Assembly: GCA_903952205.1 (NCBI GenBank)
Contig: CAJBEZ010000012.1
Coordinates: 1-64,000, forward strand
DNA: 64,000 nt
Source: an uncultured Desulfomonile sp.
GTDB taxonomy: Bacteria > Desulfobacterota > Desulfomonilia > Desulfomonilales > Desulfomonilaceae
Direction: 5' to 3'
Shown here in pieces: positions 1-64,000 of this stretch. Below the pieces are notes generated by a model. The model worked only from the letters and a program-made list of their open reading frames with translations. It did no database searches and was not told the origin of the DNA. The translations under genes were made by a program, and so were the position numbers. The first letter of the stretch is position 1. Each line of letters opens with the position of its first letter.

Positions 1-707
1 ATGCCAATAGAGGTTTCTGGTTGGGAACGGCCCTTCCTGTTTGTCTGGGCCACAAAGTTTCTATTTTAGGAACAGGCTGGTATCTGTTTCCAGGCGCTAG
101 CGAAGCTAATCACCAAGGGACCTTTAGCACACCCAGCGGCACAGTTAGTCTTGATTGGAGTTCAATGGTTAATCACTGGTTTGTTGACGGGGCGATCGTT
201 TATGGAGAAAGTTATTTTTCAACTTTGCTCGGGGCTCGATATGACTACGATTCTGAGGAACGCTATTCGCCAGATCCTGATGTTTCCTATAACGGCAACG
301 AAAGAGCCGACACCACATTCAAGAGCTTTATTCCGTTCATTGGCTTTCAAAGCATTTACTCCAATGCATCTCAAAGGTTGAATTTCAGAATTTTGGGCGC
401 ACCGGTCGTATTGGGAACGGTCACAATTGGATCGACCACAAACGGTTCTCGATCTGTCTATGACAATGTGTCTTACTCAAGTGGCTATTTCCTGGAATTT
501 TTTGCAGAGTATTCCCTGAAGTTATCCGCCGCATCTCATGCTGGTTTATTTGGAAGGTGGAATTTGACGCGTGCCACAGCTACAGGGCCTTATACCAATC
601 ATGCGGCGAATGGAATCATTACAAGCGACAATTACGATTTATCTCGGAACCAACATACATGGACAATTGGCGGGTCGCTCACCTTCAACTTCGGATTCCC
701 TTTCTGA
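1..707 (+). CDS. Outer-membrane beta-barrel-like protein, 5' end outside window
   Basis: The reading frame is open from the first bases, so the true start lies upstream and only about the last 235 residues are seen. The visible chain is rich in Gly, Ser, Thr, Asn and aromatic residues in alternating patterns and has no long hydrophobic helix. It ends in FNFGFPF; a terminal Phe after alternating hydrophobic residues is the usual signature of Gram-negative outer-membrane barrels recognised by the BAM complex. An in-frame TTG at 21 could be mistaken for a start but has no ribosome binding site. I infer a porin-like or autotransporter-like barrel. No specific family is recognised. Confidence 0.55.
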   Translation, partial: ANRGFWLGTALPVCLGHKVSILGTGWYLFPGASEANHQGTFSTPSGTVSLDWSSMVNHWFVDGAIVYGESYFSTLLGARYDYDSEERYSPDPDVSYNGNERADTTFKSFIPFIGFQSIYSNASQRLNFRILGAPVVLGTVTIGSTTNGSRSVYDNVSYSSGYFLEFFAEYSLKLSAASHAGLFGRWNLTRATATGPYTNHAANGIITSDNYDLSRNQHTWTIGGSLTFNFGFPF

Positions 708-740
708 GTCCTGGGCTTTCCCGCTCAAGAGAGCTACGTC

Positions 741-923
741 GTGATCAAAGATAAAGACGGTGTCTGCAAAGTGATAAAGGACAAAAAGGGAACACTTGGT
801 ACGAAGGCTGGTCCATTCCAAACCAGAGTGGAAGCTCAAGAAGCCAAAGAAAAGGGATGTTCCAGGCCATCTACTAAGCCTAGTAAAGGAACTACCGCCC
901 CAACGACCACACCGAAAAGGTAA
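741..923 (+). CDS. Small protein resembling the mature part of a secreted peptide; signal peptide may be lost
   Basis: A 60-residue product is predicted from a GTG start. The pattern DKDGVCKVI, then GPFQTR, then AKEKGC is like small secreted deltaproteobacterial proteins in which a charged, two-cysteine domain follows a signal peptide (family resemblance, not a named domain). The frame is open back to the stop of the upstream barrel gene and reads LGFPAQESYVVIK just before the GTG, which looks like the end of a cleaved signal peptide. The first half of the gene may therefore have been lost where it now abuts the barrel gene. No clear Shine-Dalgarno sequence is seen, so it may be a remnant rather than an expressed gene. 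Confidence 0.4.
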   Translation: MIKDKDGVCKVIKDKKGTLGTKAGPFQTRVEAQEAKEKGCSRPSTKPSKGTTAPTTTPKR

Positions 924-1051
924 GTGGATTTACAGCGTTTCTGATTGTTCATTTCTTGAGCCAGGGGCGTGAATCCGATCGGTTTGGTTATAACGGCTTA
1001 TTCTGAAGAGGTTTCAAAAAGTGGCGTCAATTTCTCTTTGATCTGAACCCT

Positions 1052-2389
1052 ATGCGAACAAACCAAAATGTTGAACAGCAAACATACTCCAAGGTCGACC
1101 GGCGTCTAATCCCGTTCCTGTTCCTATGCTACGTTCTGGCTTATCTAGACAGGGTAAATGTTGGATTTGCAAAGCTGCAAATGCTTAACGATCTCTCCCT
1201 GAGCGAGGCCGCATTCGCCACCGGGGCCGGAATATTCTTTATAGGCTACTTTTTCTTTGAGGTCCCCAGTAACATTCTCTTGAAGAAATTCGGAGCCCGA
1301 ATATGGATTGCCAGGATAATGATTTCATGGGGAATCATATCGTCAGCAATGATATTCGTTAAGGGTGAGTGGTCCTTCTATGCGATGCGCTTTCTCCTTG
1401 GAATAGCTGAAGCGGGTTTTTTCCCGGGGATTATTTTTTATCTGACGCTGTGGTACCCATCGAGGTACCGCTCAACCAGGACCGCATGGTTTGCGTCGGC
1501 CATAGCCTTTTCCGGCGTGATAGGCAATCCTGTATCTGGCATTGCCATGGACACCCTCTCCGGTAGAATGGGTCTGGATGGATGGCAGTGGCTCTTCCTG
1601 ATTGAAGGGATACCGTCAGTAATAGTTGGAGTATGGGTGATCTACTTTCTAGACAGTAACATCAGAGAGGCTAAATGGCTCAACTCGGAGGAGAAGGAAT
1701 TCCTGATCGCCAACCTGGAAGCTGAAGACAGGCGCAAACATCAAGTTAGAGTTGCTGACGCTTTCAAGAGTTGGAAAGTATACGTCCTGTCTCTCATCTA
1801 CTTCACCCTGGTGATAGGCCTTTACGGAATTGCTTTCTGGTTGCCGTCAATGGTGAACGCCTTCGGAGTCAAGGATTATCTTGATGTCGGGCTGATTACC
1901 GCTATTCCCTATGGCGTGGCGGTCTTGGTAATGATCCTGCTAAGTCGAAGTTCCGATCGAACGGGAGAGAGGCGTTGGCACTACGCCCTGAATGTCACTA
2001 TGGGATGTATCGGATTGATTTTGAGTGGTATTTTTTTGGCCAGTCCTGTTTTGTCTGTGGTCTTCCTGTCTGTAGCCACGGCAGGAGTAATCGGGTCCAT
2101 ACCGTTGTTCTGGCCGATCCCGTCGGCTTTTCTGACAGGAACGGCAGCGGCGGCGGGAATTGGTATCGTGAATTCAATAGGAAACTTGGGCGGCTACATC
2201 GGACCAAATGTCACGATATGGATGAAACGCATTTCCGCAGATCCATCCGCCCCACTTTACGGCATTGCGGGCATAATGTTCCTTGGCGCTCTTCTGACAA
2301 TATTTTTTATACCAAAGACTGTTAACGTGAAAATAGACGATTGTTCCAGAAGCGAGCCAACAAAACAACTCAATGAAACACTGTCCTAA
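1052..2389 (+). CDS. MFS transporter, anion:cation symporter (ACS) family
   Basis: The 445-residue product has the length and layout of 12-TM major facilitator proteins. The N-terminus (RRLIPFLFLCYVLAYLDRVN, then GFAKL) is the classic first helix of the ACS family, which takes up organic anions such as tartrate, phthalate or hydroxyphenylacetate with protons. The RF-LGIAEAGFFPG region in helix 4 and the EVPSN loop after helix 2 also match. A central hydrophilic loop (about 190-225) divides the two six-helix halves. It stands alone, with no catabolic genes nearby, so the substrate cannot be named. No strong ribosome binding site precedes the ATG. Confidence 0.88.
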   Translation: MRTNQNVEQQTYSKVDRRLIPFLFLCYVLAYLDRVNVGFAKLQMLNDLSLSEAAFATGAGIFFIGYFFFEVPSNILLKKFGARIWIARIMISWGIISSAMIFVKGEWSFYAMRFLLGIAEAGFFPGIIFYLTLWYPSRYRSTRTAWFASAIAFSGVIGNPVSGIAMDTLSGRMGLDGWQWLFLIEGIPSVIVGVWVIYFLDSNIREAKWLNSEEKEFLIANLEAEDRRKHQVRVADAFKSWKVYVLSLIYFTLVIGLYGIAFWLPSMVNAFGVKDYLDVGLITAIPYGVAVLVMILLSRSSDRTGERRWHYALNVTMGCIGLILSGIFLASPVLSVVFLSVATAGVIGSIPLFWPIPSAFLTGTAAAAGIGIVNSIGNLGGYIGPNVTIWMKRISADPSAPLYGIAGIMFLGALLTIFFIPKTVNVKIDDCSRSEPTKQLNETLS

Positions 2390-2414
2390 CAAGAATTTGC
2401 TGACATCGTCCTGA

Positions 2415-2909
2415 TTAAGAATTCTGCCTTATCCACAGTAAATGTCCACTGTGACATGCTGCTTCATTGATCTTGTCCGGCTCAGTTCCAACATTCCATA
2501 GATGAATTCCTACGATGTCAACAGAGAACCCTTGCGCTAGGCGCATCAAGACGAGTAGGACGGGCGCAAAGTTCCCGATACTCTGATATGTAGGCATGAT
2601 TCCGATGGCGCAACTTGAAAATCCGAGGATGGTAATCGAAATAACCAACATGGTCTTGCGCCCAAATCGGTCCCCCGTCCAACCCAGAACCACAGCTCCT
2701 ATTGGTCGTGCGAGATATCCGATGGCAAAAACAGCGAACGCTGCAATGGTCGACGCAACCGGGTCGTGAGAGGGGGAAAATAACGGGCCAATGTACGGGG
2801 CCACATAGCCATATAAGGCAAAATCATACCATTCCAGAATGTTGCCTACCGTGCTGGCGGTGATAGCCTGTTTCAGAGAGCCTTGCCAGCGCTTTGATTT
2901 CTTTTCCAT
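2415..2909 (-). pseudogene. 3'-truncated MHS-family (metabolite:H+ symporter) transporter
   Basis: The first ~145 residues are a clear MHS-type MFS transporter: TVGNILEWYDFALYGY is the diagnostic first helix, followed by a GWTGDRFGRKTMLV loop between helices 2 and 3 and LMRLAQGFS in helix 4. After that the chain becomes unrelated (VDIVGIHLWNVG...) and stops at 164 residues, where family members run to about 430. The gene has lost its last eight helices and cannot work as a transporter. It lies tail-to-tail with the intact MFS gene. Confidence 0.8.
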
Positions 2910-2936
2910 ATAAGGAGGTCAAAGGCTACTCTGGTT

Positions 2937-3641
2937 TTACTCAACCGGAAAATCAAAATACCTTTTCGGAAATGGCTCATTTTTCAGAGTGAAATGCCAC
3001 CACTCTTTTGCATATCCGATGAATCCATGTTTTTCCATTAGCGTTTTGAGCAGCAGTCGGTGGGCGCTCTGGGCCCCGGAAACGGCGGAAGATTCTGTCC
3101 ACGATGTTGGATCAAAGAAGTCAAATCCCGTTCCCATGTCCAACTCCGCTTCCTTGTTTTTTCCTTTTAGAACTACGATTGTCAGATCCACTGATCCGCC
3201 ACTTGAATGGCCGGATTTTTCTGCAATATAGCCCTGTTCAAACAACGAATCTTTCCTTACGCGAGGGTAATATTCTTCCCTCATTTTTGTGTCGTTAGGG
3301 TCATTGGCCCAGCGCACGAAATTATCCACTGCCCGCTGAGGTCTATAGCCGTCAAATACTTTCAGGTCGAGTCCGAACTGACTCAATTCAGACCGGACTT
3401 TCTCTAGAGCCTCTCCCACCTGATTCGTGACCACACATTTGGAACTCAGATAACCATCAACTGGCCGGCCAATAAAATTGTTATTTCCTGAATACCGTAT
3501 GTCGACCAGAATTCCTGGCGACACATCATCCAGGTAAACAAATCCGTCAGGTAAAGCGAACGCATCGGTCTTGACCATTGCCAGAATCAGGAAGCAACAG
3601 GCAAACAACCGTAGAAGACCACATTTATCTATATTCCACAT
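2937..3641 (-). CDS. D-alanyl-D-alanine dipeptidase, VanX/DdpX type (peptidase M15D)
   Basis: This periplasmic zinc dipeptidase should hydrolyse D-Ala-D-Ala, either salvaging wall fragments or lowering the pool available for peptidoglycan synthesis. It has a signal peptide (hydrophobic residues 8-24, ending TDAFA). The M15D motifs are complete: SGHSSGGSVD gives zinc ligands H145 and D152, EWWHF gives catalytic E213 and zinc ligand H216, and GYRP carries the conserved Arg100. Its 234 residues are a little over cytoplasmic VanX (202), the difference being the leader. No vanH or vanA homologue is nearby, so a glycopeptide-resistance role is not supported; wall recycling is more likely. Confidence 0.9.
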   Translation of the reverse strand: MWNIDKCGLLRLFACCFLILAMVKTDAFALPDGFVYLDDVSPGILVDIRYSGNNNFIGRPVDGYLSSKCVVTNQVGEALEKVRSELSQFGLDLKVFDGYRPQRAVDNFVRWANDPNDTKMREEYYPRVRKDSLFEQGYIAEKSGHSSGGSVDLTIVVLKGKNKEAELDMGTGFDFFDPTSWTESSAVSGAQSAHRLLLKTLMEKHGFIGYAKEWWHFTLKNEPFPKRYFDFPVE

Positions 3642-3751
3642 TCAATGCGTCCTTTCAGATGTCGGATTGGGTAACAAAATAACACGTACATTGTCCGCTC
3701 TATTGTTCTGAAATTAGCAGATTCTCAAATTCTGGAATAGTTCGAAAGTAT

Positions 3752-4004
3752 TCACTCGGTGAAGCCTCGCAATTTCATATTTTCGGCGTTCTTAAAACTC
3801 GCCATACCAGTTTTCATTATCAGAAATGGCTCGACCAAATCCAATCAATCGGCCGCCGTGATACACGAAGATTTTGGTATGACTATTATCGAACGCCTTT
3901 TTGTGAACATGTGGTTCATAAAAGGCCATGTCAACTTCTTTTAGGGTTTGGGCAACTATTTTCCAGCCGGAATCAGGCAATTCGTGTTTTATTTCGATTT
4001 CCAA
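3752..4004 (-). pseudogene. GNAT acetyltransferase remnant with internal deletion
   Basis: The first 70 codons match the N-terminus of small GNAT acetyltransferases: DMAFYEPHVHKKAF, then FVYHGGRLIGFGRAISD, which forms strands 2-3 ahead of the acetyl-CoA site. The frame stops soon after, before the R/Q-x-x-G-x-G/A pyrophosphate loop. A few bases further, in another frame, AENMKLRGFTE followed by a stop resembles the usual C-terminal end of this family. A piece of about 70 codons appears to be missing. The catalytic core is absent, so the gene is dead. Confidence 0.6.
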
Positions 4005-4070
4005 TGAAATCTCCTCATGGCGGACACATAACTTTTTGCTTTATGCTTTACGTTATTCGCCAGGGCGTGA

Positions 4071-4196
4071 TCAATCGTGATCGCCTGATTCTTCCCGTAT
4101 GAGGTTGCCGCTACCGTCACGGACCTGCTTGTATGAGGGGGCCATTGATGGAATAACCAGGGTTGCCACGATTACCGCAACCAGTAATGTTTTCAT
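4071..4196 (-). CDS. 41-residue secreted peptide with one YD-like repeat unit
   Basis: The short frame encodes an N-terminal signal peptide (MKTLLVAVIVATLVIPSMA) followed by YKQVRDGSGNLIREESGDHD. The pattern RDGSGNLIREE is the same unit repeated in four longer genes of this window (starts at 15665, 24994, 57364 and 59117). It begins six bases after the stop of the minus-strand gene ending at 4203, so the two probably share a transcript. The shared leader and repeat pattern make it more likely real than a chance frame. Function unknown; export to the periplasm is inferred. Confidence 0.5.
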   Translation of the reverse strand: MKTLLVAVIVATLVIPSMAPSYKQVRDGSGNLIREESGDHD

Positions 4197-4202
4197 TTTG
4201 GT

Positions 4203-4409
4203 TTAGTTTCGAGATAGTAAGTAGATAAAAATGATTACAGCGCCAAGGATGAACCATTTTCCTATCGACCGATTTGGCCGTTGATCATACTGGAGTGGCT
4301 GATAGGAGTCGAGGAGCTTCTGCTGTCTTCTTTCAGCGGCTTTCTTCTCCTGGCGCAGTCTGTCTTCCTCGACCATCCATGCGGCTATAATGAAAGGGTC
4401 TTCATCCAT
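4203..4409 (-). CDS. Small membrane-anchored protein of unknown function
   Basis: The 68-residue product has an acidic and then strongly charged, coiled-coil-like N-terminal half (EEDRLRQEKKAAERRQQK) and one C-terminal membrane helix (WFILGAVIIFIYLL), so it looks tail-anchored with its bulk in the cytoplasm. No clear Shine-Dalgarno sequence precedes the ATG. The tiny secreted peptide gene follows after six bases, which supports a two-gene unit. I do not recognise the family. Confidence 0.42.
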   Translation of the reverse strand: MDEDPFIIAAWMVEEDRLRQEKKAAERRQQKLLDSYQPLQYDQRPNRSIGKWFILGAVIIFIYLLSRN

Positions 4410-4593
4410 TTTGGGACCGTTCGTCTAAGATTGTTGTCCAGTTAGTGCCCATTTAAGTGGTCTACCGGACAGGTACGTTTGAATTTGGCTTTTAAGCGCA
4501 AGCCGATTGTATTACAAAATCAGAATTTCAATCTTACAGAGGATGTGATGGCACGTCAATTGCTAGAGCCAAGGCAACAAAGGAGTCCTGAAA

Positions 4594-4944
4594 ATGACTT
4601 TCAAAGAACGCCTTGGGGAACTTCTCAACAGTTTACAGATCGATGACCCTCGGGATAAGGTTGACCTACGGCTCTATTGCAAATGGAGAATTCAGGCAAA
4701 ATGGCTTTTAATTAATTACCTCGGCGAAGATCATCTCTACACCAGGGAACTCATTTCGGCGCTCAGTTCAGATCCCGACCCCAGTTTGCTAGGAAGTTAT
4801 ATATTGACGGCCAAGGGGATTCTGGAAGCTCTAATGGAAGACCTTGATTTCGGAATGATTGGAGTGAAGGGACCATTTCGATGGGACTCCGTAATGAAAG
4901 GTTTCATACAAAATGTTTTTTGGCGCTCCAGTAAGATCTCTTGA
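4594..4944 (+). CDS. Helical protein of unknown function, overlapping the TIM-barrel gene
   Basis: The 116-residue product is predicted mostly alpha-helical, with KERLGELLNSL near the start and GILEALMEDLDFGMI near the end. A strong GGAGTCCTGAAA-type leader precedes the ATG. Its last 30 bases overlap the start of the isomerase-like gene, so the two are probably co-translated. A piece of a homologous gene (AYWRARGILKALAEDLDHG) is found at 24908-24997 just before a YD-repeat gene, so this protein belonged to a mobile or duplicated set. Family unknown. Confidence 0.6.
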   Translation: MTFKERLGELLNSLQIDDPRDKVDLRLYCKWRIQAKWLLINYLGEDHLYTRELISALSSDPDPSLLGSYILTAKGILEALMEDLDFGMIGVKGPFRWDSVMKGFIQNVFWRSSKIS

Positions 4945-5665
4945 TGACATCACCAGACTGAGGCGGACCGGATTCGATTTCGGAGAAATAGCCATGGCGA
5001 ATGCCGGGGCCAGGAGAATGTGGTGGGAATCAGGATTGATAAACGGTGGACTGGGCAAGTTTTTTCTCATGGCGCATGGGCCTCTTGAAGGCAATCCGAA
5101 TGACGCCGGAGTTCTTTGGAACCGGTATATTCCGACTCTTATGGCCACCATTGACACTCTGAACCGGATGTCCATCCGATCATTGAATATCCATCTCCTT
5201 ATGGATAGGAAAAGAGTCAGCAATCTTGTGTTGGCTGAGAAAATAAAGGCGCTCAAAGAAATAGTCGAATATGGCCGGAAAAACTCGGTCGCCATTAATC
5301 TGGAGAATCTTTCCGAAACCGGTGAAGATTTTGAACCTGTTATAAGTGCCGCTCCAGATCTTGGGCTGACACTGGACGTTGGACATGGGAATCTTGGCGG
5401 CTCAGAAAATAAGTCAATTGCCATCATTGAGAAATTTGGGAAGCTGATCCGTCACGTTCATTTACATGACAATCGTGGAGGGCAATCCAAGGATGATGAT
5501 CTACATTTGCCGATAGGTACCGGCACTGTTGATTTTCCGGGAATAATGGCTTCGCTATTGAGAGTGGGGTATTATGGGACGATGACTTTGGAGGTAAAAC
5601 CTGAGTTTCAGGGGAAGAGCAGGGTTAGTGTCGAAACTTTGATCAAGAAAACACTAGAATCCTAA
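4913..5665 (+). CDS. Sugar phosphate isomerase/epimerase-like TIM-barrel protein (AP endonuclease 2 fold)
   Basis: The 250-residue product has the AP_endonuc_2 fold used by xylose isomerase-like epimerases and endonuclease IV. Typical metal-site strands are visible: NLENLSETGEDF (Glu ligand, about 125-135), LTLDVGHGNL (Asp and His, about 152-160), IRHVHLHDN (His, about 179-186) and MTLEVKPEF (final Glu, about 224-230). Divalent-metal isomerase activity is likely; the substrate is unknown. AAAGG lies 8 bases before the ATG. The 3' half is repeated almost identically at 7028-7393, and diverged scraps of a homologue lie at 25.6 and 26.2 kb. Confidence 0.82.
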   Translation: MFFGAPVRSLDDITRLRRTGFDFGEIAMANAGARRMWWESGLINGGLGKFFLMAHGPLEGNPNDAGVLWNRYIPTLMATIDTLNRMSIRSLNIHLLMDRKRVSNLVLAEKIKALKEIVEYGRKNSVAINLENLSETGEDFEPVISAAPDLGLTLDVGHGNLGGSENKSIAIIEKFGKLIRHVHLHDNRGGQSKDDDLHLPIGTGTVDFPGIMASLLRVGYYGTMTLEVKPEFQGKSRVSVETLIKKTLES

Positions 5666-5812
5666 TGCGGTGGATTTGATTAAGAAAGGGCCACAATTTT
5701 TCAATGTCATTTCCGATATGGATTAGAATCACATCTTTAAGTCAATTTTCTCAATAGGTTGACCAGAAGCTTTTGGGATAACCTGTATTTTCTCAGTTCT
5801 GGAGCGCTGAGT

Positions 5813-6862
5813 TTACTTTCGGTCATCTTTGCTCACTTTCTTGTCTTTGTTTTCTAATTGCTTCATCCCTTTTTCCAATTCGATGAAATGTCGTTCCAGC
5901 TCTGATGGTTCATTAATACGCTCTGCATTATATTTTTCGTATTCCAGCCGGGCTTTATCCAGCGCTTGATCATGGCCGATCTTGCCAAAGTGTGTCAGGA
6001 TATTCCGTCCTGTCAGTTTGAGAAAATCATCCAATTTCGCGATCCAGTCTCGCATGAACATGGGCTTCCGGTTTAGAGCCTGCAATTCGGCAAATTCCAG
6101 ATATGCCGTCACAATCCGATTGAGAACATTCAATTCATCTTCGTTAAGATAGTTCTTGGCGATTTCAGAGTCAGTCTTCCGTGGCGCACTGCCAGCCCAT
6201 GCGGTCATCCCCATGTTTGGTTTGGAAGCATCAGCTCGGTCGTAAATGATTTCGGCAGCCGTATGGCCATGAGCCGCCCAGTGCATCTTGTTTTGAATTA
6301 CGGCAAAAAAATCTCGTGAAAGGTCCGTATTCGGATCATAGTCAATGCTGGTCGCGTATATTTCGAGAACCTTACGCCAAAAGACCTTTTCGGAGGATCG
6401 GATGTCCCTAATACGAGCAAGAAGTTCATCGAAATAGTTGCCGCCTCCTGCTTGCTTGAGTAGGTCATCGTCCATAGTGTAACCCTTGATGATGTACTCA
6501 CGAAGGCGTTCCGTCGCCCAGATACGGAACTGCGTGCCACGGATGCTATTGACGCGATATCCTACAGAAATAATAGCGTCCAGATTGTAGTATTCCAGCT
6601 CACGCCGGATACTCCGGGTTCCCTCATTCTGAACAGTTGCAAATTTTGCAACAGTTGCATCTTGACGTAACTCTCCGGTTTCAAAAACATTTTTAATGTG
6701 ACGGCTAATGCCGGATTTATCTATCTGGAACAACGCAGACATCTGGTTTATAGTCATCCAGACCGATTCGGCTTGCAGGCGTACTTCAATTCTGATCTTG
6801 CCATCTTCCGTTGTGTATAAAAGAAATTCGCTTCTTATCTTCAGATTACTCTTTGTAACCAT
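5813..6862 (-). CDS. RhuM family protein
   Basis: The 349-residue product is a full-length member of the RhuM family, named after a Salmonella pathogenicity-island gene and common in defence and plasmid islands. Hallmarks are the N-terminal SVWMTINQMSALFQIDKSGISRHI winged-helix-like segment, then YYNLDAIISVGYRVNS and GTQFRIWATERLREYIIKGY, which place it near KilA/BRO-type proteins. The C-terminal half is Fic-like or helical with AAHGHTAAEIIYDRAD. Biochemical role is not established. The gene lies between an intact TIM-barrel gene and a truncated second copy of it, in the opposite direction, so it looks like an inserted cassette. Confidence 0.88.
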   Translation of the reverse strand: MVTKSNLKIRSEFLLYTTEDGKIRIEVRLQAESVWMTINQMSALFQIDKSGISRHIKNVFETGELRQDATVAKFATVQNEGTRSIRRELEYYNLDAIISVGYRVNSIRGTQFRIWATERLREYIIKGYTMDDDLLKQAGGGNYFDELLARIRDIRSSEKVFWRKVLEIYATSIDYDPNTDLSRDFFAVIQNKMHWAAHGHTAAEIIYDRADASKPNMGMTAWAGSAPRKTDSEIAKNYLNEDELNVLNRIVTAYLEFAELQALNRKPMFMRDWIAKLDDFLKLTGRNILTHFGKIGHDQALDKARLEYEKYNAERINEPSELERHFIELEKGMKQLENKDKKVSKDDRK

Positions 6863-7027
6863 TGCCAGCCGCCTTTTTATATCCCAACAGATGCGACACT
6901 AATCTCTCTTCAACAAAACGAACCTTGTATTTGTAGAGTGAGGGATCTCAGGTCCAGTCTGTGTAGCGCGCCTCCAGTTTACGCAGATAGTATCAGATTT
7001 CAAGTCACGGGTCGAACTGATGGTCAC

Positions 7028-7393
7028 ATGGAGAATCTTTCCGAAACCGCCGAAGATTTTGAGCCTGTTATTGATCAAGTTCCGGATCTTGGGCTGACAC
7101 TCGATGTTGGACATGCGAATCTTGGCGGCTCAGAAAATAAGTCAATTGCCATCATTGAGAAATTTGGGAGGCTGATCCGTCACGTTCATTTACATGACAA
7201 TCGTGGCGGGCAATCCAAGGATGATGATCTACATTTGCCTATAGGCACCGGCACTGTTGATTTTCCGGGCATAATGGCTGCGCTACTGAGAGCGGGGTAT
7301 GATGGGACGATGACTTTGGAGGTGAAACCGGAATTTCAGGGGGTTGGGCGGAATTCTATGGCTGCTATGGTCAAGAAAGTCCAAGAGTTCTAA
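7028..7393 (+). pseudogene. Duplicated 3' half of the TIM-barrel isomerase gene
   Basis: From ATGGAGAATCTTTCC to the stop, the DNA repeats the last ~370 bases of the gene at 4913-5665 with only scattered substitutions, then ends slightly differently (GVGRNSMAAMVKKV). It carries the metal-binding strands LTLDVGHANL and HVHLHDNRGG but lacks the first ~125 residues, so half the barrel is missing. Upstream sequence is unrelated to the intact gene. It marks the far side of the RhuM insertion. Confidence 0.82.
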
Positions 7394-7415
7394 CATGTCT
7401 GAAGGTAATTCAATT

Positions 7416-8483
7416 TTAATTCCAATCTGAAGACATGTAAAGAAACGCCTCTTTTGCGCCGCAGCATTTCAAGATCGGGTATGCCTCTCTCATGCGAGTT
7501 ATGTTTAGGTATGCATCAGGATGTTCTAGGAATTCACCGTCAACTTTGGCATATACACCGTATCGTATTCCATCAGTAACAATCAGACGGTTACATATGT
7601 CACGGCCCGGTTGTTGCGCATAGTATAAAGCTTGTGATGTTGCATTTAAGCATGAGGAGTCTTTTGGTTTAGCTTCAACGACAACCGATAATTTTTCATT
7701 CCCTCTTGGCAAAGTCTTGAACAACGCAACATCGACCCTGTTCCATTCGACTGCCATTTTTTGGGGAGTCCAACCAAGGCCTCGGAGTAAAGGAATTACT
7801 AGATAAGCAATTGTTTCGGCCTCTGACGGTCTTATGTCTTTGCGTTGATACCATTCCGCTATCCGTACCAATTCATCTATTTCCCCAGTAACACTGGCTA
7901 TGGACCCGGCTGCAACTCCTTTATCAAAAAGATGTTCCGAGATATCATTGATTGCTATGTCATGTGAATATTTGGGTAAAGTCATAATATCGCGACGCAG
8001 CATTTGGGCTGATACAGGGAGAGCCGTAATCCAATCAATGACTGGCTGAGAATCCATTTTCTGGGTCGTGTCTCCAAGCTTGAGACTGTAAACATCAAAT
8101 TTGGGCTGGGTTCCCTTTTGGCCAATATCGTTGTACTTCCAAATCCACCGAACACGACGAATGTGCTGCAAGTCCCACCCGTCAATGTCTCCGAATTCCT
8201 CGTTCCATTGGTAATTACCAACGGCCACACCTACACCTAAGACATCAGTTGTGCCTAACCGTAGTACTATTATGTCGCCATCTATTATGTCTTCGGCAAA
8301 TCGCTTAATATCGGTCAGTTTCCGCGGAGAACAATATTTTGCTACCGCATCGCGACATTCTGGCCATTTTTCCTTAGAACCTGGGCCGTTTAAAATAACA
8401 TCCCATTCCAAGCATACATCGGCATAGTTTCTATTTGTGTCCCCGGCAGCAACTTGCCATATTTTATGATTTCCAATTTCCAT
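7416..8483 (-). CDS. EVE/PUA-like domain fused to PD-(D/E)XK (HSDR_N-like) nuclease
   Basis: The N-terminal ~130 residues (IWQVAAGDTNRNY, GDIIVLRLG, VGVAVGNYQW, GWDLQHIRRVRWIW) resemble the EVE/PUA-like sensor domains that read modified bases in type IV restriction enzymes. The C-terminal half resembles the nuclease domain of type I restriction HsdR: NRVDVALF (Asp near 249), then LSVVVEAKP (Glu-x-Lys near 267) followed by ALYYAQQ, matching the D...ExK...Q pattern. A modification-dependent endonuclease is inferred. It is the last of four co-directional genes, 48 bp after the HExxH-EVE gene. Base modification specificity cannot be read from sequence. Confidence 0.7.
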   Translation of the reverse strand: MEIGNHKIWQVAAGDTNRNYADVCLEWDVILNGPGSKEKWPECRDAVAKYCSPRKLTDIKRFAEDIIDGDIIVLRLGTTDVLGVGVAVGNYQWNEEFGDIDGWDLQHIRRVRWIWKYNDIGQKGTQPKFDVYSLKLGDTTQKMDSQPVIDWITALPVSAQMLRRDIMTLPKYSHDIAINDISEHLFDKGVAAGSIASVTGEIDELVRIAEWYQRKDIRPSEAETIAYLVIPLLRGLGWTPQKMAVEWNRVDVALFKTLPRGNEKLSVVVEAKPKDSSCLNATSQALYYAQQPGRDICNRLIVTDGIRYGVYAKVDGEFLEHPDAYLNITRMREAYPILKCCGAKEAFLYMSSDWN

Positions 8484-8530
8484 GTGTTATCTCCACCATA
8501 CGGTCTATCTCATTGTCAGCTTATCGCAAC

Positions 8531-9664
8531 TTACTTAAGTCTAGCAATTTCCCGAATTGCTGCTGCCATGTCCTCACCACAAGACCAAACGGTTTGTCGA
8601 AAGCGATATCCTGCATTAAGTTTATGATTGATTTCTGATGCTGTTACAGCCCTTTGAGGTTCTATGCTTGGATTTATTCGCCAATCGAACTTAAGAGGAA
8701 CATAATACTCCTCCTTAGTAGAATCCTCCTTGTATCCATCTAGCGCCTTTCCAAAGGCTATTACACCGACCTGACTGTGGTACAAGAAAACGGAATCTCC
8801 TTTTTTAATTTCTCTGACAGCATGCCTTCTATCCCCGTACGCCGAGGCTTTTTCTTTCGTTAACATGTCCTGGTAGGCTAGCGGATCATCCTTGCGGGAA
8901 GTGTTAACCATGTAGTAACCGTAAAGTTGAGCTACCGGAATGCTCGTGGCAGTTGGTCCAATCTTCTTCCTAGATCGCACCTTTGATGGACAATTGATCC
9001 CCATACCTTTCAGAAGTTTCTGAATTTGATCTGGTTTATTCCTTGCTCGCCAGTAAACATTCTCTTTAGGAGATTCTCTAAATTTGCCCCATAAATGATA
9101 GACCCACGACTGACGTTTTTCCAATTCATCAAAGGCATTAAAGAGAGCTCTATCAAAGCGTATGGCATTATATGTGAACAATTGTGCTAACATCTCCAGC
9201 ACGCATGGAGGATTGTCTTTGAACTTGTCCCATATCCTGTTTTTATTTTGGGGATCTCCTGCCAGGTGATGAAGAGCGTGGCTGTCTTCGTGAATCCTGA
9301 CAATTTTAGAAAGCTGGTCGAATTCGACCAATGCGCCTTGGGTTCGCATATACTCTGAACATCGATGAATCTTATTTTCGTCAATTTTGATCAGCTTGTC
9401 CATGGGGCTGTAGATTCCGAGAGGATCAATGGTGTCTTCTAGAGACAACTCTACAGGGCTTGGTTCCAAATCTCTTAGCAAATCTTCTAGGAGATCATCA
9501 AACTGTTCGTCAGTCTCACTACGGAAAAGTATGGCGATAAGATCGGATTGGTAGTTAAACCAGCCATAAGGTACCTTGACGATGTCTGTTGGCATAGGAA
9601 TATTGATATCAAGAGTGTCAAATTCGACTTTGGGCTGCTCGGAAAGTATTAATTGTTTCCACAT
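8531..9664 (-). CDS. HExxH metalloprotease-like domain fused to a C-terminal EVE-like domain
   Basis: The middle of the 377-residue product carries IVRIHEDSHALHHL (about 118-131), an HExxH zinc motif, and about 30 residues later VLEMLAQLF, which could supply the third ligand Glu as in gluzincins. The C-terminal part (about 245-377: YGYYMVNTSRKDDP, AVREIKKGDSVFLYH, GVIAFGKALDG) matches the EVE domain pattern, a PUA-like fold that senses modified bases. A sensor-gated protease is the simplest reading; it is inferred. It lies in the middle of a run with a GIY-YIG-like gene and an EVE-nuclease, so it is probably part of one defence operon. Confidence 0.62.
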   Translation of the reverse strand: MWKQLILSEQPKVEFDTLDINIPMPTDIVKVPYGWFNYQSDLIAILFRSETDEQFDDLLEDLLRDLEPSPVELSLEDTIDPLGIYSPMDKLIKIDENKIHRCSEYMRTQGALVEFDQLSKIVRIHEDSHALHHLAGDPQNKNRIWDKFKDNPPCVLEMLAQLFTYNAIRFDRALFNAFDELEKRQSWVYHLWGKFRESPKENVYWRARNKPDQIQKLLKGMGINCPSKVRSRKKIGPTATSIPVAQLYGYYMVNTSRKDDPLAYQDMLTKEKASAYGDRRHAVREIKKGDSVFLYHSQVGVIAFGKALDGYKEDSTKEEYYVPLKFDWRINPSIEPQRAVTASEINHKLNAGYRFRQTVWSCGEDMAAAIREIARLK

Positions 9665-9840
9665 GATCGCACCTCCTGATATTAATTCACGATTTTCTAT
9701 TCATTGAACACATGGTGTTAAAGTTTCTGAGGTTCTATGACTTTCGCATAATGCTCAAATGAAAAATCCACAAAGTGTCTACAGTTCAATTGACACTACT
9801 AGCTTGATACTGAACTTTTCCCGGTGAAAAATTGATCTTG

Positions 9841-10422
9841 TCATACTCCATGATTCCTCGTGGGACGAAAGGTTCCGCAATGAATGAGTATAATGGGATG
9901 ATCAGGGGCTGTCTTTTTGCCCCAATCAGTCGTTGAAGGTTGTAGATCGTAGAGAAGATTCCTTTCTACCCGGTTGACTTTATCGAAGGATAGTTTAGCC
10001 AAGTATATATTGATAGCGGCAGCATAACGAAAGCCGTAGGCGGTAACCTTATTAAATTTCATTTCGTCAAAAAGTGTGTCCAGCACCTCACTGTTTTCAT
10101 GGTTACAGACCCACTTAATGCCGGTATCGGTGAACGGTGCAGGGATATGGTAATGGCCCCCGATAAGACATATATAATGTTGAAATTGTCGTACCCAGAG
10201 ACTGGGGTTTCCTGAAGCTCTTCCGACGTATTCGACAACATTACTGTCAGGCGTTTTCCACAGATAAACACCTGAGCATTTGAACTTTTCCTTGTATTCC
10301 TTCGTCAGAAGCAATTCTTTAAAAGAGAAAGGTCCTTCCCAATTCAATTCAACCCGAACCAATTGGGGGTCATCAACTGACTTTGGTTCAACAACGTCTT
10401 CCCTTCCCAACACTTCATTCAT
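9841..10422 (-). CDS. GIY-YIG-like nuclease domain protein
   Basis: The 193-residue product has the key GIY-YIG elements in order: CSGVYLW (GIY strand, about 50-56), VEYVGRAS (YIG strand, about 62-69), then an Arg in VRQFQHY (about 77) and a Glu in VERNLLYDLQP (about 163). In the family these form the metal and catalytic site that cuts DNA. The insertion between Arg and Glu is longer than in Slx4-type nucleases. The gene follows the WYL regulator by 85 bp and precedes the two EVE fusion genes on the same strand. Confidence 0.6.
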   Translation of the reverse strand: MNEVLGREDVVEPKSVDDPQLVRVELNWEGPFSFKELLLTKEYKEKFKCSGVYLWKTPDSNVVEYVGRASGNPSLWVRQFQHYICLIGGHYHIPAPFTDTGIKWVCNHENSEVLDTLFDEMKFNKVTAYGFRYAAAINIYLAKLSFDKVNRVERNLLYDLQPSTTDWGKKTAPDHPIILIHCGTFRPTRNHGV

Positions 10423-10507
10423 GACTTCAACTCCCTCTGTTAATTTAAGGAGACAACCGTTAGTTTATGAAATTTCAACAAAACAAAATTGTAAATAAAC
10501 GGTAATT

Positions 10508-11530
10508 CTACTCCGAGTCACAAGAGCAAATTATTACCATTCTATCAATCTTTTCCGAAACCTGCTTAACAATCAAGTCTGGTTTTATAAGTTTCGCCTG
10601 ATCCCCAAACGAAAGGATCCACGAAATTATTTCCGGTTCACTGGAAGCGGTGAACTTGATCCTAACCTTTTCACCGTCACGAGTTATGATCTGATCGTTG
10701 CTCCAAACTCGTTCTTCAACGTAAATAGCCGCCCATCCCGTGAATTCAGCCTCGACTTCAAACTTTTCGTCTTTAATGATTCCAAAAGTCTGATTGAACG
10801 CCTTCTGGAAGTCGTATTCCTTCGGAACCTCAAAATGGGCCTTGGTTTCATCGATTTCCACCTTCCTGAATCTGTGAATGGCTAACACCGGATCAAATTC
10901 GGGCTCAACATATTTTGTCTGCCAGGGATCTTTCGCCCTGAGCGCATGGAGATACAGGGCGTCCTTGTAAGAAAAGATCTTGAGAGGCTTGATATAAAAG
11001 GTCTTTGAACGTTCATTATATGGTGACTTGTATGTGACCTTGCAGACGTGCTTGTCGTTCATGGCTTTGATAAGAGCGCTGATGGTTTCCTGATGCGGGG
11101 TGTAGTCTATGGTGCCGGGATAGAAACAGGCAAAATTGGCGTCACAAATACTGGTCTGGTATTTTAAGAGCGCCCGGCTCTTGTCCAGGGCGTCTCTTGC
11201 CTCCTGGAAGAGCTGTTTTCCGAGGAGCCGCTCCGTAAACGCCCGGCACATCCACAAAAGATTCATTTCCGAAGGCGCCAGATAGGCGGCGGCAGGGGGT
11301 TTACGGCTCTTGATAACGTATACAGCCTCCCTTCCCCTCATCATCTTTTCTATTTCGACCTGATATGATGATTCGATGTCCCGGACAATACGCGCAATCG
11401 TCTGTTTGGAACAGTCCAGCATATTCGCCAGTTCAGTAAGACTATGCGGCCGTCCAGCGAACAGCAGGCTCGCAAAAAGCCTTATCACCTTCTCCCCGTA
11501 ACTCTTGTCCATGTCACGTTTTCTAGGCAT
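10508..11530 (-). CDS. WYL-domain transcriptional regulator
   Basis: The 340-residue product has an N-terminal winged HTH (SLTELANMLDCSKQTIARIVRDIE, about 32-60), a central WYL domain (about 150-230; KVTYKSPYNERSKTFYIKPL then ALYLHALRAKDP) and a C-terminal WCX extension. WYL proteins such as BrxR, DriD and PafBC regulate defence or DNA-damage genes and sense nucleic-acid-type ligands. It heads a minus-strand run of nuclease genes and once stood divergent from the AAA ATPase gene now at 13.4 kb: a broken copy of its 5' end lies immediately upstream of that gene, with the same palindromic element 137 bp from the start codon. It is the best candidate for the protein that binds that element. Confidence 0.88.
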   Translation of the reverse strand: MPRKRDMDKSYGEKVIRLFASLLFAGRPHSLTELANMLDCSKQTIARIVRDIESSYQVEIEKMMRGREAVYVIKSRKPPAAAYLAPSEMNLLWMCRAFTERLLGKQLFQEARDALDKSRALLKYQTSICDANFACFYPGTIDYTPHQETISALIKAMNDKHVCKVTYKSPYNERSKTFYIKPLKIFSYKDALYLHALRAKDPWQTKYVEPEFDPVLAIHRFRKVEIDETKAHFEVPKEYDFQKAFNQTFGIIKDEKFEVEAEFTGWAAIYVEERVWSNDQIITRDGEKVRIKFTASSEPEIISWILSFGDQAKLIKPDLIVKQVSEKIDRMVIICSCDSE

Positions 11531-11666
11531 TTGACCACATCCTCTATAACTCTGACGATCGATCCCGACCCTTTCTGAGCTTGTTTGATCAGTATCGAAG
11601 CCTTTCAGGCTGACTTCAGCTTACAGTGAAAGAACTCAAAGTTTCAACAGGAAAGATCGAACACAC

Positions 11667-11684
11667 ATCGTCTTATGGAACGAT
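11667..11684 (+). promoter_or_regulatory. Palindromic element copy 1 (partly decayed promoter)
   Basis: ATCGTCTTATGGAACGAT, an imperfect palindrome with ATCGT/ACGAT arms. It lies 137 bp upstream of the WYL start codon, exactly the spacing of copy 2 from the broken WYL start at 13143. The following TATAACTATTGCA seen in other copies has decayed here to ATGATAGTG, as expected if this copy was cut off from its gene by the insertion of the nucleotidyltransferase pair. Confidence 0.7.
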
Positions 11685-11883
11685 GAGAAAAATGATAGTG
11701 GAGAAAGAGCAGTCACATAGACGCAAAAGAGATCTTTTCAGTCACTTTAGTTTCAATTTCCACAAGGTCAGTCAATAAATTATGTCAAAGAATCAGGCGC
11801 CAACAAAATCGCTAGTAATATCATATTGCTTGTTCCACTAAAAAAGATCATATTTCTCACGTTTTAGTGAAAACCCGGGGGAT

Positions 11884-12240
11884 ATGATGAAAAAGGTTAA
11901 ATCTAATTGGATAGAGGAAATGCTATTCGATGAGTACCACCAGTCTAAAGATGTTTTAGCCTCTTTGGAAAAAAAGATTGAAGAGTATCCAAAAGGAAAA
12001 TTGGGGTTTAGAAAAAAAATAAACAAAAAATACGGTAGAGTTTATGAGTATCCTTGTCTGAGCTATTCCAAAAATAGCAAGGTCGTCAACCAACATATTC
12101 CTTGGTCAAAGTTCTCTGAAATCAAGGAGCGTATTAGGCTCAGAGATGAGATTATCAACCAGATAGCCTCTTATCGAGAAAGGATTCAATATCTTGCTAA
12201 AATCCTCAAGAAGTCAAGAAATAAGGAAGATCTTTCCTAG
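11884..12240 (+). CDS. Small basic coiled-coil-like protein, partner of the nucleotidyltransferase
   Basis: The 118-residue product is very rich in Lys and Glu with two helical stretches (about 5-35 and 80-113) and a short central GRVYEYPCLSYSK segment. It overlaps the following nucleotidyltransferase gene by about 45 bases, typical of a two-gene toxin-antitoxin or defence pair. The start could be the ATG at 11884 or the one three bases on. A+T content is visibly higher than in neighbours, suggesting transfer. I do not recognise the family; an antitoxin or RNA-binding role is a guess. Confidence 0.55.
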   Translation: MMKKVKSNWIEEMLFDEYHQSKDVLASLEKKIEEYPKGKLGFRKKINKKYGRVYEYPCLSYSKNSKVVNQHIPWSKFSEIKERIRLRDEIINQIASYRERIQYLAKILKKSRNKEDLS

Positions 12241-12895
12241 TCATATAGGCAGGATTATTACCGCCCTATGTTACGTGGGCTTCTTTGAACGCTCTGTTTT
12301 GATCGGAAGCTGGACCATGTTTTGTTATGGGGTAACTCTTGGCGTTAAGTGGCGCCTACACACAGGGGACATTGATCTGGCCGTTCAGGTTATACCAAGC
12401 GGTAAGAAACCAAGAATTGATTTAGAAAGAGTCTTACAAGAAGCTGGAGCCATATCCTTTTTCTCATCCTCGGATGGACTTATACGATTCTCAATTCCTG
12501 ATTACCGTATCGAGTTTATTGTCCACGATTACAAAGGAGGTAGAAAAAGAGAATCAGAGATTGTGACGATTTCGGACTTAAACATCAACGCACAACCCCT
12601 GCCTTTCATTCAAATGCTGTTGGACTTCTCAGAAAGGGTTGGTACGGATGATTTCTATGTTCGTATCCCAATTCCAGAGGCTTTCTTTTTTCACAAATTG
12701 ATTATAGCTCAAAGAAGGCGGCGGGAAGAGAATCAGAGAAAAGATCTCAACCAGTACCGAGCCTTATCCAGGTTTATTGAGGATGAAAAGCTTCTGCTTG
12801 TGACTAAAGCCCAAAAGATCGGGAAAGAGACAAAAAGAAAGATCCAGAGTTCATGTGAGATAATAACCTTCCCATATGAACGATTGGGGATATAG
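12194..12895 (+). CDS. Nucleotidyltransferase-fold protein (GSU2403/NTP_transf_8-like)
   Basis: The segment ALCYVGFFERSVLIGSWTMF then RLHTGDIDLAV has the order of the polymerase-beta-like nucleotidyltransferase active site: a Gly-Ser motif followed by Thr-x-Asp-x-Asp. The GFFERS-LIGSW phrase is characteristic of the GSU2403-type family. Such proteins often act in type IV-like toxin-antitoxin or abortive systems; that role is inference. The start is uncertain: TTG at 12194 fits the overlap with the upstream gene. The stop codon lies exactly where a duplicated piece of the WYL gene begins, so the cassette boundary is at about 12893. Confidence 0.65.
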   Translation: MLKSSRSQEIRKIFPSHIGRIITALCYVGFFERSVLIGSWTMFCYGVTLGVKWRLHTGDIDLAVQVIPSGKKPRIDLERVLQEAGAISFFSSSDGLIRFSIPDYRIEFIVHDYKGGRKRESEIVTISDLNINAQPLPFIQMLLDFSERVGTDDFYVRIPIPEAFFFHKLIIAQRRRREENQRKDLNQYRALSRFIEDEKLLLVTKAQKIGKETKRKIQSSCEIITFPYERLGI

Positions 12896-13143
12896 AGCGC
12901 TGATGGTTGACTGATGCGGGGTGTAGTCTATGGTCCCAGGATGGAAACAGGCAAAATTGGTGTCACAAAGATTGGTCTGGTCTTTTAAGAGCGCCCGGCT
13001 CTTGTCCAGGGCGTCTCTTTAGAACAGTCCAGCATATTGGCCAGTTCAGTAAGACTATGAGGCCTTCCGGCGAACAGCAGGCTCGCAAAAAGCCTTATCA
13101 CTTTCTCCCCGTAACTCTTGTCCATGTCACGTTTTCTGGGCAT
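12893..13143 (-). pseudogene. Broken second copy of the WYL regulator 5' half
   Basis: This stretch repeats positions 11078-11530 on the same strand with ~90% identity, but lacks an internal ~200 bp (between GGGCGTCTCTT and GAACAGTCCAGC) and the whole 3' part. The start codon (ATG at 13143) and the upstream ~170 bp, including the palindromic element, are retained. It shows that the WYL gene originally lay divergent to the AAA ATPase gene. Confidence 0.88.
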
Positions 13144-13279
13144 CTGAACACATCCTCTATAACTCTGACGATCGATCCCGACCCTTTCTGAGCTTGTTTG
13201 ATCAGTATCGAAGCCTTTCAGGCTGACTTCACCTTACAGCTAAAGAATTTAAAGTTTCAACAAGAAAGATAGGACATAC

Positions 13280-13317
13280 ATCGTCTTATGGAACGATCAG
13301 TAAATATAACTATTGCA
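13280..13317 (+). promoter_or_regulatory. Palindromic element copy 2 with TATAACTATTGCA box, promoter of first AAA gene
   Basis: ATCGTCTTATGGAACGAT (13280-13297) then TATAACTATTGCA (13305-13317). The core ends 68 bp before the AAA start codon at 13365, matching the 69 bp of copy 5 in front of the paralogous ATPase. The second box is a plausible -10 region. I infer an operator-promoter. Confidence 0.72.
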
Positions 13318-13364
13318 GGGCAGGACAACGTGTCCCCGAATGAGCCGGAATGAAGGAGACTAAA

Positions 13365-15596
13365 ATGGGACGACATGGTCGTAGACGCGCCGAAAATTCC
13401 TTCGGTTTTCCCCTGATAACGGTTTCTGATAATTCGGAGGCTTTTCTCAGAAGCAGGCTTATGACCTACATGCAAAGAGTTATGAATCAGAATCCGGAGC
13501 TTGACGAGGACATCTTTGAAGCCCTGTACTGGATGCTAGGCCGAGAATCCTGTTTGGATTATCTCAATTCCATTGCAAAGCTGGTTACTGATCGGGAATG
13601 TCCAAACCAGGATGAATTTGAAACGGCGGTAGAATCAAAAGAATCTTTCGCTGAAAGATGCACGAATATTCTCCGTTCAATCCCAAAAAAAGACAGACGC
13701 TTTGCCGAATCAGCCGCAAGAACATCATTGGACAAGCGGTTACAGGACATCCCATACGATGGGACTTCGAACTTTGAGCAAAATGTGCAGGAATTCAGGA
13801 GGATCTTTAACCTTGATGACAAGGAAACTGAACTGTGCATTTTCCTGTTCACACTTGACACACTAGAGTATCTCACAGGCCATTTCTTTTCGACTGAACT
13901 CGACTGTCGATCATATTTAGGCAGAAAATGGCTGGCCGTGACAATTGATTGCCCGGTTTCAGACCTGATTAAGGTGATCAACGGCAAGTTAAGGAAAATT
14001 GGAATTGTTATGATGCTACCTGATGAGGAGTTGCACCTTGATGACAGCATGGTGAGACTGCTGACTGACCCGGTTCCAGACCTGTTCCAAACAGAATTTT
14101 TTCGAAAAGTCAAACCCGATGCTATCCCTCTTGACTCACACATTGTCGACAAAAGATCCACCCAATTTATTCTCGACCTACTTGCTCGCAAGCCGCAGAC
14201 ATCTACTCATGTCCTGATTTATGGGCCGCCGGGAACTGGCAAGACAAGCTATGCTTATGGACTTGCCCAAAAAATGGGGTTGACTGTCTACCTTATGGAA
14301 CATGGCGGCAAGGAGGACCATGTTTCTCGGAGGGCAGCCGTAACCGCCTGTGTGAACGTGGCCAGCGGATCTGACGGATCGCTGATAATTACGGATGACG
14401 CGGACGCCGTTCTTAACACCAAAGATTCCTGGACGCACTCCGGTGAAACGCCGGACAAGCCGTGGTTGCACGAAATACTCGATAAGCCTGGGGTCAGGAT
14501 GATTTGGACAGTCAATTCCGTGGCCGACATTGAGGAATCAGTCGCCCGTCGATTTTCTTTCAGCCTTGAGTTCAAGCCGTTCAACAAGAAACAACGCATT
14601 CGGGTCTGGCAAAACATAGTGCGAACCCACAATGTGAAGCGTTTCTTAAGGGACCCCGAGATAGAAGATCTTGCGACCCGTTTCAACACAAGCGCCGGAG
14701 TAATAGAGCAGGTAGTTCGAAAGGTCTCCGAGTTAAGGGGGCGTTCCCAGCTAAATTTCAAGTCCTCTGTCGTGCTGGCCATGGAATCTCATGTCGGCCT
14801 TCAGAAGGGAGGGCACAGTCCAGAGAACGCAAATAGAACTGAAACCGACTTTACGCTGGACGGACTTAATCTTTCCGGGACTGATCCTCATTTGTTCATG
14901 GAAGAGATGAGGGCATTCAATGAATTCTCCAAAAAACCAAATACAAATAGTTCGGTTTCCATGTCGCTGTTGTTCCATGGGCCTGCGGGAACCGGCAAGA
15001 GCGCATTGGCGAGATTCGTAGCGTCTAATCTCGAGAAGGAAATTGTGTTGAAAAGGGCAAGCGATCTGTTCGCCAAGTATGTCGGTGAAACTGAGCAGAA
15101 CATCCGAAATGCTTATCAAGAAGCGCACTCAATGGAGGCGGTGCTAATTTTCGATGAGGCTGATTCACTGGTATTCAGCAGAGACAGGGCTGATCATTCA
15201 TGGGAATTGAGTTTTACGAATGAGTTCTTGACATGGATGGAGTCCTTCGAGGGCATCCAGATTTTCACCACGAACAGGCTGAGGGACATGGATAGCGCCA
15301 GTCTAAGGAGATTCAATCATAAGGTTGAATTCGGATACCTGAAGCCTGACGGCAATGTGATCTTCTATGAAAAGTTGATAGCGCCCCTGATCAATAAATC
15401 GGCCGGCGCTTTCACAGTTAAAGCGCTTAAAGGTTTATCTGGGCTTGCTCCCGGAGATTTTAAGTCTGTCAGGGACAGGTTCGCGTTCAGGAACAAACAA
15501 GATATTACGCATGAGGCACTGATAGCAGCGTTAGCTGATGAAGCGAGGGTCAAGGCGCTTCACGCAGGGCAAACCAGAATAGGTTTCGTGCCCTGA
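13365..15596 (+). CDS. Double-AAA ATPase (paralogue 1)
   Basis: The 743-residue product has a helical N-domain (about 1-250) and two AAA modules. Module 1: GPPGTGKTS near 287, SLIITDDADAV near 340 and MIWTVNSVADIEESVARRFSF (sensor 1 and Arg finger). Module 2: GPAGTGKSALA near 539, LIFDEADS near 594 and IFTTNRLRDMDSASLRRF. The layout is like Cdc48/SpoVK-type unfoldases or remodelling ATPases. ATG at 13365 is chosen over the in-frame ATG at 13350 because AAGGAG sits six bases before it. A second copy starts at 22651 with about 70% identity. The Walker B of module 1 is DDAD instead of DEAD, so that module may bind more than hydrolyse ATP. Confidence 0.85.
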   Translation: MGRHGRRRAENSFGFPLITVSDNSEAFLRSRLMTYMQRVMNQNPELDEDIFEALYWMLGRESCLDYLNSIAKLVTDRECPNQDEFETAVESKESFAERCTNILRSIPKKDRRFAESAARTSLDKRLQDIPYDGTSNFEQNVQEFRRIFNLDDKETELCIFLFTLDTLEYLTGHFFSTELDCRSYLGRKWLAVTIDCPVSDLIKVINGKLRKIGIVMMLPDEELHLDDSMVRLLTDPVPDLFQTEFFRKVKPDAIPLDSHIVDKRSTQFILDLLARKPQTSTHVLIYGPPGTGKTSYAYGLAQKMGLTVYLMEHGGKEDHVSRRAAVTACVNVASGSDGSLIITDDADAVLNTKDSWTHSGETPDKPWLHEILDKPGVRMIWTVNSVADIEESVARRFSFSLEFKPFNKKQRIRVWQNIVRTHNVKRFLRDPEIEDLATRFNTSAGVIEQVVRKVSELRGRSQLNFKSSVVLAMESHVGLQKGGHSPENANRTETDFTLDGLNLSGTDPHLFMEEMRAFNEFSKKPNTNSSVSMSLLFHGPAGTGKSALARFVASNLEKEIVLKRASDLFAKYVGETEQNIRNAYQEAHSMEAVLIFDEADSLVFSRDRADHSWELSFTNEFLTWMESFEGIQIFTTNRLRDMDSASLRRFNHKVEFGYLKPDGNVIFYEKLIAPLINKSAGAFTVKALKGLSGLAPGDFKSVRDRFAFRNKQDITHEALIAALADEARVKALHAGQTRIGFVP

Positions 15597-15664
15597 GAGT
15601 TTCCTAACGAGGTTGGCAACAGATGAAAACACACAAGCCATCGTAGAGAGAATGGAGGTCTAAA

Positions 15665-15919
15665 ATGAAAAAGGTCGTATTGATTATAACAGCGCTCTTA
15701 AGCCTTGGGATGTTAGCCCAGGCGGGATCGCCAACTGTCCGAAGTCAAATTCGCAACCCTTCAGGGAAGCTTTTATACAATACCAGTACAACAGGCAACA
15801 CGACCGAAGTACGGAACCCGAGCGGCAAACTCATTATTAAATCGAAAACAACCGGGAATAAAACCGAGGTCCGGTCGCCGACGGGCAAGCTTCTGGAGAC
15901 CATAAAAACCACAAAATAG
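15665..15919 (+). CDS. Secreted protein with three 20-residue YD-like repeats
   Basis: Signal peptide MKKVVLIITALLSLGMLAQA is followed by three units beginning RNPSGKLLYNT, RNPSGKLIIKS and RSPTGKLLETI, each about 20 residues with a Thr-Gly-Asn turn between. The h-x-N/D-x-x-G-x-L spacing resembles YD/RHS repeats, which form beta strips. A good ribosome site (TGGAGG) lies before the ATG. It follows the AAA gene by 68 bp and probably shares its transcript. Periplasmic or surface location is inferred; function unknown. Confidence 0.68.
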   Translation: MKKVVLIITALLSLGMLAQAGSPTVRSQIRNPSGKLLYNTSTTGNTTEVRNPSGKLIIKSKTTGNKTEVRSPTGKLLETIKTTK

Positions 15920-15955
15920 GGACTGGCAAAGACACATAAGGACACGGTTAAAAAC

Positions 15956-16276
15956 ATGAAAACTCTACTTGCTGCAATTCTTCAGATTCTGGTGTCGATT
16001 GCGTTACTTTTCGTGGGCACTCTGATCGCCGGTTTCTTCCTTGTCATATTCCTGATCTGGGGCTGGCCATTGACCATATTGCTGGTAATTGTCGCTGGTC
16101 AGAAAATCTATTTTCCTCCTGAAGTCAGACGAAACATCGCAGACAGGTTCAATCGTCCATGCATGTGTGCGCCAGACCCCAGATTCAGGGCGATGCAGAT
16201 CCAGGAATTACCTCATGAACCGGCTGATGGCGACTTGCGTGAAAGTGATGAGCGAATCCCGACGCTCCTGCATTAG
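15956..16276 (+). CDS. Small membrane protein, two predicted helices
   Basis: The 106-residue product starts with a long hydrophobic segment (about 5-30) and a second one (about 33-52) separated by a short turn, followed by a cytoplasmic-type hydrophilic tail with PCMCAPDPRFRAMQIQEL. It lies 36 bp after the YD gene and 45 bp before the next gene, in what looks like one transcript from copy 2 of the palindromic element. I do not recognise the family. Confidence 0.55.
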   Translation: MKTLLAAILQILVSIALLFVGTLIAGFFLVIFLIWGWPLTILLVIVAGQKIYFPPEVRRNIADRFNRPCMCAPDPRFRAMQIQELPHEPADGDLRESDERIPTLLH

Positions 16277-16321
16277 CGGAAAACAAATGACGGAAATCCA
16301 AAAAGGAAGTGGAGATGATCT

Positions 16322-16975
16322 ATGACACCAAAATGGCTTAGGAACTTTTCAAATTCTCTTGGTTTGATGGCCCCGAGCATTCAGATCAGCCAAGAATATG
16401 GCAGGTTGATTCAAATGGGGGACTATGGGCGTTACACTGATAGTGATGTTGAGATAAGCTGCTATGAGAATGTCCATTGCTTTGTGGAAAAGGGTATGGG
16501 GTCCCATTGCGACGAAATTGGGAAAGTTCTCCGACTAATAGACTGTTTTCTGACCGATGTAAAAAGAGGAATGTATCGTTTCGATATGTATTTGTTCGGA
16601 AGTATTGAAGAACATAGAGAGGATAACCGTTTGTGGCGATTTCTTTATCAATATGGGAAATCCATGGAACGCTATAACAATTTGCCGGCTTGGGCCAAAC
16701 ATATTTGCGACAGGGCTGGGACAGAGGTCTGTTCAGAAGGAGCCTATTTCCCCACTTGTTCCCAAGTCGGTCACGAGGACCTCGCCATAGTCTTTACAAC
16801 TTCTCAAGTCAAGGTAAACGAAAAATCAAAGCATAGCTACAAAAGCAATAAACGTCATTTTTTCTGGTTTCTTCTGGACGAACCGGAACTTAAATTTGTT
16901 CACGGACTTCGCTTTGAACCAGATTTTATTAATGTTGAACCGCAGGGAACGGACGATGAGCTTAGACCATTTTGA
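16322..16975 (+). CDS. Unknown protein, possibly a degenerate VWA (von Willebrand A) fold
   Basis: The 217-residue product has a pattern reminiscent of bacterial VWA-like domains: NVHCFVEKGMGSHCDEI (position of the usual DxSxS metal site, here ExGxGS), LRLIDCFLTDVKRG, FDMYLFGSIEE (second strand), EDLAIVFTTSQVKV (strand where T-D-G is usual) and HFFWFLLDEPEL. The resemblance is by eye and the metal-site residues are altered. It would fit the common pairing of AAA ATPases with VWA proteins (MoxR-VWA, RavA-ViaA). It is co-directional with the AAA gene. If not VWA, it is an orphan. Confidence 0.4.
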   Translation: MTPKWLRNFSNSLGLMAPSIQISQEYGRLIQMGDYGRYTDSDVEISCYENVHCFVEKGMGSHCDEIGKVLRLIDCFLTDVKRGMYRFDMYLFGSIEEHREDNRLWRFLYQYGKSMERYNNLPAWAKHICDRAGTEVCSEGAYFPTCSQVGHEDLAIVFTTSQVKVNEKSKHSYKSNKRHFFWFLLDEPELKFVHGLRFEPDFINVEPQGTDDELRPF

Positions 16976-17240
16976 CCAGTTGCATTTCGGGGTTCGTCCA
17001 CTCGACCTTTTGTCTGTTTACGGGGTGGATCATCTTGAATATAAGCTTAACAGTGCCCTTTTGATAATTCTAACTGGCTTACATCGAAGCTTTTGCGTCT
17101 CTTCTTAAAAGAATTGATAAGTAGCGCGGTAAAGGCAATAATACGGGAGAAATTTCTGATCAGGCGAACGAACAGCGCTCTTCTGAATTTATTTGAGCGC
17201 TATCTTGAAACAAACCAGTTAAAGAAAGGAGAAGTTTGTC

Positions 17241-17660
17241 ATGGGCGATTTTCGTAGAATAGCAGAAAAAATTGCCGGATTGATTGGAGACAATGAAAGC
17301 ATCACTGCTGACCAGTTACCGGGTATCATAGGGGACCCACAAGGAGGCGAACCGTTTAACTGCTTTCCCGGCGGCAAAGATAATGGTCGGTGTCATAGGC
17401 TCGCAGTCGCCGCATCTCTAAAGTGTAAGGCCTACGCTATAGGGCGGCACTCAGGTTTTGACAAAGCGATAAATGATCTTTTCAATCATGTGTTGGTGAA
17501 GTGCCCAGACACTCAGAGTGCTGTTTTGATAACGGATAATTGGGATCCTGAGACGATTGATAAACAAAGAAATAACCTGAGGAAAATACAGCTTCGGATC
17601 CATTTGGAAATCTATTTGATAGTCGCCGGTAATGTAAACGAAATAGTACTCAAATTCTGA
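17241..17660 (+). CDS. Unknown alpha/beta protein
   Basis: The 139-residue product has a perfect GAAAGGAGAAG ribosome site and probably starts at the ATG of MGDFRRIAEKIAGLIG. It reads as alternating strands and helices: KAYAIGRHSGFDKAINDLF, then SAVLITDNWDPETIDKQRN and IHLEIYLIVAGNVNEIVLKF. No catalytic motif is recognised. It lies between the possible VWA gene and the DnaE-like gene, separated from the first by 265 bp and from the second by about 390 bp. Confidence 0.5.
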   Translation: MGDFRRIAEKIAGLIGDNESITADQLPGIIGDPQGGEPFNCFPGGKDNGRCHRLAVAASLKCKAYAIGRHSGFDKAINDLFNHVLVKCPDTQSAVLITDNWDPETIDKQRNNLRKIQLRIHLEIYLIVAGNVNEIVLKF

Positions 17661-18053
17661 CCATCCAAGATTTTTAAAAAGAAGGTGTAACATTTCGTGA
17701 AGCCTTGGAATAATCGACAACTTTCGGTCTCCTTTGACCCTGGGACTCTGCCGTTTTGGATCTGAAAAGATGAAAGTTCATGAATGAGATGGAGGGGAGA
17801 GTCCCCGTGGGCAAATTGTAAGGGAGAAGGCGAAGACTGTTATACCGAAATAGGGTAACACAACAAATTATTGGGAGAACACCCAAAGACCATTGATTTG
17901 GCGCTGCTTCAGAGACATCTGATTTCCCAATGTCTTTTCTGACGGACCATTAGACAACAGAATCTGAACAAAAATACGTTGCGTGAGTATATACGCATGA
18001 GTTTGTGAACTTGCTGAACAATAACTGTTGTTTCAACAAGATAAGGAGTTACT
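17661..18053. promoter_or_regulatory. Non-coding gap with inverted repeat in front of the DnaE-like gene
   Basis: Nothing coding is seen in this ~390 bp. At 18010-18040 CTTGCTGAA and TTCAACAAG form an 8-of-9 inverted repeat with a 13-base spacer, ending three bases before the AAGGAG (18043-18048) of the DnaE-like gene. It could be an operator (SOS-like or other) or a hairpin in the leader. A smaller repeat TGCGT...ACGCA lies at about 17980-17997. Confidence 0.4.
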
Positions 18054-20417
18054 ATGCCTTACAGCGACTTTGTTCACTTGCATCTTCACACTCAGTATTC
18101 GCTCGGCGATGGCGCAATTCGAATTCCCGAAGCGATAGCCAAGGCTAAGGATTACAAAATGCCCGCTTTGGCCATTACGGATCATGGCAATCTATTTGGG
18201 GCCATGGAATTCTATTCCACTGCGGCGGCGAGCGGGATCAAACCAATCATAGGATGTGAGGTCTATGTAGCGCCAGGCTCGCGTTTCACGCAACCCACCA
18301 AACATGTTGAGCCACATTCCCATCATCTCATTCTATTCTGCGAGAACGGGAAGGGTTACCGCAATTTGTGCAGGTTGGTCACCAAAGGATACCAGGAAGG
18401 CTTGTATGAAAACAAACCCAGAATTGACACCGAACTGTTGCAGGAATACAACCACGGACTTGTATGTTTGAGTTCATGTTTAAAGGGCGAGATCGCAACA
18501 CTCATTCTGGCGGATGACGACAAAGGGGCCGAGGCGAAGGCTTCATGGTATCGAGACGTCTTCGATGACGGGAGATACTTCCTGGAAATTCAGGAAAACA
18601 GACTTGATGAGCAGCGCAAAGTCAATCGAAGCGTTCTCAATTTAGCTGGAAGGCTCAACATCCCGCTTGTGGCGACCAATAACTGCCACTATCTCGAACA
18701 ATCGGGACATCGTATCCACGACATTCTGATGCGCATTCAGGCGGGGAAGAAAATCAATGATCCCAGCCTCAGATTTCATTCGGACCAGCTTTATTTCAAA
18801 TCTCCTGAACAGATGGCCCATGACTTTCGTGATGTTCCTGACGCCATAAGAAATACCATGGCGGTTTCAGAACGATGCTCTCTCATACTCGAATCCGGTG
18901 AACCGAGCATTCCCAGGTTCAATCCAGGAACGGGCGCAACGTTGGATGAACTTCTTGACAAGGACGCACGGGCGGGCTTGGTGACCCGATTAAATAAACT
19001 TCTGCGAGGCGGGCATATTGATGATGTTGCCGCTCAGAAATACAGGCAACGACTGGATAATGAGATACACACCATACAAGACATGGGATTTTCAGGATAC
19101 TTTCTCATCGTTGCTGATTTTGTCAGATTCGCCCGAAGTAACGGAATCCCGGTAGGACCTGGCAGGGGATCGACTCCAGGCTCAGTTGCAGCCTACTGTC
19201 TAGGGATCACCGCCATTGACCCTATTCGGCACAATCTCGTGTTCGAAAGATTTATCAACCCGGAGCGCAGGGTCATGCCGAACATGGACGTGGATTTCTG
19301 CGCCGAAGGCCGCAAACGAGTTATTGATTATGTTTCTCAAAAATACGACAATGACAGCGTAGCTCAAATCATCGCATTCTGGCAAATGCCGGCAAAAACA
19401 CTTGTAAAAAACACTGCCCGAGCGCTGGGGTTCCCTCATGCTCAGGGAGACGAGATTGCTAACCTGATCCCCGATTACTTGATGGTCACAATTGATTCAG
19501 CCATAGAGGAAGAACCCAGGCTACGAGACATGGCGCAAAGATCCACGGAAGTCGCCAACCTGATCAGTACGGCACGCTCATTGGAACGGATCACTCGCCA
19601 CGTTTCCACACAATCTGATGCAATAGTCATATCCGACAGGCCACTAGTGCAGCGTCTACCTCTTTGCGTGGGAAACAACGGCCAGACTTTAACCCAGTAC
19701 GACCAAACTTGGGTCAATAAAATAGGATTAGTAACTTTCGGTTTTCGCGGACTTGAGATCCTCACCGTGATAGATAAGGCGGTGCGGCTCATCGAAAAAT
19801 CTCGGGGAGTGAAACTTGATATGGCGTCTGTTCCATTGGATGATCAGGAGTCATTCGAACTCCTTTCCAGGGGAGACACACAGGGGATATTCCAGCTTGC
19901 GTCTCCCGGCATACGGGAAGCGCTTGCCAGGTTCAAGCCGTCCACGTTCGAGGACCTGACTGCAATAATGTCGCTGTATCGGCCGGGTCCACTCGAATCC
20001 GGTATGGCGGAGGATCTAATTAACCGCAAACACGGACTCACAGCCATAGAATATCCATTCCCAGAGTTGGAACCCGTCTTGAGGGAAACCTATGGACTTA
20101 TCATCTACGAGGAACAGGTTATGGGAATAGCGACCGCTGTGGCAGGGTATACACTTTCGGAAGCCGATCTGTTGCGTCGGGCTATGGTAAAGAGGATAGA
20201 TTCCGAAATGGCGGAACAAAAAAGCCGTTTTGTGAAGGGAGCCGGATTGAATAACATTGATCCGGCAAAAGCGGCGGACATATTCGAACGCGTGACAAAT
20301 TACAGTGGTTATGCTTTTAGCAAAGCTCATTCAACTGCCTACGCTATGATCACCTACCAGACCGCATACCTTAAAACTCATTACAAACATGAATTCATGA
20401 CTGCCCATTTGAGCTGA
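18054..20417 (+). CDS. Truncated, probably inactive DnaE-like DNA polymerase III alpha paralogue
   Basis: The 787-residue product keeps the PHP domain (HLHLHTQYSLGDG at 8-20, ITDHGNLFG near 43), the GPGRGSTPGS palm entry near 366 and the first two palm aspartates (MDVDFC, D412 and D414). The third catalytic Asp, in the usual KFDFLGL or KMDFLGL motif, is Gly563 in VTFGFRGL. The usual HAAGVVI is SDAIVI and the conserved TFG is AFW. In the PHP domain the usual NDVHY is NNCHY. The chain ends at KHEFMTAHLS, where DnaE continues for ~370 residues with fingers end, HhH, OB and tau-binding parts. So polymerase activity is unlikely; PHP or structural function remains possible. AAGGAG lies 5 bases before the ATG. 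Confidence 0.86.
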   Translation: MPYSDFVHLHLHTQYSLGDGAIRIPEAIAKAKDYKMPALAITDHGNLFGAMEFYSTAAASGIKPIIGCEVYVAPGSRFTQPTKHVEPHSHHLILFCENGKGYRNLCRLVTKGYQEGLYENKPRIDTELLQEYNHGLVCLSSCLKGEIATLILADDDKGAEAKASWYRDVFDDGRYFLEIQENRLDEQRKVNRSVLNLAGRLNIPLVATNNCHYLEQSGHRIHDILMRIQAGKKINDPSLRFHSDQLYFKSPEQMAHDFRDVPDAIRNTMAVSERCSLILESGEPSIPRFNPGTGATLDELLDKDARAGLVTRLNKLLRGGHIDDVAAQKYRQRLDNEIHTIQDMGFSGYFLIVADFVRFARSNGIPVGPGRGSTPGSVAAYCLGITAIDPIRHNLVFERFINPERRVMPNMDVDFCAEGRKRVIDYVSQKYDNDSVAQIIAFWQMPAKTLVKNTARALGFPHAQGDEIANLIPDYLMVTIDSAIEEEPRLRDMAQRSTEVANLISTARSLERITRHVSTQSDAIVISDRPLVQRLPLCVGNNGQTLTQYDQTWVNKIGLVTFGFRGLEILTVIDKAVRLIEKSRGVKLDMASVPLDDQESFELLSRGDTQGIFQLASPGIREALARFKPSTFEDLTAIMSLYRPGPLESGMAEDLINRKHGLTAIEYPFPELEPVLRETYGLIIYEEQVMGIATAVAGYTLSEADLLRRAMVKRIDSEMAEQKSRFVKGAGLNNIDPAKAADIFERVTNYSGYAFSKAHSTAYAMITYQTAYLKTHYKHEFMTAHLS

Positions 20418-20574
20418 AAATCAGGAAGCCTTAACAGTGGGTTCAACTGTCCAGATGCGTTAGACTTTAGCTGTAGTTGAAGGTCTTGTCGTTAGCGCAA
20501 ACGAAAACTGACTCCTTTTAACGCACCCACCTCTTACTAAAAATCTCTAAGTCACAACGAAATAACTGACATGC

Positions 20575-20612
20575 ATCGTCTTATGGAACGACGAAGCAAT
20601 ATGAGTATTGCA
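20575..20612 (+). promoter_or_regulatory. Palindromic element copy 3
   Basis: ATCGTCTTATGGAACGAC (20575-20592), followed by AATATGAGTATTGCA, a variant of the second box. It stands 131 bp before the start codon at 20723, close to the 118 bp of copy 6 before the paralogous gene at 26682. Confidence 0.7.
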
Positions 20613-20722
20613 GTAAGTCTGTAAATGTCGAGCGGAGATTTGTACGAATTTATTCTTTCGTGAATCTCAAGGACGGAGAGGACAGACTGCGAACTGGAAT
20701 AGAGGGAAGGTCTCAACCGACA

Positions 20723-21184
20723 ATGTCAAAAAAGAGAAAGAAGAAATTGATAGAATTTTCAAACTTTGATGAAGAGCGATACTCGCGCTGGACCCTGGCC
20801 ATTGACGAAACAGTTCGCGATTTAGAACCTTACCTGAAGAAGCTTAGCTTTCATGTTAAGCCATTTTACGGTGAACAATACCCTCCCGAGCTAGACGAAT
20901 TACTATTAGCAGCCAAAGTAGATTTCTTTATTACTACGAGAGGGAAAGCTTTCGAGAGGTATGTATATAGATATCTCGAGAGTCAATACCATATCTTGTG
21001 GGTCAGTGAGCATTTGCTGGATGACCCTTCGAGGGCCGCCAGAACTATTGAAGGCGCAATATTGTATGACCCGAGATTACAGCATAGCAGTTGGCTCAGT
21101 CGGTGGTGTGTAATCATAGGTGGCGCATACGTAACTGAACTGCCTAAACTCAAGAAAGAGTGGCTGCGTAAGAAAAGGAAATGA
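20723..21184 (+). CDS. Small protein, possible PIN/DUF5615-like domain (paralogue 1)
   Basis: The 153-residue product starts MSKKRKKKLIEF, chosen because the paralogue at 26682 begins at the same residue and an AAGG lies just before it. The stretch FYGEQYPPELDELLLAAKVDFFITTRG, then YHILWVSEHLLDD, resembles the start and DxDF strand of DUF5615 PIN-like proteins, with the acidic residues partly lost; this is tentative. A basic tail (KKEWLRKKRK) suggests nucleic-acid binding. It is preceded by palindromic element copy 3. Confidence 0.55.
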   Translation: MSKKRKKKLIEFSNFDEERYSRWTLAIDETVRDLEPYLKKLSFHVKPFYGEQYPPELDELLLAAKVDFFITTRGKAFERYVYRYLESQYHILWVSEHLLDDPSRAARTIEGAILYDPRLQHSSWLSRWCVIIGGAYVTELPKLKKEWLRKKRK

Positions 21185-21244
21185 GTTCAGAGTTCAAAGA
21201 GAGATCGGATTAGATGTGATTGCTACGAAGCGGATCGATAGCAA

Positions 21245-21655
21245 CTAAAGACTTAACCTCTCCCTGAATGAATGAAGCCAGACTGTGACCAGGATGTAAC
21301 TGTCCACCCAATCCCATGACTGGCTCAACAGGTTTGATAAAAATACCTTTTCCTTACCGGCCAGACGACCAACAAAAGATTCCAGGAAATCTGAACCCAC
21401 CATCTCATAGGTTCCGTCATCCTTTTTTGCCGCATGTCCCCTTAAAAAATTCAGGGAGTTGTATGGATCTTCCAACTTCAAGCCAATCGACACATCGCCA
21501 TGATGTCCTGAATTGAACTCCCAGACATAAATATTTTTGGTTTTGTTATCCGCTGTGAATCTTACTAACGGGCCGATTTGCGGTAATTCTGAACAGGAAG
21601 GATTTGTCCAGACTTTAAAGGTTCTGCCATTGACGGATACGACAGTTGGTTGCAT
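21245..21655 (-). CDS. Hypothetical protein
   Basis: The 136-residue product begins MQPTVVSVNGRTFKVW and has a GRLAGKEKVFLSNLLSQSWDWVDSYI end with a possible amphipathic or membrane-lying helix. Beta-rich N-terminal half (GPLVRFTADN, IYVWEFNSG). It runs opposite to all neighbours and is tail-to-tail with the PIN-like gene. No family is recognised. Confidence 0.45.
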   Translation of the reverse strand: MQPTVVSVNGRTFKVWTNPSCSELPQIGPLVRFTADNKTKNIYVWEFNSGHHGDVSIGLKLEDPYNSLNFLRGHAAKKDDGTYEMVGSDFLESFVGRLAGKEKVFLSNLLSQSWDWVDSYILVTVWLHSFRERLSL

Positions 21656-21714
21656 TTCAGCCTATTCTCCCCTTACAAAAAAATCCTTAGCCATTAAGAA
21701 AAGAACGGACACTT

Positions 21715-21752
21715 ATCGTCCTATGGAACGAAACATGTTTATAACTATTGCA
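21715..21752 (+). promoter_or_regulatory. Palindromic element copy 4 with TATAACTATTGCA box
   Basis: ATCGTCCTATGGAACGAA (21715-21732), then TATAACTATTGCA (21740-21752), the best-preserved second box outside copies 2 and 5. No coding frame follows before the terminator at 21833-21868, so the transcript would be a short non-coding RNA unless it reads through to the gene at 21943. Confidence 0.7.
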
Positions 21753-21754
21753 TA

Positions 21755-21868
21755 GAGTTTTGCAATAGAGCGCTGATTTGCCCCACGGCTTGCGAGCGCA
21801 TTAAAAGTTCAGCTAAAAGTGGTGAAAAGGTTATCCCGTTTCAACACCCTGGTTGAGCGGGATTTTTT
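21755..21868 (+). ncRNA. Candidate small RNA between palindromic promoter and intrinsic terminator
   Basis: About 110 bases lie between a promoter-like element (copy 4) and a rho-independent terminator on the same strand, with no open frame. Its start region TAGAGCGCTGATTTG resembles the leader after copy 3 (CGAGCGGAGATTTG) and the one after copy 5 (CGGCGGAGATGTGG), so it may instead be the leader left after loss of a gene. The 5' end is not known. Confidence 0.4.
21833..21868 (+). terminator. Rho-independent terminator
   Basis: ATCCCG pairs with CGGGAT, and CAAC with GTTG inside, around a small loop, followed directly by six T. It closes the short transcription unit that starts at element copy 4 and separates it from the gene at 21943. 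Confidence 0.75.
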
Positions 21869-21942
21869 GTTTTCAGGAACTTGGCCACAGCGGCAAGTAA
21901 GTCGAATTACCAATCCGTAACGAACGCACATGGAGGCGCAAC

Positions 21943-22500
21943 ATGAACAAGCATCTTAGAAGACTCATTTACAAACACAGAGCGGCTAAAGGGCTTAACT
22001 TCGGTCAACTCGCCGAGTTATCGGGTTACAGGAACAGGTCCAAGTGGGCGATCAGAATCTGCACTCTCGAGAGGGAAGGCGTAGGAACAGGCGAACTGGT
22101 CGGTAACGTGATCCGGGCTTTGGAAATTGACCATCAAGAGGTTCAGGAAGCCCTTCAGAAAGATTACGCGATTTGGGAGCAATGGGCTAACGAGCCCGTT
22201 CCAATGCAAATGCTTATAAGAATCACCGGCGTCATTATCTTAATCCACGATATGCCACCGGAGATCACTTCACGGGAAACGGCCATAGAGTATGCCCAGG
22301 AATACGCTAAGGAAAATGGTCTCCGAGTAGTTCTCGTTCTTTCGCGACGAGAATCGGCATGGATCACTGCGGATGGCAACATGAGCATGTCGCAAACAAA
22401 ACCAGGCGTGCCAAATATTCCGTATGCCAGTGTGGGTGGAAAGAAATTTCTTTTCGGCGGTAGCGAGGAATCACTAACACTCTCTGTATTAAAGGATTGA
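21943..22500 (+). CDS. HTH-like N-terminal protein of unknown function
   Basis: The 185-residue product has a GGAGG ribosome site. The first ~70 residues look like an XRE/Cro-type helix-turn-helix (LNFGQLAELSGYRNRSKW, then VIRALEIDHQEV), longer in the turn than usual. The C-terminal part (RITGVIILIHDMPPEI, VVLVLSRRESAWITADG) is an alpha/beta segment with no motif I recognise. It sits between the candidate small RNA and the second ATPase gene, so a regulatory role in the duplicated system is possible. Confidence 0.5.
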   Translation: MNKHLRRLIYKHRAAKGLNFGQLAELSGYRNRSKWAIRICTLEREGVGTGELVGNVIRALEIDHQEVQEALQKDYAIWEQWANEPVPMQMLIRITGVIILIHDMPPEITSRETAIEYAQEYAKENGLRVVLVLSRRESAWITADGNMSMSQTKPGVPNIPYASVGGKKFLFGGSEESLTLSVLKD

Positions 22501-22564
22501 TTTGGCCAGTGGTAATTCAGCAAAAATTTGTCCGCTGATCATTCACAAGAAAAGACAAACACAT

Positions 22565-22602
22565 GTCGTCCTATGGAACGATCAGGAAATATAACTATTG
22601 CA
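22565..22602 (+). promoter_or_regulatory. Palindromic element copy 5 with TATAACTATTGCA box, promoter of second AAA gene
   Basis: GTCGTCCTATGGAACGAT (22565-22582), then TATAACTATTGCA (22590-22602). The core ends 69 bp before the start codon at 22651, the same spacing as copy 2 before the first ATPase gene. Its presence also shows that the ATPase frame cannot start further upstream. Confidence 0.72.
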
Positions 22603-22650
22603 TCAACGTGTTCCATGTTCTCGGCGGAGATGTGGACAAAGGAGATTCAG

Positions 22651-24876
22651 ATGGAACTCATGAATGCTAACCGCCCTGTTAAGCCATTAACTGTTTCGCA
22701 GGTCGAAGTTACCGATAATTCACTGGCATTCCTTCAGAAAAAGACGCTGACGTATATTGACCGATTACTAATGACTAACCGTAATCTCGACAAGGAAATT
22801 TTTGAGATCATCTACTGGCTGCTAAATCGTGATTTGGCGAATGATTATTTCGAGACGATCAAAAAGCTAATCCCCAAAGAAAAAGAACAGAAAGACGATG
22901 AAACGGATGGCTCCATTGAAGAATCGTGGGAATTCGCTCATAGATCCTTCGACATAATTAAGTTGCTCCCGCAGGAATCGAGACATCAGGCGCGAATGAC
23001 CATCAGAAGATTATTTAGACTGCGGATAGACGAACTGAGCTACGATGGAGCAACAACCATTGAGCAGAATATCCAGGAATTTCAAAAAATGTTCAGTCTT
23101 GATGACACTGAAACAGAATTGTGTCTGTTCCTGTTCATTCTGGCCAACTGGAACGAATTCCAGATGTTTTTCGAGAACCATCTCCAGTGCAACCGTTATC
23201 AGGGGAGAAGATGGCTCGCCATAGTTTTAAATTGCAGAGAAGCCCAATTAGTAAAGGCCCTCAATGGAAAACTCTATCAAATTGGAATCCTGGATAAGGA
23301 TAATTATAGAAGTGGTTTCGAATTGAAGCAGGTGTTCGGGCAAAAGTTACAGGATCTTAGTCCCGGCGAGTTTAAGACCCAGTTCACCCAAAGGGTCAAA
23401 TGTGATCCGATCCCTCTTGACGCCCACATGATAGACAAAAGGATAACTAAAAACATTCTAAACAAGCTTTCTTACAAACCTGAGACATCAACGCATGTTT
23501 TATTATACGGGCCTCCTGGAACCGGAAAGACAAGCTATGCACATGGCATTGCGGAAAAACTGGGGTTATCCTGTTACCAATTAGATCATGGGGGGAAAGA
23601 CAGCACGTTTTCGCGTCGAGCCGCCATAACGGCTTCAGTCAACATGGTAAGCGAATCTAATAGATCGTTGCTGATAGCTGATGACTGTGATTCTGTCCTG
23701 AACACCAGAAGCGCATGGAGCTTCTTCGGCGAAACACCGGACAAACCCTGGCTCCACGAAATATTAGAAAAGCCGGGAGTCAGGATGATCTGGACTGTGA
23801 ATTCTGTGGACAACATAGAGGAGTCAGTCGCTCGCAGGTTTTCTTTCAGCGTCAATTTCAAACCATTCAACAGACAACAACGTGTTCAGCTCTGGCAGAA
23901 CATCGTTCGAAAACACAAGGTCAAGCGTTTCCTGAAAAACTCGGAAATTGAAGAACTGTCGAACCGATTTGAAGTGAGCGCCGGTGTAATAGACCAGGCA
24001 ATCCGTAAGGTTGCTGAATCAAAAAATCACTGTGACGAGGATTTAAAAGAATCGATAGTATTAACGCTGGAATCACACACCAGTCTTAGTGAAGGCGGGC
24101 ATAGCCCGGTGAAGGGAAAATCTGATCACAGTAATTTTACGTTGAATGGCCTCAATCTTTCAGGGGCAGATACTCATGTTTTGCTTGAAGAATTGACAGC
24201 ATTCAACGAATTCTCGAAAAAACCCAACCCGCATGGTCCGGTTTCCATGTCTCTACTGTTCCACGGACCTCCGGGAACCGGTAAGAGCGCACTGGCGAGA
24301 TTCATAGCGAATCATCTCGATAAGGAAATTGTATTCAAAAGGGCGAGTGACTTGTTCTCAAAGTGGGTCGGCGAAACTGAACAAAACATCCGAAGCGCTT
24401 ATGAGGAGGCTCAGACAAAGGAAGCGGTGCTGATATTCGACGAGGCTGATTCTCTAGTTTTTAGCAGAGATCGGGCTGAGCATTCGTGGGAATTGAGTTT
24501 TACGAATGAGTTTCTGACGTGGATGGAATCTTTCCAAGGCATCCAGATATTTACCACTAACAGGTTGAAGGATATGGATGCCGCAAGTTTGAGGAGGTTC
24601 AATCACAAGGTGGAGTTTGGATACCTTAAGCCTGACGGCAATGTGATCTTTTATGAAAAACTGATAGCGCCGCTGATCGATAAATCGGCCGACGCTTGCG
24701 CAATTAAAGCGCTTGAAGGTTTGTCGGGGCTTGCGCCGGGGGATTTCAAGTCTGTCAGGGACAGATTCGCTTTCAGAAATAAAAAGGATATTACGCATAA
24801 GGCGCTGGTAGAGGCGTTGGCTGATGAGGCGAGGGTCAAGGCGATTCATGCAGGGCAAAAAAGTATAGGTTTTTGA
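22651..24876 (+). CDS. Double-AAA ATPase (paralogue 2)
   Basis: The 741-residue product is the paralogue of the ATPase at 13365, with the same N-domain and two AAA modules: GPPGTGKTS near 287 with SLLIADDCDSV, and GPPGTGKSALA near 537 with LIFDEADSLVF. The last 250 residues are nearly identical to paralogue 1 (GYLKPDGNVIFYEKLIAPLI), the N-domain much less so, suggesting a divergent partner or substrate. Module 1 Walker B is again unusual (DDCD). The start is the ATG with AAAGGAG six bases before it. It is followed by a YD-repeat gene, as is paralogue 1. Confidence 0.85.
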   Translation: MELMNANRPVKPLTVSQVEVTDNSLAFLQKKTLTYIDRLLMTNRNLDKEIFEIIYWLLNRDLANDYFETIKKLIPKEKEQKDDETDGSIEESWEFAHRSFDIIKLLPQESRHQARMTIRRLFRLRIDELSYDGATTIEQNIQEFQKMFSLDDTETELCLFLFILANWNEFQMFFENHLQCNRYQGRRWLAIVLNCREAQLVKALNGKLYQIGILDKDNYRSGFELKQVFGQKLQDLSPGEFKTQFTQRVKCDPIPLDAHMIDKRITKNILNKLSYKPETSTHVLLYGPPGTGKTSYAHGIAEKLGLSCYQLDHGGKDSTFSRRAAITASVNMVSESNRSLLIADDCDSVLNTRSAWSFFGETPDKPWLHEILEKPGVRMIWTVNSVDNIEESVARRFSFSVNFKPFNRQQRVQLWQNIVRKHKVKRFLKNSEIEELSNRFEVSAGVIDQAIRKVAESKNHCDEDLKESIVLTLESHTSLSEGGHSPVKGKSDHSNFTLNGLNLSGADTHVLLEELTAFNEFSKKPNPHGPVSMSLLFHGPPGTGKSALARFIANHLDKEIVFKRASDLFSKWVGETEQNIRSAYEEAQTKEAVLIFDEADSLVFSRDRAEHSWELSFTNEFLTWMESFQGIQIFTTNRLKDMDAASLRRFNHKVEFGYLKPDGNVIFYEKLIAPLIDKSADACAIKALEGLSGLAPGDFKSVRDRFAFRNKKDITHKALVEALADEARVKAIHAGQKSIGF

Positions 24877-24907
24877 GCTGATTATCGGTCCTCAACCAGC
24901 GTGGAGA

Positions 24908-24997
24908 ATGCGTATTTATTGGAGGGCGAGAGGAATTCTGAAAGCTCTCGCTGAAGATCTTGATCATGGGTTTATCGAAGTAAAGGAGAGAACATGA
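24908..24997 (+). pseudogene. Short frame, remnant of the 4594-type helical gene, overlapping the YD gene
   Basis: ATG to TGA encodes 29 residues, MRIYWRARGILKALAEDLDH and on, matching GILEALMEDLDFGMI near the end of the gene at 4594. The rest of that gene is gone. Its TGA overlaps the ATG of the following YD-repeat gene (ATGA), so it could still act as a translated leader. Confidence 0.5.
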
Positions 24998-25476
24998 AAA
25001 AGTTAGCGTTATTTATAATCGTTGCGTTGCTAATATGTGCCACTGGTAACGTTTACTGCGGTTCTTCGGAAAAAAGAGGACATCCAAGATGTATCCCTCA
25101 AGGACCAGTGACAATATACGACAACCGTGGACAACTCCAACAAACCATAAGAAGGGACTCATCGGGGAATGAGAAAGTCTACGACAATCGTGGTCAACTC
25201 CAACAGACTATTAAAAGGGATTCGTCGGGGCATGAGAAAGTTTACGATAACCGCGGTCAACTCCAACAAACTATTAAAAGAGATTCATCCGGGAATCAGA
25301 AAGTGTATGACAGTCGTGGGCAACTTCAACAGACTATAAAAAGAGATTCGGCTGGTCATCAGAACATCTATGATAACCGTGGCCAACTCCAACAAACGAT
25401 CAAAAGGGAATCATCGGGGAATGAGAAAGTTTACGATAATCATGGACAACTCCAAGAATCTATCAAGTTGCGCTAA
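24994..25476 (+). CDS. Secreted protein with six 21-residue YD-like repeats
   Basis: The signal peptide (MKKLALFIIVALLICATG) is followed by a short Cys-containing linker and six near-perfect copies of a 21-residue unit with core YDNRGQLQQTIKRDSSGNEK. The YD-x-x-G-x-L spacing and the Gly turn are those of YD/RHS repeats, which build beta strips in polymorphic toxins and surface filaments. The repeats are nearly identical also at DNA level, so copy number could vary by slippage. It is the second member of the AAA plus YD arrangement. Function unknown; the N-terminal Cys in the linker could allow lipidation or a disulfide. Confidence 0.75.
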   Translation: MKKLALFIIVALLICATGNVYCGSSEKRGHPRCIPQGPVTIYDNRGQLQQTIRRDSSGNEKVYDNRGQLQQTIKRDSSGHEKVYDNRGQLQQTIKRDSSGNQKVYDSRGQLQQTIKRDSAGHQNIYDNRGQLQQTIKRESSGNEKVYDNHGQLQESIKLR

Positions 25477-25481
25477 GTAGT

Positions 25482-25559
25482 CGGTTTTGAGAAGGGAGCC
25501 GCATTGAATAACATTGATCCGGCAATAACGGCTCAAATATTCGAACACGCGACAAGTTC
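25482..25559 (+). pseudogene. DnaE-like gene fragment
   Basis: About 75 bp repeat positions 20228-20303 of the DnaE-like gene with ~83% identity, reading GFEKGAALNNIDPAITAQIF against RFVKGAGLNNIDPAKAADIF. The rest of the gene is missing. It lies just after the YD gene of the second module, the place equivalent to the DnaE-like gene in the first module. Confidence 0.8.
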
Positions 25560-25607
25560 GGAGGAAATTCACCCAAACACGATTTGCACCTGCCAATAGG
25601 CGCAGGC
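25560..25607 (+). pseudogene. TIM-barrel gene fragment, left piece
   Basis: Reads GGNSPKHDLHLPIGAGR, the strand with the GGxSKDDDLHLPIGTG pattern of the isomerase-like gene, from a more typical homologue than the copy at 4913. The frame ends here; the continuation (VDFKSILGAL) is found at 26210, beyond an inserted ~600 bp. Confidence 0.7.
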
Positions 25608-25790
25608 AGGGGCTAGTACCCTAAGATTGGACATCGGGCCTAAATAGACTACCGCCCCTTTCTGATTGTCGTCGGGCAATCTCGCAATTGAACACTGGCG
25701 TTGTCTTGTTTATCCACACATGCTAAGCTTACCATTCCAGCAGCAATTGATTCGGTATACTCAACATCAAAAACATAGAAAGAGACGAGC

Positions 25791-26204
25791 ATGGCCATGA
25801 GAAGAAAAACTTGGGTTTGGGCGCCTCGAAAACAGCCAAAGCCTGCCGTCCCTGCTCATTTGAAAGAAAGTGTTAGATCAAAAGCTGATGAGTTTGTTAA
25901 ACAACATCTCAAGCCGGCATATATCAAACCTCCGCCCACGAACCCGGAAATCAATTATATCATCGATATTTGGACCAGATGGTACCAGAGCTATTTCTAC
26001 TTTTGCGCTACTTACGCCTCTCCCAGCCCTCATGCGCTCTCTCCCACATTCGAACTCCGGTTCGCCAGAATGGGGTACATCGGAAATGAAAGGTTTAATC
26101 TTGCGTACATGCGTCATACCGGGAACTGGAATGAGATCTACTTCGACCTTTCAGTTGAAGAATGTCTAACAGCCATTCGAGACGAACCATATTTCTTGCG
26201 TTAG
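25791..26204 (+). CDS. Conserved-looking hypothetical protein inserted in a TIM-barrel gene
   Basis: The 137-residue product starts MRRKTWVWAPRK after an ATG (AGACGAGC leader) and has aromatic-rich segments YIIDIWTRWYQSYFYFCATY and FNLAYMRHTGNWNEIYFDL, a pattern seen in small conserved proteins of unknown role. A Pro/Lys-rich N-terminus is basic. It lies exactly between the two halves of a broken TIM-barrel gene, so it arrived by insertion. Confidence 0.55.
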   Translation: MAMRRKTWVWAPRKQPKPAVPAHLKESVRSKADEFVKQHLKPAYIKPPPTNPEINYIIDIWTRWYQSYFYFCATYASPSPHALSPTFELRFARMGYIGNERFNLAYMRHTGNWNEIYFDLSVEECLTAIRDEPYFLR

Positions 26205-26209
26205 GTGAC

Positions 26210-26317
26210 GTTGATTTCAAATCAATTCTTGGGGCCTTGGCGCAGTTAGGCTAAGAACGGACCATTACCCTAGAAGTAAAGCCTGAGTTTCAGGAAACTG
26301 AAAAAGAATCCATTTAA
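26210..26317 (+). pseudogene. TIM-barrel gene fragment, right piece
   Basis: Reads VDFKSILGALAQLG, an in-frame stop where Tyr is expected, then RTITLEVKPEFQETEKESI and a stop, matching the end of the isomerase-like gene at 4913 (VDFPGIMASL, GTMTLEVKPEF). It continues directly from the left piece at 25607. Confidence 0.75.
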
Positions 26318-26546
26318 AAAAGTGCTTTCTGGAATTTGACGGCTTTAGGATAAATTACAATCGGATTCCCCGCTGGGGACTACAAAACGCCCCCATTACC
26401 CTGATATTCCTTGCAACCGATTCCAAGTAAACGACCGCCCATTAGTCGACAGAAGACTAGCGCAAATTGGTTTCTTGGCTACCTGTCCTGTTCGCGATTT
26501 ATAATCCGTTCATTATTTTCTGCCGATTATAAAAGAAATGATACAC
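26318..26546. other. Non-coding stretch, faint direct repeat with 25617-25665
   Basis: No gene is seen here. The stretch from about 26396 (TTACCCTGATATTCC and ACGACCGCCCA) resembles 25617-25665 (GTACCCTAAGATTGG and ACTACCGCCCC) across the inserted gene. This may be a worn flanking repeat of the insertion, but the similarity is patchy. Confidence 0.25.
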
Positions 26547-26591
26547 ATCGTCCTATGGAACGATAGAGATCTATACTTGCGTATAGTCTCT
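26547..26591 (+). promoter_or_regulatory. Palindromic element copy 6 followed by a perfect hairpin
   Basis: ATCGTCCTATGGAACGAT (26547-26564), then AGAGA, T, CTATAC, loop TTGC, GTATAG, TCTCT (26565-26591), a hairpin in which every base but one pairs. The TATAACTATTGCA box of other copies is replaced by this repeat (CTATACTTGCG). It lies 118 bp before the start codon at 26682. Confidence 0.65.
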
Positions 26592-26681
26592 TTCATGCAC
26601 AGGCAATTAACCTGGAGAAGTTCACTGTTTATGGGATTTCAACGGGTTAGGGATGGAAAGAGCAAAAAGGTTTGAGAGGCC

Positions 26682-27131
26682 ATGTCCAAAAAACGAAAGA
26701 GAAAATTGACAGAATTTACGAATTTTTCTGAAGAGCGGTATTTGAAATGGAAACTGGGGGTAGACCTGACTACTAAAGATCTGAAAGCCCCCCTGGAAAA
26801 GCTCAGTTTCTATGTCTTGGGCTTTTTCGGAGAGCAGTATGCGGCAGAACTTCGTGAGTCGCTAATTGAAGCGAAAATCGATTTCTTCATTACTACTAGA
26901 GAAAGAATTTATTGGAAACATTATTGTAATTTTTTGCAGAAGTATAACCTCTTGTTGATTAGAGAGCATTTACTGGATGATCTACCCAGGACCGCAAAAG
27001 CCATAGAAGACTCAATATTGTACGACCCGACTTTCAAAAGTTGGGGAGGTTCGTCCCAAGTTCTTGACGGCCAGTATATAACTATGTTGCCTAGATTGAA
27101 AAAATGGTGGCAGAGTAAGCGCACCAAATAA
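26682..27131 (+). CDS. Small protein, possible PIN/DUF5615-like domain (paralogue 2)
   Basis: The 149-residue product is the paralogue of that at 20723: MSKKRKRKLTEFTNFSEERY, FFGEQYAAELRESLIEAKID, FFITTRERIYW and REHLLDDLPRTAKAIEDSIL align without gaps. The tail ends in a basic KKWWQSKRTK. Upstream is palindromic element copy 6 and a GAGAGG ribosome site. Function unknown, tentatively PIN-like; conservation of a pair under the same regulatory element suggests that both matter. Confidence 0.58.
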   Translation: MSKKRKRKLTEFTNFSEERYLKWKLGVDLTTKDLKAPLEKLSFYVLGFFGEQYAAELRESLIEAKIDFFITTRERIYWKHYCNFLQKYNLLLIREHLLDDLPRTAKAIEDSILYDPTFKSWGGSSQVLDGQYITMLPRLKKWWQSKRTK

Positions 27132-27318
27132 TTTTACAACATTTTGCAAGTTTCTAGAGCTGAAGTAGCCAATTGCTGATATAAATAAAGTGCCACATTT
27201 GATCGAATCTCGTGATCTTAAGCCAAATGATTATAGATCCTCCAAGTGTGTGGCTTTTGGCCCTAATGTTCTTAACCTCTTTTAAAACCTTTCAATTGCC
27301 CTGAAAAGGGGGACCGCA

Positions 27319-30051
27319 ATGAAAATAATTCTCGGTCAGGAGTTGGATACAGGCAGTTACCCTGACGCTCTTGGGGATGAAGAAGCCACAATGGGGAATG
27401 TGGTTGTTGGACCCTCAGGATTGATCGGAATTTTAGAGACCCGACTGGGATTGTCAAAGGCTAGACCGCACGAAGCTGTCCGCATCGGCCATTACCTCAA
27501 GATCCTGAGAGAAATTGACGGAGGTAAACGTTTTTATTCCAAGTCATTCGAAGCTGACGCATGGTCAACATCCAAGACGATACTGAAGTGGAGGGATGAA
27601 CTGAAGGTAGCCGGATGGAATGGAGACCTCCCGCCCGGGGGTAGTATCCGACTTCAAACCCTTAGTGACATGGAGAAACTCTTCCAGAACGAGCTTATTG
27701 AGGGCTTAGGTGATCGTCTACAATCCATTCTTTCAATATTAAATTGTCGCGAGAAAACGGACCTAGAGCACGTACTGCTTGTTGAGCCGCTCGCGGAATG
27801 GGCCTCCGGCTGGCGAAAACTAATAGAATTGTTAAACAAATGTGGCGTCAAGATTGCGAGTGTTTCCACTAACGTTGAGCCCGGTCCAGGGGATCTTGGG
27901 CGACTTCAGGAAGCGCTTAGAAACGGGAGCCCGTTTAATGGCAATGTCGGCGGCGACGGAAGCCTATGCGTTGTAAGAAGTCCCGGCGAATGGGAATCAT
28001 GTGAGACTATCGCATCTTTCCTGGAAGCCATCCACAGGAACGACGAGAAGACACTCATTATTGATGAAGGCGGCAGTAATTTGCTGGATGATACCCTCAA
28101 TCGACACAACCTCCCCCGATTAGGATACGATTCCAGGTCTCCCTGGCGGACGGCGCTTCAATTATTGCCACTAACTCTCGGAAACCGCTGGAAACCGCTA
28201 GACGCTCAAAAGCTGCTTGAGTTTCTGATCATTCCGAAATCACCCATAACTCGGGATGTTGGCGTATTTCTGGAAAAAGCGCTGCGTGAACATCCTGGAA
28301 TTGGCGGTCCTAAATGGAATGAAGCGATGGAGCAGGCATTCAAACAGTATGAGAGCTATTCCTTTGACAGAGAGATGGAACCCGAGACGCCTGAAAGTCT
28401 GGAGGATTTTCGTGAAGAATTGAGTTTCTGGCTTGGGGAGAACGAACGGTTCAGTCCAGATGATGGCATTTCATCCGGTGTTGTCATAGAGATCTGTTCC
28501 CGTCTCAATAAATGGGCGGCAAAGCGAGGCGGACTCGACAAGGACGAGACGCTGATCGCTTCAGCCAAACTTTTCAACGATGTAGCTCAGGCTATTCAGG
28601 ATTCAGGGTTAAAAACAATCTCACAGCCGCAATTGAATCGGATTCTTGATTCGGTAACAGGCGAAGGTCTCGAAAAACCCAACTATGGCCCGCAAGCGGG
28701 GCCGTGGTCTGTGGTTAAGTCTCCAGGCCAGGTTTGGGGAATGGCTGACACAATCATCTGGTGGAACTTCACTTCAGATGGAGTTTCCCCGCTCCACTTG
28801 CCCTGGACGTCCAGTGAAAGAGAAACACTAAAATCCGCAGGCGTGGAACTGAGAGAAACCCATGAAATTCGTCTGCAGCAATCGAGATCCTGGAGGAACG
28901 CCGCATTATTTGCGGGTAAACGCCTGGCGCTTGTGGCTCCCCTGTCATTTGCGGGCGAAACGGTTAACTTTCATCCTTTCTGGGATGAAATACATCATCT
29001 ATTGAACCTCAACGAAACCTCGATTAACAAGCTGACTTTCGATGGGACACGAATGTGGCGGGAGGCGAGTCCAAAGTTTAGTGGATTGGAGCTAGTCCGT
29101 GAGCCGATGTCGAGCATGGAGACCCCAAAAACCGACAATATCTGGCTGGTTCCGCCAAACCGGCTCAAGGGCCGGATTGAGGAATCCTATTCCAGTATGC
29201 AACAGCTATTAGAATGTCCGCTCGCCTGGGTCTGCCAGTATGTTTTGCAACTTCATCCCGGAACGTTAGCTCTTTTGCCGGACAGAGGGGAAATGCTGGG
29301 AACACTCAGTCATGCGGTTATAGAAAAGACTTTATGCGCCAAACCACTGCCGGACCCACAATCAGCCGAAAGACTCGCATTATGCTATTTTGATGAACTT
29401 GTCCCCCAGATGGCTTCTTCTCTGCTATTCCCGGAGCGAAAGTCCGAACTCGAGCGAGTCCGAGGCCTGATAGGGACTGGCGCCAGGATTCTCGTTGAAC
29501 ACATACAATCATCAGGACTCAGTGTCAGGAGCATCGAAGGTTCAGTCCGGAAGGAACTCAACAGTGACCAGCAAATGACAGGACGAGTAGACATGGCGCT
29601 TGGAGATGACACGGGAGATAGAGTAGTTGTTGATCTAAAATGGTCCACTCGGGCTCGTTACAAGAGAGAAGAACTGGAGGAAGGGAAGGCCTTTCAGTTG
29701 GCGGTTTACGCCTGGCTCTTACAGAACCGGGATAACGAGTTTCCCGCAGGAGCTTATTACATGCTTGCGCAGGGCGAACTTGTCGCCTCATCGTGTAATT
29801 TCTTCTCATCCGAGTGTGTCTTCCCCGACGTAAATCTCGAGAACATGTGGGACCAGGGTATGGAATCCTACAAGTTCCGAATTAACGAGCTTCAAAATGG
29901 CAAAGCGATGGCGTCGGGCGTTACCATAAACAGCCCTGCTCCGCAAAATGAGGACTCGTCGGAAAAAGATCCATCAGAACCATCAGTTGATTCGAAGCCA
30001 AAATGCGAATGGTGTCCTTACTCCAATCTGTGTGGAATGGGGGTCAGCTAG
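27319..30051 (+). CDS. AddB-like nuclease subunit, Fe-S PD-(D/E)XK protein
   Basis: The 910-residue product matches the AddB type of recombinational repair nuclease-helicase. The C-terminal third has the iron-sulfur nuclease: CPLAWVC (about 632-638) and CEWCPYSNLC (about 895-904) for the cluster, with GRVDMAL (Asp near 756), VVDLKW (Asp-x-Lys near 772) and QLAVYAWLL as the nuclease core. The N-terminal two-thirds has degenerate helicase features. The subunit pairs with an AddA-type helicase-nuclease immediately downstream, which starts two bases after this gene ends. The pair resects double-strand breaks and degrades foreign linear DNA. Confidence 0.82.
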   Translation: MKIILGQELDTGSYPDALGDEEATMGNVVVGPSGLIGILETRLGLSKARPHEAVRIGHYLKILREIDGGKRFYSKSFEADAWSTSKTILKWRDELKVAGWNGDLPPGGSIRLQTLSDMEKLFQNELIEGLGDRLQSILSILNCREKTDLEHVLLVEPLAEWASGWRKLIELLNKCGVKIASVSTNVEPGPGDLGRLQEALRNGSPFNGNVGGDGSLCVVRSPGEWESCETIASFLEAIHRNDEKTLIIDEGGSNLLDDTLNRHNLPRLGYDSRSPWRTALQLLPLTLGNRWKPLDAQKLLEFLIIPKSPITRDVGVFLEKALREHPGIGGPKWNEAMEQAFKQYESYSFDREMEPETPESLEDFREELSFWLGENERFSPDDGISSGVVIEICSRLNKWAAKRGGLDKDETLIASAKLFNDVAQAIQDSGLKTISQPQLNRILDSVTGEGLEKPNYGPQAGPWSVVKSPGQVWGMADTIIWWNFTSDGVSPLHLPWTSSERETLKSAGVELRETHEIRLQQSRSWRNAALFAGKRLALVAPLSFAGETVNFHPFWDEIHHLLNLNETSINKLTFDGTRMWREASPKFSGLELVREPMSSMETPKTDNIWLVPPNRLKGRIEESYSSMQQLLECPLAWVCQYVLQLHPGTLALLPDRGEMLGTLSHAVIEKTLCAKPLPDPQSAERLALCYFDELVPQMASSLLFPERKSELERVRGLIGTGARILVEHIQSSGLSVRSIEGSVRKELNSDQQMTGRVDMALGDDTGDRVVVDLKWSTRARYKREELEEGKAFQLAVYAWLLQNRDNEFPAGAYYMLAQGELVASSCNFFSSECVFPDVNLENMWDQGMESYKFRINELQNGKAMASGVTINSPAPQNEDSSEKDPSEPSVDSKPKCEWCPYSNLCGMGVS

Positions 30052-30052
30052 T

Positions 30053-33000
30053 ATGCAAACATCATTACCAATAGAAATAATAAGCGCCAGCGCAGGATCG
30101 GGAAAGACATACACACTGTCCAAGACCTTGGTCGAGGCGCTCAGAAATGGCGTTCGACCAGAGGCTGTCCTTGCGACCACATTTACCAATAAAGCTGCGG
30201 CGGAACTGGTTGAAAGAGTGAGAGCGGACCTGTTCAAAGATCAGAAATGGGAATATGCGCAGCGGATTTTTGATGGTCATCTAGGCACGGTGAATTCGGT
30301 TTGCGGGAGGCTACTAAAAGAGTTTGCTTTCGAACTCGGGCTTTCGCCTGTACAGGACGTACTCCCTGAAGAGGACAACTTTTTTATCTTTGAGCGGGCG
30401 ATTGCCCCGGTTTCGGAGAAATATTCCCAGGAGATCGACGCCATAGCGAACCGGTTCGAGATAAAGGACTGGCGCGACATTCTCAAAGATATCATTAATA
30501 AAGTCAGAACAAATGACATTGCCCCCGATAGTCTTTCAAAATCATACGAATGGTCATGGAAAACCTTTCAGGATATTTTACCTGCAACCTCAAAAAGCAA
30601 GGAGGATCTGCTTGATAAGGATCTTGCCGATGCAATTTCCGAGACCTATGAGTCACTGAAAGAGAATCGAGCCGACTCTACCGTGGCTACTAAAGGGGTC
30701 ATAAAGAAGCTCGGAAATCACCTTCGAAGCAGGACTGAGACCAGTTCTATGCCCTGGCCAGATTGGGCCAGATTTTCAAAACTCTCGCCCGGCGCCAAGA
30801 GCAGAGACCTATGTGAACGGTTGACCAACGCCGCAAAGATTCATACAAGTCATCCCCGATTACAGAGAGATATTCAGACTTTTGTCCGGCTGCTTTTTGA
30901 GTGTGCAAGAGAGGCCGTGGTAGCATTTTCAGAGTTTAAGGAGAAAAATGGGATCGTCGATTTCGTGGATCAGGAAAAACTGGCGCTGGAACTCCTGAGA
31001 ATTCCTGAGGTTCAAGAACGACTCAAGGAGGATTTAAAAATCGTATTTGTTGACGAATTCCAGGATACCAGCCCGATACAGTTGGCTCTCTTCATACAGT
31101 TCGCAAGGCTGGCGTCCAAATCGGTCTGGGTTGGTGATCAAAAACAGGCGATTTATGGGTTCAGGGGCACGGACCCAACCTTGATGGATGCGGTGATAGA
31201 CCAGATCATCGATCCGAAACGCCTGCGGATACTATCCGGCTCATACCGTTCACGTCCCGGTTTAATAGCATTTACAAACAACCTTTTCGCTACAGCGTTC
31301 GAACCTCTGGGAATTCCACCGGATAGAGTCAGGCTTGAACCGAAGCTAGAGGATGGCCCTGGCCAGAAAACACCGCTTCTTGTCTGGAGATTATCGAGAA
31401 AAGACAGCACGATTGAGAAGGACAAGGCCTCGGATGACAAGGAGACACGGTCGCTCGCTGTGGCTGTGGGGAATCTGCTGGAGCAATGCGACGAATATAT
31501 GATCCTGGACAAAAACACCAAACAAACCCGTCCTTTGAGGCCTGCGGATATAGCGATACTATGTCGCCGGAATTCCAAATGCGAAAAGGTCGCCACTTTG
31601 CTTGAAGCCCACGGAATCCGGGCTTCGATTCCCCGAAGCGGTCTGATGTCGACACCTGAGTGCATTCTGGGATTTGCCGCTCTTCGCTATCTGGTTGACA
31701 AGAGCGATTCACTCGCTGTTGCCGAGATACTTCATTTTACCGAAAGTTCCTCGGTTACACCGAAATGGTTTACTGAACGGCTTGAAAATCTCGGCAACAA
31801 AATATGGAATTCCAGTCCGACCATGCAGGAACTGGACAGACTCAGGGGTGATCTTATCCATCTAACACCATCTGAAGCCCTTGAAACGGCCCTTAACGCA
31901 GTGAGAATCCATGAAGCGGCCCTTCGTTGGGGTAATACGGCGCAGAGGATCGCCAATCTGGAAATGCTCAAGGGACTGGCGCTAAATTACGAAGACCAAT
32001 GTTTGATCAGTCGTAGCGCTGGGACACCGGCGGGGCTGGTGACTTTCCTGAGTAAAAACGTTCGCGGCGAAGAGATTGATACTCAACCGGCGGGCCAGGA
32101 CGACAACGCCGTCAAAGTCTTGACTTACCATAGCGCCAAGGGACTGGAATGGCCTGTGGTTGTTATGTATGAACTCGACTGGCGCAGAGATGTTAGCCCA
32201 TTTGGAGCGTACGTTGAGTCAGAAAAAGAAGGCTTTGATCCAATGCAGCCTCTCGCTGGACGTAGAGTCCGATACTGGCCATGGCCATACGCTACACATA
32301 AAAGCGATGTAGGGATGGATGATTCGGTCCGTAAATCATCAGAGTATAAACAAGTGGCGTTGCAGGAGCGCAAGGAGTTAATGCGACTTCTTTACGTCGG
32401 AATGACAAGGGCGAGGGACTATCTGGCCTTTGCCGTCGGGGTTGACAAGGAAGGCAAGAATTCAGCCAGATGGCTAGAAATCCTTGAGGACAAAGAGAAT
32501 AAAAAAATCCTTAGTTTGCCACTGGATTTCGATAATCAAAATATTTCGGTCGGTGGCCAAAAATTCGCCGCAACATTGCAGAAGTTTGAACCGTTTCAGG
32601 AGAAGGTGGAAAACACCGGCGAGGCCACATATACAACGCCTGTCACACATAAGAATATGGAACATCCGAGATCCAGGTTAGTGCCCAGCCAACTCGGAAC
32701 AGACCTGGGCGACTCTGTCACCATTTGCGAAACCGTATCTTTAGGAGAGCGTATCCCGCTGGACGGCAATCCAGATATGGATCTCGTTGGCGAGGCCATA
32801 CACGGATTCCTGGCAGTTGATGATTACCTACTGGAGGATGTAAAGCGTATGGAGATGGCGGAGCAGACCCTTCTCAACTGGAGGGTCACAGCCATAAAAC
32901 CGGAAAATCTGGTAGAAGTGAGTAACAGACTGCGATCTCACATCGAAAAAACATACGGAAAAGATTGCATTTGGCGCAGCGAATGGCCCATTCATTTGAG

Positions 33001-33247
33001 GAAGGGGAACCAGAAGGCTAATGGGTGGATCGACCTACTTTTGGAAACCCCGGCCGGTATTGTGATAATTGATCACAAGAGCTTTCCGGGAAGCAAGGAT
33101 CGGAGGCAGGAAAGGGCCCTGAGCCATGCGCCCCAGCTCGCCCTTTATCGTGAAGCGGTGGAAAAGGCTACTGGGAAATCCGTTATTGCGACCATCATAC
33201 ATATGCCGGTGGTTGGTGAAGTTATGGAGATTAGAATTGACACCTGA
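30053..33247 (+). CDS. AddA-like UvrD-family helicase-nuclease
   Basis: The 1064-residue product is a full SF1A helicase with a C-terminal RecB-type nuclease. Motif I is SASAGSGKTYTLS (about 10-22), motif II DEFQDTSP (about 332), motif III GDQKQAIYGFRG, motif V TYHSAKGLEWPVV and motif VI LYVGMTRAR. The nuclease core is GWIDLLLETPAGIVIIDHKS (about 991-1010). ATG at 30053 is chosen because it lies just after the AddB-like stop and motif I follows at the usual distance; an upstream start would run through the AddB gene. Operon with the AddB-like gene. Confidence 0.85.
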   Translation: MQTSLPIEIISASAGSGKTYTLSKTLVEALRNGVRPEAVLATTFTNKAAAELVERVRADLFKDQKWEYAQRIFDGHLGTVNSVCGRLLKEFAFELGLSPVQDVLPEEDNFFIFERAIAPVSEKYSQEIDAIANRFEIKDWRDILKDIINKVRTNDIAPDSLSKSYEWSWKTFQDILPATSKSKEDLLDKDLADAISETYESLKENRADSTVATKGVIKKLGNHLRSRTETSSMPWPDWARFSKLSPGAKSRDLCERLTNAAKIHTSHPRLQRDIQTFVRLLFECAREAVVAFSEFKEKNGIVDFVDQEKLALELLRIPEVQERLKEDLKIVFVDEFQDTSPIQLALFIQFARLASKSVWVGDQKQAIYGFRGTDPTLMDAVIDQIIDPKRLRILSGSYRSRPGLIAFTNNLFATAFEPLGIPPDRVRLEPKLEDGPGQKTPLLVWRLSRKDSTIEKDKASDDKETRSLAVAVGNLLEQCDEYMILDKNTKQTRPLRPADIAILCRRNSKCEKVATLLEAHGIRASIPRSGLMSTPECILGFAALRYLVDKSDSLAVAEILHFTESSSVTPKWFTERLENLGNKIWNSSPTMQELDRLRGDLIHLTPSEALETALNAVRIHEAALRWGNTAQRIANLEMLKGLALNYEDQCLISRSAGTPAGLVTFLSKNVRGEEIDTQPAGQDDNAVKVLTYHSAKGLEWPVVVMYELDWRRDVSPFGAYVESEKEGFDPMQPLAGRRVRYWPWPYATHKSDVGMDDSVRKSSEYKQVALQERKELMRLLYVGMTRARDYLAFAVGVDKEGKNSARWLEILEDKENKKILSLPLDFDNQNISVGGQKFAATLQKFEPFQEKVENTGEATYTTPVTHKNMEHPRSRLVPSQLGTDLGDSVTICETVSLGERIPLDGNPDMDLVGEAIHGFLAVDDYLLEDVKRMEMAEQTLLNWRVTAIKPENLVEVSNRLRSHIEKTYGKDCIWRSEWPIHLRKGNQKANGWIDLLLETPAGIVIIDHKSFPGSKDRRQERALSHAPQLALYREAVEKATGKSVIATIIHMPVVGEVMEIRIDT

Positions 33248-33261
33248 TTCGAAGTTGAAGC

Positions 33262-33281
33262 CCGGTTGATCCACCAACCGG
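33262..33281 (+). terminator. Hairpin after the AddA-like gene
   Basis: CCGGTTG and CAACCGG pair perfectly around ATCCAC, 15 bases after the addA-like stop. No T run follows, so it is a weak intrinsic terminator or an RNA-stabilising hairpin. Confidence 0.4.
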
Positions 33282-33417
33282 CGAATCGTAATTCTCTTGA
33301 AGAAGTGGGGTATACAACAGCAATAGAGAGAATATCGTCTTTCCTCCATAATATTTGTCGTTTCTAGAGCATTCATTTCCGTCAGTAAAAGGCATTACAG
33401 TGTTAGCATTATTCTGG

Positions 33418-33446
33418 TTGGTTTCATGTTGAAATTGATTTATAAT
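33418..33446 (+). promoter_or_regulatory. Sigma-70-type promoter of the toxin-antitoxin pair
   Basis: TTGGTT, 17 bases, then a perfect TATAAT (33441-33446), 22 bases before the chosen start codon at 33468. Its position inside the longer open frame supports the later start. Confidence 0.6.
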
Positions 33447-33467
33447 AACAGAGGTAGGGAGAGGTCA

Positions 33468-34634
33468 ATGAAACAGCCGGCAGTAGGAATAAATCCAAAA
33501 TTACTTAAATGGGCTAGAGAGACCTCGGGCTATTCAATTGAACAAGTAGCGTCTGCCCTGAAAAAGAAACCTGAATCCATCATAGCATGGGAGGCCGGAA
33601 CTGAACTACCCACTTACATGCAACTTGAAAAACTTGCGTATCAACTTTATAAACGGCCCATGGCGTTGTTTTTCTTCCCAGAGCCTCCAGATGAAACGCA
33701 ACCTTCAAAGTCTTTCAGAACGCTCCCAAAAAATGAAATAGACGAACTTAATTCTGATACGCTGATAACCTTACGAAAGGCCAGGGCCATGCAGTTAGCC
33801 CTCTATGAACTCACTGATGGGGCCAATACTACAACCAAATGCATTTTCCGAGACGTTAAATTCGGTCTATCCGATGATATCAGACAAAAGGCCACTGAGG
33901 TTCGAGAATACTTACAGATTCCCCTCAATGATCAGCTTGCATGGAAGGACGCCAGGCAAGCGTTAAACAAATGGAGGGAAGCCACAGAAAACGTAGGAAT
34001 TTTCGTATTTAAGAGTGCATTGAAACAGAAGGAAATTTCTGGTTTCTGCCTTTTGGATGAAAAGTTTCCAATCATATATCTAAATAACAGTTCAGCTCAA
34101 ACAAGACAGATTTTCTCCTTGTTTCATGAATTGGCGCATATACTTCTCGGGGAGAATGGAGTAACGAAGACTGGCGTCGATTATGTCAAGTCCCTGAAGG
34201 GACACTACAAAACCATTGAAATTTTCTGTAATGCATTCGCTGCTGAATTTCTTGTTCCGACTGAAGATTTCATCAAATTTAAACATTATGATTTTTACAA
34301 TGATTATAAGGTTGGCGAACTGGCTGATAGGTATAATGTTAGCCTCGAAGTCATTTTGAGAAAGGCGCTGGATGCGCACCTTGTTGATCAGGATCATTAT
34401 GAACTGAAATCGCGAGAATGGGCAAGCCATGCCAACAAGAAATCAAAGTCTTGCGGTGGGGGTGATTATTACCGCACTAAAGCAACTTATTTAGGAGCAA
34501 AATTTATCAACCTGGCTTTCGGAAAATATTACCAAAGGCACATTACAAGGGAACAACTGGCAGATTATCTCAACGTAAAAGCCAGAAATGTTGACTATCT
34601 TGATCCCCTAAATGTTTTCCGGAAATCAGCCTGA
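33468..34634 (+). CDS. XRE-family HTH fused to ImmA/IrrE (M78) metallopeptidase, antitoxin-like
   Basis: The 388-residue product has an N-terminal XRE helix-turn-helix (ETSGYSIEQVASALKKKPES, about 15-35) and a zinc peptidase of the ImmA/IrrE type (LFHELAHILLG, HExxH near 219, with a later ...NAFAAEFLVP Glu). In known pairs such proteins repress the operon and control the toxin. The PIN toxin gene overlaps its stop by one base (TGATG), confirming a two-gene unit. ATG at 33468 fits the promoter at 33418-33446 and the AGGTAGGGAGAGG ribosome site. Confidence 0.85.
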   Translation: MKQPAVGINPKLLKWARETSGYSIEQVASALKKKPESIIAWEAGTELPTYMQLEKLAYQLYKRPMALFFFPEPPDETQPSKSFRTLPKNEIDELNSDTLITLRKARAMQLALYELTDGANTTTKCIFRDVKFGLSDDIRQKATEVREYLQIPLNDQLAWKDARQALNKWREATENVGIFVFKSALKQKEISGFCLLDEKFPIIYLNNSSAQTRQIFSLFHELAHILLGENGVTKTGVDYVKSLKGHYKTIEIFCNAFAAEFLVPTEDFIKFKHYDFYNDYKVGELADRYNVSLEVILRKALDAHLVDQDHYELKSREWASHANKKSKSCGGGDYYRTKATYLGAKFINLAFGKYYQRHITREQLADYLNVKARNVDYLDPLNVFRKSA

Positions 34635-35104
34635 TGGTTTATGTTTTTGATTCCAGCTCATTTATAGTTATTGGACACTACTTCCCCGACAATTTTCCTT
34701 CCTTCTGGCAGCTTTTTGATTATGCAACATCAGAACGTCAAATTGTCTCGGTTCGTGAAGCGTATCGTGAACTGGATACCAATGCGACTAGGCAACATTT
34801 GCTCGATTGGGTGAATAGAAACAAAGAGATTTTCTTGGTTCCTTCCCCAGAAGAGATGCAATTTGTAGCGGAAATATTTTCTGTTCGTCATTTTCAGCAA
34901 ATCATCGATGAAAAACATCGGCTGACCGCTTCTCCGGTTGCCGATCCTTTTATTGTCGCCTCGGCTAAGGTCAGAAATGCCTGTGTTGTGACAGAAGAAT
35001 CATTTAAGAAAAACTCTGCCAGAATTCCTAATGTGTGTGATCACTATGGTATTGAGTGGGTTACAGTTCAGGGTTTTATGGATAAGGAGCAGTGGCGGTT
35101 TTGA
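34634..35104 (+). CDS. PIN-domain toxin, DUF4411 family
   Basis: The 156-residue product is of the DUF4411 type: VYVFDSSSFI (first Asp, about 6), SVREAYREL (Glu near 41), then ADPFIVASAKV (Asp near 103) and VTEES. These acidic residues form the Mg-dependent RNase site of PIN toxins. Preceded by its XRE-ImmA partner with overlapping stop-start. Likely a ribonuclease that arrests growth when the antitoxin is lost; target RNA unknown. Confidence 0.82.
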   Translation: MVYVFDSSSFIVIGHYFPDNFPSFWQLFDYATSERQIVSVREAYRELDTNATRQHLLDWVNRNKEIFLVPSPEEMQFVAEIFSVRHFQQIIDEKHRLTASPVADPFIVASAKVRNACVVTEESFKKNSARIPNVCDHYGIEWVTVQGFMDKEQWRF

Positions 35105-35163
35105 TGTCTCAAAATACATCGAGTGGTGGGGGACTGGATGGAGTTGAAGATTTAGGGCGCCAC

Positions 35164-38100
35164 CTACCCCGCGTCTACGCACCAGTCTGGATAGGGTAGC
35201 GTCGTTTCCATGGTTTTAAAAAGACTGACAAAAATATCTTCCTGATTCAGGGTCTCCCGATTCCCGAGGAGAATCAGTTTGTGTCGAGCCCTAGACATGG
35301 CCACGTTCAAGCGTTTCTCATCTGCAAGATGTGAAGAAACGAGGCTGTCGCACATACCCAATGACACAAGAACGACATCGCTCTGGCTCCCCTGAAATCT
35401 ATCCACGGTACTCACAGAATCAAGTAACATCTTCTGCCCATCAGCATCCAGAAACTGATCTTCCGCAAACAGATTTTCGAGGCTGCGCCTTACCAGTTCC
35501 ACCTGAGCACGGCGTGGACAGATGATCGCTACAGCATCCTTTCTTTCCAGGGCAAATCCACCCCTGGCGAGACCTCTGATGACGTCACAGACGATTTGAG
35601 CTTCTTTCTGGTTGGTTCGCGGGCCTGCCGAGCTATCTAAAGGCACATTGACAAATTTCACTGATTGCTCGGGATCAAGGAGCTTTCGCGTCAATCCCGA
35701 GACATTTTTATGATTTATTGTGAGTCTTGCGTCTCCAACCTTGACTGTGGCGGGCCGCAACTCCCGGTTGTACCACATTGAGCCCGGAATGGCGCAAACA
35801 TGGTCATTCATCCTGTATTGATCCTTGAGAAAGATCACCTCTCGCCCTGCATTCTTCTCACATCTTTCATAGAGTATTTCAAAAAGCGACTTGGACAAAT
35901 GAGACCACTGTCCATTGTCGTCGTCAAAATCCTCCATCCCGATGCTTTCACTCTGCACAACCGCCGGTAGCTGATTGTGGTCACCTATGAGCACAAAACG
36001 TTTTGCAAAACTGACGCATCCCAGAGTAGCAGGGACTGTCAACTGAGCGGCTTCGTCGATAATCGCAAGGTCGAATTGGTCGAGCACCTTATCGTACCTG
36101 CCGGACTGAAGTGAGCTAGCTGTTATGCCTACCACGGATTTATTTTTGAGCGCATCCTGTCCGGCTAAAATCTTGTCATCGACTTTCGGACATTTATCTA
36201 TGAGATATTGGAGAGCTATCGATCTGACATCCTTATCAGTCACAGAGGCCAGATTACCAATCCGCAACGATCTGTCCTTCAAATCTCCCTTTGCAAGTGG
36301 TTTCATCGCTGCGTCCAGAGCCCGATTCGTGCCGGTACATATTAGGACTCTCTGATTAAGTAAGAGATGGGCCTTGACGATGGCCTTTATCAATTTCGTC
36401 TTACCCGATCCTGGCGGGCCATGAACAACACAATAGGATTTTGCGCAAATAGTAGCCTGAAGCGCCTTTGCCTGGTAGTCATTGAGGCTTTCCTTCTTCA
36501 GGATATCAACGAAAGATTTATCGGCAAGCGGCATGTTGACAAAATCAGGGGACAGATTGCTCAGGATCAGGTCACTCAGATCGTTAGGGTTTGATATCCA
36601 GCGATAGAGTCCTTTAAACATCCGTATAGTGAGGTTTTCGGTTGTGTAAGGGTCTACCCAGACAGGTTCAAACCGTATTTCTTCGTTTGTCAAAATCAGC
36701 AAGAAGTCTTTTGATGCGGATTGCACCGTTCCCAGCGATACCCTACCCCGTGCCGGACCTTTGCTATCGCTGATTAATATTGTATTGCCAGCACTGAGAT
36801 CGCTCGTATTACTACCAGCCAAGCGGTACCGGTATCTGCCATTTTGAGCCACCTCAAGGCTGTGACTTGTCGATCTAAAAGCCTCGCCCTGAGCTTCTCT
36901 CTGTTCCGGAGTTTTTCGCCAAAGCTCCGCATGCGCCTCCTTGAGAGTCCGTAACTCGGCTGAAATCAGCCTTGAGTAATGCTGAAAGAAGGCGCTTTCC
37001 TTTTCTGAGGGGACCCTCGAATCTGAACGAAGCCATTTCGTAGTCTCTACCTGGCGGGTGTCTTTTTCGTCAGACAACAGGGCGATCCGGGCGCAATGTG
37101 TGGACATGCGCCGACATCCACGACACTTGTTCATATTGCTCTCGAACTTCGCCTGACCGGTTAATTCCATCAATACAAGGTCGTTGCGTACGTTGACCGA
37201 ATTTTGAATTGACTCAAGGTTGGGTTTTAGTCGCCGGGAAACGTTGTTTCCCGTATCTCCCAGCATCGCGTTTCCGCTGTACATCAATAAGGCGAAAACT
37301 TCATTGAAGGCTATCTCGCCTCTTAGAAACATCATCAGTGTGTAAGACAAAAGTTGAAGAGCGTCTCCGGGATTGGGATGCTGCCCCTGGCTCTTTCCTG
37401 TCTTTAGTTCACCGATACCGACAATGCGTCCTCTATCCAGATCCTCCCATAAAAAATCTATCTTGCCCTTTGTACCAAGAGAAGGCGCCATTACAAAGGT
37501 CTCTGTCCTCAGGATTGTTGACTTCTGACGTTGATCGACCCACTGGCTAAGGTGCTCGATGGCGTATTCGCATTTTTGCCATATATCCTCTGGAGATGAC
37601 TGAGACGCAATGAACTCCTCCGCCTGCAATGTTAGCAGTTCCATTCGCCTCTCTTCGAGTTGTGTTCCCCTCATGGAATTCCAGATATCAGGAAATAGCT
37701 GATGCACGAGGTTGCCGCGAATCATGTGCGCATTGCCAGGCTCGGATATAAATCGACCCAGCAGGAGCTGCCGCTGGCAAAACTCCACCTTTGTCAGGTC
37801 CGTTACATTTATCAGCCAGTCGGGTTCGATGATCATGAGGCTGTTTTCCCCCACCACCAGTTTGCCGCCTTCTTTTTCCAGATGAAGTATCCTGACAGGC
37901 ACGCTCTCATTAGCGGCGAGCAATGATTTCAGTCTTTTCGCATAATCGTTCCAGCAAGAGTGAACGGGTATAGCCTTAGGCCAAAAGTCGTCACTTAAAA
38001 TCCTGAATACATACTGAGAATCATCTGAACCGGTTATGCCTTCGATCCTTCCGCTGAGACTCTTCAATGCGCACGGGGGGAGGCCCATGCTGCAGACGGG

Positions 38101-38874
38101 ACAAGGCGCATGGTCATAATTCCTAAGAGGGGTTTCGGCGATATCCGGTATTTCTGGCTCAACAATGTCCAGTGGAACCTCAACCACAGGTATGGGCTTT
38201 TCAGTTTTCGCAGGCGTTACATCAACCGGGGTAGCCACGGTTTTGTTAGTTGGCCCGATGTATTTGGCGATATCATCCTTGTGTAATCTGAGGACGTTTT
38301 CGAGCAGACTGGTGATTTCTCTTGGGGTCAAGGCCAGTTGGGACGATCTCGTCATAAATATTTCCCGATGAAGTTCATCAAGCCCGACGACCTTGAACCA
38401 TGACAGTCCAGGCGAATCGATCTCAGAACCTGCGGGAATGTTTGGCGCGAGCGCTACTATGCCCTTCACATGATCGAGTCGAGGGCCCGGTCCTCTCCGG
38501 GGTAGCAGAAACTTGTCACTATGACTATCGAGAAACTTGAGAAAGGAAATGCGGTAAGCGCTGACCTGGTTGTAAGGATTGCCCTTCGATCCTCCACGCA
38601 GGATTATTTTTTTGTTACCATTAAGAATGAACCAGTCTCCGTTTTCACCACCAAAAACAGGTCCACCGACTTGCTTGAGTTCAATTACCGCCAGACCGTT
38701 GTTTTTGATCACAGCCAGATCGATGGGGCTGCCATTGACTATGAAATTTGCCAGAACGCAAAATCTGGTCGGATCACTCGTGTAAAAATTGACCATATTT
38801 TTGAGGAACACTGCCAAAGCCTGCATCTCATGGCCATGTTCAAATTCTTCCCCGATCCAGAGTTCAACGCCCAT
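35164..38874 (-). CDS. Large Dna2-like helicase-nuclease: NERD, Cas4-like nuclease, SF1B helicase
   Basis: The 1236-residue protein has three parts. Residues about 15-125 form a NERD nuclease domain (SPIDLAVI, LAVIELKQVGG). Residues about 350-600 form a Cas4/Dna2-type Fe-S nuclease: FCQRQLLLGRF, GKIDFLWEDL (Asp), VGIGELKTGK (Glu-x-Lys) and CRGCRRMSTHC for the cluster. Residues about 790-1236 form an SF1B helicase: GPPGSGKTKL near 815, IIDEAAQL near 941, GDHNQLPAV, DRFQGSQSDVV and AMSRARHKLI. Such proteins occur in phage defence and in DNA end processing. A copy of its 5' ~130 bp lies at 39414-39600. Confidence 0.86.
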   Translation of the reverse strand: MGVELWIGEEFEHGHEMQALAVFLKNMVNFYTSDPTRFCVLANFIVNGSPIDLAVIKNNGLAVIELKQVGGPVFGGENGDWFILNGNKKIILRGGSKGNPYNQVSAYRISFLKFLDSHSDKFLLPRRGPGPRLDHVKGIVALAPNIPAGSEIDSPGLSWFKVVGLDELHREIFMTRSSQLALTPREITSLLENVLRLHKDDIAKYIGPTNKTVATPVDVTPAKTEKPIPVVEVPLDIVEPEIPDIAETPLRNYDHAPCPVCSMGLPPCALKSLSGRIEGITGSDDSQYVFRILSDDFWPKAIPVHSCWNDYAKRLKSLLAANESVPVRILHLEKEGGKLVVGENSLMIIEPDWLINVTDLTKVEFCQRQLLLGRFISEPGNAHMIRGNLVHQLFPDIWNSMRGTQLEERRMELLTLQAEEFIASQSSPEDIWQKCEYAIEHLSQWVDQRQKSTILRTETFVMAPSLGTKGKIDFLWEDLDRGRIVGIGELKTGKSQGQHPNPGDALQLLSYTLMMFLRGEIAFNEVFALLMYSGNAMLGDTGNNVSRRLKPNLESIQNSVNVRNDLVLMELTGQAKFESNMNKCRGCRRMSTHCARIALLSDEKDTRQVETTKWLRSDSRVPSEKESAFFQHYSRLISAELRTLKEAHAELWRKTPEQREAQGEAFRSTSHSLEVAQNGRYRYRLAGSNTSDLSAGNTILISDSKGPARGRVSLGTVQSASKDFLLILTNEEIRFEPVWVDPYTTENLTIRMFKGLYRWISNPNDLSDLILSNLSPDFVNMPLADKSFVDILKKESLNDYQAKALQATICAKSYCVVHGPPGSGKTKLIKAIVKAHLLLNQRVLICTGTNRALDAAMKPLAKGDLKDRSLRIGNLASVTDKDVRSIALQYLIDKCPKVDDKILAGQDALKNKSVVGITASSLQSGRYDKVLDQFDLAIIDEAAQLTVPATLGCVSFAKRFVLIGDHNQLPAVVQSESIGMEDFDDDNGQWSHLSKSLFEILYERCEKNAGREVIFLKDQYRMNDHVCAIPGSMWYNRELRPATVKVGDARLTINHKNVSGLTRKLLDPEQSVKFVNVPLDSSAGPRTNQKEAQIVCDVIRGLARGGFALERKDAVAIICPRRAQVELVRRSLENLFAEDQFLDADGQKMLLDSVSTVDRFQGSQSDVVLVSLGMCDSLVSSHLADEKRLNVAMSRARHKLILLGNRETLNQEDIFVSLFKTMETTLPYPDWCVDAG

Positions 38875-38930
38875 ATTACGATCACTTTCGGAAAATTATT
38901 GGCGATTGGACGCCGTTAACAGATCATGAT
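38745..38930. repeat. Direct repeat, original copy (5' end of the Dna2-like gene)
   Basis: The stretch including the first ~45 codons and start region of the Dna2-like gene is repeated with ~90% identity at 39414-39600 in the same orientation. Between the copies lies the DUF2158 gene and ~330 bp of non-coding DNA. Confidence 0.85.
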
Positions 38931-39177
38931 CCGAACTAATCTAGTTGCCTTCGTCACACAGCTAAAGCTGGGAAATAAAATCTCAACAAATTGTCCTCGA
39001 ACTTTAGCACGCGAGATTTGTCCCGGAAAGCAAATTGATTTCAGAAGCTTTGAGTAGACAAACACATCTTCAAAAATTTGACAATGGACAGTTTTACACA
39101 AAACCAGCAAACAAGCCCTTTGCCATTGAGGTAGTGTGTCTGTTTGAAAATTCGAAAATAGGACGTCGGAAATAGGA
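38931..39177. other. Non-coding stretch between direct repeats
   Basis: No coding frame or clear signal was seen until the promoter at 39178. It is A+T rich with several A runs. Confidence 0.3.
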
Positions 39178-39206
39178 TTGACAGACGAGTCATTTGCATT
39201 TATGAT
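39178..39206 (+). promoter_or_regulatory. Near-consensus sigma-70 promoter for the DUF2158 gene
   Basis: A perfect TTGACA, exactly 17 bases, then TATGAT. It is 47 bases before the start codon at 39254. This is the strongest sigma-70-type promoter I see in the window. Confidence 0.75.
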
Positions 39207-39253
39207 TTCTTGTTAATTATGTGCTATGTACTGACGTAGGCTGGGGTAGGGCA

Positions 39254-39451
39254 ATGTCAAAGCTTAACATAGGCGACCGCATTTTCCACAAAAGCAACCC
39301 GATGATCCCAATGGTTGTCGTCGGAATAGAAGATGATTCAATCGAATGTGAATGGGTTGATTCCAAAGGAAAAGTGCAGCGTGACAAATTTATTGAAGCG
39401 GCCCTAGAAAGATTTGCCAACACACAAAATCTGGTCGGATCACTCGTGTAA
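39254..39451 (+). CDS. DUF2158 (YodC-like) small protein with a chimeric C-terminus
   Basis: The 65-residue product (MSKLNIGDRIFHKSNP, VVVGIEDDSIECEWVDSKG, DKFIEAALE) matches DUF2158, an SH3-like small domain of unknown role. It starts at the ATG after GTAGGG. The last ~12 residues (RFANTQNLVGSLV) are encoded by the antisense strand of the duplicated Dna2-like gene start, so the native end was replaced when the DNA joined. It may still be functional, since the domain is complete. Confidence 0.68.
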   Translation: MSKLNIGDRIFHKSNPMIPMVVVGIEDDSIECEWVDSKGKVQRDKFIEAALERFANTQNLVGSLV

Positions 39452-39600
39452 AAGTTGACCATATTTTTGAGGAACACGGCCAAAGCCTGCATCTCGTGAC
39501 CATGTTCAAATTCTTCCCCGATCCAAAGTTCAACGCCCATATTACGATCACTTTCGGAAAGATTTCCGGCAACCGGGCACCGTTAAGAGATTCCGACCTG
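39414..39600. repeat. Direct repeat, second copy (truncated 5' end of Dna2-like gene)
   Basis: Repeats 38745-38930. On the minus strand it still reads MGVELWIGEEFEHGHEMQAL as in the real gene, then drifts into the antisense of the DUF2158 gene. It is not a gene. Confidence 0.85.
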
Positions 39601-39613
39601 AATCAATTTGGCT

Positions 39614-39763
39614 TCATTTGCCCAAAAGCGCTAAAAGAACAACTGTAACACCGATTATTATGAGGACCGACAGGCAACCGCAACCATTTCCACCACCATT
39701 GCCTGATTCATTATCAAAACTGTTCATGTAGCCTATCCAGTTCCAATCAGGTCCCCAATTCAT
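39614..39763 (-). CDS. 49-residue membrane peptide
   Basis: MNWGPDWNWIGYMNSFDNES, then a GNGGGNGCGC linker, then a membrane helix (LSVLIIIGVTVVLLALLGK). AGGAG lies 8 bases before the ATG on this strand. Gly/Cys-rich linker and single C-terminal helix suggest a small tail-anchored membrane protein, too short for most gene callers. Function unknown. Confidence 0.5.
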   Translation of the reverse strand: MNWGPDWNWIGYMNSFDNESGNGGGNGCGCLSVLIIIGVTVVLLALLGK

Positions 39764-40106
39764 TTTTGGCTCCTGTTCAGCTTCCGGTAAGGAATTGTCC
39801 TAATCATAGGCCATATTCCAATTTTTTTATAATCAATATTTTCTTTGATTACGTGTGTCCCCGTTTGACACAGGTGTCATTTAGGATGAACGCAATTGTT
39901 AAAATGGCCCCGTGGTCGAGCCCACAAATTTTGAGCTGGGAATTGCTGGAGACATGGAGTTAGGGAATTGGAGACGATGTTACAGGAAGGAATTGATGAG
40001 GGATCTAACTCCGCACGGGGCCAAAAACACATGGTTGATCAAGGATAATTTTTGACCGGACACCGGTCCTGTTTTCAGAACATAAGAATCAGGAGGATCT
40101 GATTTC
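39764..40106. other. Non-coding gap holding one 25-bp palindromic repeat
   Basis: Apart from the repeat at 39851-39875 I see nothing in this stretch except the AGGAGG (40091-40096) that serves the next small gene. Confidence 0.4.
39851..39875 (+). repeat. GTGTC-palindrome, copy A
   Basis: ACGTGTGTC, seven bases CCCGTTT, then GACACAGGT. One of six copies in the window of a 25-bp inverted repeat with best form ACGTGTGTC-N7-GACACACGT. Confidence 0.7.
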
Positions 40107-40256
40107 ATGACCGAGAAGAATTGGGCAACGTGGGAAGAATGTTATGCATGGACACAGGAAAATGGATGGATCCTTGATGATCCGTTTCCAGAACAGCGAA
40201 TTACGGAAAAGACCGTGTTTCTCTGGAGTGAGATGACCGATCCACTGCCTTGTTGA
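40107..40256 (+). CDS. 49-residue acidic peptide of unknown function
   Basis: A perfect AGGAGG sits ten bases before the ATG. The product MTEKNWATWEECYAWTQENG continues with WILDDPFPEQ and a Trp/Glu-rich tail, acidic and soluble. It is too short for most gene callers but the ribosome site argues that it is real. No family recognised. Confidence 0.5.
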   Translation: MTEKNWATWEECYAWTQENGWILDDPFPEQRITEKTVFLWSEMTDPLPC

Positions 40257-40585
40257 TCAAACGGTGGCTGTTGGGGCAATTATATAAAACAGAGTAGTCG
40301 CGTCGCACACGTACCTTGCGGCCCAAGTCACAACGGATAGACCAGTTCAATAATCCTCATTTCATAAGCCTCTAAAGCCACCTTGGCATTGAAAGCTGTT
40401 CCGTGGCTCCTTCTCGGTCTCTTTGCGGTTGCTGCTGCGCCTTTTGTACTGTTTTAGACCTTTCCAACGAAATAAGTTTTTTCCATGAGCATATTTCCAA
40501 AGTTGATGATATTTTGACACTTTGCAAGTGGCTAGGTGCCCACTTTGAGACATCGTCAGATCCGCTTTTTATGACAAGGACAGTC
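40257..40585. other. No gene seen before the channel gene
   Basis: The open frame runs upstream of 40586 to about 40403 but with untypical residues (cysteine-rich CGCCCAFC) and no ribosome site. I take this as non-coding leader; no promoter stood out. Confidence 0.4.
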
Positions 40586-41623
40586 ATGGCAAATCCAGAA
40601 CATTTGAGTAAGATATTGGAAGGCGTGAAGGCTTGGAACTGTTGGCGAGAATCTAACCCCAATGTCAGACCCAACCTTGATGACGTGGATTTCATGTCAA
40701 ATACCCTAGATGTAAGCAGCTTAGTGTCGATCGATGAGAAAACTGGGAGCAAGTATCTAGATTTTAGTTACGCCAATTTCAGCGAGATGAGCATGAGATC
40801 AGTCAATGTACATAACGCAAAATTTTTTGGGGCAAATTTTTGCAAGTCTGAACTTGGTGAATCGATCTTCATTTCATGTCATTTCCTTGGAGCAAAACTC
40901 AAGTCATCGGTCTTCTATAGGGGAAATCTGTCGGGCAGTGATTTCTGGGCGGTTGACCTGAGAAAAGTCAATTTCGTAGAGGCTAACTTACACAGCGCTA
41001 ATTTCTTGAGCGCGAGACTGCAAGGAGCACATTTAAAGAAAGCCAAGATGCAAAATGCTATTTTTGTGGATGCCCGTCTTCAGAGAGCGGATCTTACTGA
41101 TGCGTGGCTTCTTGACACAAACCTTCAGAGAGCAAACCTTGAAGGCGCTAATGTGACTAATGTTAAATTTAGACATAATTCTAGCAAACAGAAACATTAC
41201 CAAGGAATCCGATTGTCTGGTTCTTACGGCAGTCAAATTTTCAAAAGTTTTGCCCAGGATCAGGACTATATAGAGGAATTCCGGGAGCTAAAGCCTTTCC
41301 TGTTCAAGATTTGGTGGGTCCTCGCTAACTGCGGCCGTTCATTTTGCCTCTGGGCTGGATGGTCATTGGTATTAGCTGTCTCCTTTGGTTTTTTCTATTA
41401 CATGATGGGCATAAATCACATAAAGCCAGATCCGCCGTTACCATTTTCCTTACTCACCATGATGTATTACAGTGTGGTCACATTTACAACGCTTGGTTTT
41501 GGTGATGTTAAACCTCAAACGGAGTTGGCAGCATTGGTGGTAATGGCGGAAGTCATAATTGGATATATAATGCTAGGTGGTTTAATCTCGATTCTTGCGA
41601 ATAAATTAGCTCGGCGCAGTTAG
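40586..41623 (+). CDS. Pentapeptide-repeat protein with C-terminal potassium-channel domain
   Basis: The 345-residue product begins MANPEHLSKILEGVKAWNCW, the typical start of soluble pentapeptide-repeat effectors, with AAGGA five bases before the ATG; this decides against the upstream in-frame ATG. Residues ~40-205 contain many A(N/D)LxX pentapeptides (ANFSEM, ANLHSANF, ADLTDAWL, ANLEGANV). Residues ~245-345 form a two-helix K+ channel: TTLGFGDVKPQ near 301-311 is the selectivity filter, between two membrane helices. A gated ion channel fused to a beta-helix could be a membrane-depolarising effector in phage defence (inference). FRG gene follows 57 bp on. Confidence 0.82.
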   Translation: MANPEHLSKILEGVKAWNCWRESNPNVRPNLDDVDFMSNTLDVSSLVSIDEKTGSKYLDFSYANFSEMSMRSVNVHNAKFFGANFCKSELGESIFISCHFLGAKLKSSVFYRGNLSGSDFWAVDLRKVNFVEANLHSANFLSARLQGAHLKKAKMQNAIFVDARLQRADLTDAWLLDTNLQRANLEGANVTNVKFRHNSSKQKHYQGIRLSGSYGSQIFKSFAQDQDYIEEFRELKPFLFKIWWVLANCGRSFCLWAGWSLVLAVSFGFFYYMMGINHIKPDPPLPFSLLTMMYYSVVTFTTLGFGDVKPQTELAALVVMAEVIIGYIMLGGLISILANKLARRS

Positions 41624-41680
41624 TAAATGCATATACGCAATAGTTTCTTATAATGTTTTTCGGTACAAAGAGGAATCGCA

Positions 41681-43246
41681 ATGTGTAATGACAAGCCAGA
41701 GTTGATGGTTCGCAGTCTAATACTGGACGCTATAGTTTATAATCGTGACCCCTATGGCTGGGGGACACCGGTGAACCCAACTCACTTCTTACAAACAGGA
41801 ACTAACAGTTTCAAAATATCTTACCAACAAAGTGAGAGTGGTTATGCTTTTCTGTGTGGTCTGACATACCATTTTCATCTGTCTGATAATTCCATTCAGA
41901 CTGTTCGTGGATCTATTTCCCCTGACATGATTTACAATTGCGGGTGGGGTCGGAAATCCTTGGGTGCTAATTTTTGTCCGACCCAAACAGGACTTATGAA
42001 TGGGGTATTTGCGAATACCCGCTTGACTTTTAGGCAACGTTCTGAAGACCTATATCATGTTGTTGGAGGAAATGGCAGGTACCAATTTTCTGGGCAAGTT
42101 ATAATAGATGTCCCAAGTGATCCATCAATTACACCAGTTGTCATAAGTTTTGAACTTCAAGCACCAGAAGGTATCCGGATGAGTAATCATTTTGACACTA
42201 CAGGAACAGAGCTAATGAAGTTGGAACACTATGCCCAACTGGTCCATTACTATGGTTCCAATGTTATACATCCGCTGGGTTTGATGCCGGGTCCCGATTA
42301 CGGTTTATATGCCTTACAGACAGAATCAAATAAATTTAGATTAATGCCCGGCCCAGATTTTTCTCCTTTGGTATATAGAGGGCAAACGAGAATCTATGAT
42401 TGTTTGAATGCGTCTATATATCGTGATCCTAGTGAAGCACGACGCGTCATAAATCTCATCAAAATTTATGAACTTAGGGAACTTATTCGTAAACACCCAA
42501 CTGCCCGGGAAATGAGTACATGGAGCATACATGATTGCACTTTTTCGATAGATTATGTAGGTCTAGCGCAGCACTATGAATTGCCAACCGAGATGTTGGA
42601 TTTCACCCGATCGAGAGATGTGGCCTTGTTTTTTGCATTATTCAAAAAATATGATGGCGGCAATGAATACGAGAAAATTCGTGACGATGACAAAAAGTCA
42701 AAACCGGTGATCTATTCGCTGGATATCCAGGAGATGATGAAGGATGGACATGCAGTAAATATTATCGGTGCGCAACCATTTTTGAGGCCGTATTATCAAC
42801 AGGCACTATCTATAACGACGATTTCAGGAGATAAGTTCAGTGACAGGAAATACTTAAAGTGCGAGCCTCTAACTCAAGATCAGATAGATGACTTTTACGA
42901 TAGAAGTGAAGGAACTGAAAGGCTTTTCCCACCAGAAGTGATATCGAAAAAGGCTCTCATCATAAGAGACTCTCGGACCGTTGATAATGACGTGGTTAAA
43001 TACATGTTTGAGGCCGATTTGTTTCCAGCGAAGATGAAAATAGATAGTATTGATAGCTTAAACGAGTTACTAGATCGAGAAAATATAGAAGTTGCAGATA
43101 AAGGAGCAGAATTGTCGTTCACCGAAGAAGAGGTATTACAAGCCAAACAGGATTGGGAAAAAATTAGACCAAGTATTGTGGAAAAAATAACATATAGAGG
43201 TGTCTCCCAAAATATTTCTATTAAAGGCCCTATAATAAATTTTTAG
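41681..43246 (+). CDS. FRG-domain protein with unknown N-terminal domain
   Basis: The 521-residue product carries an FRG domain in its middle (about 228-345): PLVYRGQTRIYD, then GLAQHYELPTEMLDFTRSRDVALFFAL, with the invariant FRG/YRG, Gln, PT-x-LD and ALFFAL pattern. FRG domains are frequent in defence and toxin loci; a catalytic role is suspected but not established. The first ~220 residues (HFHLSDNSIQTV, FCPTQTGLMNG, beta-rich) are unrecognised. AAGAGGA precedes the ATG. It probably shares a transcript with the channel gene. Confidence 0.8.
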   Translation: MCNDKPELMVRSLILDAIVYNRDPYGWGTPVNPTHFLQTGTNSFKISYQQSESGYAFLCGLTYHFHLSDNSIQTVRGSISPDMIYNCGWGRKSLGANFCPTQTGLMNGVFANTRLTFRQRSEDLYHVVGGNGRYQFSGQVIIDVPSDPSITPVVISFELQAPEGIRMSNHFDTTGTELMKLEHYAQLVHYYGSNVIHPLGLMPGPDYGLYALQTESNKFRLMPGPDFSPLVYRGQTRIYDCLNASIYRDPSEARRVINLIKIYELRELIRKHPTAREMSTWSIHDCTFSIDYVGLAQHYELPTEMLDFTRSRDVALFFALFKKYDGGNEYEKIRDDDKKSKPVIYSLDIQEMMKDGHAVNIIGAQPFLRPYYQQALSITTISGDKFSDRKYLKCEPLTQDQIDDFYDRSEGTERLFPPEVISKKALIIRDSRTVDNDVVKYMFEADLFPAKMKIDSIDSLNELLDRENIEVADKGAELSFTEEEVLQAKQDWEKIRPSIVEKITYRGVSQNISIKGPIINF

Positions 43247-43494
43247 GCTTTTTGGATTTTCTAAAGTTAATTTGCTATGTCCTCTTTTAGGATGGCTTCG
43301 AAAGCTTTGGTAAATTTTTTGATGGTGTTCATCACCAATAATGCTTATTTGGTAATCGCCGTAGCAGCGCGACCTGAATGGTAATCTCCGACTTCATGCA
43401 CGGGTTTACCCGTGGCTGTTCCAAAAACGAATTGATGTCTTTTACTTTAATGTTTATTGTCGATTTCCTTTTGGTTTATACGATGGTTATGTGT

Positions 43495-46302
43495 CTACTG
43501 TTCTTCAAACTCAGCCGAACTAAATTTTAGCGTATTACAATTTTCTCGGACGGCCCGTTGAACATCATCTGCAAAACCTTCCTTGTCAAAAGCCTGGATT
43601 TCGAGGGTCACTTTGACATCGGCATGATATTTTTTCTTAAGCAGGCTGATTATTTCGTTTCCGATGTTTGAAGCCTGTATGGCAATGTTCTCAGGTTCCA
43701 GATCAATCGTAGCGTAAAATCGTTTTGTCATTTTTGGCTGGGGTGATGGGCCTGGAGGATATTTCTCATCGGTGATTTTGTCATCACTCCCCGGGCGCTT
43801 ACTTTCATTGGAGTCGCCATCAAGTTCAGTAACGGGTTTGTTGAGTTTTTCGAGAATTTCTCGGGCAACATCCGCCTTTATAATCAAGGAGTCCTGGCCT
43901 AAGGACACACTGGAACATTGACAGTGTGTTCCGAATGCTAGGCCTGAGTAACTGTCATCAACCTTGCCAGTTGAATAACCATAGGCCTCTTCAGTAATTC
44001 CCCTCGCTACACAGTCCACCAGGACTTTATGATCAAGTATTCGACACAAATATGTGTATCTACCAAAATCCTCCCAAAGGCGTTTCAACGGAACATCCAC
44101 GATTTCAGGGTCGGACCAGTACCAATCATTCAAGGTCCGAAGCAGATGCGTTGGAGCCCATTGAACGACCAACTCCTCGTTTTCCTTGAGTGTTTTCAGT
44201 ATCGTCTCCCCAAGAGACAACGACGATGACGGTATCTGGCGCTCTTCCCAAGACAAATCAGTCAGACCGCCCCTAGGTTTGGGCTCCTGTGTCGGTGTCA
44301 AAAGCCACTTATAGGTCTCCCTGATGAGAGCGTTGAGCTTATTTTCCGAATCATTCTGATTGTAAGTCGCATCCCGTATTTGACTTTGGTCAAGATTTAG
44401 GATGTCCTTTTCGACCAGAATCGAGCCCCAGGCCAGATATCGACGACACTCCTCATATAACGTGAATCGCATATCATCGTCACAAACCAGGAAGATAAGG
44501 CGGTTCTGGTATTGTCTAGGTTGATTGCCTCTTTTTTCAAGGGTTTCCTTTGCCATAACGATAGCAGAGCTTTTGGTGTCTTTTCGTTTATGGGTATATG
44601 TCGGTTCTATAGCTACCAGTCGCAGCTCATTGTCGTCGAATATGTCAGCGTTATTAGTGAAAACATGAACACCAGTGAAGTCGCTCCCCTTTAGGGTGAC
44701 CTTTAGTTTTTTCTCGATTTCGTCAATCAGTTTTCTTAAGTCTATTCGTTCCGAACGCTGTTCCATTTCACGCCGTAGATTTGGCCTGGTATCATACCAA
44801 TAACGGTTTCTCCCTGAATAAAGGTTGTGTAATTGGTCACCTAATCTCTTTAAAGCGTCATCAAACACCCCCGGCACCTGTCCAACCTGAACACAACCTA
44901 GTCGAATGTTTTGTTCACTTATCCCGCGAACAGTCATAGACGTCACGCTCGGGGCGCTCCCGAGGAATATTGTCCTTGCCACTCTGCGGCATGCCTGAAT
45001 TGCGCCTAGTCGCGGGTTTTCTTGGTCAATCTCGGAAGGTGATGATTTTGGGCCGTCAACTTCACTTTCGATTATAGGGTCCCAGCCAGTACTTAAGTAT
45101 CGAGTAAGTTCTCCTGTAACATGCGGGTCATATAACGGTATTGAACCAGGCGTAATTAGGGCGTCCTGATTGTTGTCAACCCATAATCTATTTATCACTA
45201 GGGCCATCAACCTCAAGACCCCACGAGTGCGATCAAAATGCTCCAATATCCCCCAGTCGTTATACAGCCTGTCGAATATCTCTGGATGAATAGGATATGC
45301 ATTCCTGAGTCGTTCAAGGTAAGAGTGTTCTCTAGTATAAGATGGAAACTCACCTACGTGTCCACCATAAAGGGAGAAGAAAGCGCCACAAACTTCATCC
45401 CGTGCTCGGTCATCCGTTACAGCGCTAAATAGTCTGCGTCTTACAATTTCAAAGCTTTCATCTGTAGCTACAGGTTTCCATATTGCCTCAAGTCGGCCAA
45501 ATACCTTTTCAATGCATTCTAATGCAAATTTTCCGCGTGGCCCACCCAACTCTATCGCTGATTCGGGAAGTGAAGCCAGAATGGATACAGGGATGTTACT
45601 GTTCGCAGCTTCAGTTAGTGCCTGAAGAAAGGAAATATTTGACTCAAACGTTCCGCCTGGGTACGATTTATTTTCCTCAAATTGCCTGATATAAGCTACA
45701 GTCTCATCCATAAGTATGACACAGGGGGCGAAACGTTTGAACAACTCGCCCAATACTCTTTTACCAGGTGACGACCCCGAAGTGTCAGACTCTGCAACGA
45801 TTTTATAGCCCTCCACCCCACCAAGCATCCATGCTAGTTCCCCCCACATTGTGTTGATAGTTATTCCGTCTCGTTTTCGTGGTTCTGCAGGGGCGAGTTC
45901 ATGTCCATCAAGAACCGCCACATTCGCTTTGGGGAGCCCCGAAACCCCAGCGGCGTCTAGAATGCTAGGAACACCTCTTAAATCTCTGGAAGGGACCAAC
46001 CTTTGGGCGATGTGATAAACTGCAAGGAGAGCATGTGTTTTCCCTCCACCAAACGAAGTTTTGAGTTGAATTACAGGGTCACCACTCTTGCCTGACATGC
46101 GCCGGAGTACACTTATCAGGAGTAACCGCATCCCCTCAGTAATGAAAGTACGCTCAAAAAACTGTCTCGGGTCCTGATATTCGGAGGACGCTGTACCTGC
46201 GGCCACTTTACTCAGGTCAGCGGCGAACTCAGCTTCCCTGAAATTGCCTTGTAGGATGTCTTCATGAGGTGTAATTACTTCACGCCAGGGTTTGTGATGC
46301 AT
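43495..46302 (-). CDS. DUF499 ATPase, third gene of a DISARM-related operon
   Basis: The 935-residue product matches DUF499 (anti-phage-associated type): [20 protein letters not shown] (Walker A, about 84-92), [15 protein letters not shown] (Walker B, about 195), then [16 protein letters not shown] and a long C-terminal region. These ATPases accompany DUF1156 methyltransferases and SNF2-type helicases in defence clusters. AAGGAGA lies nine bases before the ATG. It follows the methyltransferase gene by 41 bp on the same strand. Confidence 0.82.
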
Positions 46303-46343
46303 GAGTCGGCTCTCCTTGTGACGTCAAACGTTAACGAATGTAA

Positions 46344-49190
46344 TTATTTCCACTGAAAATCGGGTTGGATAGTAGCGTCTTTTTGTTTGATGCTCTCGGC
46401 CATGACCCCACCCCAACTGGTTATCAATTCATTGTACTGTCGGGCTTCTTCGGCCCATCCTTTACGTTCACAATACGTGTAGAGCCGGTACGCCAGTTGT
46501 CTTACAGATTCAGTCTTGTCCGGCATTTTAGAGAGAAGTGTCCCGGTCTTAGACTCACTCGTTTTTAGAGCATGAATTAGGTGATGCAGTGCCTCCCATA
46601 TGGATAACTTGCGGTCGCTCGTTGGGTCCCACTTATCAGCGTATTCATCGAATCTTAACAAACGGACTTTACCGGCCCCTGACTCAACTACTCCACAGGA
46701 AGCGACTCCCTCAACACTTGTAACCTTGGCTCGAGCCAATACATCTGCTTCTCCAAAAGGACCCTGTTTGAAGCCATATTGCTCAAACCACCCTATGCAG
46801 AACCGAGTATCGGAGTCCATGAGACCTTCTGTCTTGGTGAAATATTCGTCTATTGAGCGGTTAATCTGAACAAGGGCTTCCCGAACACTCATAGGCGTGC
46901 CGTCGGCGTTCAAGACAGCCGAATACTGTGAATATACGGCCATACCGGGACCAATCGCCGCTTGAGCTAGGTCCACAGGAGCAATAGGTGATACGCCAAT
47001 CTTGCCACCAATCATGGTCTCAAGGGCTTCGGGTAAAGTATCATCAATCTCTCGAAGGAATTGTTTTCGAGATATTGCTGACGCGTCTGAAGGGCGTTTA
47101 CGACACACCAGGACTATTGAGGAAGCCAAGGCGTTCTGACCCATGCTTACCATCCTGGAGGATTGCTCGGTTCTTAGCGGCCAAGTTCCTGTTACTTCAA
47201 AGCCCGAGTAAATCACTGATGAAAGAAACGTATCCCATCCTGTGGATGTAGCATTTAGGTCATCACCGTCAGTTTGTTTGAATGCGTAGTAAATAGTTAC
47301 TGGTGTTGAATTCATAGCGGCATTGTGGATGTTTGCGAGAGCCTTTGTCATTGAAGATAAAAAAAATTCCTGAGCATTTTCTTCGGAACCGTGCCTATAC
47401 TTACTTGCAATTAATTCTCTCTTCTTAGGAACTTTTATAGTTGTAAACAAATCAGGGAAAACACTTTTGAGGCTTTTTCGCATCCAGACATAAAAAAAAT
47501 CTGACAAATCACCGTAACCGATATTATCGTAGTACGGCGGGTCAGTTGATATTATCGAACCACAAAGGATTGGCTCATTGGCTACTTCTGCCTGTAAGGC
47601 AAAACCTGTCTGATTAGTAGCTGTGAACGCCAGGCATTTAGCTTGATATTCTATGTTGGTAACAAACCCTCCTACAACATTCTCCAAGATGTTAGCTTCT
47701 CCGAAATCCCATACCATTGGAATGGCTTGTCTATTGAACATGTTCATTATTTTTTCATTGCCGGCTCGCCATCCAGTAATTGTGTTATTAAAATCAGCGC
47801 TTCTATCGACCCCAAAAGCCAAATACACCGCCACTGCATCCCCATATGCCGTTGCACCGCTTCCGCCATCATTCAAACCCATTCCATCATCGGACCTACC
47901 TGCGGACTTTGCGTCAGCTATGACCTTATTGCGAGCTTCCAAAACCAAATCAGAAAATGTAGTCAAGGCAACTAACTGGCGGGGGGTAAAGAGGTCGCCA
48001 ATGTTTTTTAGTCCGTAATTTGGAGTACAGAAAGCCTTGTCTTTGGTTGGTATCATAGAATCTGGTTTCCAGCTGGGGGTTACAGAACGTGCAATTGATT
48101 CCATTTCATCGGTAGGATTTAGGTAAACTCTCCCTCGAGGCCCTTCAGCGACTATGACCATTAACCTGTGCGACATTCGACCCGCTTGACCTTCTCCACG
48201 AACATAAGGGAATGGCATGGCAGACTTGGATAGGATACAAGTAGCACCACTACGATTGACTGTGCCATCAATTGTTGGACCACCTCTACCTTTTCGTACC
48301 TCGAATTCGTAGCTCATGCCATCCTGAGCAATTACAGGCTCCACCCATGTTTCCTTACCTTTTTTATTGCAGAGCCAAAACGACTTTACCAATGGTACGT
48401 GAACTCCTTTAAAGGCGGGGTTTGGGCTGGGAACCGTTCTGGCCCATAGCCACGCTATAACATTTGCTTTGCCCCCACCATTTTCCTTTGGCAGTTGGAC
48501 TTGTGGATAGAGATGACCGATTTGTTTGAATGCCTCCGTCCGCATCCAATTTCCGTAACGCCGGATGTCTTCGGCTAGTCCTTTTGTGCCTGACCAGTCC
48601 TGGGTGACCTTCATTTTCTTTTGTTTATCGGTAACTGGGATAGGACCGACAGGTTTTAGTCCGGCAAATTTCGGGGGTATCTCTATCGTGGCCTTGCATA
48701 TCATTACAGCCACCGGGTTGAGGTCCGAGGCATGCCCCTCCATTCCTAGTCTTTGCGCCTCTAAAGGAATTGAGCCACCACCGGCAAAAGGGTCCAAGAA
48801 TGGGGGTAGTCTGTTGGGGTCCTCTCCAGTTATTTTGCACGTCTGTTCCCACGATTTCTGTATCTCGGCCCGCGCCTTTTTCAACACATCCTCGTTGTTT
48901 GTGTTTCCCCATTTGACAAGGTCACGCATGATATTGAAAAGTTTTTCACGTTCAATTTGGGCCGTTTCTCTAGTCTGACCAGGATATGCCCCCCATCCCC
49001 TTTCCCCACCGGGGTCATTTACCATTTGGGCAAACAGTACTGCCCGAGCAGCGGCCAGTGGTCGTCTTGCCCACCAGTGGTGGATTCCGCGAGGATGTGG
49101 TCCAATACCCGGCATCTTCTCATACGCACATGCCCTGTTTATATCGTCAAGCGGCAATGCGACTTCAATTAATTTTTTAGGGTATTTCAA
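46344..49190 (-). CDS. DUF1156 adenine-specific DNA methyltransferase
   Basis: The 948-residue product starts with the DUF1156 signature IHHWWARRPLAAARAVLFAQ (about 36-56), has the SAM motif FLDPFAGGGSIPLEAQRLGM (about 127-145) and the catalytic DPPYYDNIGYGDLSD (about 549). It should methylate adenine N6 to mark self DNA. TTG is the start codon: TTGA overlaps the helicase stop by four bases, so it is translationally coupled. Paired with helicase and DUF499 genes as in DISARM-related loci. Confidence 0.86.
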   Translation of the reverse strand: MKYPKKLIEVALPLDDINRACAYEKMPGIGPHPRGIHHWWARRPLAAARAVLFAQMVNDPGGERGWGAYPGQTRETAQIEREKLFNIMRDLVKWGNTNNEDVLKKARAEIQKSWEQTCKITGEDPNRLPPFLDPFAGGGSIPLEAQRLGMEGHASDLNPVAVMICKATIEIPPKFAGLKPVGPIPVTDKQKKMKVTQDWSGTKGLAEDIRRYGNWMRTEAFKQIGHLYPQVQLPKENGGGKANVIAWLWARTVPSPNPAFKGVHVPLVKSFWLCNKKGKETWVEPVIAQDGMSYEFEVRKGRGGPTIDGTVNRSGATCILSKSAMPFPYVRGEGQAGRMSHRLMVIVAEGPRGRVYLNPTDEMESIARSVTPSWKPDSMIPTKDKAFCTPNYGLKNIGDLFTPRQLVALTTFSDLVLEARNKVIADAKSAGRSDDGMGLNDGGSGATAYGDAVAVYLAFGVDRSADFNNTITGWRAGNEKIMNMFNRQAIPMVWDFGEANILENVVGGFVTNIEYQAKCLAFTATNQTGFALQAEVANEPILCGSIISTDPPYYDNIGYGDLSDFFYVWMRKSLKSVFPDLFTTIKVPKKRELIASKYRHGSEENAQEFFLSSMTKALANIHNAAMNSTPVTIYYAFKQTDGDDLNATSTGWDTFLSSVIYSGFEVTGTWPLRTEQSSRMVSMGQNALASSIVLVCRKRPSDASAISRKQFLREIDDTLPEALETMIGGKIGVSPIAPVDLAQAAIGPGMAVYSQYSAVLNADGTPMSVREALVQINRSIDEYFTKTEGLMDSDTRFCIGWFEQYGFKQGPFGEADVLARAKVTSVEGVASCGVVESGAGKVRLLRFDEYADKWDPTSDRKLSIWEALHHLIHALKTSESKTGTLLSKMPDKTESVRQLAYRLYTYCERKGWAEEARQYNELITSWGGVMAESIKQKDATIQPDFQWK

Positions 49191-52100
49191 ATTACTATCT
49201 CCTTGCTATGCGATAGTTTATTCAACCAATGATGATTAGGTGATTCAGAAATCTTTATTAGTTTATCAATATCATAGTTAACACTGGTTACACCAAAGTC
49301 CAACGATTGGTTAAACGCCCTCTGAATGTAATAAGGGCCTTCAACTGTTTCGCCGTCAATCAGTACAATGGCTAAAATAAAGTTATCCGGTTTATTGAGG
49401 CCTGTTAATATCTCATTCCTAGATACCGTAACCGTCGTGGCATCTTTTTGTCTTCCCTTAACTTCAATGAACAGTAATTCCCCGTTTCGAATGCTTGAAG
49501 TTATGTCCCAACCGATTTTCTGCTTTGAAACATCCTTTGGGATTCGACCCATCGCCATCTCTGTCTCAATAACCGCTTCCATGGCTATTCGTTCAATTTC
49601 ATCGTTTCTTTTTTGTTCTACTACGTCTGCAGGAATATTATCGGACACGATGGTCAACAGTCCTTGTGGGATTACTAAAGCCGCCCCAACCACTACCGGT
49701 GTGTTGGATGAAACATGCCGTTGATTTTCAAGTTCCTTTTTCCTCGCCTGTAACCGGTCAGTCAGTTCCTTGGCTCTACGTTCAGCAATATCCGGTTGCA
49801 TACGCGGCTGTTTTCCAACCTTGACGTCCTCCTTGAGCATTACGGCCCGATGGTTCCAATAAAGGATTTCTGATGTCAAACGCTCGTGAACAGCCTGAAT
49901 TGTTTTTTCAATCACTTTATGGCGGCGTTCCCTAACTTCCTTAAAGTGTTCAGGGACCACTGTAGAAACCGCTAATGCGATGGCACGGGCTTCCAGGTCA
50001 TCCTTAAGCCATGGTTCATTAAGCATTGGGGCCATTAATTCAATCTGCTCGATAGTTGCCGGCTGATAGTCCAAATACGGCGCATATCCACCTTGAGATA
50101 CATCTCCGTCACGTCCGACCAATGTAAACTGCATCCTTTGGGAAATTATAGTTGGTTTCCCGGTGGAAGTCTGGCCTGCGTCTCTGATTGAATGTTCGAT
50201 TATTAACAGGACCTTGGGTTCAAGTCCCATATCTGATTCGTTTATCAATATGGTACCCTGTCGGAGCAAATTCTGACATCGCTCAAGCGTCAGGTCCAAA
50301 ACAGCATTCATCAATGGGTGACCAGGGCAAATAAACGAGGCGATTTCCTGTTTACCCGGAACTCGAATCCGTCCCTTTTCAAAGCATACACGCTCATATC
50401 GAGTAATTACTGGAGCGCCATCGCCAACTAGCCTGTCCCGTTCCCTAATTAGGCTAGGAACATGTGTGATTTCCCAGCGTTCTGGTTCTCGACTCTTGAG
50501 GGACCCCCCTAGCTGTTTGAATGCTTCATCAAAGAAAGATTTTATGAAATGGGGTTGTAGTCGGCGGGCCTGCGCCTTTTCCAGTTCCTCTTTGACAGCA
50601 AATATTCGGTTCGTGTCTAGGTGTTCGGACGCCAAGGCCTCTTCCTCTAATATCTTCTTTATATGGTTTGGGTCGAAAAACATATCGACCTGTTCATACA
50701 GTCTTTTACGGACTTCAGGACTTTCCCCGTAACGTATGGCATCAATGAGTAATTTCTTGAGAGACTGTTCCTTGAATACCTCTCCTAGTATGTCGAACAC
50801 CCTCCCGCCCAGCGCTTGGCGTTCCAGTTCAAGTTTTTCGAGTAGTCGCAGATAAACATCGCCCTCACGTGTTTCACTGGCAACAACATTCCATAAATGA
50901 CAGACTTCCGTTTGTCCGATACGGTGGATACGTCCAAAACGCTGTTCAAGACGGTTGGGATTCCATGGCAGGTCATAGTTGACCATTAGATTGGCCCGTT
51001 GTAGGTTTACACCTTCACCAGCAGCGTCTGTGGCTACTAAGATGAACACATCGCGGTCCTGTGTGAAACGTTCCTGTGATTTGCGTCGTTCCTCCCGTTT
51101 GACACTCCCGTCTATCCATATTATGGAGTCATCATTGCCAATAAGTTTTTGCAATCGGGCTACTAGATATTTGAGTGTATCGCGATGTTCAGTAAATATG
51201 ATTAGTTTACGGCGGACACCGTTGGCGTCTGTCATATAGGGATTATCCTGCAACAGTTTGGATAACTCTTCCCATTTCTTGTCCTGGCCGTATAAACTTA
51301 TTTGGCGGGCCTGCTCCTCCAAGTCTTTCAGTATTATGATTTCAGCTTCCAACTCCGTTAAGTTAGTTGCAGCAGTTGATGTGTCAACGAGTTTTTCCTC
51401 TAGCTCTTCAAGTTCTGTGCTGGAATATTCGTCCTCGATATCCGCAATTTGGTCCTCACTCAATAGAGGAAAGTCACCATTACCTTTGCCATACAGTTTT
51501 CCACGCTGAGCCAGCCTCTCGTCCTCAAGACGACGTTCCAGGTTGATACGGCGTCGATTAAGGGACCGGTATATCGCCGCCGGCGATGAAGCCAAACGTC
51601 TTTGTAATATTGTAAGGGCAAAACCGATTGTGCCTTTTCGTTTACCGTCATCTAGATTATCGGCCCGATTCATTTCCTCACGAACATAGTTGGTAACTTG
51701 CTGGTATAGTGACGCCTCTGGCCCTGAAAGTTGATAATTGACAGTGTAGGCCTTTCGTTCAGGGAACAATCGTGTCCCGTCGAATTTGAGTAAGTCCTCT
51801 TTAACCATGCGACGCATAAGATCTGAAGTATCCACTTTATGCACGCCATCTCTAAACTTCCCATAAAACCGGTCCGAGTCGAGTAAAGCGAGGAATAGCT
51901 GAAAATCTTCCTCTTTACCGTTATGAGGTGTCGCAGTCATGAGTAGTAGATGCCGGGTTTTACGGCCGATAAGTTCACCAAGTTGATATCTCTTGGTCCT
52001 TTCAAGTTTACCTCCAAAAAAATGAGCGGCCATCTTGTGAGCTTCATCCACAATGACAAGGTCCCATTCGGAGTGTCTAAGTTTATCCTTAAGGTCCTCA

Positions 52101-52732
52101 TTTCGGCTAAGTTGGTCGAGGCGGCATATAAGCATGTGATTATCATCAAAGGGGTTCCCTGATTGAGATGACTCGACCAACTCCCACGAAAAAATCCTGA
52201 AACGAACGCCAAACTTTTCGTCAAGTTCATCCTGCCATTGTTCGACTAATGAGCCTGGTGCTATAATCAGGCATCGCTTCAGGTCACCACGTACCATGAG
52301 TTCTCGGATAAACAGGCCGGCCATGATTGTCTTACCGGCCCCTGGGTCATCAGCCAGTAGGAAGCGTAACGGCTGTTTTGGAAGCATGGACTCGTATACA
52401 GCGATAATTTGATGAGGTAGTGGGTCGACGTTTGATGTATGGACAGCCATCAGAGGGTCAAATAGATGGGCAAGACGAATACGATGAGCTTCAGCGCCTA
52501 ATCTGAATTCAGCCCCGTCACCATCAAATCCCCAAGGCCTACCTTTTTCAGATAGCATCAGACGTTGCTCATCGTCCCGGAACAGCGTCTCGTCCAATAT
52601 TTGCCCGTTGGCCCTTCTATACAAAAGACTCACGCAATCCGGCCCTATGAAATCAACCTTCTCGACCTTGACCGGCTCGTGAGGTAAAATGCCTACTATT
52701 TGCGCCCCGATTTCAATATCTTCGAGTTTCAA
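49187..52732 (-). CDS. SNF2-like helicase with C-terminal DUF3883 domain
   Basis: The 1181-residue product is an SF2 helicase: RFLLADDPGAGKTIMAGLFI (motif I near 131), DLVIVDEAHKM (motif II near 227), MTATPHNGKEEDF, then FTEHRDTLKYL and ATDAAGEGVNLQRANLMVNY (motif V) and EQRFGRIHRIGQ (motif VI). The C-terminus has a DUF3883-like segment (KIGWDITSSIRNGELLFIEVKGR, E-x-K). It is first in the operon and resembles DrmD of class 1 DISARM. Its product probably translocates on foreign DNA. Confidence 0.84.
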   Translation of the reverse strand: MKLEDIEIGAQIVGILPHEPVKVEKVDFIGPDCVSLLYRRANGQILDETLFRDDEQRLMLSEKGRPWGFDGDGAEFRLGAEAHRIRLAHLFDPLMAVHTSNVDPLPHQIIAVYESMLPKQPLRFLLADDPGAGKTIMAGLFIRELMVRGDLKRCLIIAPGSLVEQWQDELDEKFGVRFRIFSWELVESSQSGNPFDDNHMLICRLDQLSRNEDLKDKLRHSEWDLVIVDEAHKMAAHFFGGKLERTKRYQLGELIGRKTRHLLLMTATPHNGKEEDFQLFLALLDSDRFYGKFRDGVHKVDTSDLMRRMVKEDLLKFDGTRLFPERKAYTVNYQLSGPEASLYQQVTNYVREEMNRADNLDDGKRKGTIGFALTILQRRLASSPAAIYRSLNRRRINLERRLEDERLAQRGKLYGKGNGDFPLLSEDQIADIEDEYSSTELEELEEKLVDTSTAATNLTELEAEIIILKDLEEQARQISLYGQDKKWEELSKLLQDNPYMTDANGVRRKLIIFTEHRDTLKYLVARLQKLIGNDDSIIWIDGSVKREERRKSQERFTQDRDVFILVATDAAGEGVNLQRANLMVNYDLPWNPNRLEQRFGRIHRIGQTEVCHLWNVVASETREGDVYLRLLEKLELERQALGGRVFDILGEVFKEQSLKKLLIDAIRYGESPEVRKRLYEQVDMFFDPNHIKKILEEEALASEHLDTNRIFAVKEELEKAQARRLQPHFIKSFFDEAFKQLGGSLKSREPERWEITHVPSLIRERDRLVGDGAPVITRYERVCFEKGRIRVPGKQEIASFICPGHPLMNAVLDLTLERCQNLLRQGTILINESDMGLEPKVLLIIEHSIRDAGQTSTGKPTIISQRMQFTLVGRDGDVSQGGYAPYLDYQPATIEQIELMAPMLNEPWLKDDLEARAIALAVSTVVPEHFKEVRERRHKVIEKTIQAVHERLTSEILYWNHRAVMLKEDVKVGKQPRMQPDIAERRAKELTDRLQARKKELENQRHVSSNTPVVVGAALVIPQGLLTIVSDNIPADVVEQKRNDEIERIAMEAVIETEMAMGRIPKDVSKQKIGWDITSSIRNGELLFIEVKGRQKDATTVTVSRNEILTGLNKPDNFILAIVLIDGETVEGPYYIQRAFNQSLDFGVTSVNYDIDKLIKISESPNHHWLNKLSHSKEIVI

Positions 52733-53699
52733 ATTTTCCTCCCCCTATTAGACCTACCGTCTGTCATGACATTTGAGCAATCCATTTTAACCGCCCTGTC
52801 AGTGAGTCGCTATCATTAGCGATTGAACAAGTCTTTATAGTGTTTCATCAATTATCCGGGAAACAGACTTATCTCTTAATTATTAATTATCCACACCAGT
52901 TTGGTCTTTGCGCTGGTAATCTTAAAGAGGGCTGGTCTAATTACCAACTAGTAAACCACTGATGATGGACACAAGAATACGGACTGATGCGGGGCTTACT
53001 CGATTGAAGTAACTTGCACTACGTCCGATATCGACTATTGGGCTCTCATCGTGAATCAACAGGATTCTATTACTAATAACAGTCAGATATGCATGAGAAA
53101 TATCTCGTTGAACTTTCACCCTGGTATTCATTAAACTCAATGATGATACTGATTTTCCCTTACGTACCACTGGACCTTAATAACATTCACCTTTTCATAA
53201 TCGCACGAACATGTGTCAAATAAGGACAAATGTGTGAGGTCATCTGAAAATATTTTTAGGGGACAAAAGAATTTTATAGATAGTAGTGAATTTGATGTTG
53301 TTAAAGCAAGAAAAAGTCCATTTTTTAGCAAGATTGAACAGAATTGATAAAGAGATAAGGGGGCTTTTATCTGCCCATAAGCTGACATATGCCTATGATA
53401 TTAAGCTCTTATCAAAATATGCCGCATTGGCTCTCAGTGAGATATCTTTCATTGCTATCTTCTTCCTCCTCTTCATAACTGGGCATATCAATGAAGTTCT
53501 CATTCGCCCCCTAGCTCACTAAATGTTTAGTGTTGCGTTCCCTAAGTTGGTCAGACATTATTTCTACCGTATAATAGTGCCAATAGGTTCATCTATATTC
53601 CGATTAATTTAAGGAACGCCACACTAGATACAGTGTGTAGAGAAGCTTATAGTTTTAGATAGTTGAAAATGACTTTTTTTTGATTTATTTTGATAAGTT
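52733..53699. other. Non-coding stretch upstream of the helicase operon, with one palindromic repeat
   Basis: No convincing gene is seen. A 78-codon GTG frame at 53286-53522 has one hydrophobic segment (ISFIAIFFLLFITGHIN) but no ribosome site, so I do not call it. The helicase operon promoter should lie in its left part but none is obvious. The GTGTC-palindrome copy B is at 53209-53233. Confidence 0.4.
53209..53233 (-). repeat. GTGTC-palindrome, copy B
   Basis: ACATGTGTC, AAATAAG, then GACAAATGT, the imperfect form shared with copy C at 55948. The two copies are in the same orientation and enclose the Mrr-like gene and IS630 element. Confidence 0.65.
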
Positions 53700-53728
53700 T
53701 TGACCAACTTAAACATTTATGCTAATTT
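53700..53728 (+). promoter_or_regulatory. Promoter of the Mrr-type winged-helix gene
   Basis: TTGACC, 17 bases, TAATTT. It lies about 67 bases before the gene start at 53795, with GAGGTGG as ribosome site. Confidence 0.5.
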
Positions 53729-53794
53729 TTTTGTGGACTGGATATTAAAATATCATGAAGAAGAAAGTGAACGTAATTTTGAGGTGGTAGTTAT

Positions 53795-54154
53795 ATGGCT
53801 ATTCCTAATATTCAGATGATAATGTTACCATTCTTAAAATTGTTGAGCGATGGAAACGAATATTCAGTTCGTGCCATTACTCAAAAACTCGCTGGCTTAT
53901 TCGATTTATCCACCGAAGAATTCCAAGAAACGCTGCGAAGTGGCAAGCCAATTTTTTATAATCGGATTGGTTGGGCTCAGACTTATCTGTTTAAGGCTGG
54001 TCTGATAGAAAAACCAAAAAGGGCATATGTTCGAATAACAAACAAAGGTAAAGATGTTTTACGTAAAAGGCCTGAAGATATCAGATTGAAATATCTACGC
54101 AAATGGCCTGAAGTAGCCCCATTTTTTGGAAGAAATAAAACTAAGAGCCAGTAA
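53795..54154 (+). CDS. Mrr_N winged-helix protein without nuclease domain
   Basis: The 119-residue product matches the N-terminal winged helix of Mrr restriction proteins: MIMLPFLKLLSDGNEYSV, LAGLFDLSTEEF, then NRIGWAQTYLFKAGLIEKPKRAYVRITNKG. The Mrr catalytic half (D...QxK) is absent and no continuation is found downstream. It may be a stand-alone DNA-binding regulator of the neighbouring defence operon, or what is left of an mrr gene. Confidence 0.75.
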   Translation: MAIPNIQMIMLPFLKLLSDGNEYSVRAITQKLAGLFDLSTEEFQETLRSGKPIFYNRIGWAQTYLFKAGLIEKPKRAYVRITNKGKDVLRKRPEDIRLKYLRKWPEVAPFFGRNKTKSQ

Positions 54155-54427
54155 ACCATGTGATTTCAAATCATTAAAGAATAAACTTACACTAGATATT
54201 CTTGCAGAATAAAATCTTCTTCCTTTATGCTTAGGATTTACATGCTAAGGAGTAGGTTGGATTGAGTTTCCTGTCAGTTTTTTGCAGCATGCGGTTTTCT
54301 GACAAAGGGGTCAGACTCGGTATTGAAGGAGTGATTTAATAAATCTCTGGTAGTCCTACCATCTTGAATATAATGAAACACTTTTACAGCTCGTTTTGAG
54401 GCTGAAAACCTAGAGGAATACAGCATA

Positions 54428-54634
54428 TTATTTGTTTTTATTACGCTGGTGATAGAAACTTTTCAGATTATCGAGATAACTAGTGCCGGACAAAATGGAG
54501 TTTGCCAATGCGACTGTAAGGACCGTATCGTCCGTGAAGAAACACTCCTCAGAAAACAACTGAAATTCCTTGGTCTTTATGTTACTCCATTCGTACACTG
54601 AGCCAATTATGTCACCTGCAATTGCACCGATCAT
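54428..54634 (-). pseudogene. N-terminal fragment of an ADP-ribosylglycohydrolase
   Basis: MIGAIAGDIIGSVYEWSNIK, then FFTDDTVLTVALANSIL, the start of DraG-like ADP-ribosylglycohydrolases including the metal-binding TDDT. GAAAGGA precedes the ATG. The frame stops after 69 residues; family members run to ~260 and the other metal-binding motifs are missing. Confidence 0.75.
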
Positions 54635-54777
54635 GAGATGTTCCTTTCTCAAAGTGATCTACTGTGTCCCTTTCAACTGCATTCTCTAAAACAACCAGCA
54701 AATCCTTGTCGACAAAAACCATATCTCCTACTCCAGATTGGCGGCCGGCCAAGAAACATGGACAAGGTCAAGTATTA

Positions 54778-55894
54778 TAGCGTTTGCCAAAAAAAATGTC
54801 TGATTGAAAAGACGATTTCTCTCGCGTTTGGGTAAATAATATGCTTTAGCCCAGGTATGTCGCGTCAGCCGAACATGCCCAATGGTGAAAATTGCTCGTT
54901 GGACCAGCTGGATAGCGCTTCGGGGGCCGCTGTCTCTCTCAGGAGTCACGTTCGGATGATGGCGATCAAAGGTTTGCTCCTGGGTATTAGCCATGACCAG
55001 GTAGCCAGGCTTTATGGCACGACTCGGCGCAACCTCTGTCGGTGGATCGATAGGTTTAACACCAGCGGGATCGACGGACTCGTACAAAAGCCACGATCGG
55101 GTCGTCCAAGAAAGATCACTCCGGATAAGCGCACAAAATATATTGAACTTGTTCAGCGCCCTGATCGGGCTAATGAGACTAATTGGACAGGAAAGAAGTT
55201 TCACGGATACTTGACCAAAAAACTTGATGAGGAGATCGGGTATCGGACTGTAGTTAGATGGTTGCATGAACAGGGCTTTCGACTAAAAGTACCTCGCTCT
55301 TGGCCAAACGGCAGGACGAAGAAAAGAGAAAGGACTTTGTGGATTTGCTGCGAATTCTTCTTGGCGACCCGGAAGTCGACCTGTGGTTTCTTGACGAGAC
55401 AGGGATCGAGGGAGATCCTCGGCCCAAACGTCGCTGGGCCCTCAAGGGTGAAAAAATCCGTCAACCTTACCTGGGCGCTCATATAAGAATGAGTGCGACT
55501 GGAACAGTATGCCCTCGGACAGGAGAGTTTTACGCCTTGATATTCAGTCATTCAGACACTCAAGTATTCCAAACTTTTCTGGATCACGCTAACTCCGACA
55601 TCTCCTTTGAACGCCCGAAGAACATCCTCATTTTGGATAATGCAAGCTGGCATCGCGGTGACGAGATAAACTGGGGCCGGTTCGAGCCGGTCTTTCTTCC
55701 ACCTTATTCTCCGGATCTCAATCCTATAGAAAGATTATGGCTTGTGATGAAATCTGAATGGTTCTCAGATTTTTTCGCAAAATCCAAAGATCAGTTGATC
55801 GATCGTATTTGCCTTGCCCTTAACTGGGTAGTGAACCGGAAAGATCAAAACCAAAAAACATGCACCATTAAGACAAAACTTTAGGCAAATGCTA
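54778..55894 (+). mobile_element. IS630-family insertion sequence
   Basis: A ~1.1-kb element with imperfect inverted ends TAGCGTTTGCC...(left, 54778) and GGCAAATGCTA (right, ends 55894), flanked by TA on both sides as expected for TA target-site duplication. It carries one transposase gene in two frames. Confidence 0.75.
54857..55884 (+). pseudogene. IS630 transposase, in two overlapping frames
   Basis: Frame 1 (from 54857) contains the HTH region (LLGISHDQVARLYGTTRRN, then RSGRPRKITPD) and ends at 55486. Frame 2 (from about 55300) carries the DDE core: LWFLDETGIEGDP, LILDNASWHRG and PPYSPDLNPIERLW. Joining needs a -1 shift around 55290-55330, where GAAGAAAAGAGAAAGG is A-rich. Either programmed frameshifting or a mutation; I cannot tell. 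Confidence 0.75.
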
Positions 55895-55947
55895 TAGATC
55901 TACGCCCTTTCTTTGTGTTTCCCTGATCGTATTCAATTGTAAAAGCG

Positions 55948-55972
55948 ACGTGTGTCAAATAAGGACAAATGA
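55948..55972 (-). repeat. GTGTC-palindrome, copy C
   Basis: ACGTGTGTC, AAATAAG, then GACAAATGA. Nearly the same as copy B over 23 bp, in the same orientation. An A/T-rich AAATATTT run follows, as it does on the equivalent side of copy F at 62902. Confidence 0.65.
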
Positions 55973-56048
55973 AATGAGCTTTTTTTAAATATTTCTCAGA
56001 CAACCGTAAGGCATTTATGGAAGCGGGTCAAAGTTAAACTCCTTCGGG

Positions 56049-56576
56049 TTAAATTGCAGGTGTTCGTTTGAACAACAAGTAAAAAAGCATGTTGCCCCCC
56101 ATTGCCCTTCCAGCCTCCCAGATAGCAAACAAGGGTATGAAGTTGATAAACATGACGGCGGTATGGGCCAGCAGTTCCCCCTTCCCTTTGTTAATTATCT
56201 CCAGGGAGATGCCGGCAATATCCCGGTTAAACCAAAGTCCTTCGGCGGCATATTCAAGAATGGAGAATAACAGCGCCAGAAGGCTCATGACGAAGGCCTT
56301 GTATAATATTTTGATGATCAACGGCCTTTCCCTGAATCGCTCGCCGATACCCAGGAAATTTCCCAGCAAAATGATTTTGGCCAGCATCATGGATTCGAAT
56401 AGACCAAACCCGTAGCTGAAATAGCTGACGTGATATTCCGTGAGGATCATTCTCTTGTATATTTTCAATCCACCCAAGATCATGGCGATGTAGACAGTGA
56501 GCAAAATATACTTCTTTGTTTCTTCATAAAATTGACTTTTCAGTTCAGCCTTTTTTACGTTCTCTATTTTCATCAA
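56049..56576 (-). CDS. Four-helix membrane protein of unknown function
   Basis: The 175-residue product has a charged N-terminus, then about four membrane helices (YILLTVYIAMILGGL; MMLAKIILLGNFLGIG; IILYKAFVMSLLALLFSIL; TAVMFINFIPLFAIW). GERFRERPLIIKILYK between helices 2 and 3 is a pattern I know from conserved small membrane proteins without a function. It stands alone in its direction. Confidence 0.65.
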   Translation of the reverse strand: MMKIENVKKAELKSQFYEETKKYILLTVYIAMILGGLKIYKRMILTEYHVSYFSYGFGLFESMMLAKIILLGNFLGIGERFRERPLIIKILYKAFVMSLLALLFSILEYAAEGLWFNRDIAGISLEIINKGKGELLAHTAVMFINFIPLFAIWEAGRAMGGNMLFYLLFKRTPAI

Positions 56577-56815
56577 TCACGTCCTCTTTTTGATGACATA
56601 TATTACAGGTCCCGTGAAGAGACTGAAATATTTAAGTATTTTACCAATCAAAAAAAGTCCTTTCATGAGTCATCAATGGCCTCTCTCTATGTTACTTAAT
56701 ATATAGCAAATCGGCTAAACGCATGTTCTTTGAGTCGCTCAGTTGCCATGAGAGTTTTTATTGGCCACACAAAATGACAGAAGAAATAATTTTTATAAAG
56801 TTGAATTTTTCTTTA

Positions 56816-57154
56816 GGGGTATGCACTTGACTCAACCACACACTATATCTTGTGGTCGCCGGAATTGCGGAAGCCTCGTCGTATTTGATGTCCCGTTGCT
56901 GGCTCAATTTTTATCGCCTGCTCAGAGACCTGAAACTGGCAACTGGCAGAAAGGTAAAAGTGCCTCGACATATGCCATGCTTCGTGATGACCGCTCAGCT
57001 GACAAGAAAACCCGGATGGCCACCGCAGGTCAAACAGGTATTGAAGGCAGGCTTGCCCGACGAAAAACGTTGCTCAAGCTCCATGATTGTTCTGGGATAC
57101 TCTGCCATGCACACATACTACATGTTGTGGGCGGTTGAGTCAAGTGCATACCCC
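56816..57154 (-). mobile_element. Miniature element with 22-bp perfect terminal repeats, derived from IS1595
   Basis: The left end GGGGTATGCACTTGACTC (continuing to 56837) and the right end (57133-57154) are perfect 22-bp inverted repeats, 23 with the flanking A/T. On the minus strand the interior reads MAEYPRTIMELEQRFSS, then after a frame change ACLQYLFDLRWPSGFSC and HHEAW, the N-terminus of an IS1595-family transposase; the DDE domain is missing. It is a non-autonomous remnant (MITE-like) of an IS1595 element. Confidence 0.82.
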
Positions 57155-57167
57155 TGTTTTTCTTTTT

Positions 57168-57192
57168 ACGTGTGTCCCCGGATGACACATGT
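57168..57192 (+). repeat. GTGTC-palindrome, copy D
   Basis: ACGTGTGTC, CCCGGAT, then GACACATGT. It lies 62 bases before the leader peptide gene at 57254 and just right of the IS1595-derived element. Confidence 0.7.
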
Positions 57193-57253
57193 CCGAAATA
57201 GAATGAAAAAATCGACCGTTTTTATGGCCGAATATTGATCAGGAGGGATTCGC

Positions 57254-57367
57254 ATGAGTAAGAAAAATGTTACAAATCGTGTTATGACTGTTGTATCATC
57301 AGTCATGCCGCATCGGGGGAAGCAAGCGTCAGTAATATTTTATTTTATTGATGGGGGCGCAAGATGA
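57254..57367 (+). CDS. 37-residue leader-like peptide coupled to a YD-peptide gene
   Basis: AGGAGGG stands seven bases before the ATG. The product starts MSKKNVTNRV and ends DGGAR, where its TGA overlaps the ATG of the YD gene (ATGA). A similar MSKK peptide with GGAGG precedes the other YD gene at 59117. It may be a translated leader that couples or controls synthesis of the YD protein. Confidence 0.45.
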   Translation: MSKKNVTNRVMTVVSSVMPHRGKQASVIFYFIDGGAR

Positions 57368-57609
57368 AAATAATAGTAACCTGCATTATTGTCGCACTGG
57401 CAACAGTAGTAAGTATGGCCTCCGACCGAGGCGTAATTGTTCGTGACCGTTATGGAAATATCGTAGAAACAAAAGACAGGTATGGGGATGACACAACGGT
57501 GCGAGACCGGTACGGAAACATCATCCGAACAGAGGAATACGACCGACATGGTGGAAAAACCATACGGGACAGCGACGGAAATATTATCGGGTCTGAAGAG
57601 AGAGATTGA
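57364..57609 (+). CDS. Secreted YD-repeat peptide
   Basis: The 81-residue product has a signal peptide (MKIIVTCIIVALATVVSMA) and three units around VRDRYGNIVETKDRYGDD, VRDRYGNIIRTEEYDRHG and IRDSDGNIIGSEERD. The D-x-x-G-N-I/L spacing resembles YD/RHS repeats. It is nearly a twin of the gene at 59117, both next to DNA-end enzymes. Function unknown; a periplasmic beta-strip is inferred. Confidence 0.7.
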   Translation: MKIIVTCIIVALATVVSMASDRGVIVRDRYGNIVETKDRYGDDTTVRDRYGNIIRTEEYDRHGGKTIRDSDGNIIGSEERD

Positions 57610-57715
57610 GATGGTAAAAATCCGTAAAGAGATGCCTATGGACTTCTCTGTGTCAGAAATATTCAGAAATGGAATTGTGGTTTAAAGAATCATCAGTTTT
57701 TGGGGAGAATAATAG

Positions 57716-58900
57716 ATGGAATGTTTGCTAGCCTTTGCATCGGGCGTGGTATTCGGTGCGGTAGTTGTCCTGATCATCAATTGGTTGCGCAGTTCTCAGA
57801 CCAAAGAGATTGCCCAACATCTGGTTGACACGGTGGAGACTCAAAGAGTTGACGATATGGAGAAAATTTTGGGGAGAGTCAAGGAATCATTTCAGGCATT
57901 GTCCATGGATGCTCTCTCAAACAGCACTACCGAGTTTCTAAAACTCGCCGGGGAAAGTCTAAGTAGACAGACTGAAATGGGCGAAAAAGATCTAGAAGGC
58001 AAGAAAAAACTCATAGACGAGACACTTGTTCTTATAAAATCCCAACTTGATAAACTTCAAGGGGTAGTTACAGAACTTGAAAAAGATCGAGCAGAAAAAT
58101 TTGGACAAGTAGTTACTGAAATCCAAAAAACCGCTGAGCAGACGGTCAAGCTCGAAACCACTGCAAATGAACTCAAGGTGGCACTGACAGGAACTAAGTC
58201 GCGAGGGCAATGGGGCGAGAGGATGGCTGAAGATGTGATGAATCTGCTAGGACTCCAGGAGGGTATCAATTACCTTAAACAGAAGTCTGCTGACGGCTCA
58301 AAAGATATTCCAGACTTCACTTTTCTTTTGCCTCACGGCCAAAAAGTGAACATGGATGTAAAATTCCCTCTGAACAATTACCTGAAATATTTAGAAGTCG
58401 AGGCCGCTACAGATAAGGAGAATCACAGGAAACTATTTTTAAAGGATGTAAAGAACAGAATCAAAGAGATTGACAAGAGAAATTATATCGACCCGGATGA
58501 GGGCACAGTGGATTACGTAATTGTGTTCATTCCAAATGAACAGGTGTTTTCCTTTGTCAACGAACAGGACGGTTCAATCATGGACGAGGCACTCAAGAAC
58601 AAGGTGATTTTGTGCGGGCCGATGACATTGTTTGCTGTTCTGGCTGTCATCAGGCAAGCCGTGGTGAACTTTCAGATGGAAAAAGCAACTGGGCAGATGG
58701 CTTTACTGTTTAACCAATTCAACAAACAGTGGGTTGCCTTTGTTGAATCCTTTGACAGACTAGGCAAAAAAATAGAAGACGCTCAGAAGGAATTTCAAAC
58801 TTTGACAACTACGCGTGTCAATAAGCTCGAGAAACCTCTTTATAAAATCGAAGAGTTGAGAAAGGGATTGCCAGTGTCCGATGTCCAAATGATTGAATAG
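57716..58900 (+). CDS. rmuC: DNA recombination protein RmuC
   Basis: The 394-residue product has an N-terminal membrane anchor (LLAFASGVVFGAVVVLIINW), a long coiled coil (about 45-150) and the RmuC nuclease-like core: GQWGERMAEDVMNLLGLQEG, IPDFTFLLPHGQKVNMDVKFP (Asp and Lys of an endonuclease-like fold), VDYVIVFIPNEQVFSFV and LAVIRQAV. RmuC limits rearrangements at short inverted repeats. Placed between two YD-peptide genes. Confidence 0.9.
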   Translation: MECLLAFASGVVFGAVVVLIINWLRSSQTKEIAQHLVDTVETQRVDDMEKILGRVKESFQALSMDALSNSTTEFLKLAGESLSRQTEMGEKDLEGKKKLIDETLVLIKSQLDKLQGVVTELEKDRAEKFGQVVTEIQKTAEQTVKLETTANELKVALTGTKSRGQWGERMAEDVMNLLGLQEGINYLKQKSADGSKDIPDFTFLLPHGQKVNMDVKFPLNNYLKYLEVEAATDKENHRKLFLKDVKNRIKEIDKRNYIDPDEGTVDYVIVFIPNEQVFSFVNEQDGSIMDEALKNKVILCGPMTLFAVLAVIRQAVVNFQMEKATGQMALLFNQFNKQWVAFVESFDRLGKKIEDAQKEFQTLTTTRVNKLEKPLYKIEELRKGLPVSDVQMIE

Positions 58901-58922
58901 GTATTAATGAAATCCCTATTCC

Positions 58923-58947
58923 ATATATGTCCTTGTTTGACACGCAT
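58923..58947 (+). repeat. GTGTC-palindrome, copy E (degenerate)
   Basis: ATATATGTC, CTTGTTT, then GACACGCAT. The left arm has decayed. It lies 23 bases after the rmuC stop and 61 before the leader peptide at 59008, so it could end one transcript or control the next. Confidence 0.55.
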
Positions 58948-59007
58948 CCGAATTATCATGCGGGAAGCCCGCTGGTGTGCGCCCAGAAGGTGTATATGGA
59001 GGCTTCG

Positions 59008-59052
59008 ATGAGCAAGAAGATGCCACCAATTATGATTTCCGTGTTAAGCTGA
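59008..59052 (+). CDS. 14-residue leader-like peptide before the second YD gene
   Basis: GGAGG is followed five bases later by ATG of MSKKMPPIMISVLS. It has the same MSKK start and ribosome site position as the peptide at 57254 but stops earlier and does not reach the YD gene (64 bases to its ATG). Low confidence as a protein; likely a decayed leader. Confidence 0.3.
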   Translation: MSKKMPPIMISVLS

Positions 59053-59116
59053 TGATCCCATCTGATCGGGGAAAACTTGAACCGGGAACATCTAACCGAA
59101 AGAATGGGGGTAATAG

Positions 59117-59362
59117 ATGAAAGTTATTATTTTTGGGATTATCTTTGCGCTGCTTCCAGTAGTCAGTTCAGCCTCTGATCGAAGTGTCATTGTCCGGGAC
59201 CGTTCCGGAAATACAGTGGAAACAAAAGACTGGTATGGGGATGACACAATAGTGCGTGACCGTTCCGGTAGAATCACTCGCACGGAGCATTACGACGGCC
59301 AGGGTCAGAAAACCATACGTGACAGAGCAGGGAATATTATCGGGACCGAAGAGAGAGATTGA
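59117..59362 (+). CDS. Secreted YD-repeat peptide (twin of that at 57364)
   Basis: The 81-residue product matches the peptide at 57364 in length and pattern: signal peptide (MKVIIFGIIFALLPVVSSA), then VRDRSGNTVETKDWYGDD, VRDRSGRITRTEHYDGQG and IRDRAGNIIGTEERD. GGGGG ribosome site. It is followed after 21 bp by an exonuclease gene. Family function unknown. Confidence 0.7.
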   Translation: MKVIIFGIIFALLPVVSSASDRSVIVRDRSGNTVETKDWYGDDTIVRDRSGRITRTEHYDGQGQKTIRDRAGNIIGTEERD

Positions 59363-59383
59363 TAAACCGAAAGGGATGGTCGC

Positions 59384-59932
59384 ATGAATTCCGACTACAA
59401 GAGCCGAAGGAATATCGTATTTTTTGATCTGGAAACCCAAAGGAGCGCTGACGATGTTGGTGGATGGTCGAATATTGCAAAAATGGGGATGTCGCTCGCT
59501 GTTACGTATTCTGAGAAAGACGGATACCGGACATTTCTGGAAAACCAGGTTGGTCAACTGGTCGACTACCTGAAGAGCGCCGATGCAGTAGTTGGATTTA
59601 ATCACGTCAAGTTTGATTACGAGGTCTTGTCGGCTTATACGGATGAGAACTTTCACTTGCTAGAAAACATAGACATGTTTCTTGATTTATACAGCAAAAC
59701 GGGGATTAGAATATCCCTAGATCATGTCGCCAAGGTTTCGTTGGGCAGAAAGAAATCGGCGGAAGGACTCATGGCGATAAAATGGTACAAAGAGGGAAGA
59801 ATTGATTTGATCGAGGAGTATTGCCGACAAGATGTCGCTCTGACGAGGGCTCTCTATTACCGAGGTTGTGACAGAGGCTGTCTGACTTATATGAACAGGG
59901 GACAGCGGGTAAATGTAGATGTGGACTGGTAG
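59384..59932 (+). CDS. DEDD-type 3'-5' exonuclease-like protein (RNase H fold)
   Basis: The 182-residue product has the DEDD exonuclease motifs: IVFFDLETQ (Exo I, D15 and E17), GFNHVKFDYEVL (Exo II Asp), EEYCRQDVALT (Exo III, Tyr and Asp near 149). Such proteins trim DNA or RNA ends; YprB-like members are close in size. Starts after GGGATGGTCGC with an ATG 21 bp after the YD gene, so the two may be co-transcribed. Confidence 0.75.
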   Translation: MNSDYKSRRNIVFFDLETQRSADDVGGWSNIAKMGMSLAVTYSEKDGYRTFLENQVGQLVDYLKSADAVVGFNHVKFDYEVLSAYTDENFHLLENIDMFLDLYSKTGIRISLDHVAKVSLGRKKSAEGLMAIKWYKEGRIDLIEEYCRQDVALTRALYYRGCDRGCLTYMNRGQRVNVDVDW

Positions 59933-60025
59933 GTGGATGTTTTCAATTGATTGATCGAATTTCTAAATCTCTTCAACCTTGGATCTTTAGTTGAAACCTT
60001 GTTGAGATGATTCGGGAGGTTATTG

Positions 60026-61804
60026 ATGGCCTATATGATTCCCATGGATTTCTCAAAGAATGCATCCAGTTCAGGGGAGCGCTTCATATTTGAACAATTA
60101 AGGGATGCCCCTGACAGTGACAAATGGGTTTGTTTACACTCACTGGAACTATCCAGGCATACCTACAAGGTTTGCAGCGAAATAGACTTTGTCGTTATGG
60201 TTCCCGGAGAAGGAGTCTTTTGTCTTGAAGTCAAATCGGGGGGTGTTTACAGAATCAATGGAGAATGGCTGTATGAGGATTGGCACGGCAACGTCCGCAC
60301 CAATTCTGAAGGGCCTTTTGACCAGTCACAAAATGCCATGTTTTCCTTGTTGGACCGGATACAAAAGACCTTCACTGACAGATTGGATCCAGAATTTCGA
60401 CTTAATAACCTTATATACGGTTGGGGAGTAGTCTTGCCCGATGTTGAGTTCAAGGATACTGAACGAGAATTCGAGTCATGGCGGGTATATGATGTCAAAT
60501 CGAGACAGCATCCCATAAATCAATATATAAAGAGACTATCCAGGCACTGCCACCAAAAAACCGGCAACCTTCATACTGCGTGGTATAATGAAAAGGAGTC
60601 TCGACCAACTCCTACAGATGTCAAGAGACTTAGAAAATTTCTTAGAGGGGATTTAGTCTTACCAATTAACAAGAGCATTCACTTTACAGAGTTGCATGAA
60701 GATATCATCAGGCTGACTGAAGAGCAAACGGATTTACTGGAAAATCTGCGTGACAACCCCAGAATTTTTATAACTGGGGCCGCAGGCACGGGCAAGACCG
60801 TGTTGGCGGTAGAATTCGCTAAAAGGGAAGCGGCCAAGGGCAAAAGAGTTCTATTCCTCTGCTATAATAAGCTGTTGTGCCAACGATTAAAAGCTCAACT
60901 CTCAGAACATGAGAACCGAATAACTGCTGAGACATTTCATAATTATGTCGCTGAACTTATTTTGAGATCGTCATTGAAAGACACTTTCATAGCGGAAAAC
61001 ATAAAAGTGGATGACGATACAAGATTTACGAAAGTTTTTCCCAGTAATGCTCTTAGAGCACTGAAAGAAGAAAATGAGAAGCCATTTGACGTTCTCGTTT
61101 TAGATGAGTGCCAGGATCTTCTAATGCCTGAATATTTGCCCATTCTTGATAAACTAGTTGCAGGGGGGGTTGAAGATGGGCACTGGGTCTTTTTTGGCGA
61201 CACACATTTTCAAAATCTATTCAACAATAAAGTTACTCTCGAACAAATGATAGCGGAAATTGAAAACCGTTCAATCTTTGCAAAGTTTAGACTGCACAAG
61301 AATTGTCGAAATACCATGAACATCGGTAAAGATATCTACAGGATAGTGGGATTTGAAAAACCACCTTTCCGCGAATCCACGGTTCCCGGTCCGCCTGTTG
61401 AATACCGTTATTATCAAGATCCTTCCGAACAGACTAATATCATAGCGGGTATTGTTCGAGAACTGGACACCGAAGGAATTAAAAGAGATGACATAACAGT
61501 ACTAAGTAAATACAAGTTCGAAAACTCTTCCTTCGCAGATCAAAAGGGTCTAGGGAAATCGAAATTTTGCGATATGACCGCCGGATCCACTTGCCGAGAT
61601 CAAAAAAACGGCATCAACTTTTGCACTATTCAGGCGTTTAAGGGGCTGGAAAACTCTGTGATAATAGTTACGGATATCTCAGAGATCGACAAGGATCACA
61701 CCAAATCGCTCATTTACGTTGCCATGTCCAGGGCGATCATCAAATTGTTCGTACTTTTGCCCATCACTCTAAAGCAAAAGGTTGAGATGGCTCTCAACTC
61801 ATAA
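60026..61804 (+). CDS. NERD-domain SF1 helicase
   Basis: The 592-residue product has an N-terminal NERD nuclease domain (about 13-120: EIDFVVMVPGEGVFCLEVKSGG, Asp then E-x-K) and a UvrD-like helicase: ITGAAGTGKTVLAVEF near 250, LDECQDL near 358, then IQAFKGLENSVIIV and YVAMSRA. GGGAGGT five bases before the ATG decides the start. NERD helicases are frequent in defence islands; the large Dna2-like protein at 35164 also has a NERD domain. The inverted repeat 61806-61835 follows. Confidence 0.84.
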   Translation: MAYMIPMDFSKNASSSGERFIFEQLRDAPDSDKWVCLHSLELSRHTYKVCSEIDFVVMVPGEGVFCLEVKSGGVYRINGEWLYEDWHGNVRTNSEGPFDQSQNAMFSLLDRIQKTFTDRLDPEFRLNNLIYGWGVVLPDVEFKDTEREFESWRVYDVKSRQHPINQYIKRLSRHCHQKTGNLHTAWYNEKESRPTPTDVKRLRKFLRGDLVLPINKSIHFTELHEDIIRLTEEQTDLLENLRDNPRIFITGAAGTGKTVLAVEFAKREAAKGKRVLFLCYNKLLCQRLKAQLSEHENRITAETFHNYVAELILRSSLKDTFIAENIKVDDDTRFTKVFPSNALRALKEENEKPFDVLVLDECQDLLMPEYLPILDKLVAGGVEDGHWVFFGDTHFQNLFNNKVTLEQMIAEIENRSIFAKFRLHKNCRNTMNIGKDIYRIVGFEKPPFRESTVPGPPVEYRYYQDPSEQTNIIAGIVRELDTEGIKRDDITVLSKYKFENSSFADQKGLGKSKFCDMTAGSTCRDQKNGINFCTIQAFKGLENSVIIVTDISEIDKDHTKSLIYVAMSRAIIKLFVLLPITLKQKVEMALNS

Positions 61805-61805
61805 G

Positions 61806-61835
61806 AATCGACCATATGATCGTATTTGGTCGATT
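61806..61835 (+). promoter_or_regulatory. Perfect 9-bp inverted repeat between helicase and WYL genes
   Basis: AATCGACCA, 12-base spacer, TGGTCGATT. It lies one base after the helicase stop and 39 bases before the WYL start codon. It may be the operator of the WYL regulator, which usually represses its own gene, or a terminator-like hairpin. Sequence differs from the six palindromic elements near 11-27 kb. Confidence 0.5.
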
Positions 61836-61874
61836 TTAAACCGCGAACGCCAACCTACAAAGGAGGACCCCCAA

Positions 61875-62849
61875 ATGCGTGGAGACCAAATGGCCCGTCA
61901 GTGGAAAATCATCCAATTTGTCGAAAGCCACCGTAACGGTATCAGTGTCGCAGATCTAGCGGAAAAAACGGACTCCCTGCCACGCACTGTCTATCGCGAT
62001 CTGGACGCTCTTCTTGATGGCGGGTTCCCACTTTATACCGACAAGGATGGGAAGAATTCTCTCTGGAAGATGATGGACACATATAAGGGGTTTCCAGTTC
62101 CTATGACACGCACGGAGTTGATGGCGCTGTACATGAGCCGCGATCTACTCAGAATTTTCGAGGGCATGATTTTTCAGGAGAGCATTGAAACGCTTTTCGA
62201 AAAGGTCAAGGCTGCCCTCTTGCCCGAAACTATCCAATTTATCGAAAAAGTTGCGGGATCAGTTCAAATAGATGTTGGCCCCACGAAAAATCTTTCGGGA
62301 TTCAACGAAATCGTGAAGGATCTCAGTGAGGCGGCAACGTCAAGAAAACGGGTTGAAATAGACTACAGGGCCGTTTCTACCGGCAAACTTACGGCACAAC
62401 GGAAGGTGGATCCATATAAGGTGTGGATCATGAATGGCGCATTCTATCTAGTTGGCCTCTGCAACATGAGAAACGCGATTCGGACGTTCGCAATGGACAG
62501 GATACAGAATTACACAGTGACCGATGAATCATTCGAAATACCCGATGACTTCAGTCTGGAAGATTATATGCAGACTGCCTTTCGGGTCATGCGGGGCAAA
62601 CCGGAGAAGGTGGCGTTCAGACTCACGCCGGGGGCCGCTCATGTAGTGCGGGAGCGGATATGGCATCCGACTCAGGAATTACGGGAGATCGAGGGCGGCG
62701 GTATAGAGATCTCAGTTGAAGTCCCTATCAACTATGAAATCATCTCATGGATCATGGGATTCGGGTCGGCCGCTGAGGTAATTGAACCGGAGTCATTGCG
62801 AAAACAAATCCAGGAAGAGCATGTAAAAGCCTCAAAGCAATACAAATAG
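61875..62849 (+). CDS. WYL-domain transcriptional regulator (second)
   Basis: The 324-residue product has a DeoR/BirA-like winged HTH (GISVADLAEKTDSLPRTVYRDL, about 17-40), a WYL domain (about 150-215: RVEIDYRAVSTGK, KVDPYKVWIMNGAFYLVGL) and a WCX tail. AGGAGG lies eight bases before the ATG, which is preferred over upstream starts inside the helicase gene. It is distinct from the WYL protein at 10508. Probable regulator of the helicase or following ARPP-like gene; the inverted repeat at 61806 is a candidate site. Confidence 0.87.
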   Translation: MRGDQMARQWKIIQFVESHRNGISVADLAEKTDSLPRTVYRDLDALLDGGFPLYTDKDGKNSLWKMMDTYKGFPVPMTRTELMALYMSRDLLRIFEGMIFQESIETLFEKVKAALLPETIQFIEKVAGSVQIDVGPTKNLSGFNEIVKDLSEAATSRKRVEIDYRAVSTGKLTAQRKVDPYKVWIMNGAFYLVGLCNMRNAIRTFAMDRIQNYTVTDESFEIPDDFSLEDYMQTAFRVMRGKPEKVAFRLTPGAAHVVRERIWHPTQELREIEGGGIEISVEVPINYEIISWIMGFGSAAEVIEPESLRKQIQEEHVKASKQYK

Positions 62850-62901
62850 GGGTTTTCGCAAAAAAAATCAAAAACTGAACAATTTTTAAAATATTTCCTG
62901 A

Positions 62902-62926
62902 ACGTGTGTCCCCATTTGACACACGT
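62902..62926 (+). repeat. GTGTC-palindrome, copy F (perfect)
   Basis: ACGTGTGTC, CCCATTT, GACACACGT, a perfect 9-bp inverted repeat, 53 bases after the WYL stop and 42 before the next start. Confidence 0.75.
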
Positions 62927-62967
62927 GGGGTGGATACTTTGACCATCATAAGGGAAAGGAGCCCAAA

Positions 62968-63981
62968 GTGATGGCTCAAGTGATGGATTTTTTCAAGGAA
63001 ATTAAGGTCGGAGCGAAACAGAATCACCGCAATATGACGCTGTATTGTCTGCTTTCAGCGGATCAGGCCCCCGTAGATTTTCTGACACTGGACGCCGCGT
63101 TGGCTACAGAAGCGCTGAGTATAACCGAAGTCACCGAGGGCGGTTCAGTCCCGGAACTCAAAGTAGTCAACAAATCCGACCAGAAGATTCTGCTTGTCGA
63201 TGGTGAGGAACTTGTCGGCGCAAAGCAGAACAGAGTCTTAAATACAACGATACTTATCGCTCCAAAGTCTGAAACCAACATTCCCGTGTCTTGCGTCGAA
63301 CAGGGAAGATGGTCATACCGAAGCAAACATTTCGGGAGTCAGTCCAGGGCAATGAGCGCAAATCTGAGAAACCGCAAATCTCAAACCGTGACCATGAATC
63401 TTCGCGAGGGTCGGGAATTCAGGTCTGATCAGGGGGTTGTCTGGGATGAGATCGAGAAGAAATATGACAGGATGGCGGCCCGCCCTTCCCCAACAATGGC
63501 CATGGCGGATCTTTATGAGTCTAACAGGGAAACCGCAGCGTCTTACCTGCCTGCGTTCAGGCCGGTGTTCAACCAGGTTGGGATGATCGTGTTCATCGAT
63601 GGACAGGTCGCTGGGATTGAAATCCTGAACAGGTTCCTGTCCTTCCGGGAGATACACTCCAAACTAGTGACGAGCTATGTGATGGACGCTCTAGAAACAG
63701 CAAATCAGAACATCAAGAACAATCACCAATCATTGAGGGCCAAAGCTTCAAAACTAATCGAATCAATGCAGCTATCCAGAATCGAAGAGCGCAAATCAGT
63801 TTCGCTCGGCACCGATTTGAGAATGGAATCCGAACGGCTGGTCGGTTCGGGTCTGGAGTTCGAGGACAATGTGATCCAGATGAGCGTTTTCAGTTCGGGT
63901 AATGGCAATGGCAATGGTTCCAGCCAGGGAAGCAGGATGCGGCGGGCTTCGGTGAGAAGGGAAAACCGTACGAGGCAATAG
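62968..63981 (+). CDS. ARPP-1-like domain protein (DUF6569)
   Basis: The 337-residue product matches the ARPP-1 type domain, found in ADP-ribosylation, phosphatase and rhodanese gene neighbourhoods. Diagnostic are the LVDGEELVGAKQNRVLNTTILI stretch, IPVSCVEQGRWSYRS and VGMIVFIDGQVAGIEI. Function not established. AAAGGA precedes a GTGATG; either the GTG or the ATG three bases later may start translation. The last 30 residues are a low-complexity GNGNGNGSSQGS tail. It follows the WYL gene and palindrome copy F. Confidence 0.72.
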   Translation: MMAQVMDFFKEIKVGAKQNHRNMTLYCLLSADQAPVDFLTLDAALATEALSITEVTEGGSVPELKVVNKSDQKILLVDGEELVGAKQNRVLNTTILIAPKSETNIPVSCVEQGRWSYRSKHFGSQSRAMSANLRNRKSQTVTMNLREGREFRSDQGVVWDEIEKKYDRMAARPSPTMAMADLYESNRETAASYLPAFRPVFNQVGMIVFIDGQVAGIEILNRFLSFREIHSKLVTSYVMDALETANQNIKNNHQSLRAKASKLIESMQLSRIEERKSVSLGTDLRMESERLVGSGLEFEDNVIQMSVFSSGNGNGNGSSQGSRMRRASVRRENRTRQ

Positions 63982-64000
63982 TGTGGTTATCCCCGGCCCA

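Follow-up and report, generated by a model that had tools for sequence, protein, structure and literature searches.

The catalytic aspartates of C-family DNA polymerases correspond to D401, D403, and D555 of Escherichia coli, the first two lying within the motif PDFDVDF (Timinskas et al., PMC3919608). A 2013 survey described this triad as absolutely conserved in the family, using a data set from which sequences without an intact active site had been removed (PMC3919608); the description of these residues as conserved is thus partly due to that removal. Active members have a core of PHP, Pol3, and (HhH)2 domains, with an OB domain nearly universal. Inactive polymerases are described for other families in a 2026 survey, which covers proteins of the Y and X families and in whose consulted passages no inactive C-family group was found (PMC12926913). 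A literature search on inactive or truncated DnaE returned nothing relevant.

Here we describe dnaEx, a DnaE-like gene in a 64,000-nucleotide stretch of DNA from an uncultured Desulfomonile sp. (hereafter, the window). The gene and the residues that define its state are the following.

18054..20417, + strand: dnaEx, a dead, truncated DnaE (PHP 8-181, palm/thumb 313-563, fingers 570-731; TGA end)
18681..18683, + strand: codon 210, Asn for a PHP metal-ligand Asp (D226 of Mtb DnaE1, by alignment to that protein)
19281..19283, + strand: codon 410, Asn for a catalytic Asp (E. coli D401, by alignment); Tyr in both relatives
19740..19742, + strand: codon 563, Gly for a catalytic Asp (E. coli D555, the Asp of KFDFLGL, by alignment)
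20415..20417, + strand: TGA stop of dnaEx, common to its three copies and aligned with TGT (Cys) in the closest live DnaE

The frame runs uninterrupted for 787 codons, encoding 787 aa, and is preceded by a conserved AAGGAG ribosome site. Domain searches detect the PHP, DNA_pol3_alpha, and finger domains in dnaEx, whereas HHH_6 and OB, both present in the host's own 1155-aa DnaE, are found in none of the three dnaEx copies. NCBIfam DnaE models, about 1150 residues long, align to residues 1-787 of dnaEx, up to about residue 780 (E 3e-302), and the protein stops ahead of the HhH, beta-binding, OB, and tau-binding regions. By its whole-length homology and its position inside the DnaE1 tree, dnaEx is a DnaE homolog by descent, but one without the complete core of active C-family enzymes. 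All three copies end TTGAGC TGA, where the closest live gene, from another genus (G015), reads TGT GAA TCT GGA AAC, and homology to that gene continues for about 20 nt past the stop. The alignment indicates that the stop arose by a TGT to TGA change and that the remainder of the gene was lost afterwards.

At the polymerase site, the catalytic triad reads N or Y, D, and G in the three copies. The preliminary description of this gene had recognized a DnaE-like frame that ends early, Gly in place of the KFDFLGL Asp, an altered HAAG motif, AFW in place of TFG, and the retention of most PHP ligands in a frame free of stops, and all of these points agree with our alignments and domain searches. Its reading of MDVDFC as keeping two catalytic aspartates was wrong. 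The catalytic pair is D401/D403, and D401 (the Asp of PDFD) is Asn410 in dnaEx; D414 corresponds to the non-catalytic D405, so that D412 (E. coli D403) is the sole catalytic Asp left of three. The states at position 410 would fit a D to Y change in the ancestor followed by Y to N in the window copy. In the window copy HAAG has become QSDA, TFG has become AFW, and the fingers motif FNKSH, conserved in DnaE, reads FSKAH; HAAG and TFG are altered in every copy. N210, G563, R565, and S521-D522-A523 are among the states common to all three. A set of 20 live DnaE proteins shows no variation at 246 positions; 25 of these positions are lost in all three copies, 15 of the 25 lying in the palm. Considering the window copy by itself, losses at family-invariant sites affect 20/62 positions in the palm versus 23/184 elsewhere (p=0.0008).

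The PHP domain retains eight of its nine metal ligands in all three copies, the exception being D210, which is Asn in each; all nine, including the D210 equivalent, are intact in the live DnaE proteins of the family that were compared. In Mtb DnaE1, D226N and D23N each abolish exonuclease activity, and the D226N protein still binds zinc (PMC5636811). Because D210N is the same change as Mtb D226N, the PHP domain of dnaEx is probably an inactive domain that holds zinc. As far as sequence allows, catalysis at both the polymerase and the PHP sites is excluded.

A search of the window's own genome with dnaEx returned the canonical dnaE (62% identity), a second truncated copy on another contig (90%), and a DnaE2-like gene (32%); the last is a separate polymerase gene (C88) and was rejected as a candidate. 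Among 60 relatives searched, a third intact copy of 787 aa and 74% identity was found in a genome of the same genus (G006; Deltaproteobacteria bacterium FK_Sedi_B_Bin.36, contig JAMCYH010000140.1), and a contig search of genomes gave this contig as its sole match. Intact dnaEx therefore exists as three copies in two genomes, with an identical end and shared losses, and this agreement between two independent genomes is not chance. None of the copies has a frameshift or a stop ahead of the last three codons; the second own copy carries an additional TAG three codons before the shared TGA. Degraded traces are also present, one being a broken remnant with the FSKAHS signature in another genus (G012) and the other lying within the window.

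25484..25558, + strand: remnant (75 nt) of a further dnaEx copy, matching codons 725-749 at 87% identity

These two remnants, together with the narrow distribution of the gene, indicate that dnaEx copies also get lost. Among the matches listed for 246 genomes of the phylum, the only truncated DnaE1 genes that are short away from a contig end are the two of the window's genome. Three queries against viral contigs found no relatives, and the best matches listed from plasmids and phages were all DnaE proteins below 43% identity. Short DnaE frames in G008 and other genomes are cut by contig ends. A match in G007:C175 (L037:7061-8311) was left aside as a distinct DnaE (44% identity) that runs off the contig end and has intact-looking motifs; this bin already holds one DnaE, and the contig is probably foreign contamination.

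In a maximum-likelihood tree, the three dnaEx sequences form one clade (100/100), which is sister to the DnaE of G015 (100/99) and stands apart from the DnaE of its own genus. In line with this placement, dnaEx is 70% identical to the G015 protein and 62% to the host's own DnaE, and its GC3 is 0.52-0.53, versus 0.47 in the own dnaE. The tree and GC3 rule out a recent duplicate of the own dnaE. Denoting the window copy W, the second own copy P, and the G006 copy T, the W-T dS is 0.67, whereas the dnaE comparison between these two genomes has reached saturation, which implies that dnaEx has passed between species. The tree, GC3, and dS values indicate capture of dnaEx from another lineage, followed by transfer between species. 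The two own copies (window and L035) are nearly identical at codons ~300-420 (window 18954-19314) and more diverged elsewhere, and this uneven divergence suggests gene conversion between them.

As the inactivating changes are shared, the differences among the copies arose after inactivation. The dN/dS is 0.27 for W-P (bootstrap 0.20-0.36), 0.22 for W-T (0.18-0.27), and 0.21 for P-T (0.17-0.26), with all intervals below 0.4. In neutral simulations of the 491 changes between the window and G006 copies, about 11.5 stops arose on average and 0 of 2000 runs were free of stops. The palm has the highest dN of any region in the dead set, while in live DnaE of the same genomes it is among the slowest. 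PHP has the lowest dN/dS in dnaEx (0.15-0.18), and PHP and fingers are both under tighter constraint than the palm. This pattern indicates that constraint has shifted from the catalytic centre to PHP and the fingers. A dN/dS near 1 and frame breaks, the marks of a decaying pseudogene, are both absent from the copies, and we hold with high confidence that dnaEx is dead and maintained. The preliminary description had supposed that selection holds a non-polymerase function, and the dN/dS values among orthologs after inactivation bear this out. It had also called for orthologs that share this Gly and stop at the same point, which the second own copy and the G006 copy provide, and had named uniqueness as the sign of a decaying gene; with three copies under selection, a unique decaying gene is ruled out as the main reading.

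Slow decay is a rival reading. A captured dnaE fragment could be a passenger hitchhiking in a mobile cluster, its destruction still ahead, and the broken G012 copy, the 75-nt window remnant, the premature TAG of the second own copy, and a palm dN/dS between the two own copies of up to 0.5 (interval 0.28-0.89) all point in that direction. We nevertheless consider such slow decay unlikely, given a post-inactivation dN/dS that is, overall, far below 1 for each pair, three copies without frameshift or earlier stop, the conserved ribosome site, and the tighter constraint on PHP and fingers.

The gene is embedded in a cluster with the following members and motif occurrences.

10508..11530, - strand: WYL-domain regulator, divergent from the cluster; a 96% identical copy lies beside the second cluster
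11667..11683, + strand: ATCGTCYTATGGAACGA, an operator-like motif, upstream of the WYL gene
13280..13296, + strand: ATCGTCYTATGGAACGA upstream of AAA1
13350..15596, + strand: AAA1, ATPase with two AAA domains
15665..15919, + strand: 84-aa protein with a signal-like N-terminus, conserved in every cluster that holds dnaEx
15956..16276, + strand: 106-aa protein with a hydrophobic N-terminal half
16322..16975, + strand: 217-aa protein, found in these clusters only
20575..20591, + strand: ATCGTCYTATGGAACGA downstream of dnaEx and upstream of p153
20723..21184, + strand: p153, 153 aa (ORF from 20660), predicted alpha/beta Rossmann-like
21715..21731, + strand: ATCGTCYTATGGAACGA upstream of the 185-aa gene
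21943..22500, + strand: 185-aa protein ahead of AAA2; the two are paired again in G006:C125
22565..22581, + strand: ATCGTCYTATGGAACGA upstream of AAA2
22681..24876, + strand: AAA2, second two-domain AAA ATPase (ORF from 22528)
24994..25476, + strand: 160-aa secreted-type protein with 63-nt (21-residue) tandem repeats
26547..26563, + strand: ATCGTCYTATGGAACGA upstream of the second p153 copy
26682..27131, + strand: second p153 copy
G000:C33, 152956 and 157847: ATCGTCYTATGGAACGA in the second cluster

The order in G006 (AAA, 84 aa, 106 aa, 217 aa, dnaEx, p153, AAA, repeat protein) is the same as in the window. The second own cluster (WYL, p153, 84, 106, 217, dnaEx, AAA) is arranged largely as in the window, and its 217-aa gene carries a stop. 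The Rossmann-like prediction for p153 has no significant structural match, and the protein has no clear relative. The repeat unit of the 160-aa protein is YDNRGQLQQTIKRDSSGxxK, and a relative of this protein is encoded in G006 (L036:8636-9118).

The motif ATCGTCYTATGGAACGA is partly palindromic (ATCGT...ACGAT), followed by a TATAAC-like box. All of its 8 occurrences in the 4.78-Mb genome lie inside the two clusters. In other genomes it is found between WYL and AAA genes (G002, G012) and upstream of AAA genes (G006); G025 and G039 likewise have WYL-AAA pairs. With this distribution, ATCGTCYTATGGAACGA probably serves a small regulon as operator or promoter, through which the WYL protein may regulate the cluster. 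The motif is absent directly upstream of dnaEx, whose transcription would have to start at the AAA1 promoter or at one of its own.

Defence-type genes surround the cluster in the window (Hma, UvrD/PD-(D/E)XK, NERD helicase, RhuM, and RmuC), and AAA modules of this kind elsewhere adjoin McrBC (G002) or an nSTAND/Mrr-type protein (G006). PADLOC reports no system in the cluster, with generic AAA matches only. From this genomic context, the cluster may have a role in defence.

Several loci of the window can be described in more detail. An Hma-type defence operon at 43495-52732 (- strand) comprises an HmaC ATPase, a DUF1156 protein, and an SNF2 helicase with a NO VEIN C-terminal domain. At 27319-33247, a PD-(D/E)XK nuclease gene overlaps a UvrD helicase with a nuclease domain (AddAB-like) and is followed by an M78 peptidase/HTH gene. 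Genes for RmuC, a NERD helicase, a WYL regulator, and an ARPP-1 protein, all defence-type, are consecutive at 57716-63981, and at 40403-41623 an ion-channel domain is fused to a pentapeptide-repeat protein.

Since both active sites are broken and selection preserves the gene all the same, dnaEx is most likely a binding protein or decoy rather than an enzyme. On balance we favor dnaEx as a horizontally spread, selected, non-catalytic pseudo-polymerase that would most likely work by binding, and with somewhat more assurance we assign it a part in what the cluster does. On this view it descends from the DnaE1 of another genus in the same family and retains the N-terminal two thirds of that protein, with the polymerase and PHP exonuclease sites disabled and everything beyond the fingers removed. 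The product would then spread with a WYL-regulated, AAA-ATPase-centred cluster in defence islands and display the PHP, thumb, and fingers surfaces of a replicative polymerase, either to lure an anti-polymerase factor of an invader, as decoy or bait, or to serve the AAA ATPases as a scaffold. That dnaEx is a decoy or bait is a conjecture we put forward tentatively. Its extension to a mobile defence system, in which the dead mimic baits an invader's anti-polymerase protein and so spares the live DnaE or triggers the AAA ATPases, is more doubtful. The preliminary description had offered three ideas, phosphoesterase, decoy, and primer-end binder, among which the decoy may fit best. The primer-end binder is weakened by the altered palm motifs and FSKAH and by the loss of (HhH)2 and OB.

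The kept PHP and thumb surfaces, the location within a defence island in a cluster that appears to be regulated, and the frequency with which phages have their own DnaE-type polymerase could also suit a replisome poison, an induced dead subunit that would compete with live DnaE and halt host or phage replication (abortive infection). However, without clamp- and tau-binding regions, entry of dnaEx into the holoenzyme is unlikely; the (HhH)2 and OB regions needed for such entry or for holding DNA are missing too, and conserved palm motifs are altered, which leaves poisoning distinctly unlikely. Least probable is an active PHP phosphoesterase or nuclease that has dropped polymerisation, as in some PolX proteins described with a dead polymerase and a live PHP (PMC12926913), because the Asn at D210, a residue kept by all compared live DnaE of the family, tells against it in every copy despite the low dN/dS of PHP and its eight ligands.

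A dead DnaE that is under purifying selection and moves between species, dnaEx would show that the C-family fold is reusable for binding alone. If the decoy reading is true, the host replicase should be a target for proteins of invaders, and the cluster would embody a new defence principle, a replisome-based guard or decoy strategy whose central element is a C-family polymerase that is catalytically dead yet under selection. Together with its operator-like motif, which is specific to such clusters, the WYL/AAA cluster is a compact candidate system.

In its gene context, the cluster resembles WYL-regulated defence islands of the BrxR type, where a WYL regulator stands beside defence genes and an operator-like sequence (PMC9122601), but it contains no BREX or other named system, its core being AAA ATPases and unknown proteins. 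AAA1 and AAA2 match IetA models of IetAS (AAA ATPase and subtilisin), a match that reflects the general AAA fold, and no subtilisin-like IetS or protease domain was found among the cluster ORFs scanned. As a protein, dnaEx is homologous to DnaE1 (DNA polymerase III alpha) across 787 residues, through PHP, palm, thumb, and fingers. It differs in lacking two of three catalytic aspartates, one PHP ligand, and the HhH, beta-binding, OB, and tau-binding regions, and in being an extra copy in a defence-like cluster. With PolX proteins that have a dead polymerase and a live PHP, it shares the loss of the polymerase site and the retention of the PHP fold (PMC12926913); those proteins belong to family X and have an active PHP, whereas the PHP of dnaEx carries an inactivating Asp-to-Asn change. 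ImuB and other inactive Y-family polymerases likewise keep a non-catalytic polymerase fold as a binding protein (PMC12926913). They represent another polymerase family, and the partners of ImuB are a RecA-like protein and DnaE2, whereas dnaEx has lost the clamp-binding region and stands in another gene context. We therefore rate dnaEx, as a pseudo-polymerase, as a known kind of protein that here appears in the C family.
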